Origin: a virus
Reading direction: 5' to 3' (one strand)
Virus record (IMG/VR): IMGVR_UViG_3300030108_002126
Span: 1-27,602 of that record
DNA length: 27,602 nt
Within the stretch, counting starts at the first letter, position 1. Every line of letters begins with the position of its first letter. Positions 1 through 27,602 of the stretch are shown here, in pieces. The notes below the pieces were generated by a model. It saw only the letters and a program-made list of their open reading frames with translations. It was not told the origin of the DNA and searched no databases. A program made the position numbers and the translations under genes.

Positions 1-2
1 CC

Positions 3-191
3 TTAACTAAGTTAGCAAGAGAGATTAGAGAATCTTTGAAGTATCTTATGGAGTTTAAGGGTAAATTGATTCACAAGCGACAAGATACAATTATTGTCGC
101 ACAAATGCAAATTGTTCAAGAAGTGCTTGCACAGAACAATCCTGAGATTTGGCTCGATATTAAGAAAAGAATGCAGGAGAAATTACAATGA
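3..191 (+). CDS. C-terminal end of a truncated gene, function unknown
   Basis: The only frame open from the left edge runs to a TGA at 189-191 and gives 62 residues without a visible start, so the gene begins outside the window. The fragment is charged and probably helical. Near its end it reads E-I-W-L-D-I-K-K-R-M, which fits the W-x-[D/E]-I-x-K pattern found at the C-termini of the scaffold and of an 81-aa protein further on, so it may carry the same tag. One match in a charged helix can be chance. Its stop overlaps the ATG of the next gene (ATGA), so the two are probably translationally coupled. Function not recognised. Confidence 0.6.
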   Translation, partial: LTKLAREIRESLKYLMEFKGKLIHKRQDTIIVAQMQIVQEVLAQNNPEIWLDIKKRMQEKLQ

Positions 192-604
192 GTTGGATGG
201 CTATTCTTAAAAATGATGCTTGGAGAATGGTCGAAGCATATATGGCCGAAGATAAAATAATGCGACCAAAAAGAAAAGAAGACCATCCTCTTCAACCAAA
301 AAGAAAACAACTTCTTAAAGATTTAAGAGCAAGAATAGAAAGGGAATTAGGCCCAGAACCCGAAGAACCTAAAACTTACATACATGACCATCCTTATTAT
401 ACATGGCATAGAACAAAAACAGATTCACCTGAACAATCGGAATATTGGGCATTAGGAAGAAAGATAGATTTTGAATATGCTCACGGAGTAGGTTTCTTTC
501 AAGGACAAGAACCCGAAGATTCTAGTTATAAATATGATGAAGCATTTTATAGAGAAAGGGGTTATGAACCTCCAAAGAATAAAAGAAACATGAAGAGGGA
601 TTAA
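188..604 (+). CDS. Small tagged protein (W-x-x-I-L-K N-terminus), function unknown
   Basis: A protein of 138 aa starting at ATG 188, preceded by GGAG in the end of the upstream gene. It opens with M-S-W-M-A-I-L-K, the tag shared by many genes here. After that comes a charged helical stretch with two copies of a P-K-R-K motif (about residues 27-39), then a region rich in Tyr, His and Trp (about 60-125) and a basic end (K-N-K-R-N-M-K-R-D). I recognise no family. The tag and the position in a run of similarly tagged small genes suggest an internal virion protein. That role is inference. Confidence 0.8.
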   Translation: MSWMAILKNDAWRMVEAYMAEDKIMRPKRKEDHPLQPKRKQLLKDLRARIERELGPEPEEPKTYIHDHPYYTWHRTKTDSPEQSEYWALGRKIDFEYAHGVGFFQGQEPEDSSYKYDEAFYRERGYEPPKNKRNMKRD

Positions 605-605
605 A

Positions 606-914
606 ATGACTTGGTGGGATGTAATCAAAGTTTCCAAAGTGAAACGAAAGATTAAGCGAAAAATTGAGCAAATGCCCGAATACGAAGTTGTTGATGAAGA
701 TGAAACAAGAGGTCATGGTGGACAAATCGCTTTTCTTGAAACAGAACCGCATGAAGGACATGAAAATATTCATCCACATCTTTTACATATTCCTAGTAGT
801 CCTAAGAATTTAGATAACTATTTGCGAAGAATGCCCGCAAAGATGCGTCAAATTACAAGAAGAGGATATAGACCTAAGACTGGTCAATTTAGTTATGAAG
901 ATTATATTAGGTGA
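606..914 (+). CDS. Small tagged basic protein, function unknown
   Basis: A protein of 102 aa from ATG 606, one base after the previous stop, with AGAGGGA upstream. It begins M-T-W-W-D-V-I-K, a strong copy of the shared N-terminal tag, followed by a Lys/Arg-rich stretch (K-V-K-R-K-I-K-R-K-I, residues 11-20). The middle is acidic and His-rich (about 25-60). The C-terminal third is basic again (R-R-M-P-A-K-M-R-Q-I-T-R-R-G-Y-R-P-K). No family is recognised. Charge and tag fit a small protein packaged with DNA, which is inference. The stop at 912-914 lies within the ribosome site of the next gene. Confidence 0.8.
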   Translation: MTWWDVIKVSKVKRKIKRKIEQMPEYEVVDEDETRGHGGQIAFLETEPHEGHENIHPHLLHIPSSPKNLDNYLRRMPAKMRQITRRGYRPKTGQFSYEDYIR

Positions 915-915
915 T
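910..915 (+). promoter_or_regulatory. Ribosome binding site GGTGAT that selects a TTG start at 920
   Basis: GGTGAT lies four bases before a TTG at 920. Starting there gives M-S-W-F-D-V-V-K, which matches the shared tag. The in-frame GTG at 911 is inside this ribosome site and would be an implausible start. The same GGTGAT or GGTGG element precedes the starts at 5465, 14113, 16182, 20965, 22337 and 22712 with similar spacing. Confidence 0.7.
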
Positions 916-919
916 TTCT

Positions 920-2962
920 TTGTCTTGGTTTGATGTTGTTAAAATCATAGGTATTCCTATGCGTCGGGTCTTTCTATCCAATGTGGTAGTTAATAGAGCC
1001 GAGTTTGAAAACACATTAAACAAACTAAGAGAACTAAATAGAGTCCCTAATCGTCTTCAAGGGGTATTGAACAATGAAAAGTCTCACAAAGTTTACTATG
1101 ATGAAGGAGTTGAATTAGGAAGCGTTGAAGTTGATTTGTCCGAAGAAGAATCAAAAGAAATGTTTGACGAAATGCTAAAAATTATAGCAGAAAAAACAGA
1201 AGAATTTACTGAAAGACAGTATTATTCTATAAATAAAATTAGAGAATTGCTTTCCGAAGCGATGAAAGCAAAAAATAATGACGACAAAGAAAAAGTTTCT
1301 GAAATTATTTTAGAAATTACGGAAAATATTAATCCAAAAAGAGAATTTTTGAAAGATTATATTCCTGAAAGAGAGAGATTACAGTTTTTAAGAGAATATT
1401 TAGAAGAAACTGAAGGAAAAGCGCACCTCGCTTTCAAAAATCCACCCCAAAATAAAAAAGTTTTAGAAGATTTTGCAGAATTAATCGGTGGAACGGTCAA
1501 AAATGATAAAATTTTCTTAAATATTGACTCTTACAATGATTTTATTCAAATTTTGCGACCAAAAATAGACAAAAATACAAAAGAAGTCCTTGATGACGAA
1601 GAAACTGTAAAGTTAAAAGAAAAAAGACTCAAATTTTACAATGAAAAGATAAAAAATCTAGGAATTTCTGTTGAAATTGGCACAACAAGCAAAATTATTG
1701 ACCCTAGAGATTTAGAAGCAAAGGGATTAAACATTAGAGGGGCTAAATTTGAAATTATCGGTGATTTTAATGAGCGTTCTGTGTTTAAATACATTGAAAT
1801 TGTAGAAGGATTGAAAAATTCTAAAAATATTTGGAAACCAACTAAATTTCCTAATGGGGATAACATAGCAGAAGGATTAATTTTCCTTAAAAGAGCAAGT
1901 GGAGGCGGAAAATCTTTGATTCTGAATCCATATACTTCTATTATTCTAAACAATACATTTACTGGTAATAAATGGTTTGATACCTTTTTTAATGCACTTA
2001 GAACAAGTGAAGTCTTAACCGATGATGAGGTTGAACAATTAATTGTTGATGATATTTCTGTCGCTTTGATGAATAATAGAGATGAAACAGAATTAGGCAT
2101 AAGAACCGCATCTTTTTCAAGATTAGAAAAAATAAGAAACTTAATTTTAACAAATCCTAAAAATCTAAAGAAAAGACTCAATGAAGCAATTAGAAGTGTT
2201 ATATCTGAAAATCAAGGTGAAGGTAATTTAGGAGAAGAAATCACAAGAAGAAAGTTAGGTCTTCGTAGAGAACAACTAGCATTACTTGAAAGATATTTTA
2301 CAGTTAAAGAAGCAAACAAAATAGAATCCGCACTAAAAGAAGAGAATGATGAGGATGACATTGATATTTTTTACTATGATTCTAGGGGTAATGATGTAGA
2401 ATCAAGAAACGACGCCTTTTATGTTGATTTTGAATTATTCGGAGATAAAATAAATCCATCTAATCTTAAGGACTTTGTAGAGGAAAAAGTAGAAGGATTG
2501 GACGAAAGTAAGATTTCTGAACTAAGAAGAGACTTAGTTCGCCCAACTGATTTCGTTAGTTATATTCAGTCGATTGCTTCTAAGGAATCAATTAATGAGT
2601 TAATTGATGCTAGAATAGGAACTGCTTCATCATTAGAGCAAATCAGTCCTAAAAACAGTTTAATTTACCTTACTCTCATGGGAGAACGACTCTCGGACGA
2701 TGTAGTAGGAGAAGCGTTTAATAAAATAAACGACAACCCCAATTCAGACGAGGCGAAAGCCGAACTTGAACAATTAAATAACAAAATACCTGAGTTATTG
2801 AATGATATTAAAACAAATGTTATAGGTGCATTCAAAGAACGGTTACAATTCTTTTTAGACAACTATGGACAAAAGTTCCAAAACAGAACAAATAAAGTGC
2901 AAATAGTTCCTGCAATAAACGGATTCACAAGAGCGAACATGATTAGGGAGGTTCAACAATGA
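920..2962 (+). CDS. Large tagged protein, 680 aa, function unknown
   Basis: I choose TTG 920 as start because GGTGAT lies four bases upstream and the product then begins M-S-W-F-D-V-V-K, the tag shared by many genes here. The rest is a soluble, strongly charged and mostly helical protein. It has Glu/Lys-rich probable coiled-coil segments in the first 170 residues and no membrane segment or signal peptide. A sequence around R-A-S-G-G-G-K-S resembles a P-loop but lacks its first glycine. No family is recognised. Size, tag and coupling to an equally large unknown gene suggest an abundant internal or ejected virion protein, by inference only. The stop overlaps the next ATG (ATGA at 2959). Confidence 0.75.
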   Translation: MSWFDVVKIIGIPMRRVFLSNVVVNRAEFENTLNKLRELNRVPNRLQGVLNNEKSHKVYYDEGVELGSVEVDLSEEESKEMFDEMLKIIAEKTEEFTERQYYSINKIRELLSEAMKAKNNDDKEKVSEIILEITENINPKREFLKDYIPERERLQFLREYLEETEGKAHLAFKNPPQNKKVLEDFAELIGGTVKNDKIFLNIDSYNDFIQILRPKIDKNTKEVLDDEETVKLKEKRLKFYNEKIKNLGISVEIGTTSKIIDPRDLEAKGLNIRGAKFEIIGDFNERSVFKYIEIVEGLKNSKNIWKPTKFPNGDNIAEGLIFLKRASGGGKSLILNPYTSIILNNTFTGNKWFDTFFNALRTSEVLTDDEVEQLIVDDISVALMNNRDETELGIRTASFSRLEKIRNLILTNPKNLKKRLNEAIRSVISENQGEGNLGEEITRRKLGLRREQLALLERYFTVKEANKIESALKEENDEDDIDIFYYDSRGNDVESRNDAFYVDFELFGDKINPSNLKDFVEEKVEGLDESKISELRRDLVRPTDFVSYIQSIASKESINELIDARIGTASSLEQISPKNSLIYLTLMGERLSDDVVGEAFNKINDNPNSDEAKAELEQLNNKIPELLNDIKTNVIGAFKERLQFFLDNYGQKFQNRTNKVQIVPAINGFTRANMIREVQQ

Positions 2963-5460
2963 CATACACAGATGATGAATTAGACAGAATTATTTCCCTA
3001 ACTGGAGGACAAAGAGGAAAGGCTATCAAAAATATATTAGATAGAGAAGTTGATAGACTTAAGCGAGAAGCGCAAGGTTCGGCTAACGAAGAAGAAGCCC
3101 GTGAAAAGATTCCTGAACAAAGAAAAAAATATAAAGACGCATTGATGGAAGCAATTAAAACTAGAAAGAGTGCAACTGGTAAAGGAACAGGACAACTCAA
3201 TGTTTTGGCTAAAATCATTGACATGAATATTTTTCATAACGGTAATCTTATTTCCGCAGCAACTCTTGTTGAAAATGATTTAACTGGTAAAATAGAAATA
3301 AGAAGACCCAACCCAAGTATTTTTGATGGGAATGCATTTAAGGATGAATTAGCAGCAAGTGGTAATTTAGGCCGCAACCTTAACAGAATTAAAGACATTT
3401 TGAGTGAAAGCAAAGCCGAAGTTAAAGATGTAGAGATTACAAGTAGATTTCCTGTTGATAGGTTCTTAGGTTCTATTGATGCATCTAAAGGCAAGAATAG
3501 AAAAGATATTTATGATTATTGGAACTCTATTGCAAACATATTCCCTCAACTCAAAAAAGATGCTGAACAATTGTTATCAGCAGTTCAGAAAGATAATGAT
3601 TTGCCTGAAGACTTGAAAGAAAAGTTTGAAAGAATCTTTGATATGGAAGATTTTGATAGACTTCAATACATAGCAAAGTTTCCTCTCGCTAAGGGCGAAG
3701 TGCTTGAAGCACGACACCGTTTCTTTAACATTGTTGCAGGTTTAATATCTGCTGAAAGATTATTTGATGCTCAAACAGTAAGAGGAAAAGGTTTTGAAGA
3801 CGATACTACGGGTGCAGGAGATATTACTGGTCAATTGATGGCTGAAATGGCTCAAGGTATTGAAGATGCTATTGACTCTAATATAGGTTATGATTCCAAA
3901 GACCCGCAAAATAATACTACTCCTAAAGGCTGGAATGATGAAATTGATATGAATTTAGTTGATGATGGCGTAGAATGGCTTAATGATGTTTCATTACTTC
4001 AAGCGCAAGCAGACCCATTACTTATGTATGAACATAGTAAGGGAGAAAAACTTCTATCTATGACAGAAGAAGGAGAAGAAGATTTAGTAGAGTTATTAGA
4101 TAATGCCATTGACGAAATCGAAGAAGCGGAAGAAAGAGATGGTAAAAGAATTACTGGCTTTACTACATCTTTAGATTTAAAGACGGATATTGAAAATTGG
4201 TTAGCACAAACAAAAGACACTACTACTTTATCGAATGAAGTAGAATACTGGCTTCCAGTTTCAGTTATGGATAATGCAGACTTTGATGACTTATACCCAG
4301 ATACAAAGTATTTTGATGGTGTAGGGGGATATGAGTTTGTCACTTCCGACGACTTAGAAGAAATCGAAGATTTCTTTGAAGATATGTATGATTTACTTGC
4401 AAAGGATTTAATTGCCTATGCTTCTGATATTAGAACCTCTAAGGGAAGAAGAAGAGGAACAGATATGAGAGAAACAATGCGAGGTATTGATACACGCACG
4501 AATAGACTTGCAGGAGCAGCAAGAAGACAATATAGAAAGGTTGAGTCTTTAGAATCGGAAATTAAAGAAGAACTTCTATCTGAGTCTTTGAAAGAAGCAT
4601 TAGAGAAGTTTATGGAAACTGCTTTAGAATACTATTTTACTCCCGCATATAGCGGAAGACTGCCTGTTCAAATTCCTAGTTTTATGGGAACAATTGGAGG
4701 AAAGGTTATGCAAACACTTGCTCTTGATTTGGGTCTTGAAACTGTAATGTCTCGTTCTTATCAAAAGTTAATGAGAGGTTCTGCAAAATCATTCAAAGAG
4801 TCTGACTTAGAAAATATTGCTGACTTTTTAGAGTTAATTTTCTTAAAGTCTCTAAAGATTGATGCTTTCTTGATTGCTGAAGGTGAAAGAGCAGCAAGGT
4901 CTTTAACAAAGATTTTTGGAAAGAAAGAAGAAAATAATCAATATATTGCTGGTTTAATTCATCACTTCATGGTAGAAACTAAAGATACCGAAAGAGAGGA
5001 TAACAAATTCAACGGTGAATCAATTAAAGAAAGAGCGAAGAAATTTGAATTTGGGTATAATTCAAGAAGAGCATATCCTATCTTTGCATTACCGCATTGG
5101 CTTGACATGAATCAAGGATTGATTACACAAAAGAATCCAAAAGCAAAAAAGCAATACAATAGGCTTAAAAATATCTTTGAACAGGTTCAAGGAGATTTAC
5201 CTGTTCTTATTCATAAAATGTTAGAGGCTCACGACGCAGTTCGTGAACAATTAGGATTACCTGTCATTCATGGATTTTTCCCAATGAATACTGTTGGGTA
5301 TGATACAATCATTAACAAGATGTATGTTGAAGAAAGTCTTGACTTAAGTAACTATGAGGTAGAAACAATTGTTAAAGCAATTGACTCACACCAAAACATT
5401 TCAAAAGAATTTGGAATCAGCACAGAACAAGTTTATGCAATCAAAGCACACTTTAGGTGA
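2959..5460 (+). CDS. Large acidic protein, 833 aa, with helix-turn-helix-like C-terminus
   Basis: Starts at ATG 2959 with GGGAGG upstream and overlaps the previous stop by four bases. The protein is soluble and helical. The N-terminal 60 residues are basic and charged, and a very acidic middle (about 360-395 and 430-470) is rich in Glu and Asp. The last 25 or so residues (I-S-K-E-F-G-I-S-T-E-Q-V-Y-A-I-K) look like a helix-turn-helix recognition unit, suggesting contact with DNA. Unlike its neighbours it lacks the W-x-x-I-L-K tag. I recognise no enzyme motif. It may work with the 680-aa protein upstream, since the two genes are coupled. Function is unknown. Confidence 0.75.
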   Translation: MTYTDDELDRIISLTGGQRGKAIKNILDREVDRLKREAQGSANEEEAREKIPEQRKKYKDALMEAIKTRKSATGKGTGQLNVLAKIIDMNIFHNGNLISAATLVENDLTGKIEIRRPNPSIFDGNAFKDELAASGNLGRNLNRIKDILSESKAEVKDVEITSRFPVDRFLGSIDASKGKNRKDIYDYWNSIANIFPQLKKDAEQLLSAVQKDNDLPEDLKEKFERIFDMEDFDRLQYIAKFPLAKGEVLEARHRFFNIVAGLISAERLFDAQTVRGKGFEDDTTGAGDITGQLMAEMAQGIEDAIDSNIGYDSKDPQNNTTPKGWNDEIDMNLVDDGVEWLNDVSLLQAQADPLLMYEHSKGEKLLSMTEEGEEDLVELLDNAIDEIEEAEERDGKRITGFTTSLDLKTDIENWLAQTKDTTTLSNEVEYWLPVSVMDNADFDDLYPDTKYFDGVGGYEFVTSDDLEEIEDFFEDMYDLLAKDLIAYASDIRTSKGRRRGTDMRETMRGIDTRTNRLAGAARRQYRKVESLESEIKEELLSESLKEALEKFMETALEYYFTPAYSGRLPVQIPSFMGTIGGKVMQTLALDLGLETVMSRSYQKLMRGSAKSFKESDLENIADFLELIFLKSLKIDAFLIAEGERAARSLTKIFGKKEENNQYIAGLIHHFMVETKDTEREDNKFNGESIKERAKKFEFGYNSRRAYPIFALPHWLDMNQGLITQKNPKAKKQYNRLKNIFEQVQGDLPVLIHKMLEAHDAVREQLGLPVIHGFFPMNTVGYDTIINKMYVEESLDLSNYEVETIVKAIDSHQNISKEFGISTEQVYAIKAHFR

Positions 5461-5464
5461 TAAT

Positions 5465-5671
5465 ATGACATGGGAAGAAGTATTAAAGAAGAAAAAGAAG
5501 AAGTCTACCGTAAATCAGTCTGGAAACTATACAAAGCCTGGAATGCGGAAAAGAATTTTTAATAGAATTAAAGCGGGAACAAAAGGCGGTGCGGCAGGTC
5601 AATGGTCTGCAAGAAAAGCACAAATGCTGGCTCAAGCGTATAAAAGGGCTGGTGGTGGCTATAAAAATTAA
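5465..5671 (+). CDS. Small tagged basic protein with K-G-G-x-x-G-Q-W-S-A-R-K core
   Basis: A protein of 68 aa from ATG 5465, preceded by GGTGAT with three bases spacing. An upstream in-frame ATG at 5369 lies inside the 833-aa gene and is less likely. It begins M-T-W-E-E-V-L-K followed by a run of lysines. The body has N-Y-T-K-P-G-M-R-K-R-I-F and then a G-Q-W-S-A-R-K-A-Q-M-L-A core ending G-G-G-Y-K-N. I associate this core with short uncharacterised proteins of phages and large algal viruses, but cannot name the family. It is strongly basic, so nucleic-acid binding is plausible. The end overlaps the start of the next gene. Confidence 0.8.
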   Translation: MTWEEVLKKKKKKSTVNQSGNYTKPGMRKRIFNRIKAGTKGGAAGQWSARKAQMLAQAYKRAGGGYKN

Positions 5672-5936
5672 TTGGCGTAAAATCCTAAAAGCCAAATCAA
5701 AGAGGCAACAGGATTTATCCACTTGGACTGATGAAGATTGGGGAAGTGCTGAACAACACCGAGCAAAAGCAAAAGGAAAAAAACCCAAATCAAAAACTAA
5801 AGGAAGATATATGCCTAAAGCAACTTATCAAAGAACAGACAAAAAGACTCTAAGGTATCAAGACGCTAAGAAAAGAAAAGGCCGTAAAAAGGGTATTCAG
5901 CATGTTCCAACAGGAAAGAAGTTCAGCCAAAAGTGA
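5655..5936 (+). CDS. Small tagged basic protein, possibly using a rare start codon
   Basis: The tag N-W-R-K-I-L-K is clear, but no ATG lies near it. GTG 5655 gives M-A-I-K-I-N-W-R-K-I-L-K (93 aa). The alternative is ATT 5667, which would give M-N-W-R-K-I-L-K (89 aa), with GGTGG eight bases upstream exactly where a ribosome site should be. The next part, W-T-D-E-D-W-G-S-A, is followed by a Lys/Arg-rich region with R-Y-M-P-K-A and K-K-R-K-G-R-K-K-G-I-Q motifs. It resembles short basic proteins of unknown function in marine phages and giant viruses, though I cannot name the family. It overlaps the previous gene by up to 17 bases. Confidence 0.7.
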   Translation: MAIKINWRKILKAKSKRQQDLSTWTDEDWGSAEQHRAKAKGKKPKSKTKGRYMPKATYQRTDKKTLRYQDAKKRKGRKKGIQHVPTGKKFSQK

Positions 5937-5938
5937 TT

Positions 5939-6280
5939 ATGATGTGGCAAAAAATCTTAAAGGCTGACCCAAAGAAAGGAACAGGTAAGAAACCAAAAGG
6001 TTCAGCAAGAAGATTATATACAGATGAAAACCCAAAAGATACTGTCCCTGTAAAGTTTAAAACAGCAAAAGATGTAAGAGAAACATTTGCAAGCAGTTCG
6101 TTTAAATCAAAGCCACACAAAAGACAATCACAAATAATTAATTTAGTTGAACAAAGAGCAAGAGTAGCCGCTAAAAGAGCAAAAGACCCCGAAACAAAAA
6201 GAAGACTTAAAGCCGCACATTCAGTAGCATTATCAAGAAAAGAATCTAGTAAAAGAAAAACAAAGAGGATGAAAGTATGA
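5939..6280 (+). CDS. Small tagged, very basic protein
   Basis: Starts at ATG 5939 (M-M-W-Q-K-I-L-K) or at the adjacent ATG 5942. GTGAT at 5933-5937 fits 5942 slightly better by spacing, while 5939 keeps the M-x-W form. The product is about 113 aa and extremely rich in Lys and Arg. Features in order are a K-K-G-T-G-K-K-P-K-G-S-A-R-R-L-Y segment, a short acidic break, S-S-F-K-S-K-P-H-K-R-Q-S-Q-I-I-N-L, and a helical basic tail (about 65-113). I have seen similar sequences only as uncharacterised small viral proteins. Packaging with or compaction of DNA is a reasonable inference from charge and tag. Its stop overlaps the next ATG (ATGA). Confidence 0.8.
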   Translation: MMWQKILKADPKKGTGKKPKGSARRLYTDENPKDTVPVKFKTAKDVRETFASSSFKSKPHKRQSQIINLVEQRARVAAKRAKDPETKRRLKAAHSVALSRKESSKRKTKRMKV

Positions 6281-6768
6281 TTTGGAAAGATATTCTGAAA
6301 GAAGATGTTGAAGAAGAAATACTTGATGAAGTCGAAGCCGAAGGCGGAGCATTGGGTATGAAGAACCTAAAAGATATTGCTGATAAGAAGAAACTCAAGG
6401 AAACTATTTCTGATATGAAAGAAGATGGTAAATTGTTTGAGCATAAGCATGGAGACTATTACACTCATGAACCTGTTAAGAAATGGGAAGAAGTAATTAA
6501 AATATTAGAAACTCAGTTGGGTTTTTCCTCAAATAAGTTTGATAGTGAATCAAGTTATCGTTCATATCAAAGAGCATTAAGAGAAACTAATGATAGAAAG
6601 GGCTTTCTTAAAGAATTAGTTAAAAGATATAAACAAAATAATAAGCAGCCCTTAACTTCCGATATTGTTAATTCTGTATTATCAGCATTTAAATATACAA
6701 GAGGCGAAAGAAACACACAAAGCGTTTCGGGTGGCGGAGTAATGGGAGGTAATGATTATGGATTTTGA
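6277..6768 (+). CDS. Tagged protein with winged-helix-like domain
   Basis: A protein of 163 aa from ATG 6277, with GAGGATGAAAGT upstream. It begins M-I-W-K-D-I-L-K, one of the best copies of the shared tag. Residues 20-65 (G-A-L-G-M-K-N-L-K-D-I-A-D-K-K-K-L, then G-K-L-F-E-H-K-H-G-D-Y-Y) read like a small winged-helix fold. A second tag-like string, K-K-W-E-E-V-I-K-I-L, starts at about residue 68 and precedes another helical domain (80-140). The Gly-rich C-terminus is probably flexible. No family assigned. DNA binding is a weak inference from the winged-helix look. It overlaps the next gene. Confidence 0.8.
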   Translation: MIWKDILKEDVEEEILDEVEAEGGALGMKNLKDIADKKKLKETISDMKEDGKLFEHKHGDYYTHEPVKKWEEVIKILETQLGFSSNKFDSESSYRSYQRALRETNDRKGFLKELVKRYKQNNKQPLTSDIVNSVLSAFKYTRGERNTQSVSGGGVMGGNDYGF

Positions 6769-7165
6769 TTGGCAAATCATTCTAAAAGAACTTGCTTGTC
6801 CTAGAGCAACGCAAGATTTGATGCTTAATACTAAAAATAGAGATGCCGCAGTTAAAAACCCTAACATTAGATATGGCCCACTTAATCTTGAAGATGAAGA
6901 GTATTGGGAAAAATACGCTAAGAGATGGAACACTACTGCTGATGTAGCAAAAGAATCTAATTGTAGTAATTGTATTGCATTCGATATTTCACCAAGAATG
7001 GATAAATGTATGCCCTTAACAACTGATGAAGACGGTAGATTAGGATATTGTTGGATGCATGATTTTAAATGCCATTCAGCCCGAACATGCTATACATGGG
7101 CTAAAGGTGGCCCAATTGATGATGATAAAACTTCTAAAGAAAATCAAATGAGGGGAGAAAAGTGA
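6758..7165 (+). CDS. Tagged cysteine-rich protein, probable metal binder
   Basis: I choose ATG 6758 because GGGAGGT (6744-6750) is seven bases away. ATG 6752 would be one base from it. The 135-aa product starts M-D-F-D-W-Q-I-I-L-K, so the tag is shifted by two residues. Then comes R-Y-G-P-L-N and W-E-K-Y-A-K-R-W-N-T-T, and a cluster of cysteines at about 69, 72, 84, 98, 105 and 111 with G-Y-C-W-M-H-D-F-K-C and A-R-T-C-Y-T-W. Six cysteines with this spacing suggest a bound metal or iron-sulfur centre. Related sequences occur, as I remember them, as uncharacterised proteins of marine phages. The ligand is unknown. Confidence 0.8.
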   Translation: MDFDWQIILKELACPRATQDLMLNTKNRDAAVKNPNIRYGPLNLEDEEYWEKYAKRWNTTADVAKESNCSNCIAFDISPRMDKCMPLTTDEDGRLGYCWMHDFKCHSARTCYTWAKGGPIDDDKTSKENQMRGEK

Positions 7166-7452
7166 GCGAGTGGCAAGAGATTCTTAAAAGAAAAAAGAAG
7201 CCATTCAAGGGCTATAATAAAAAAATTCACGCAAGAACTGGTGGATTAAGCGCAAAAGGTCGAGCGCACTTTAAGCGTAAACAAGGTTCTAATCTAAAAC
7301 CTCCTGTTACTACTAAGCCAAGCAAATTAAAAAGAGGCAGCAAAGCAGCAAAGAGGCGTAAATCTTTTTGTGCGAGGTCAAGAGGATTTAAGCGGGCTGA
7401 TGGAACTTACAGCGAAAAGGCAAAAGCAGCGAGAAGAAGGTGGAATTGCTAG
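7162..7452 (+). CDS. Tagged, very basic protein, DUF6321-like
   Basis: GTG 7162 overlaps the previous stop (GTGA) and has AGGGGAG upstream. The 96-aa product starts M-S-E-W-Q-E-I-L-K-R-K-K-K, so tag and basic tract are fused. The body contains G-G-L-S-A-K-G-R-A-H-F, then G-S-N-L-K-P-P-V, then R-K-S-F-C-A-R-S-R-G-F and ends R-R-R-W-N-C. That order of motifs matches what I remember of the DUF6321 family, found in phages and giant viruses. The assignment is from memory and moderate. Lys and Arg dominate the composition, so a nucleic-acid-associated virion protein is plausible. No catalytic motif is visible. Confidence 0.8.
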   Translation: MSEWQEILKRKKKPFKGYNKKIHARTGGLSAKGRAHFKRKQGSNLKPPVTTKPSKLKRGSKAAKRRKSFCARSRGFKRADGTYSEKAKAARRRWNC

Positions 7453-8663
7453 TGAAAGTCTTACCTGCGGTATTTTCATATGAAGATATGAAAAGGAGAT
7501 TTGCTCAGGATAATCCTGACGACCCATATACCCGCAGGGCTGATTTAGAAAGCGGTATCTATGAATTAGATAGTTGGCTTATTCGTGTTGATGACAACGA
7601 TAAAGCGATTTCAACAGTTGGTTTCAAGGAACACCCATCACATACTGTTGTTGGTGGAATGTATGCTACTGCTGAAGGAAGAAAAATAGGTGGTAATAGT
7701 AAAGCATTACAAGATGCAAGAGAACCGCAGTTAAATCAATCAAAGCCATTAGTTGCTGCATTTGGGCATAGAGATGGGGATAATGCCCGTTGGATTGCTA
7801 ATGCTAAAAAGAATGGCTGGTCTTTTCCAGATAGCGATAATTGGGAGCAAATGAGTAAATTAATTCCTAATGATGTTCTTAGTGCTTGGTTGGCTAAATA
7901 TCCTGAAAGAATGGCTATCCGTTCTATTCGTGATGAAGGGCAAATGGCTAAATGTGTTTATCTTGATGACCCTACTCCACAATGGTTTAGCCTAATGAAA
8001 AGCAATTACAAAAGACAGTTAGGCAATTCAGGTTTTAATGTTATTAGAACAAGTGATGGTAAAAGAATGAATAGTAAAGGTCTTTCTCGTTCTCAAGCAA
8101 AATCTATGATTGATGATTTAGAATCAGGTAAAGATGTTAGTCGCTATCAAAAGAAAAGGAAATCTATTACTGGTGGTTGGAAAGGACAACTTAGAAAATG
8201 GCAACCTTCTAAAGCAGACGGTTATATGGAATTTACTCAATATAAAACACAAGACTCAGGAGATGAAGAAAGTTATATTCATGAAGATTTAATGAGTATG
8301 AAAGGAACAAATAATAGAATTATGGCTACTGGACATTATATGAATCGTGGACGAAAAAGAGTTGGAACAAACGATGAAAAATTACACCTTTGGGCTAAAA
8401 AAATTATTAATAGTGGGAAGCCCACAAAAAGAATGAGTAATTGGTTTTACATGACTCCCGATGGAACTGCCCGTGATTTCAAAGTGATGTTTGATGTTGT
8501 TCCTCCAAATGCTATTTTACCTCAACAATTCGGACAAAATAGAGGATTTATTAAAAATCCTGATAAAGAAGAGTTAATTGTATTTACTACGATATTAGAT
8601 AGAAAACACAAAGTTAATTTTAAAGATTGGTATGATATGTGGGACGAGGGGGTTATGCGATGA
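7452..8663 (+). CDS. Protein with GNAT-like N-terminal region, function unknown
   Basis: Start GTG 7452 lies on the previous stop and has AAGGTGG eight bases upstream, giving 403 aa. Residues 35-125 look like a GNAT acetyltransferase core. There is a strand pair (Y-E-L-D-S-W-L-I-R-V and A-I-S-T-V-G-F), a strand V-V-G-G-M-Y followed by R-K-I-G-G-N-S-K-A-L in place of the acetyl-CoA loop, then A-R-W-I-A-N-A-K-K-N-G-W as the last helix. This is pattern recognition, not a confirmed hit. The C-terminal 270 residues are unrecognised and rich in Lys, Gly and Ser. There is no W-x-x-I-L-K tag. It overlaps the terminase start by four bases. Confidence 0.75.
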   Translation: MKVLPAVFSYEDMKRRFAQDNPDDPYTRRADLESGIYELDSWLIRVDDNDKAISTVGFKEHPSHTVVGGMYATAEGRKIGGNSKALQDAREPQLNQSKPLVAAFGHRDGDNARWIANAKKNGWSFPDSDNWEQMSKLIPNDVLSAWLAKYPERMAIRSIRDEGQMAKCVYLDDPTPQWFSLMKSNYKRQLGNSGFNVIRTSDGKRMNSKGLSRSQAKSMIDDLESGKDVSRYQKKRKSITGGWKGQLRKWQPSKADGYMEFTQYKTQDSGDEESYIHEDLMSMKGTNNRIMATGHYMNRGRKRVGTNDEKLHLWAKKIINSGKPTKRMSNWFYMTPDGTARDFKVMFDVVPPNAILPQQFGQNRGFIKNPDKEELIVFTTILDRKHKVNFKDWYDMWDEGVMR

Positions 8664-10093
8664 ATGAATTAGAAGAGTTCAATTTTGAACATCAAATGGA
8701 TATGGAGTTATCTAAGAACTCTTTTCCATATTTCTTTCAAAATGTTCTCGGTTTTGATTTTCCATCATATATACAGGAATGGCATGAGTTAATGCATTCT
8801 ACTCAAAGAACTGTAATTATTTGTTCAAGAGACCACGGAAAATCTGTATTTATGCATAGTTGGGTTGTTTGGAAATTAATCTTTGAAGAACCTCCATATC
8901 AAATGTTATACATCTCTTCTAACCAAAAACAGACTTTGGTTCACATGAGAGACATAGATAAAATGTTTCAACACCCAATGCTTAAAAAGTTTAAACCCGC
9001 AAGAGGTTGGGCTATTGGAAACATTACATTGACTAATGGCAATCAAATCCTTGAGAGGTCGGTTGGTTCACAGATTCGTGGATTACACCCTCAAGAGATT
9101 GTTATTGATGACCCGTTGAAAGAATTTAGTATGACGGGTATTCAAAAAGTAACTGATTGGTTTTATGGCGACATGATACCAACACTTCACCATACGGCTT
9201 CGTTGAGGGTAATAGGAACTCCGTTTAGTTATACTGACATATATCAGCAATTAGCCGAAAATCCTGCATACACGGTTAATACTTATCCATGCCTAAATGC
9301 CCTCAACGAACCCCTATGGCCTGAAAGATGGAACTATGAAGCATTGATGGCTAGAAAGGCGGAAGTTGGTTCTTTGATGTTTACAAGAGAATATATGTGT
9401 GTTCCTATTTCAACTGGAACTTCTCTCTTTAATGTTGAGCATTTAGATAATGCGAAGAACAAAGACTTGGTTCTAAAACCAATGAGAAGAGAGAATCACA
9501 AATATTTCATAGGTATTGACCCTGCTATTTCAACAGATGGTGATTACAATGTAATTACAGTCATTGAAATGGATGAAGAAGAAAATAAATCAATAGTGTA
9601 TATTGACCGAGCAAAGAATGTTCAGTTCCGAGAAAACATACAAAAGGTAAAACTTCTTGGACAGTTATTTAGACCCGAAGTTATTCTTTTTGAAACAAAC
9701 ACATTTGCTAAATCTTTCACTCAGGAATTACGACAAGTTGCTGATTTAAATATTCACGACTTCAATACAACAAGAAGAAAAAAGCAGGAAGTAATTCTTA
9801 ACTTACAAATGACTCTTGAAAACGGCAAGATGAACTTTCCTTATGGTAATGAAGAAAGTAGAAGAGTTACTGGATTATTAGTTGAAGAATTGTCAATGTT
9901 TGCAATTACTGATAGAGGAAAATTTGAGGGAATAGGAGCGCATGACGATATGGTTATGAGTCTTGCTTTAGCCAATGCTGCTACATACCAAGCCTCAGAA
10001 ACCTTCATACTGCTTGATGATTTAGGGTTGTTTGACGATGATTCAAAAGGCGCAAAACGCACAGTAAATAGTGCCATAGGTCTTAATTTTTGA
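8660..10093 (+). CDS. terL: Terminase large subunit (packaging ATPase-nuclease)
   Basis: A 477-aa motor protein that pumps DNA into the procapsid and cuts it. ATG 8660 overlaps the previous stop, with GAGGGGG upstream. The ATPase half has a terminase-type Walker A C-S-R-D-H-G-K-S (about 55-62), Walker B E-I-V-I-D-D-P (about 146-152) and a coupling motif L-R-V-I-G-T-P-F (about 182-189). The RNase H-like nuclease half has F-I-G-I-D-P-A (Asp 287), V-I-L-F-E-T-N (Glu 345) and G-A-H-D-D-M-V-M-S (Asp 429/430). All catalytic positions are present, and the length is normal. No small subunit is recognisable nearby, though the next gene could be a candidate. The portal follows about 1.8 kb downstream. 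Confidence 0.95.
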   Translation: MNELEEFNFEHQMDMELSKNSFPYFFQNVLGFDFPSYIQEWHELMHSTQRTVIICSRDHGKSVFMHSWVVWKLIFEEPPYQMLYISSNQKQTLVHMRDIDKMFQHPMLKKFKPARGWAIGNITLTNGNQILERSVGSQIRGLHPQEIVIDDPLKEFSMTGIQKVTDWFYGDMIPTLHHTASLRVIGTPFSYTDIYQQLAENPAYTVNTYPCLNALNEPLWPERWNYEALMARKAEVGSLMFTREYMCVPISTGTSLFNVEHLDNAKNKDLVLKPMRRENHKYFIGIDPAISTDGDYNVITVIEMDEEENKSIVYIDRAKNVQFRENIQKVKLLGQLFRPEVILFETNTFAKSFTQELRQVADLNIHDFNTTRRKKQEVILNLQMTLENGKMNFPYGNEESRRVTGLLVEELSMFAITDRGKFEGIGAHDDMVMSLALANAATYQASETFILLDDLGLFDDDSKGAKRTVNSAIGLNF

Positions 10094-10102
10094 GGTGTTT
10101 AT

Positions 10103-11464
10103 ATGACAGAACAAGCAGATAAATACCGTCAAGCGGCTCAACAAATGCAAAGATTAGCCGAATTAGATGAAGAAGAGTCTGAAATGAAGGATAGTGTGCA
10201 AAGAGAACTTGGAATAGAATTAAAGTTTATTTTTGCTGATAGTCCTGTATTATCTGAGCATGAAGAAATAAACAAAATATCTGAAGTTTATGGATTAAAT
10301 GCAACTCAAGCAAGGAAAGAATTAAATGCTTTTCCTGATAAATATGTTATTCAAGAACAAAGCATTCCTGATTTAGTTAAGAAGATGAGAAACGCCCGTC
10401 GTAAATTAAAAGGTAATCAAAGAGATAGAATGTCAAAAGCAATTGATACTATGATTGATGCTTATACTGACCATTTAGGTAAATGTATTGATTCTATTAC
10501 TTGGCTTACTGATTACACTATTCCTTTGAAAAAGATGAGATATAATGAAAAAGATTTACATAAACTTTACACCATGAAAAGTCTTGATGAAAGAAGAGAA
10601 GTCGTTGATGCTCTTTGTAAATACTGGGAAGCAGAATTAAATCAAAAAGACATGGCTTATGGAAAAGAATACAGTCAAATGTATAATGAAATGAAAATTG
10701 CTAAGAAAGAATTTAGAGATTGTTTAGCGAAGGTTTCTAATCAATCTATTACAAAAACAAAGAAAGAAAGACAACAAGATTTTATTCTTAAATCTGTTTG
10801 TGAAAATCCAGGAATTAGTGCCAAAATGATTCATGAAAAAATGCCTACTCCTTTGTTTAAAATTTCATCTCCTAATTCTATTTCACAGACAATAAAGAAA
10901 TTAGATATTATTTCATACAAAGGCAGTTTCTATAAAGCACCTTCTATGTTAAAGAAAAACATTTGGGCTTATACTGCTGCATTTATTGACTCCGATGGAT
11001 ATATTACTTTAGATAGAAATATGAATCCAAGAGTAGGATTAGTGGCAACAGGGCAAAGAGGTCGAGCATTTATGGAAGAAATGCACAAATCAATAGGTTT
11101 TGGTCGTATGCACTTAGACCAAAAATCACCACAAGATACTCGTCTTATTAACAGATTAAACTTTTATTCTCAAAATGATGTTAGAGAACTTTTAACTAAA
11201 TGCTTACCACATTTTAGATTAAAGAAGGGTAATGCTAAATTATTGTTAGAATTAATTCGTATGAAGAAGTCTTACAAGAAAGCCGATTGGTATAAACAAA
11301 GATGTGATGAGATTTTTAAATTAATGAAATGGGAGAACCATAAAGACCATGTAGGTTTTGATTGGCTAAAAGAAGGTATTTATCTTGATGATATTCAAAA
11401 GTTTAAAGACAACTGTAAAATGTCTGTTATGGATTCTTTAGAAACTATTGGAACGGTGGTTTGA
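10103..11464 (+). CDS. Protein with winged-helix and LAGLIDADG-type domain
   Basis: ATG 10103 has GAGGTG upstream, giving 453 aa. Residues 1-220 are helical and charged, with Y-G-L-N-A-T-Q-A-R-K-E-L resembling a helix-turn-helix. Residues 226-280 look like a winged helix (D-F-I-L-K-S-V-C-E-N-P-G-I-S-A-K-M-I). Residues 288-420 carry one LAGLIDADG-like core, Y-T-A-A-F-I-D-S-D-G-Y-I, followed by F-R-L-K-K-G-N-A-K-L-L-L-E-L-I. In homing endonucleases the last acidic residue of that motif binds the catalytic metal. Asp 298 keeps it. It is a complete gene, not an intein or intron insertion. A role in terminase or packaging, or as a domesticated endonuclease, is inference. Confidence 0.8.
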   Translation: MTEQADKYRQAAQQMQRLAELDEEESEMKDSVQRELGIELKFIFADSPVLSEHEEINKISEVYGLNATQARKELNAFPDKYVIQEQSIPDLVKKMRNARRKLKGNQRDRMSKAIDTMIDAYTDHLGKCIDSITWLTDYTIPLKKMRYNEKDLHKLYTMKSLDERREVVDALCKYWEAELNQKDMAYGKEYSQMYNEMKIAKKEFRDCLAKVSNQSITKTKKERQQDFILKSVCENPGISAKMIHEKMPTPLFKISSPNSISQTIKKLDIISYKGSFYKAPSMLKKNIWAYTAAFIDSDGYITLDRNMNPRVGLVATGQRGRAFMEEMHKSIGFGRMHLDQKSPQDTRLINRLNFYSQNDVRELLTKCLPHFRLKKGNAKLLLELIRMKKSYKKADWYKQRCDEIFKLMKWENHKDHVGFDWLKEGIYLDDIQKFKDNCKMSVMDSLETIGTVV

Positions 11465-11629
11465 ATGGGAAACCGATATGATAGGTTTAAAATAAAAGTT
11501 AGAAAAGCCCTTCCCGATTCAATTAGATACAGAACTGTTTGTAGAAAATGCAAAAAGGCCGTAAGACAAAGTGAAAGATGTGTAAGTTGTCAAATTGAAT
11601 TTGCTATTGAATGGGGGCAAGCATGGTGA
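11465..11629 (+). CDS. Zinc-ribbon miniprotein, 54 aa
   Basis: ATG 11465 directly follows the previous stop and gives M-G-N-R-Y-D-R-F-K-I and so on, ending G-Q-A-W. Two Cys pairs (C-R-K-C at about 27-30 and C-V-S-C at about 39-42) make a four-cysteine zinc ribbon, with a basic N-terminal half. The open frame is short, but gene spacing is right and it fills the gap before the next gene. Likely nucleic-acid or protein binding; the partner is unknown. Confidence 0.7.
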   Translation: MGNRYDRFKIKVRKALPDSIRYRTVCRKCKKAVRQSERCVSCQIEFAIEWGQAW

Positions 11630-11640
11630 TTATTAAGAGT

Positions 11641-11871
11641 ATGAGTTGGAATCAACTTTACAAGGGCATAATTAGTGATGAATTGCCGCAAGATAGAACA
11701 AGATATGTTAGATTCACTAATTTAGCAAGCATCAATAAACGAATGGTTTTATATTATTTAAAAAGAGGTTTTGAAAGACCTGAACTGAGAAAATCTTTAC
11801 TAAAGGGCATTTTAGAAGAAATGCTTCGTTCAAGCAACGAAAGATATGATATTGAGGATTCAACGAAGTAA
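11641..11871 (+). CDS. Small protein with weak copy of the N-terminal tag
   Basis: Three in-frame ATG codons are possible, at 11611, 11623 and 11641. The last gives M-S-W-N-Q-L-Y-K, a looser form of the shared tag with Trp and Lys in the correct spacing, and 76 aa. GGTGAT lies ten bases upstream, a little far. ATG 11623 has GGGGGC five bases before it and cannot be excluded. The rest is a basic helical protein (R-T-R-Y-V-R-F-T-N-L, then K-R-G-F-E-R-P-E-L-R-K-S-L). No family is recognised. It sits immediately before the portal gene. Confidence 0.65.
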   Translation: MSWNQLYKGIISDELPQDRTRYVRFTNLASINKRMVLYYLKRGFERPELRKSLLKGILEEMLRSSNERYDIEDSTK

Positions 11872-11927
11872 TGACCGAAGCGTTCATAGGCGAGGATAGC
11901 ATAGGCGATAAATAGGGGGTGTTGAGG
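11872..11927 (+). other. Short gap before portal, possible 14-aa micro-ORF
   Basis: These 56 bases hold an ATG (11871, overlapping the previous stop) followed by 14 codons to a TAG at 11913-11915. It also holds an imperfect repeat of CATAGGCGA (11884 and 11899) and the portal ribosome site GGGGGTG. I see no promoter or hairpin. The micro-ORF could be a leader or mere chance. Confidence 0.25.
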
Positions 11928-13568
11928 TTGGCTGACGGAAAAAGAAGATTCTCTTTTACTAACCTATTTAGACGACAAACTCCCAAACCTGCGGATAGAA
12001 CAGTCTATAATATGGGTATTCAGGAAAGAGAAAACCGTCATATGATGACTGGCCCATTACTGTATAATATAATGAATCAATCAGTAATTGGAAGAACATG
12101 TATTACTCAACTAAAACAAGAAGTATTTCGTAGAGGATATGTTTGGGAAAAAGCATACGAAGCAAGGTGTAATAATTGTGGTAAAGAACATACTAGACCT
12201 GTTCAAGAGTGTTCTCGTTGTGGGAGTAAAGACTTAAAGAAACCTGATGTAAAGCAATTAGAATATGCTGAAAAGTTTATTGAAGGTTATGTAAATAAAT
12301 CAGAACAATTATTCATTGATGTATTACAGGAACTAGAAGATGATTTGAATATTATGGATGATGCTTACATAGTCATGGTAAAAGAATACTTCTTAGACGG
12401 TAATCAAGATATACGGATGCATAGAATCAAAGAGTTGTATAGAGGCGACCCAGTAACTATGTTTATTTATACAGATGAATTAGGTCAAAGAGGAACAAAA
12501 GGATTTACTTGTGTTAATCATAGAAATGTTATTCACACCGAGCCTCACGAAAAGTGTGATATTTGCGGTGGAAAGGTATATCCTGTTCATTATGTAAATA
12601 GGGCTATGGGCGAAGAACAATACTTTTTGGAAGGAGAAGTTCTTCATTTCAGTAAATATAGTCCTTCTCGTCTTTATGGGCAATCGCCAGTAGTTACACT
12701 ATTCAATGCAATTATGACTTTAATTGCTATGGAAAACTATGTAAATTCCTCTTATACTAAGAGTCGCATGCCAAGAGGATTACTTGCAGTCCAAACAAGA
12801 AACATGGATTCAATGCGTTCTTTTTGGAGAGGCGTTAAAGAAAAAATGGAAGCAGACCCTCATTTTATTCCTGTTATGGGCATTGAAGCAGAAGGCGGAA
12901 AGGGTTCAGTTGAATGGATTAAATTCATGGACAGTCTAAAAGAAATGGATTATGTTTCTGTTAAAGATGATTTAAGAGATAGAATATCAGCATTCTATGG
13001 AGTAAGTAAAGTATTCATGGCTGATAATACAACAAGCGGTGGATTAAACAATGAAGGTATGCAAATTCTTGTAACGAATAGAGCAGTTCAAAAAGCACAG
13101 ACTGTTTACAATAACTATGTTTTCCCGTTCCTTGTAAAGCAATTTGGCATTACTGATTGGAATTTAAAACTTCCACCGAGCGAAGAAGAGGATGAAATCG
13201 CTGTTCTCCGTAAGCGTGAAATTGAAGTTAATATTGCTGCTTCTGTTAAAAATTTAGGATTTGAAGTCGATATGGACGAAGATGGACAGTTTACTTTTAA
13301 GAAACCCGAACCTGAAGAAAAACCAGAAGGTGAAGGAAAAGAAGATAAACCAGTTGATAAAGACCCATATGCAGGAACAAACATTGATGCTTCGCAATTA
13401 GGACAAATGCAGGAACAAGCACTACAAGGAAGCAAGCCACAGGAAAACCCTGCGACAACTAGAAATAAGCCGTCTATGAATCAAGCACCAGACAAGCGAC
13501 TAACGGGATTACCGTTAGATGCGGGAAATCAAAATAATGACAAAAGAACCGAAAGGAGAGTAGGATAA
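11928..13568 (+). CDS. Portal protein with two zinc-ribbon insertions
   Basis: Forms the dodecameric ring at the capsid vertex through which DNA enters and leaves. Start TTG 11928 has GGGGGTG upstream and gives 546 aa; GTG 11919 is the alternative. Typical portal segments are the L-Y-G-Q-S-P-V-V-T-L-F-N-A region (about 249-261), the R-I-S-A-F-Y-G-V-S-K-V-F-M-A-D region (about 352-366), and T-S-G-G-L-N-N-E with a following long helix. The tail is Pro/Glu-rich and probably disordered. Unusually, two cysteine sets lie in the N-terminal half: C-N-N-C with C-S-R-C (about 81-98), and C-V-N-H with C-D-I-C (about 195-213). Both look like zinc ribbons. The assignment to portal is strong; the role of the zinc sites is unknown. 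Confidence 0.88.
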   Translation: MADGKRRFSFTNLFRRQTPKPADRTVYNMGIQERENRHMMTGPLLYNIMNQSVIGRTCITQLKQEVFRRGYVWEKAYEARCNNCGKEHTRPVQECSRCGSKDLKKPDVKQLEYAEKFIEGYVNKSEQLFIDVLQELEDDLNIMDDAYIVMVKEYFLDGNQDIRMHRIKELYRGDPVTMFIYTDELGQRGTKGFTCVNHRNVIHTEPHEKCDICGGKVYPVHYVNRAMGEEQYFLEGEVLHFSKYSPSRLYGQSPVVTLFNAIMTLIAMENYVNSSYTKSRMPRGLLAVQTRNMDSMRSFWRGVKEKMEADPHFIPVMGIEAEGGKGSVEWIKFMDSLKEMDYVSVKDDLRDRISAFYGVSKVFMADNTTSGGLNNEGMQILVTNRAVQKAQTVYNNYVFPFLVKQFGITDWNLKLPPSEEEDEIAVLRKREIEVNIAASVKNLGFEVDMDEDGQFTFKKPEPEEKPEGEGKEDKPVDKDPYAGTNIDASQLGQMQEQALQGSKPQENPATTRNKPSMNQAPDKRLTGLPLDAGNQNNDKRTERRVG

Positions 13569-13882
13569 TGAATTGGTTAGATATTTTGAAATTTAAAAGA
13601 GACTTCAAGGATTTGCGACAATTAAGAGGTGAAGGGCTTAGAAGCGGTGCTAAACAAAGAACCGCTAATAAAGTTCTTGGAGATATTTCAAGAGAACCTA
13701 AAGGAGCAAGAACTGGAGATATTACTGATATGCAAGAAGAAAGGGATATGGATGATGAACTTGCTGAAATGACAAGAAGCGATTTAATGGATGTAGTTAT
13801 GGAAAGGATTGCTCAAATGTCCAAAAAAGATTTAATTGATATGCTAGTTAGAACTAGAGGCGAATTAGGTGAGAAAGTATGA
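13568..13882 (+). CDS. Tagged helical protein downstream of portal
   Basis: ATG 13568 shares its A with the portal stop and has GGAGAGTAGG upstream. The 104-aa product begins M-N-W-L-D-I-L-K-F-K-R-D-F, a textbook copy of the shared tag followed by a basic helix. Residues 55-104 are acidic to mixed helices with repeated D-L-M/I-D-[V/M]-[V/L] segments (R-S-D-L-M-D-V-V and K-K-D-L-I-D-M-L). No family recognised. Sitting in the portal-to-protease interval, it is a candidate internal or portal-associated capsid protein. Confidence 0.8.
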   Translation: MNWLDILKFKRDFKDLRQLRGEGLRSGAKQRTANKVLGDISREPKGARTGDITDMQEERDMDDELAEMTRSDLMDVVMERIAQMSKKDLIDMLVRTRGELGEKV

Positions 13883-14103
13883 CCGAAGATAACAGACAAA
13901 AAGAAATTAGGTTGAAGAAAGAATTGGCTCAAGTAAAAGCCATGAATGCAAATGCTGATGCTAAATTAAAGCCTTCAAGGGATTTTAGCGTTGGTGTTCC
14001 AAAAGATACATCAGTTAAGAAAAGCCCGCATTCTGCGGATAATCCTGATGTAATTCTTCTTCCTCCTAAAAGAAGAGGAAAGAAAGAAAACATTCCGTTT
14101 TAA
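13879..14103 (+). CDS. Small charged protein, 74 aa, function unknown
   Basis: ATG 13879 overlaps the previous stop (ATGA) and has GGTGAG upstream. The N-terminal 35 residues form a charged helix (R-L-K-K-E-L-A-Q-V-K-A-M-N). The second half is Pro/Lys-rich, probably extended, ending P-P-K-R-R-G-K-K-E-N-I-P-F. No tag and no known motif. It belongs to the portal-to-protease operon by spacing. Function unknown. Confidence 0.7.
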   Translation: MTEDNRQKEIRLKKELAQVKAMNANADAKLKPSRDFSVGVPKDTSVKKSPHSADNPDVILLPPKRRGKKENIPF

Positions 14104-14112
14104 GGTGATTGA

Positions 14113-15816
14113 ATGCTCTTTGAATTATCTAAAGATAAATCTTTGCTTAGTATGTTAAGCAAGGCAAATTTAGATGAACATACTGCTAAATTAGTTAAGG
14201 GTGAAGCAAACCCTACTGAAATTAAAAAGTCTTTGATTGAAAACATAAATTCAGATAATATCGTTGCTTACAGAAAATATATTAAAAAGGCAGAAGAAGA
14301 GGAAGAAACTATTCGTGAGAGAGAAGAAAGAAAAATTACTGAATCTCAAAGGAAAAAAGCAATTCAACTTCTTGCTGAAAAGGAAGGAACTTCAAAAGAA
14401 GAGGTAAATACTTCTGTAATTCCTACTACAAAGAAGGAAGCAAGAAGGTTTATTATAGAATTAGAAAGAGAACTCAAAACAGAAAAAGATATTGGTGTTG
14501 ATGATGATTCACCGCAAACTTCTGAATTAGAAACTGATAAGGATAAACAAACTAAACTTCAAGCGGCTGAGGCTTCAAAGGAAAGAAGACTTGAAGCAAA
14601 GAAAAAAGATGCTCAAAGGCAATTAAATAAAGCAACAAACTGGTTAGGAGAAGTAGAAGATTTAGTAGAAAAACTAGATTATACGGTTTCAGATGGAAAG
14701 GTTGAAGTTAAGCGTCTTGCTGAATATCAAAAGTTTGGAAATAGCCTTACTGAATCCAACGAAGTTATTTCTTTAATTATGCTTTATGAAGGTAATGATA
14801 AATATTTAAGTGATAGATATTCTGAAGTATTAGTTGATTATGACTTTGGTAAAGGTAAAGAAAGTAATATTTTAATGCCCTACAAACAACTGAAAGGTTC
14901 AGAACAAATGATGCCTGTTCCCAAAAAAGCAGTATTTGTAAACGATTTAGATGAAAGATGGTCTAAATTAACAAAAGCGAATTATAAGGGAGTTAAGTTG
15001 TCTGATATTGTAAAGGAAATGCACCGTAAAAGACACGGAAAGCAACCTGTTGTTGATAGAAAAGACAAACAAAGAAAAGAAGAACTTCAAAGATTGCAAA
15101 GATATATTTCAGGAGAGTCTCCAAGAGATGCGTCTAAATTCAAAAAACTAAGAAGTAAAGTGAAAAAAATAAATTCTCAAGTTACTAAATCTAATGCAGA
15201 TAAACTTTCTATTGAAGAAAATATCAAAAGATTAAAAGGTCTTGATACAGAACAAATTGTCGCTGAAAAGGTTAAAAGAATATCTAGGGGTGTTAAAGAC
15301 CTTAGCGATGTTGGCAGAATGAGAGAAGCAATTGCTTCTATTAAGGATATTCAAGAAAACCCTGAAAAATATACTGAGGAATTTACTCAGGAAATTAAAG
15401 ATGCTATCGAAGAACAACAAGAAAAATTAGTCGTAGTAACTAACGAGATTGATAAATTAAATATGCTCAATCCTGTTCTTAGAAGAGTTAGGAGAGCATT
15501 AGGCCAAATTGACAATGTAAGAGAAGATACTGGAAAAGAACCAGCAGGTGAAGTTAAAAGAATCTTAGGCAGACTAACAGTTCATATTATTCGTTTAGAC
15601 AGAACCGCAGGTAGAATAACCAAAATTTCTGAAAAGGTTGAAGATAAAACCGATTCTATTATTGAAAGACTTCAGCGTGGAGAAACTGTTGGAGAAACAG
15701 TTGAAGGTGCTTCAATCAATTCGTTAAGAGGATTAAATGAACAGTTTGCTGAACATAAAGAAAACATTGATTCTATTATGAATGAATATGATAATTTGGT
15801 AGGTGGAACAGAATGA
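14113..15816 (+). CDS. Long coiled-coil protein, 567 aa
   Basis: ATG 14113 follows GGTGAT by three bases. Almost the whole protein is helical and rich in Lys, Glu, Arg and Ile. Strong coiled-coil character is seen at about 50-110, 145-200, 310-400 and 420-550. One short stretch near 225-290 looks more globular (Y-D-F-G-K-G-K-E-S-N-I-L-M-P-Y). No tag, membrane segment or enzymatic motif is visible. Position between portal and protease fits a head-assembly or internal core protein. A tape measure is less likely, because those usually lie after the tail genes. Function is not recognised. Confidence 0.75.
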   Translation: MLFELSKDKSLLSMLSKANLDEHTAKLVKGEANPTEIKKSLIENINSDNIVAYRKYIKKAEEEEETIREREERKITESQRKKAIQLLAEKEGTSKEEVNTSVIPTTKKEARRFIIELERELKTEKDIGVDDDSPQTSELETDKDKQTKLQAAEASKERRLEAKKKDAQRQLNKATNWLGEVEDLVEKLDYTVSDGKVEVKRLAEYQKFGNSLTESNEVISLIMLYEGNDKYLSDRYSEVLVDYDFGKGKESNILMPYKQLKGSEQMMPVPKKAVFVNDLDERWSKLTKANYKGVKLSDIVKEMHRKRHGKQPVVDRKDKQRKEELQRLQRYISGESPRDASKFKKLRSKVKKINSQVTKSNADKLSIEENIKRLKGLDTEQIVAEKVKRISRGVKDLSDVGRMREAIASIKDIQENPEKYTEEFTQEIKDAIEEQQEKLVVVTNEIDKLNMLNPVLRRVRRALGQIDNVREDTGKEPAGEVKRILGRLTVHIIRLDRTAGRITKISEKVEDKTDSIIERLQRGETVGETVEGASINSLRGLNEQFAEHKENIDSIMNEYDNLVGGTE

Positions 15817-16172
15817 CATGGGATTTTTATGGTGACGGAGAAAACTTCGTGCTTAAAGAAAAGAAAAAAGAATCGCCAAAAGAGATTTTAGATTCAATGG
15901 ATGCCAAAGCAAGAAAGAAACTTAAAAAGACTCTTCAAGCAGCAGAACCCACAGAATTTTTTGGTCAAGACTTTACTAAATTAGGAGATTTAATTTCAGT
16001 TTTAAGACAATTAGACTTAACGAAATCAGATAAGAAGTTAAACAAGAAAATGAAGTCAATGGATGAAAGGAATGTTGATATAGTCGCTACTGCTACGAAA
16101 CTTCGTAAGGAGTATGAACTCCTTTATCGACAATTAAGAGATTTAGTTTATCCTAAAGGTAAAAAAGATTAA
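15813..16172 (+). CDS. Small helical protein, 119 aa
   Basis: ATG 15813 overlaps the previous stop (ATGA) and has GGTGG upstream. It begins M-T-W-D-F-Y-G-D-G-E-N-F-V-L-K. That opens like the shared tag (M-T-W) but has extra residues before V-L-K, so it is at best a diverged or interrupted copy. The remainder is a helical, Lys-rich protein with a globular middle (F-F-G-Q-D-F-T-K-L-G-D-L-I-S-V-L) and a basic end. No family recognised. Confidence 0.75.
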   Translation: MTWDFYGDGENFVLKEKKKESPKEILDSMDAKARKKLKKTLQAAEPTEFFGQDFTKLGDLISVLRQLDLTKSDKKLNKKMKSMDERNVDIVATATKLRKEYELLYRQLRDLVYPKGKKD

Positions 16173-16181
16173 GGTGATAAA

Positions 16182-16394
16182 ATGAACTGGTGGAATATTA
16201 TTAAAGCAAGAGGAATTAGCGGTGGCCCACCCAAAGACCGTAAAAGAAAACCAAGAAGGGGAACAACTGCTCCTAAAGGTTCTTATTATGATAAATTAGA
16301 CCAATTAGTTAAAAAACTCACATCTGGTAAAATTTCTGAAGAAGAATATAAAAGAAAGAAAGCAGAATTAGAAGCGGAAAGGGATTCAAAATGA
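16182..16394 (+). CDS. Small tagged basic protein, 70 aa
   Basis: ATG 16182 follows GGTGAT by three bases. It begins M-N-W-W-N-I-I-K-A-R-G, a good copy of the shared tag. A basic Gly/Pro/Arg linker follows (K-D-R-K-R-K-P-R-R-G-T). The last 35 residues form a short helical hairpin, D-Q-L-V-K-K-L-T-S-G-K-I-S-E-E-E-Y, similar in style to SHOCT-type oligomerisation segments. Resemblance only. Its stop overlaps the next ATG. Confidence 0.8.
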   Translation: MNWWNIIKARGISGGPPKDRKRKPRRGTTAPKGSYYDKLDQLVKKLTSGKISEEEYKRKKAELEAERDSK

Positions 16395-16636
16395 GCGAAG
16401 AAAAAACAATTAATGAAGAATTGCTTGCTATTATTAAAGCACTTACTGAAAAAGTTGAGACTTTAGAGAAAGCAGTCTATAATAAAGATAATTTACTAAT
16501 GAAGTCTGGATTTGTTGTAGCAAATAGTCCTACTCCTGCTATGGTTGGTGTTGTTGGAACAGATACCAAAAGCCCTGATAATGTAGGAACAATGGAATGG
16601 TCAGACATTCATAAGATGGTGGCAGATTTGGAGTGA
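16391..16636 (+). CDS. 81-aa coiled-coil protein with scaffold-type C-terminal tag
   Basis: ATG 16391 overlaps the previous stop (ATGA). Residues 1-38 form a predicted coiled coil (L-L-A-I-I-K-A-L-T-E-K-V-E-T-L-E-K-A-V). Residues 39-66 are a Gly/Val/Pro-rich linker. The end reads M-E-W-S-D-I-H-K-M-V-A-D-L-E. This matches the C-terminus of the protease/scaffold protein (M-D-W-S-D-I-H-K-M-V) at nine of ten positions. The layout (coiled coil, flexible linker, C-terminal peptide) is that of a miniature scaffolding protein. An auxiliary scaffold or an adaptor that docks on the capsid shell is my inference. Confidence 0.8.
   Translation: MSEEKTINEELLAIIKALTEKVETLEKAVYNKDNLLMKSGFVVANSPTPAMVGVVGTDTKSPDNVGTMEWSDIHKMVADLE
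16592..16621 (+). other. C-terminal tag copy (M-E-W-S-D-I-H-K-M-V)
   Basis: Thirty bases coding for the same ten residues as 20909-20938, with one Asp/Glu change. Five bases differ between the copies and four of these are silent, so the peptide and not the DNA is conserved. Confidence 0.8.
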
Positions 16637-16641
16637 TATAA

Positions 16642-17154
16642 ATGCCTGAGAGAGTAACAAAAGAAGAACGCCTAGTAAGCATGGTTATTGAAAAAGCAAG
16701 AGATGTTAAGGAAATGTTATACCAATCTATGTATGATGGTAATGTTTCTCCTGCTGAAGATAAAAGTGAAGCATTTAAATTAAAGCGACCAAAAGCAGAA
16801 ACTCCTAAAGATTTGATTCCTAAAAACCAAAAAGCCGAAGGGTATGGTTTAGCAGGTCAAATGACTGAATTTAAAAAATCAGTCATGTTAATCAAGTCAA
16901 TTCTAAAACAAGACATGGATAATCCTTTTTTAAATGCAGAAAGAAGAAGAGAAGCAATTGCTAATCTTGATGCAACAGAAAAAGAGTTAGACGACCTTCA
17001 ACAAATGTTTAGGTCTGGTATGAATCAAAAAGATTTTGAACAAAAGTTTGGGGCTATGTTAAGAAGATTAACAGAAATGCAACAAATGTTAGGTGGACAA
17101 CCCGATAAAGACCCTGCCGTTCCGCTTCTTCCTGCACAGAATCAATACCGCTAA
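16642..17154 (+). CDS. Helical protein, 170 aa, function unknown
   Basis: ATG 16642 follows GAGTGAT. The N-terminal 30 residues form a helix (V-S-M-V-I-E-K-A-R-D-V-K-E-M-L). A Lys/Pro linker follows, then a long helical region from 75 to 150 rich in Met, Gln and Glu (M-F-R-S-G-M-N-Q-K-D-F and M-L-R-R-L-T-E-M-Q-Q-M-L). The tail is Pro-rich. No tag, Cys or enzymatic motif. Likely a head-module accessory protein from its position. I do not recognise the family. Confidence 0.75.
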   Translation: MPERVTKEERLVSMVIEKARDVKEMLYQSMYDGNVSPAEDKSEAFKLKRPKAETPKDLIPKNQKAEGYGLAGQMTEFKKSVMLIKSILKQDMDNPFLNAERRREAIANLDATEKELDDLQQMFRSGMNQKDFEQKFGAMLRRLTEMQQMLGGQPDKDPAVPLLPAQNQYR

Positions 17155-17168
17155 TTGAGGTGGTATTA

Positions 17169-19682
17169 TTGAAACTCGGCTCTATTGAAAAGGATAGGCA
17201 ACCATCCATTGAGTTGATGCGTCTTTTTGAAAAGACAAGAGTTGCTTATTTATCAGCCGTCCATGACCCCGAAGAATATTCGGGTCGTTGGCGTAAAGCA
17301 GTTGATATGATTAATGATTCTTTTGATGAGTTGGATGCCGCAGGTAAAGAGTTGAAGAATTTCATTAGAGAAGAAGAAATAACTGATAATGAAGTAAAAG
17401 ACCCTAAATCATCTAAAGCAAAGAACCTATTTGATAAAATTAAATTAGTTAGATATAACTCAAAGGTTATTGCCGACCCTTTTGCTGAAATGTTTAAAGG
17501 TAGTGTTCTTGAAGAATTATTAGATAATCCTGAGACAATGCTGAAATTTGTCCATTATGCTATGAGGGAAGACAATAAAGCCCTATCTGCTGACATTTTA
17601 GCCATTAAAGACATGCAACCCGACACAATTACGGAGGGTCTTATGGGACTTGACATAGAGGTGGACGATATAGCCCTCTATATTATTGAGCATTACGGGG
17701 ATGGAAAAGACTCAAAGAAGGTAGAAAAGAAAGTAAAGGCTGCCTTAGATATGTTAGAACTTATTTTCTTCTCTCAGCATGAAGAAAAAGAATGGGAAGA
17801 CCTTAAGGATATTAACATGCAAAAGTCTGAAACTAAATCAGAAAAAGAAAAATCTGTTAGTGATTTCATTATACCCAACAAACCTATGTATCGTATATTT
17901 GAAATAGATGATATTAACGAACTAAAAGGATTTAGTGGAAACTGGTATATTCAAGAAAAATATGACGGTATGCGTATTCAGTTGCATAAAATAGATGATA
18001 AAGTGAAGGTTTATTCGTTTAATGAAAAAGACATTACTGAAAAGTGTGATGAAATTGTTAAAGAACTTAAGAAAAAAGAATACGGTGATTGTATCTTTGA
18101 TGCAGAATTAGTTTTATTTGACGGAGAAGAACCACTACATCGTGCTGATACAATTGCTCATGTTTTCAAAGGAAAATACAAGGATGCTAAACTAAAGTGT
18201 CATGTCTTTGATATTATGCGACATGAAACACAGACTCTTCTTGACGAAGAATTAGAAAATAGAATGACAATTTTATTCAATAATTATGCTGCTAAATCTT
18301 CTGAGTTTCTAAATTTCCCTTCAAAGAAAGATACTCGGCAAGCGGATAGTTTAAAGGATTTGGAAGAATATTCAAAACAAATCATGGAAATGCCTACTTC
18401 TGAGGGAGTAGTAATAAAAGATGCTACTTCAACTTATTACATAGGAACAAAAAAGAATCCTAAATGGATTAAAATGAAAAAGTTTGTTGATTTAGATGTT
18501 ATTGTATTAGATAAGAAAAAGACTAAAAGCAATCTTTATTCTTATACTGTTGGTGTTGGGCCAATTACAGACGATAGAGAAGGTCAAGAGATTGATGGTA
18601 GAAAATACCTCAATGTTGGAAAAGCCCTTAATACGAAGGTTGCTGTGGACATTGGCGATATAATTAGAGTAAAGGTTGATGAAGTAAAGAAAAAAGGAGA
18701 TGGATTTAGTTTATTCTCCGCAAAGGTTATTGAAATACCAGAAGTAGAGCATCCTGATAAATTAGTTACTCTTGAGTTATTATCCCAAGATACAAAGAAA
18801 TCTTTAAATTATGATGTTGAAGCATTTAAAAAGGGAGTAAAGGTTACTGATTACATTCATGGAGAAACTACTGCCATAATTAAATTTGATACAACTGGTT
18901 TTGTTATTTATGGTTTTGAAGAGAATAATCTAATGTCAAAGAACGCTTTAGCCAACATAGATAGTTGGAGACAACAAGCAGAAGAAATCATGAAAACAAA
19001 ACAAGGTGAATTAACAGTCATTATATTCAATTACTTAAAAGAAAAAGGAGACATGACTCCAAAAGAATTGCATAACTATCTAAAGGATAAACATTCAGAA
19101 TTATACGAGACTGTATTAGATTCTAAAGAAAAGAGAGTCGGTAAGTGGGCGCAAGAAAGAGAGCATATTAAAATGATAGGTAATAAATTACATGCTGACC
19201 CTTCAATTAAACTCGCTGATAATGAAGAAATTAAAAAACAATACAAAACTCCCGAAGAATACCGTAAAGGTAAGTTTAAGATTTATAATCGAGAAGATAA
19301 TAATATTCATTTATCTATCAAAGTAAGTGATGAATTATTGAATTGGACTATTGATTTAGAAGGAGAAGATGAACTATTTGATTTGTTCGGGGCGGCTGGT
19401 AAATATCCAGCAGAAGTCTCAAAGAACATTGAAAGAGGAAAAGTTATTGATTCTGGAGATATTGAACTTGGTGTGCAAAAAGACGGCTACCATGAATATT
19501 TCTTAAAAGGCAATAAGTTTGAAACTAAAATGCATATTAGAGTGATTCCTATTGATAATGAACCCATGTGGTTAGCATGGACAGGATATAAACAAGAACC
19601 TGCCGATACTGAAAGTGATAAAGGCAAATGGAATATTTATGAAGATAGGTATAATAAATTATCCATTCCTACTAAGGATTAG
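17169..19682 (+). CDS. ATP-dependent DNA ligase core in an 837-aa multidomain protein
   Basis: Joins DNA nicks through a Lys-AMP intermediate. TTG 17169 follows GAGGTGG; GTG 17160 is inside that site. All nucleotidyltransferase motifs are visible: motif I E-K-Y-D-G-M-R with Lys 264, motif III F-D-A-E-L-V with Glu 313, IIIa H-V-F-D-I-M, IV S-E-G-V-V-I-K-D (about 411-418) and V W-I-K-M-K-K with Lys 435/437. An OB-fold-like region follows (to about 540). Extra parts are a helical N-terminal 210 residues, a winged-helix-like stretch (about 608-680) and a beta-rich C-terminal domain (about 700-837, with H-E-Y-F-L-K-G) that faintly recalls the LigD phosphoesterase domain. A ligase between head genes is unusual. 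Repair of packaged or injected DNA is inference. Confidence 0.88.
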   Translation: MKLGSIEKDRQPSIELMRLFEKTRVAYLSAVHDPEEYSGRWRKAVDMINDSFDELDAAGKELKNFIREEEITDNEVKDPKSSKAKNLFDKIKLVRYNSKVIADPFAEMFKGSVLEELLDNPETMLKFVHYAMREDNKALSADILAIKDMQPDTITEGLMGLDIEVDDIALYIIEHYGDGKDSKKVEKKVKAALDMLELIFFSQHEEKEWEDLKDINMQKSETKSEKEKSVSDFIIPNKPMYRIFEIDDINELKGFSGNWYIQEKYDGMRIQLHKIDDKVKVYSFNEKDITEKCDEIVKELKKKEYGDCIFDAELVLFDGEEPLHRADTIAHVFKGKYKDAKLKCHVFDIMRHETQTLLDEELENRMTILFNNYAAKSSEFLNFPSKKDTRQADSLKDLEEYSKQIMEMPTSEGVVIKDATSTYYIGTKKNPKWIKMKKFVDLDVIVLDKKKTKSNLYSYTVGVGPITDDREGQEIDGRKYLNVGKALNTKVAVDIGDIIRVKVDEVKKKGDGFSLFSAKVIEIPEVEHPDKLVTLELLSQDTKKSLNYDVEAFKKGVKVTDYIHGETTAIIKFDTTGFVIYGFEENNLMSKNALANIDSWRQQAEEIMKTKQGELTVIIFNYLKEKGDMTPKELHNYLKDKHSELYETVLDSKEKRVGKWAQEREHIKMIGNKLHADPSIKLADNEEIKKQYKTPEEYRKGKFKIYNREDNNIHLSIKVSDELLNWTIDLEGEDELFDLFGAAGKYPAEVSKNIERGKVIDSGDIELGVQKDGYHEYFLKGNKFETKMHIRVIPIDNEPMWLAWTGYKQEPADTESDKGKWNIYEDRYNKLSIPTKD

Positions 19683-19688
19683 TTGTTC

Positions 19689-19696
19689 TTTATATA
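19689..19696 (+). promoter_or_regulatory. Candidate archaeal TATA box TTTATATA
   Basis: The 44-base gap between the ligase and protease genes contains TTTATATA, close to the archaeal TATA consensus. Transcription would start about 25 bases downstream, near 19717, leaving a short leader that includes the GAGAGGA ribosome site before ATG 19727. The upstream BRE position is not clearly purine-rich. This would give protease, scaffold and capsid genes their own strong promoter. Confidence 0.45.
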
Positions 19697-19726
19697 CCAG
19701 TAAGCAATAAGAAGGGTTGAGAGGAA

Positions 19727-20953
19727 ATGTCATCTGCGGTAATGTCAAACAATACCCATGATTTCAGAATACTCAAAAGCGACGATTTAATGATTGGAGG
19801 ATATGCAAGCATTGAAATCGTTGATAAACAAAATGATTTAATCACACTTAAGGCTCTTAATGAAGCAGTAAAGAAATATATGGAGAACCCCAAATTTAGA
19901 AATGTAATGACAAATCATTCAAATGTTCAAGTTGGGGAAGTAGTAGAATCATATAGAGATAAAACGGGGAGATTGTGGAAAACTGAAGTTGATGATGTTG
20001 GATTCTTCGTTGTAATTAAATTAAGAGATGATATTGAAAAAGCCAAAGAAATAAATAGAGGCATTCGTAAAGGTTCATTAAGGTCGTTTAGCATTGGAGG
20101 ACAAGCATTACAAAAAGTAAAGAAAAGCCATCCAGAATTAGGCGAATTTAATGAAATAAGCAAACTAGAACTACATGAGGTTACAATCTGTGAAAAAGGA
20201 ATTAACCCCGAAGCAAGGTTTGATATTCTAAAACAAGACAAAACAAAAAATAAGGTGAAAAAAATGAGTAAGATTGAGAAAGCATTGGCAGAATTGGACG
20301 CTTTGATGCAAGAGGTAAACACTCTTCGCAAAGAGGAAGATGATGAAAAGATGATGGATGAAAAAGGAATGCATGAAGAAAAAGGAATGCATGAAGAAGA
20401 AAAAATGGGTGGCGAGTATATGGACACAGAAGAGGATATGATGGATGAAAAAGGCGATTATTCCGATGATGAAGCAAAAGCAGTCCTAAATACTCTTGAC
20501 GCTGGCGGTATCGAAATTGGCGAACCTGCTGATAGAATCGTTATTGACAACGGAAACCCAAAGGCTTCCGATTTACCTGTTGTTAAGGCATTCGGAAACA
20601 ATGAATTAGAAACGCTTGATTTGAGCGTTGCTAACATTGAAAAGGCTTATGAAGCATTCCGACAAGAGCAACTTGAAAAGTTGGCTTACGATAACTTGCA
20701 AAAGCAATTTGAAACTCGCTTTGCACAAGAAAAGGCAAACCGTGAGAACATTCTCGCAAAGTCTCAATATGATGCACAAAGCGAAATTACTTCCCTAAAG
20801 GAAGAATTTACTGCACTAAGGAAGTCTTTGACGGCTGAAAAGGAAACAATCCTAAAGGCTCAAGAAGAGGCAACCGTTCAACTCCCATCAATGGAAGAAT
20901 TAGCCGAAATGGACTGGTCTGACATTCACAAAATGGTTGGAGGATTTAACTGA
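19727..20953 (+). CDS. Prohead protease fused to scaffold domain
   Basis: A 408-aa precursor that assembles with the capsid protein and then digests the scaffold. ATG 19727 has GAGAGGA upstream. Residues 18-170 match caudoviral prohead proteases of the HK97/S78 type: G-G-Y-A-S-I-E-I-V-D-K-Q-N-D, then T-N-H-S-N with catalytic His 64, then G-S-L-R-S-F-S-I-G-G with the catalytic Ser (most likely 122), then L-H-E-V-T-I. Residues 180-390 are scaffold-like: very acidic and Met-rich (200-250), then coiled coil (300-385). The C-terminus is M-D-W-S-D-I-H-K-M-V-G-G-F-N, the shared tag, at the place where scaffolds usually bind the capsid protein. An internal start at 20264 could yield scaffold alone. 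Confidence 0.9.
   Translation: MSSAVMSNNTHDFRILKSDDLMIGGYASIEIVDKQNDLITLKALNEAVKKYMENPKFRNVMTNHSNVQVGEVVESYRDKTGRLWKTEVDDVGFFVVIKLRDDIEKAKEINRGIRKGSLRSFSIGGQALQKVKKSHPELGEFNEISKLELHEVTICEKGINPEARFDILKQDKTKNKVKKMSKIEKALAELDALMQEVNTLRKEEDDEKMMDEKGMHEEKGMHEEEKMGGEYMDTEEDMMDEKGDYSDDEAKAVLNTLDAGGIEIGEPADRIVIDNGNPKASDLPVVKAFGNNELETLDLSVANIEKAYEAFRQEQLEKLAYDNLQKQFETRFAQEKANRENILAKSQYDAQSEITSLKEEFTALRKSLTAEKETILKAQEEATVQLPSMEELAEMDWSDIHKMVGGFN
20254..20258 (+). promoter_or_regulatory. Internal ribosome site for free scaffold
   Basis: GGTGA lies five bases before an in-frame ATG at 20264, inside the protease/scaffold gene. The element and its spacing match the start sites of neighbouring genes, for instance at 14113 and 16182. 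It sits exactly at the junction between the protease and scaffold portions. Confidence 0.6.
20264..20953 (+). CDS. Scaffold protein from an internal start (nested in protease gene)
   Basis: Translation from ATG 20264 would give a 229-aa protein beginning M-S-K-I-E-K-A-L-A-E-L. It would contain the whole acidic and coiled-coil scaffold part and the C-terminal tag without the protease. The ribosome site GGTGA precedes it by five bases. This is the layout known from lambda, where scaffold Nu3 is made from an internal start in protease gene C. That both products are made here is inferred from sequence alone. Confidence 0.6.
   Translation: MSKIEKALAELDALMQEVNTLRKEEDDEKMMDEKGMHEEKGMHEEEKMGGEYMDTEEDMMDEKGDYSDDEAKAVLNTLDAGGIEIGEPADRIVIDNGNPKASDLPVVKAFGNNELETLDLSVANIEKAYEAFRQEQLEKLAYDNLQKQFETRFAQEKANRENILAKSQYDAQSEITSLKEEFTALRKSLTAEKETILKAQEEATVQLPSMEELAEMDWSDIHKMVGGFN
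20360..20395 (+). repeat. Two tandem 18-base units in the scaffold
   Basis: The unit starting GAAAAAGGAATGCATGAA occurs twice in direct succession and codes for E-K-G-M-H-E twice. The M-M-D-E-K-G string around it recurs 90 bases later. It lies in the acidic linker of the scaffold and could vary in copy number. Confidence 0.8.
20909..20938 (+). other. C-terminal tag copy in scaffold (M-D-W-S-D-I-H-K-M-V)
   Basis: Residues 395-404 of the protease/scaffold. The same pattern, M-x-W-x-[D/E]-[I/V]-x-K, opens many small proteins in the window and closes the 81-aa protein. In many tailed phages the scaffold C-terminus is the part that binds the capsid protein. Confidence 0.8.
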
Positions 20954-20964
20954 GGTGATTTATT

Positions 20965-22326
20965 ATGACAGGATATATTAACACAATTGGAGATTTAGAA
21001 GCACAAACCTACGGATTAACTGGGCATACTGGTATTAACAACCAATTGCTTAAGCAAGCAGGTTCAATTGCAGGACTACACACAGGACATGATGCATCAA
21101 TTGGTGTATCAAGCACTAATTCAGCAAGTGCAGCAAGTTCGCTTGGTGCGCTTTATAACAAGATTTACGGTCAAAAGGTTTGGTCTATGCTAAATAGAGA
21201 GTGTAATGCACTTTCAGTCATTTCAAAGAGGCCATACACTTCAAGCGGTTGGAGAGTTCTTTCGGAGCGACCTGCTGGTGGAAGCGGTAATTTCCTTAAT
21301 TTAACTGGTGTAAATGAAGGAACATCCGAAGCGACTATTGGTTCAAATACAATGCGACCTGACTTAATTGGTGGTGTTCCAGAAAATGCGGCACTTTCAA
21401 CTGCGGCTGATGGTTTAGCGTCTGTTGCTCCTAAATACGAGCAATTGTTCACTAGCCCGAAAATTATTGCACATCAATTTGAGTTCAGCGAATTGGCTAT
21501 GGAAATGGCACAAATTGACGATGGAATTGGCGATATTAGAGCGCAAATGAGAGAAGACATGGGTAAGCACCACGCTGAAACTCAAAACTCTATGCTCGTT
21601 ATGCCTCTTGAAAACTACAATTTGCAGGCTACAAACCAAATTGCTAACATTCAAAGAAACTATACTTCTTTGATGAAGGTTGTTTCCTCTAAGGAAGAAT
21701 TAGACGCTATGGCTTCTGGAACTGTTTTAACTGCATCTAACTCAGGTGTTGCAGCAATTGAGACTCTTTATGGTAAGGCTCGAAGTAGCGCATCTTTCCT
21801 TGATTCACAAGTTGATTTCGGTGGAGTTGGATATGCAAGTGGAAATGCTCGTTCTTTGACTCTAACTGTTCTAAACAACACAATTAGAAACTTGAGAGTT
21901 GCAGGTGGTTCACCAAAGGTCATTCTTACTGGATATGACACTCTTCAAACCATTTCTGACTTATTGCAAGCACAAGAAAGATTCATGGATAGAAAAGAAA
22001 TTGTTCCAACTGTGAACGGTGTTCGTGGTGTTAAGGGTCAAGAAGTCGGATTTAGAGTTTCTACTTACTACGACATTCCTATGATTCCTGTTGCGGCTAT
22101 GCCTTCAACTGGTGCAAATACTTCTTGTATCGCTGATATGCTTTTCCTTGATACAGACCATTTGTGGCTATCTGTTATGAAACCAACTCAATACTTTGAG
22201 GATGGTATTTCAAACGGAAACCCATTCGGTGTCGGTCATCTTGGAAACAAGGCTCTTTATCGAACCATTGGGGAAGTTGGTTGTTCTTACTTCAAGGGTC
22301 AAGGTAAAATCACCAATTTACTGTGA
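20965..22326 (+). CDS. Major capsid protein, HK97 fold
   Basis: The shell subunit, 453 aa. ATG 20965 follows GAGGTGAT by five bases. The N-terminal 60 residues are Gly/Ser/Ala-rich and probably flexible (possible target of the protease). Features that fit an HK97-type capsid protein are the early helix V-W-S-M-L-N-R-E-C-N-A-L-S-V, a long helix with A-Q-M-R-E-D-M-G-K-H-H-A-E-T-Q-N (spine-like, about 190-210), and a C-terminal A-domain strand series ending in M-L-F-L-D-T-D-H-L-W-L-S-V-M-K-P. That last motif is typical for capsid proteins of archaeal and marine tailed viruses. Codon use is less A/T-biased than in the accessory genes, as expected for high expression. It directly follows its scaffold. 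Confidence 0.9.
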   Translation: MTGYINTIGDLEAQTYGLTGHTGINNQLLKQAGSIAGLHTGHDASIGVSSTNSASAASSLGALYNKIYGQKVWSMLNRECNALSVISKRPYTSSGWRVLSERPAGGSGNFLNLTGVNEGTSEATIGSNTMRPDLIGGVPENAALSTAADGLASVAPKYEQLFTSPKIIAHQFEFSELAMEMAQIDDGIGDIRAQMREDMGKHHAETQNSMLVMPLENYNLQATNQIANIQRNYTSLMKVVSSKEELDAMASGTVLTASNSGVAAIETLYGKARSSASFLDSQVDFGGVGYASGNARSLTLTVLNNTIRNLRVAGGSPKVILTGYDTLQTISDLLQAQERFMDRKEIVPTVNGVRGVKGQEVGFRVSTYYDIPMIPVAAMPSTGANTSCIADMLFLDTDHLWLSVMKPTQYFEDGISNGNPFGVGHLGNKALYRTIGEVGCSYFKGQGKITNLL

Positions 22327-22336
22327 GGTGTTTTAA

Positions 22337-22702
22337 TTGACACATACAGTAACATTGTTGGCAGACCACAAAGGTTTTACCAAACCAAAGGTAATGGGTG
22401 ATGAATACTGCGTAGATGCAGTAATTGACATTACTTCATATACCGCTAATGGTGAAGAAGTCCTTGCAACGAGTTTAGGATTATCCAGCGTTACTGCGGT
22501 TGTAATCACAGGTGTTTCTGTTGATACAATTGCGGCTGGATATTCTGTCTCAGTTATTAGTGCCGAAGTCCTTTCAGGAGCAACAAATGGCGGTCAATAT
22601 ATCCAAACAGGAAATAAAGACCGATTCCAAATCAATGTTCCTGCCGCAAGTAATACCGATAATATCGGAGAATTAAGGGTTAGAGTTTGGGGCAACCTTT
22701 GA
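22337..22702 (+). CDS. Beta-rich protein after capsid, possible head decoration
   Basis: TTG 22337 follows GAGGTG. The 121-aa product is beta-rich with alternating Val, Thr, Ile and Ser (L-G-L-S-S-V-T-A-V-V-I-T-G-V-S-V) and little charge, like small capsid decoration or head-fibre proteins. Its place directly behind the major capsid gene supports that reading. There is no sequence motif that proves it. Confidence 0.75.
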   Translation: MTHTVTLLADHKGFTKPKVMGDEYCVDAVIDITSYTANGEEVLATSLGLSSVTAVVITGVSVDTIAAGYSVSVISAEVLSGATNGGQYIQTGNKDRFQINVPAASNTDNIGELRVRVWGNL

Positions 22703-22711
22703 GGTGGTCTT

Positions 22712-23038
22712 TTGGCTTTAGTTGAATTATCCGATTTAGGGGGCTTTGCGCCTTTAGTCATTAGAGGCATTCGTGTTGAGAGAGGCGTTCAATCAGAAAT
22801 TGAGCCATTACAGGCTCTTTTGCGATGTAGCGATTCAAAACTAATGTTTACCTTTGAAGAGAAAGACAGGAAAGAATTAGAGTCAATAGACCCTGAATTA
22901 TTCCCTATTATTTCTGGTGAATTAAGGAAAAAAATTACTACTCACAAAGAATTGCTTGACCTTCTATTACCTAAGAAAAGCATCACAAAGAAGAAAACTG
23001 CAACAAAAGCAAAAAAATCTTCTTTGACTGAGGAATGA
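22712..23038 (+). CDS. Small protein with lysine-rich tail, probable head accessory
   Basis: TTG 22712 follows GAGGTGG. The 108-aa product starts M-A-L-V-E-L-S-D-L-G-G-F-A-P-L-V-I-R-G-I. It has a mixed globular core to about residue 85 and a Lys/Thr-rich tail (K-K-S-I-T-K-K-K-T-A-T-K-A-K-K) that may bind nucleic acid or acidic surfaces. No family is recognised. A head-completion or connector role is possible from position only. Confidence 0.7.
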   Translation: MALVELSDLGGFAPLVIRGIRVERGVQSEIEPLQALLRCSDSKLMFTFEEKDRKELESIDPELFPIISGELRKKITTHKELLDLLLPKKSITKKKTATKAKKSSLTEE

Positions 23039-23044
23039 ACCGAT

Positions 23045-23072
23045 ACGATTAAGAGGGTGCGCCCTCAATCGT
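23045..23072 (+). terminator. Hairpin between head genes and downstream block
   Basis: ACGATT-AA-GAGGG, loop TGCG, CCCTC-AATCGT: an 11-base-pair stem with a two-base bulge and a four-base loop, GC-rich against an AT-rich background. It is the clearest inverted repeat I noticed and falls in one of the few real intergenic gaps (23039-23095). No long T-run follows (only TTGTTT). It may be a terminator, attenuator or RNA-processing site. Confidence 0.5.
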
Positions 23073-23095
23073 TGTTTGACGGAGAGAGATGAAGT

Positions 23096-23377
23096 ATGCC
23101 GAGTTGCAGAAGTAGTGGTTTATTAGTTGATGATACGCAAGTATTTACTGGTCAATGTAAATTAATTTCTATTCATGTTAATAATGATGCAGGCGCACCT
23201 TGTCAAATTAAAGTATTTGATGGAACAGATAATACAGGTAAAGAATTAGCCCGTATTAACTTAGATGGTGGGGCTGTTCAAAACCTTGAATTTGACATGC
23301 ATGGCGTTATTTGTTCTGTTGGATTATTTTATGAAGAAACTTCAGGGGATGCAAATACTTACATTCACTTCGCTTAA
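23096..23377 (+). CDS. Small beta-sandwich-like protein, probably on the virion surface
   Basis: ATG 23096 follows GGAGAGAGATGAAGT. The 93-aa product reads as alternating strands: L-I-S-I-H-V-N-N-D-A-G-A-P-C-Q-I-K-V-F-D, then G-K-E-L-A-R-I-N-L, then L-E-F-D-M-H-G-V and V-G-L-F-Y-E. It resembles small beta-sandwich proteins often encoded near phage head and tail genes. Four cysteines (C4, C18, C33 and one near 75) are present. No specific role can be given. Confidence 0.75.
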   Translation: MPSCRSSGLLVDDTQVFTGQCKLISIHVNNDAGAPCQIKVFDGTDNTGKELARINLDGGAVQNLEFDMHGVICSVGLFYEETSGDANTYIHFA

Positions 23378-23386
23378 GGTGGTAAT

Positions 23387-23782
23387 ATGGCAGCATTAAA
23401 TAATGATACACGACTTGTTATGACAATTCTTTTTGTTGGAGCATTAAGTGGAGCAAATGTTTTTACTTACGCTACAATTGGTTTAGGATTTCCTTATGGC
23501 CCTATTGCTCATTCGTTCTTATTTGGTTTAGGAACAATTGGTGCAATTATGGTTATGAAAGCAATTTTTGATTTAGCACTTAATGATAGAATTGAGATGT
23601 GGCTACTTGATAGAAAGATTGCTGCTTATTGGGAAAGAAAAGCAAGAGACGAACAACAAAGACAAAAAATGCGTGAAAGCGCAAGACAGTTTGGTGGTTC
23701 AACACCTTTCTATCAACCTCAATTACAACAGGAAGAAGAATCAAATACTGTTGGAAGCGAGTTTTTAGCCACACTCCAGTAA
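23387..23782 (+). CDS. Membrane protein with two transmembrane segments
   Basis: ATG 23387 follows GGTGG. The 131-aa product has two hydrophobic segments, about 9-31 (V-M-T-I-L-F-V-G-A-L-S-G) and about 40-66 (S-F-L-F-G-L-G-T-I-G-A-I-M-V-M). After them comes a charged helix (W-E-R-K-A-R-D-E-Q-Q-R-Q-K-M-R) and a Gln-rich tail (about 75-131) probably on one side of the membrane. It is followed by a second membrane protein and the small GTPase. Holin-like function is conceivable, but the long C-terminal tail argues for caution. Confidence 0.78.
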   Translation: MAALNNDTRLVMTILFVGALSGANVFTYATIGLGFPYGPIAHSFLFGLGTIGAIMVMKAIFDLALNDRIEMWLLDRKIAAYWERKARDEQQRQKMRESARQFGGSTPFYQPQLQQEEESNTVGSEFLATLQ

Positions 23783-23796
23783 TAGGAGTTGGTTAA

Positions 23797-24015
23797 ATGG
23801 TCTTTGGAGATTTAATGGGTTTTTCCGACTCAGATTACGCATATAATCAATCAAGAGCGCATTCTGCTGATGTGTTCTTTCTTAAAATGAGAGCGTGGTT
23901 TTGGGGTAGTTGCGCTACTCTTTCCGCTTTTCTTATTGGTAATATACTGGGTGTTTTTGATATAAACATCATGGGTTGGATTATTGGTGCGGTGAGTGAT
24001 TTATGGGGGCATTGA
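23797..24015 (+). CDS. Small membrane protein, 72 aa
   Basis: ATG 23797 follows AGGAGTTGG. Residues 1-30 are soluble (M-V-F-G-D-L-M-G-F-S-D-S-D-Y). Residues 31-70 contain one or two hydrophobic segments: W-F-W-G-S-C-A-T-L-S-A-F-L-I-G-N-I-L, then I-M-G-W-I-I-G-A-V. The gene ends immediately before the GTPase ATG, so the two proteins are probably made together. Role unknown; a membrane anchor or partner for the GTPase is an inference. Confidence 0.75.
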   Translation: MVFGDLMGFSDSDYAYNQSRAHSADVFFLKMRAWFWGSCATLSAFLIGNILGVFDINIMGWIIGAVSDLWGH

Positions 24016-24684
24016 ATGTCATTAATGACAGGATTTGCCATATTAGTTGGTGAAGCAGTAATAGGTTTTTGGAAAAAGGTTCATGCTATTAATTTTGGAG
24101 TTTATGGAGCAACAATGGTTGGAAAGACTACATTAAGTCATCAATTAAGAACAAGGGGAGAAGTGCCTACAATAAACGAAAGAACCGTTGGATTACATAG
24201 AGCATCAAGAAAAAATGTCAAAATAGATGGAGAATCGTGGACTCTTAAAAGTGCTGATATTGGAGGAGAAGCAATATATTGGAAAGAATGGGTAAAAGAT
24301 ATGCAAAAGCGTAAAGTTAAGTATATTATATTCATGATAGACCATAGACATTTAGATAATGAAGCAAACTTAGACCATCAAGTAGCATGGAAATTTTTAG
24401 TAGATACTATATGTTCAGATTTTTGGCCGACAGGAAGAAGAAAAAGAGAACCCGATTATCCAATGGCAGTAGGAATATGGGCTAATAAATATGATATTTG
24501 GGGAGAAAAATATCCATTAAAAGAAGGACAAACAATAGATAAACATGAAATATTTGAACCGTTTAAATATGGTATGAGACAATTGAATGATAAAGGAATA
24601 CCGTGTTTTAAATATATAGTTTCAGCAAAGTCAGACCCCGAAATGGTATATAGAGGCGTAATGACAATGATAAAAGATTATTGA
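24016..24684 (+). CDS. Arf/Ras-like small GTPase
   Basis: A 222-aa protein with the ordered motifs of a small GTPase. G1 is G-A-T-M-V-G-K-T (31-38), a Thr-rich switch I follows (P-T-I-N-E-R-T-V-G, 51-59), G3 is D-I-G-G-E (81-85), G4 is N-K-Y-D (157-160) and G5 is S-A-K (203-205). The D-x-G-G form of G3 and the P-T-I switch are Arf-like. The catalytic Gln after G-G is Glu here, so hydrolysis may be slow or need a partner. The first 20 residues are hydrophobic or amphipathic and could contact membrane, as in Arf proteins. ATG 24016 comes directly after the preceding stop. Two membrane-protein genes precede it. Viral function unknown; the family call is firm, the role is not. Confidence 0.85.
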   Translation: MSLMTGFAILVGEAVIGFWKKVHAINFGVYGATMVGKTTLSHQLRTRGEVPTINERTVGLHRASRKNVKIDGESWTLKSADIGGEAIYWKEWVKDMQKRKVKYIIFMIDHRHLDNEANLDHQVAWKFLVDTICSDFWPTGRRKREPDYPMAVGIWANKYDIWGEKYPLKEGQTIDKHEIFEPFKYGMRQLNDKGIPCFKYIVSAKSDPEMVYRGVMTMIKDY

Positions 24685-24694
24685 GGAATGAAAG

Positions 24695-25363
24695 ATGTAT
24701 CAAAACCAATTAATAGGACAGAACGCACCGCAACAGTTTAACTTAGCATTAACTCCATTACAACAGGCAAGAGCAAGTGGACAAGTAATAGAATACAAAT
24801 TTACTGAAATTAAACCAAAAAGACAACTTAATGAACTTACTAAAGTTTTAACTGCTGAACCTAAGAAGTTATTGTTTCTTAAATATGGTAAAAAGTTTAA
24901 TTTAAAAGATAGATGTGTTGTTTGTGGAATGCATCATGTTTGGGAACAAGGAGACTACTTAAGACCTCCAATACCTTTAGATAAAGTAACTAAAGGAAGA
25001 CCGCTTATGGGGACTTATTGCCCTAAACATGCCTCAATGTATATGCAATTAGAGATGTTACAACAACAAATACTTGCTGATAAACATGGGCTAGAGTTTA
25101 AGCGATTTGTTCCTAAAATGCCAAAGGTAATGAAAAGTGGCCCAATTACTGAATTATCGAAAAAAGATGTTTCGGCTCTTACTGCAAGCGGTTGGTTTAT
25201 TAAGCCACCCGCTTTAGCAGATAACAAGACGGCAAGGCAGGAAGTCATTCAACTAATAACAGAAATTAACATACTGACTGATAGAATAAATCATTTAATG
25301 TTAAAGCATGAAATCGAAGTCGTTGAGGAATCAAGTAAAATAAAAGAACCAAAGGGGGACTAA
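24695..25363 (+). CDS. Zinc-binding protein, 222 aa
   Basis: ATG 24695 follows GAGGAATGAAAG. After a Gln-rich N-terminus comes a basic region (K-P-K-R-Q-L-N-E-L). Then a metal site follows: C-V-V-C-G-M-H-H (about 74-81) paired with Y-C-P-K-H (about 108-112), a C-x2-C...C-x2-H arrangement. The second half is helical, with S-G-P-I-T-E-L-S-K-K-D-V and a final coiled coil (I-T-E-I-N-I-L-T-D-R-I-N-H-L). Family not recognised. Position in the membrane/GTPase block suggests a virion or tail-associated role by context only. Confidence 0.75.
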   Translation: MYQNQLIGQNAPQQFNLALTPLQQARASGQVIEYKFTEIKPKRQLNELTKVLTAEPKKLLFLKYGKKFNLKDRCVVCGMHHVWEQGDYLRPPIPLDKVTKGRPLMGTYCPKHASMYMQLEMLQQQILADKHGLEFKRFVPKMPKVMKSGPITELSKKDVSALTASGWFIKPPALADNKTARQEVIQLITEINILTDRINHLMLKHEIEVVEESSKIKEPKGD

Positions 25364-25366
25364 TAA

Positions 25367-26005
25367 ATGGTATTCGGAACAAGCAATAAAACTGTTTTAG
25401 GAGCAGTTCAGCAACAAAGTGACCAACAATTCAAGAATGTAAACAACTTGCTTTCTTTGCAAGATAATCATGTAGAAGAGTTTTTTCAGTATCACGGAGA
25501 ACAATTCCTAGCCGCACTTGAAAAACTTATGGAAGATGTTATTGAGCGTGTTGTTTCCCAAATGCTCTCTAAACTTTCTTTTGACACTAGCGGAACAAGT
25601 ATTACTGTCAATAGGGATGCTTTGAGAGAATACGAAAGAATTACTCAAGAAAACATTGATTTAGACCTTCAAAGGCTTTTGCAATCGGCTATCAATACAG
25701 AAGTAGTAAACCAAAGAAAACTCGCCAAACAACAGTATTTGGAATCACAAGGATTTAATAACGGACAAGTTTCCGCAGGTGCGGCAATTGCTGGTGTTAC
25801 AGGAAATATGCAACAATACCAACAAATGCAAGGTGCTATGAATAATGGTTCAGGCTATCCTATTCCACCAAGCGGAACAGACGGATATGGCCGTCCTTAT
25901 TGGATTGATGCACAAGGACAAATGAGTTATGAGCCTCCTTCAAGTGGACTTCATTTAGGTGAAGGAATCCAAAAAGCCGCAGCATGGGCTAAATGGTTAA
26001 TTTGA
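25367..26005 (+). CDS. Gln-rich helical protein with Gly/Pro-rich tail
   Basis: ATG 25367 follows GGGGGAC. The 212-aa protein begins M-V-F-G-T-S-N-K-T-V. A helical, probably coiled-coil segment spans 15-75, followed by a second helical stretch (E-R-I-T-Q-E-N-I-D-L-D-L-Q-R-L). The last 80 residues are rich in Gly, Gln, Met and Pro and look disordered, ending A-A-A-W-A-K-W-L-I. The disordered part resembles virion linker or adhesin regions. No family known. Confidence 0.72.
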   Translation: MVFGTSNKTVLGAVQQQSDQQFKNVNNLLSLQDNHVEEFFQYHGEQFLAALEKLMEDVIERVVSQMLSKLSFDTSGTSITVNRDALREYERITQENIDLDLQRLLQSAINTEVVNQRKLAKQQYLESQGFNNGQVSAGAAIAGVTGNMQQYQQMQGAMNNGSGYPIPPSGTDGYGRPYWIDAQGQMSYEPPSSGLHLGEGIQKAAAWAKWLI

Positions 26006-26016
26006 GGTGAATAACA

Positions 26017-27602
26017 TTGGTTTCTTTTCTTTGGGGTAATTCAACACTTGAACTACCATCTAATTCTAGCCGAATCAAAAGTGAAATGCTAGAGTTTATT
26101 CAAGAAGAGAATACTGAATTTATTTCTTATTTTGTTTTAGCAAAAGAAAACCTTCAACAAAAAGGTGAAGACCCAAAAGAATTGATTGATGAATTTGAAA
26201 AAATTCTAAAAGAAATTAAAGATAGTGAATTAATGCCTCTCATTAGAGGACATGATGATGGGGAAGTCGCTATCAAAAACTTTACTACAAGCAAATTAAG
26301 AAATAAAACCATTACTAATGAAGATAATGTTAAATTTCTTAATGAACTAAAAGTTAGTGAATTAAGTGATTCTGCTACATTAAATAGACTTAGAGGATTC
26401 GGTGCTTTAAAATTTGGTCAAGCATTTGAAAACTTACCAGAATTTGATGCAGAAGATTATTTAGGTCAATTTGGATTACTTCGTGATTATCCAATAGATG
26501 TAGATTTAACTTTCAAAGAAGTTATTCCTGATGAAATGGATGATTATAATAGCGAAATGTCCCCTATCAGATTTAGTTATGGTAAACAAAATATTATTTT
26601 CAATGCACCTTTTACAGAAGAAGAAATTATTGATATAAAGAAAAATCATTTGATTGACACAACTAAGCAAGAACCTGATTTTGCTCCAAGTAAAACTAAA
26701 TCTTATCCTCCAAGAATAACAATGACTATGAAAATTGATATTCCTGAAAAAGTGGTTAAAGAACTTTCAGCGAGTGCTAAGATAACTGTTCAGCCTGTTA
26801 AATCTATTACTGATAAAAATGATAGAGCAACTGGAAGATACAAGGATAGCGGTTCTTCTTATGAAATGGAGCATTCAGAATTTATCGAATTAGGTGTTGC
26901 AGGATTAAAAAATAGAACTTCTTCTATGGTGGATAACAGAATTTATGATTTAGGGGATAAAGGGTTAGTTAAAATTGTAAAAGGAAATTACGAGGGTGCT
27001 GGCCGTCAAGTATCTGTTCCCGATTCTACTGAGAATGAAATTAAAAAGAAGTTTTTACCAATGTTAAAAATGGTAGAAGAATCTGTTATTCAACCTATTC
27101 TTTCTAATCCTTTGAAGGTGCATACATACAAAGGGGAAGTTAATTTTAAAACCCAAAGAGATGCAACTAATTCTTTGACTCGCAAAATTGAGAGGTTAGC
27201 CGAAGGACAACAATGGAAAGCGGGAAAAGATGAAGACGGAAACCCTGCATTTATTAATAGTGTTCAAGTGATGGTTGATGGTCAATATAAGAATCTTACA
27301 GAAAAAGACGCTATGAAACTCGAAGGGGAAGCATGGACTAATAAAGAGACAGGAAAAAAAATTAGCAACGCTGATTATGTTTCTATGGATAAAGCACAAA
27401 GAATGGCTTACAAACCAAATTATTATATTATTACTGTTGATGGTTCACAAAGAACCCCAACTAATGAAATATCTACTACTCACAGAAGTATTCGTAAATA
27501 TAGACTAAAAGACGCTCCCGAAGATGCTTACGCTGAAAAAGCGAAAAGAATAGAAGGATATATTTTAAAACCACAAGAGTCAAGAAAAGCAAGTGATTTC
27601 TT
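26017..27602 (+). CDS. Large protein, truncated by window end, function unknown
   Basis: TTG 26017 with GAGGTGA upstream opens a frame of 528 codons without a stop to the right edge. It starts M-V-S-F-L-W-G-N-S-T-L-E-L-P. The N-terminal 80 residues are helical and charged (E-E-N-T-E-F-I-S-Y-F-V-L-A-K-E-N-L). A mixed alpha/beta region follows, with I-T-M-T-M-K-I-D-I-P-E-K-V-V-K-E-L near 230 and Y-Y-I-I-T-V-D-G-S near 470. No tag or enzymatic motif is visible. Position after the head and membrane block allows a tail or baseplate protein, but nothing proves it. Confidence 0.7.
   Translation, partial: MVSFLWGNSTLELPSNSSRIKSEMLEFIQEENTEFISYFVLAKENLQQKGEDPKELIDEFEKILKEIKDSELMPLIRGHDDGEVAIKNFTTSKLRNKTITNEDNVKFLNELKVSELSDSATLNRLRGFGALKFGQAFENLPEFDAEDYLGQFGLLRDYPIDVDLTFKEVIPDEMDDYNSEMSPIRFSYGKQNIIFNAPFTEEEIIDIKKNHLIDTTKQEPDFAPSKTKSYPPRITMTMKIDIPEKVVKELSASAKITVQPVKSITDKNDRATGRYKDSGSSYEMEHSEFIELGVAGLKNRTSSMVDNRIYDLGDKGLVKIVKGNYEGAGRQVSVPDSTENEIKKKFLPMLKMVEESVIQPILSNPLKVHTYKGEVNFKTQRDATNSLTRKIERLAEGQQWKAGKDEDGNPAFINSVQVMVDGQYKNLTEKDAMKLEGEAWTNKETGKKISNADYVSMDKAQRMAYKPNYYIITVDGSQRTPTNEISTTHRSIRKYRLKDAPEDAYAEKAKRIEGYILKPQESRKASDF

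Follow-up and report, generated by a model that had tools for sequence, protein, structure and literature searches.

A predicted Ras-like small GTPase in a five-gene cassette among the head genes of magrovirus-like marine viruses

Ras-type switches control membrane traffic in human cells. Prokaryotes also use Ras-like switches, such as MglA (PMC2907295). The window studied here (the whole stretch of 27,602 nucleotides analysed, belonging to a 34.9-kb IMG/VR virus record) encodes a protein that a preliminary description called an Arf/Ras-like small GTPase, located in the late or structural block of a tailed virus. This location is borne out, since a prohead protease, an SU10/HK97-type major capsid protein (MCP), TerL and a portal are encoded upstream on the same strand. 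Is the protein a genuine small GTPase, is it an Arf, and what could such a switch do among the head genes of a virus? The gene and its parts are the following:

24016–24684, plus strand: Ras-like small GTPase, 222 residues plus stop (G-box motifs, AF2 fold, conservation)
24016–24081, plus strand: N-terminal hydrophobic helix, residues 1–22, candidate membrane- or partner-binding element (AF2 helix 3–22, hydropathy, conservation)
24106–24129, plus strand: G1/P-loop GATMVGKT, residues 31–38 (sequence, conservation)
24184–24186, plus strand: candidate switch-I threonine T57, in RTVG (invariant, n=209)
24256–24270, plus strand: G3 DIGGE, residues 81–85, Glu85 being at the Ras Gln61 position (conservation)
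24484–24495, plus strand: G4 NKYD, residues 157–160, guanine specificity (sequence, conservation)
24622–24630, plus strand: G5 SAK, residues 203–205 (sequence, conservation)

The search of related viral genomes proposed in the preliminary description was productive. Successive scans of IMG/VR returned 186, 241 and 234 stretches encoding a relative of the GTPase, and a query from a second clade of the family returned 363. From the loci fetched, on hundreds of IMG/VR contigs, 209 distinct relatives were extracted that are 60–100% identical to the window protein. The ordered set of G1, G3, G4 and G5 described earlier is complete and its key residues are invariant in this family, there being no variation at G31, G36, K37, T38, T57, D81, G83, G84, N157, K158, D160, S203, A204 and K205. 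R56-T57-x-G59 is likewise invariant (n=209) and fits switch I, G2 being assigned by alignment position only. None of 200,000 composition shuffles contained all five motifs in order, which excludes a chance origin of the motif set. The substitution pattern points to strong purifying selection: the median dN/dS of the GTPase (0.106) is the lowest among seven block genes tested, and its mean identity to the window is 82.8% versus 70.5% for the MCP; it is the best-conserved protein of its block. It is nearly certain that the open reading frame is a real gene whose product is a small GTPase of the Ras superfamily. In all 209 members the Ras Gly12 position is occupied by Thr or Ser and the Gly13 position by Met, Lys, Gln or Arg, a combination that is unusual for an active Ras-like GTPase.

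The glutamate found where Ras has its catalytic glutamine had been taken as a hint of slow turnover. Position 85, preceded by an invariant DxGG, is Glu in 176 of the 209 members and Gln in the remaining 33. On a tree built without column 85, parsimony counts four Glu/Gln changes, only one of which is forced by well supported branches, so that either residue seems functional. Published work on Ras Q61E is in conflict, intrinsic GTPase activity being raised in some reports (PMC2987813, PMC10515638) and the rate falling to about one-eighth in another (PMC6813200). Slow turnover of the viral enzyme is possible but not indicated by its residue 85, and the hint is not supported. The same residues bear on the idea of a pseudo-GTPase scaffold that would bind nucleotide without turning it over and act only in assembly. 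The predominance of Glu85, the non-glycine residues at the Gly12 and Gly13 positions and the reduced hydrolysis that some reports describe for Ras Q61E (PMC6813200) would fit such a scaffold. However, it is very unlikely: no member departs from Lys37, Thr38, Thr57, Asp81 or NKxD, residue 85 has switched between Gln and Glu about four times on the tree by parsimony, and Q61E is reported elsewhere to raise intrinsic activity (PMC2987813, PMC10515638).

Structure prediction, also proposed earlier as a check, gave the element order of a Ras fold. The AF2 model, based on 73 homologues (mean pLDDT 78, pTM 0.76), consists of a helix (3–22), a strand (25–31), the P-loop, strands 64–70 and 73–83, and then the alternation of a Ras fold, ending in helix 208–221; confidence is low in the P-loop and switch regions (57–66). 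The protein is thus modelled as a Ras fold with an added hydrophobic N-terminal helix. In Foldseek searches of the PDB the best rows were Rab/Ras proteins (E 6e-9). VIA-align ranked ARL10B (Z 14.7, rmsd 2.9, 161 aligned), Rag/Gtr (14.5), Arf6 and Arl8b (both 14.3), and mimivirus Rab and Asgard ArfR (both 13.8). With a spread of about one Z unit, the top matches of the model to Arl, Rag/Gtr, Arf and Rab count as a tie. Nearly all of the 50 BFVD matches listed came from giant viruses of eukaryotes and were mostly named Ras/Rab-type GTPases.

Profile searches pointed to a small GTPase. Each of 40 members gave a match to the small_GTP profile TIGR00231 at E <= 0.1, the lowest value being 2.6e-6, and among 73 members Pfam matches were obtained to MMR_HSR1 (70, with the best Pfam E, 1.2e-5), Roc (57), Ras (51), SRPRB (44) and Arf (8). 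These five Pfam matches are weak, falling below the cut-off wherever members' bit scores were listed. The window protein itself scores 20.6 bits with TIGR00231 versus a cut-off of 42.5, and at most 17.2 with Pfam profiles versus 21–27, such cut-offs being a criterion of the profile libraries and not of the Ras superfamily. Judged by sequence, this appears to be a divergent small-GTPase family that the profiles assign to no subfamily. Another weak small_GTP match in the window, at 15175–15537, lacks a P-loop and was rejected as chance.

Membership in the Ras superfamily stands; the Arf part of the original label is not established. Residue 2 is Ser in 207 of the 209 members and Gly in none, so that the Gly2 used for N-myristoylation is absent. 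The distance from T57 to E85 is 28 residues in the window protein, while T48 and Q71 of Arf1 are 23 apart; across the family the motif count gives 28, or 39 where T46 is caught in place of T57, which is the same spacing. The Pfam Arf profile (PF00025) matched only 8 of 73 members and 3 of 7 from the second clade at E <= 0.1 (best E 7.8e-4), one member scoring 15.9 bits versus a gathering score of 22.3. These three features, and the structural tie, are the grounds for this judgement. A prenylation cysteine, a C-terminal trait of Ras, Rab and Rho, is not present either, none of the 209 members having Cys in the last six residues.

With Arf and Arl proteins (Arl8, Arl10B, Arf6, Asgard ArfR) the viral protein shares the fold of the G domain (VIA Z up to 14.7), a GKTT P-loop, D-x-G-G in G3 and an extra N-terminal helix before strand 1. 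However, besides Gly2 and the switch spacing, it differs in having mostly Glu instead of Gln and an N-terminal helix that is hydrophobic rather than amphipathic. The hydrophobic N-terminus noted earlier is confirmed (Kyte-Doolittle 1.63 for residues 1–19); G6, F7 and E13 of the helix are invariant (n=209), and hydropathy gives it no clear amphipathic character. SR-beta (SRPRB) likewise has a hydrophobic stretch at its N-terminus ahead of a single G domain, and its profile matched weakly in all seven second-clade members scanned (best E 1.8e-4). In contrast to SR-beta, the profile scores lie below the Pfam cut-off where listed, no SR-alpha partner was recognised, and the gene lies in a viral cassette. 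Rag/Gtr proteins share the Ras fold and are among the top structural rows, but no roadblock partner gene was recognised in the cassette and the viral protein has no C-terminal roadblock domain. The Rab/Ras proteins of giant viruses (Tupanvirus, Klosneuvirus, pithoviruses, mimivirus Rab 5xc5) are virus-encoded GTPases of Ras fold too; they belong to unrelated viruses of eukaryotic hosts, are 9–22% identical to the viral GTPase and are not known from a head-gene cassette. We therefore class the protein as a Ras-like family of its own that resembles Arf and SR-beta in anatomy, rather than as an Arf. Identities of 10–20% to Arf, Rag, SR-beta, MglA and archaeal families are too low for a tree to settle its placement.

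The GTPase is the third gene of a five-gene cassette located downstream of the MCP gene:

19727–20953, plus strand: prohead protease (PF04586)
20965–22326, plus strand: major capsid protein (PF17236, phrog_24667)
23387–23782, plus strand: cassette gene 1, TM2, 131 residues, two hydrophobic segments and then a charged tail
23797–24015, plus strand: cassette gene 2, TM1, membrane protein of 72 residues whose stop abuts the GTPase start
24695–25363, plus strand: cassette gene 4, 222 residues, with a strongly conserved zinc knuckle, CxxC ... CxxH
25367–26005, plus strand: cassette gene 5, 212 residues, weakly similar to a PHROG of virion structural proteins (phrog_14074, E 0.0039)

The order MCP, g22337, g22712, g23096, TM2, TM1, GTPase, zinc-knuckle gene, gene 5, large ORF and connector is kept among relatives. 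Conserved motifs are DTRLxMTILFVG ... LFGLxTxG ... LLDR in TM2 and RAHSAD ... GNIxGVFDINIMG in TM1. The distance from the TM1 stop to the start of the GTPase is 0–15 nt in most representatives, but in nine of the 73 the two genes are 291–946 nt apart (for instance, 5220–5513 in locus L073), an insert that possibly holds small accessory genes. A natural TM1-GTPase fusion that had been suspected was, on checking, not real. A model of the two proteins as a single chain, in which TGA was read as W purely to join them and no readthrough is claimed, had pLDDT 70 and pTM 0.61 and offered no usable interface, the helices merging as an artefact of the joining. Elsewhere in the window, an ATP-dependent DNA ligase of 840 residues (17160–19682; PF01068, E 5.6e-30) is flanked by the portal and prohead protease genes; a similar long ligase-like ORF occupies the same place in relatives devoid of the cassette (7195–9684 in locus L365). 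An ORF of 453 residues flanked by terminase and portal (10103–11464) matches an HNH-endonuclease PHROG (phrog_5046, E 9.8e-6).

Among 182 distinct viruses with the whole MCP-to-connector interval, the five-gene cassette is complete in 154 and entirely missing from 28, with no partial case. Viruses were sampled through the MCP and not the GTPase (109 carriers and 28 null loci), except in the last scan, which used the GTPase as query and could add only carriers (from 109 to 154). In eight null loci analysed in detail, as well as in L365 and another locus (L391), the flanking genes adjoin and no TM1-, TM2- or GTPase-like protein lies between them. No member of the GTPase family was present anywhere in seven long null records (87–96 kb) and one of 61 kb, using a query that matched carriers. 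In an MCP tree of 83 viruses and two outgroups, a single branch (SH-aLRT 100) separates the carriers from the other viruses, a pattern that reads as the whole block having been gained or lost once. Because this is a single evolutionary event, not 182 tests, the all-or-none pattern is not independent proof of joint function; the later retention of all five genes by every examined carrier says that each is kept.

This distribution bears on two further explanations of the cassette. One is that the GTPase and its partners are virion proteins, carried inside the particle or on its surface and acting at entry, for instance in DNA delivery across the host membrane. The strict synteny of the cassette between the MCP and the head-tail connector genes would suit this, as would the weak PHROG match of gene 5, which is likely a virion protein, and the small TM-bearing protein gp123 of HCTV-5 (Druskaviridae), also encoded between MCP and tail-tube genes. 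However, the 28 relatives that share the same head genes and lack the whole cassette indicate that the cassette does not belong to the core of this head type, and switch residues this conserved favour a cycling enzyme over a part of the shell, so that a packaged GTPase is unlikely. The other explanation is a host-takeover or defence module, in which the GTPase would mimic or titrate a host small GTPase, or block superinfection at the membrane. Gain or loss as a unit restricted to one clade, two membrane proteins in the cassette and a high conservation, as expected of a protein binding a conserved host target, are compatible with it. Nevertheless, the cassette is placed among head genes, which are presumed late, whereas takeover genes are usually early; PADLOC gave no match for any cassette protein tested, and a narrow-pattern scan of 84,980 genomes found no close cellular relative of the GTPase. 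A takeover module is accordingly quite unlikely. The only match of that scan was contig NZMJ01000024.1 (locus L086) of a Maricaulis MAG, whose GTPase is 84% identical to that of the window; it is probably a viral contig misplaced in the MAG.

Which viruses carry the cassette can be seen from longer records. Eighteen long relatives (84–97 kb; one of 185 kb) carry the GTPase and PolB, and 16 of them have the latter as two parts that lie in separate frames. By contrast, all seven records that have PolB but not the GTPase encode it in one frame. PolB was not seen in the records of two second-clade carriers. The 185-kb record, L047 (184733 bases), contains two GTPase copies and two PolB sets, probably because the assembly joined the genomes of two viruses. 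The MCP relatives listed in GenBank are from Druskaviridae and two methanogen-virus genomes. Magrovirales have genomes of ~90–110 kb, a virus PolB and an MCP related to that of Druskaviridae (PMC10768690, PMC12999244), and PolB is split in Aoguangviridae (PMC10768690). The long relatives of the window, not the 34.9-kb record itself, show the Magrovirales traits, and they share genome length, split PolB and an ATP-dependent DNA ligase with the Aoguangviridae member Poseidoniales virus YSH_150918. The carriers fit a magrovirus-like, Aoguangviridae-like clade, whose hosts are most likely Poseidoniales, as taken for Magrovirales. This carrier family is very common in the ocean.

A Ras-type switch was not found in described bacterial or archaeal viruses within the collections searched here. 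For both GTPase clades, tblastn against INPHARED, a collection that does not include the magroviruses ON649702 and OR863078 or Poseidoniales virus PP497040, gave no match; PLSDB gave no convincing match, and no small-GTPase family of PHROGs matched the three members tested. In HCTV-5, vir335 and vir519, the ORFs analysed in the neighbourhood of the MCP gene include no protein with a P-loop ([AG]x4GK[ST]). The GTPase is absent from the text and map legend of the published Aoguangviridae profile. Literature searches yielded no magrovirus GTPase or Arf-like archaeal virus protein, although Philosof 2017 and Prabhu 2025 may contain such an annotation, and the matches on small GTPases with archaeal viruses, Poseidoniales or phages were off topic by title.

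The reading we favour, by a modest preference, is a membrane-held GTP switch working with two transmembrane proteins at a late membrane step. TM1 and TM2, with their hydrophobic segments and directly upstream of the GTPase, fit a membrane setting; the hydrophobicity of the N-terminal helix is not specific to membrane binding, as a buried helix would be likewise hydrophobic. In such a mechanism, the N-terminal helix and/or TM1 and TM2 would hold the GTPase at the host cytoplasmic membrane, and the GTP state would recruit or open a partner, for which the candidates are the charged tail of TM2, the product of the zinc-knuckle gene and some host factor. Hydrolysis, with Glu85 or Gln85 as the catalytic residue, would then reset the switch. 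The timed step would most likely be late and at the membrane. That the GTPase acts there together with TM1 and TM2 is somewhat probable; the particular step, whether organisation of the assembly site, egress or lysis, can be named only tentatively. The membrane remodelling at lysis or entry envisaged in the preliminary description is a possibility. The fullest version, an archaeal virus with its own membrane-recruited GTP switch and dedicated membrane partners that builds or opens a late membrane site, is more doubtful still.

To our knowledge, viruses of Poseidoniales are known from metagenomes only, and how tailed archaeal viruses assemble at or exit through the archaeal membrane is little understood. 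A Ras-like switch accompanied by two membrane partners in all examined carriers of an abundant marine group provides a concrete, testable handle on this question. If the favoured reading is true, the use of small GTPases would be known beyond cells and giant viruses, five genes would constitute a minimal membrane-linked GTPase system, and viruses of prokaryotes would have a counterpart of the membrane control exerted by Arf, Rab and SR-beta.
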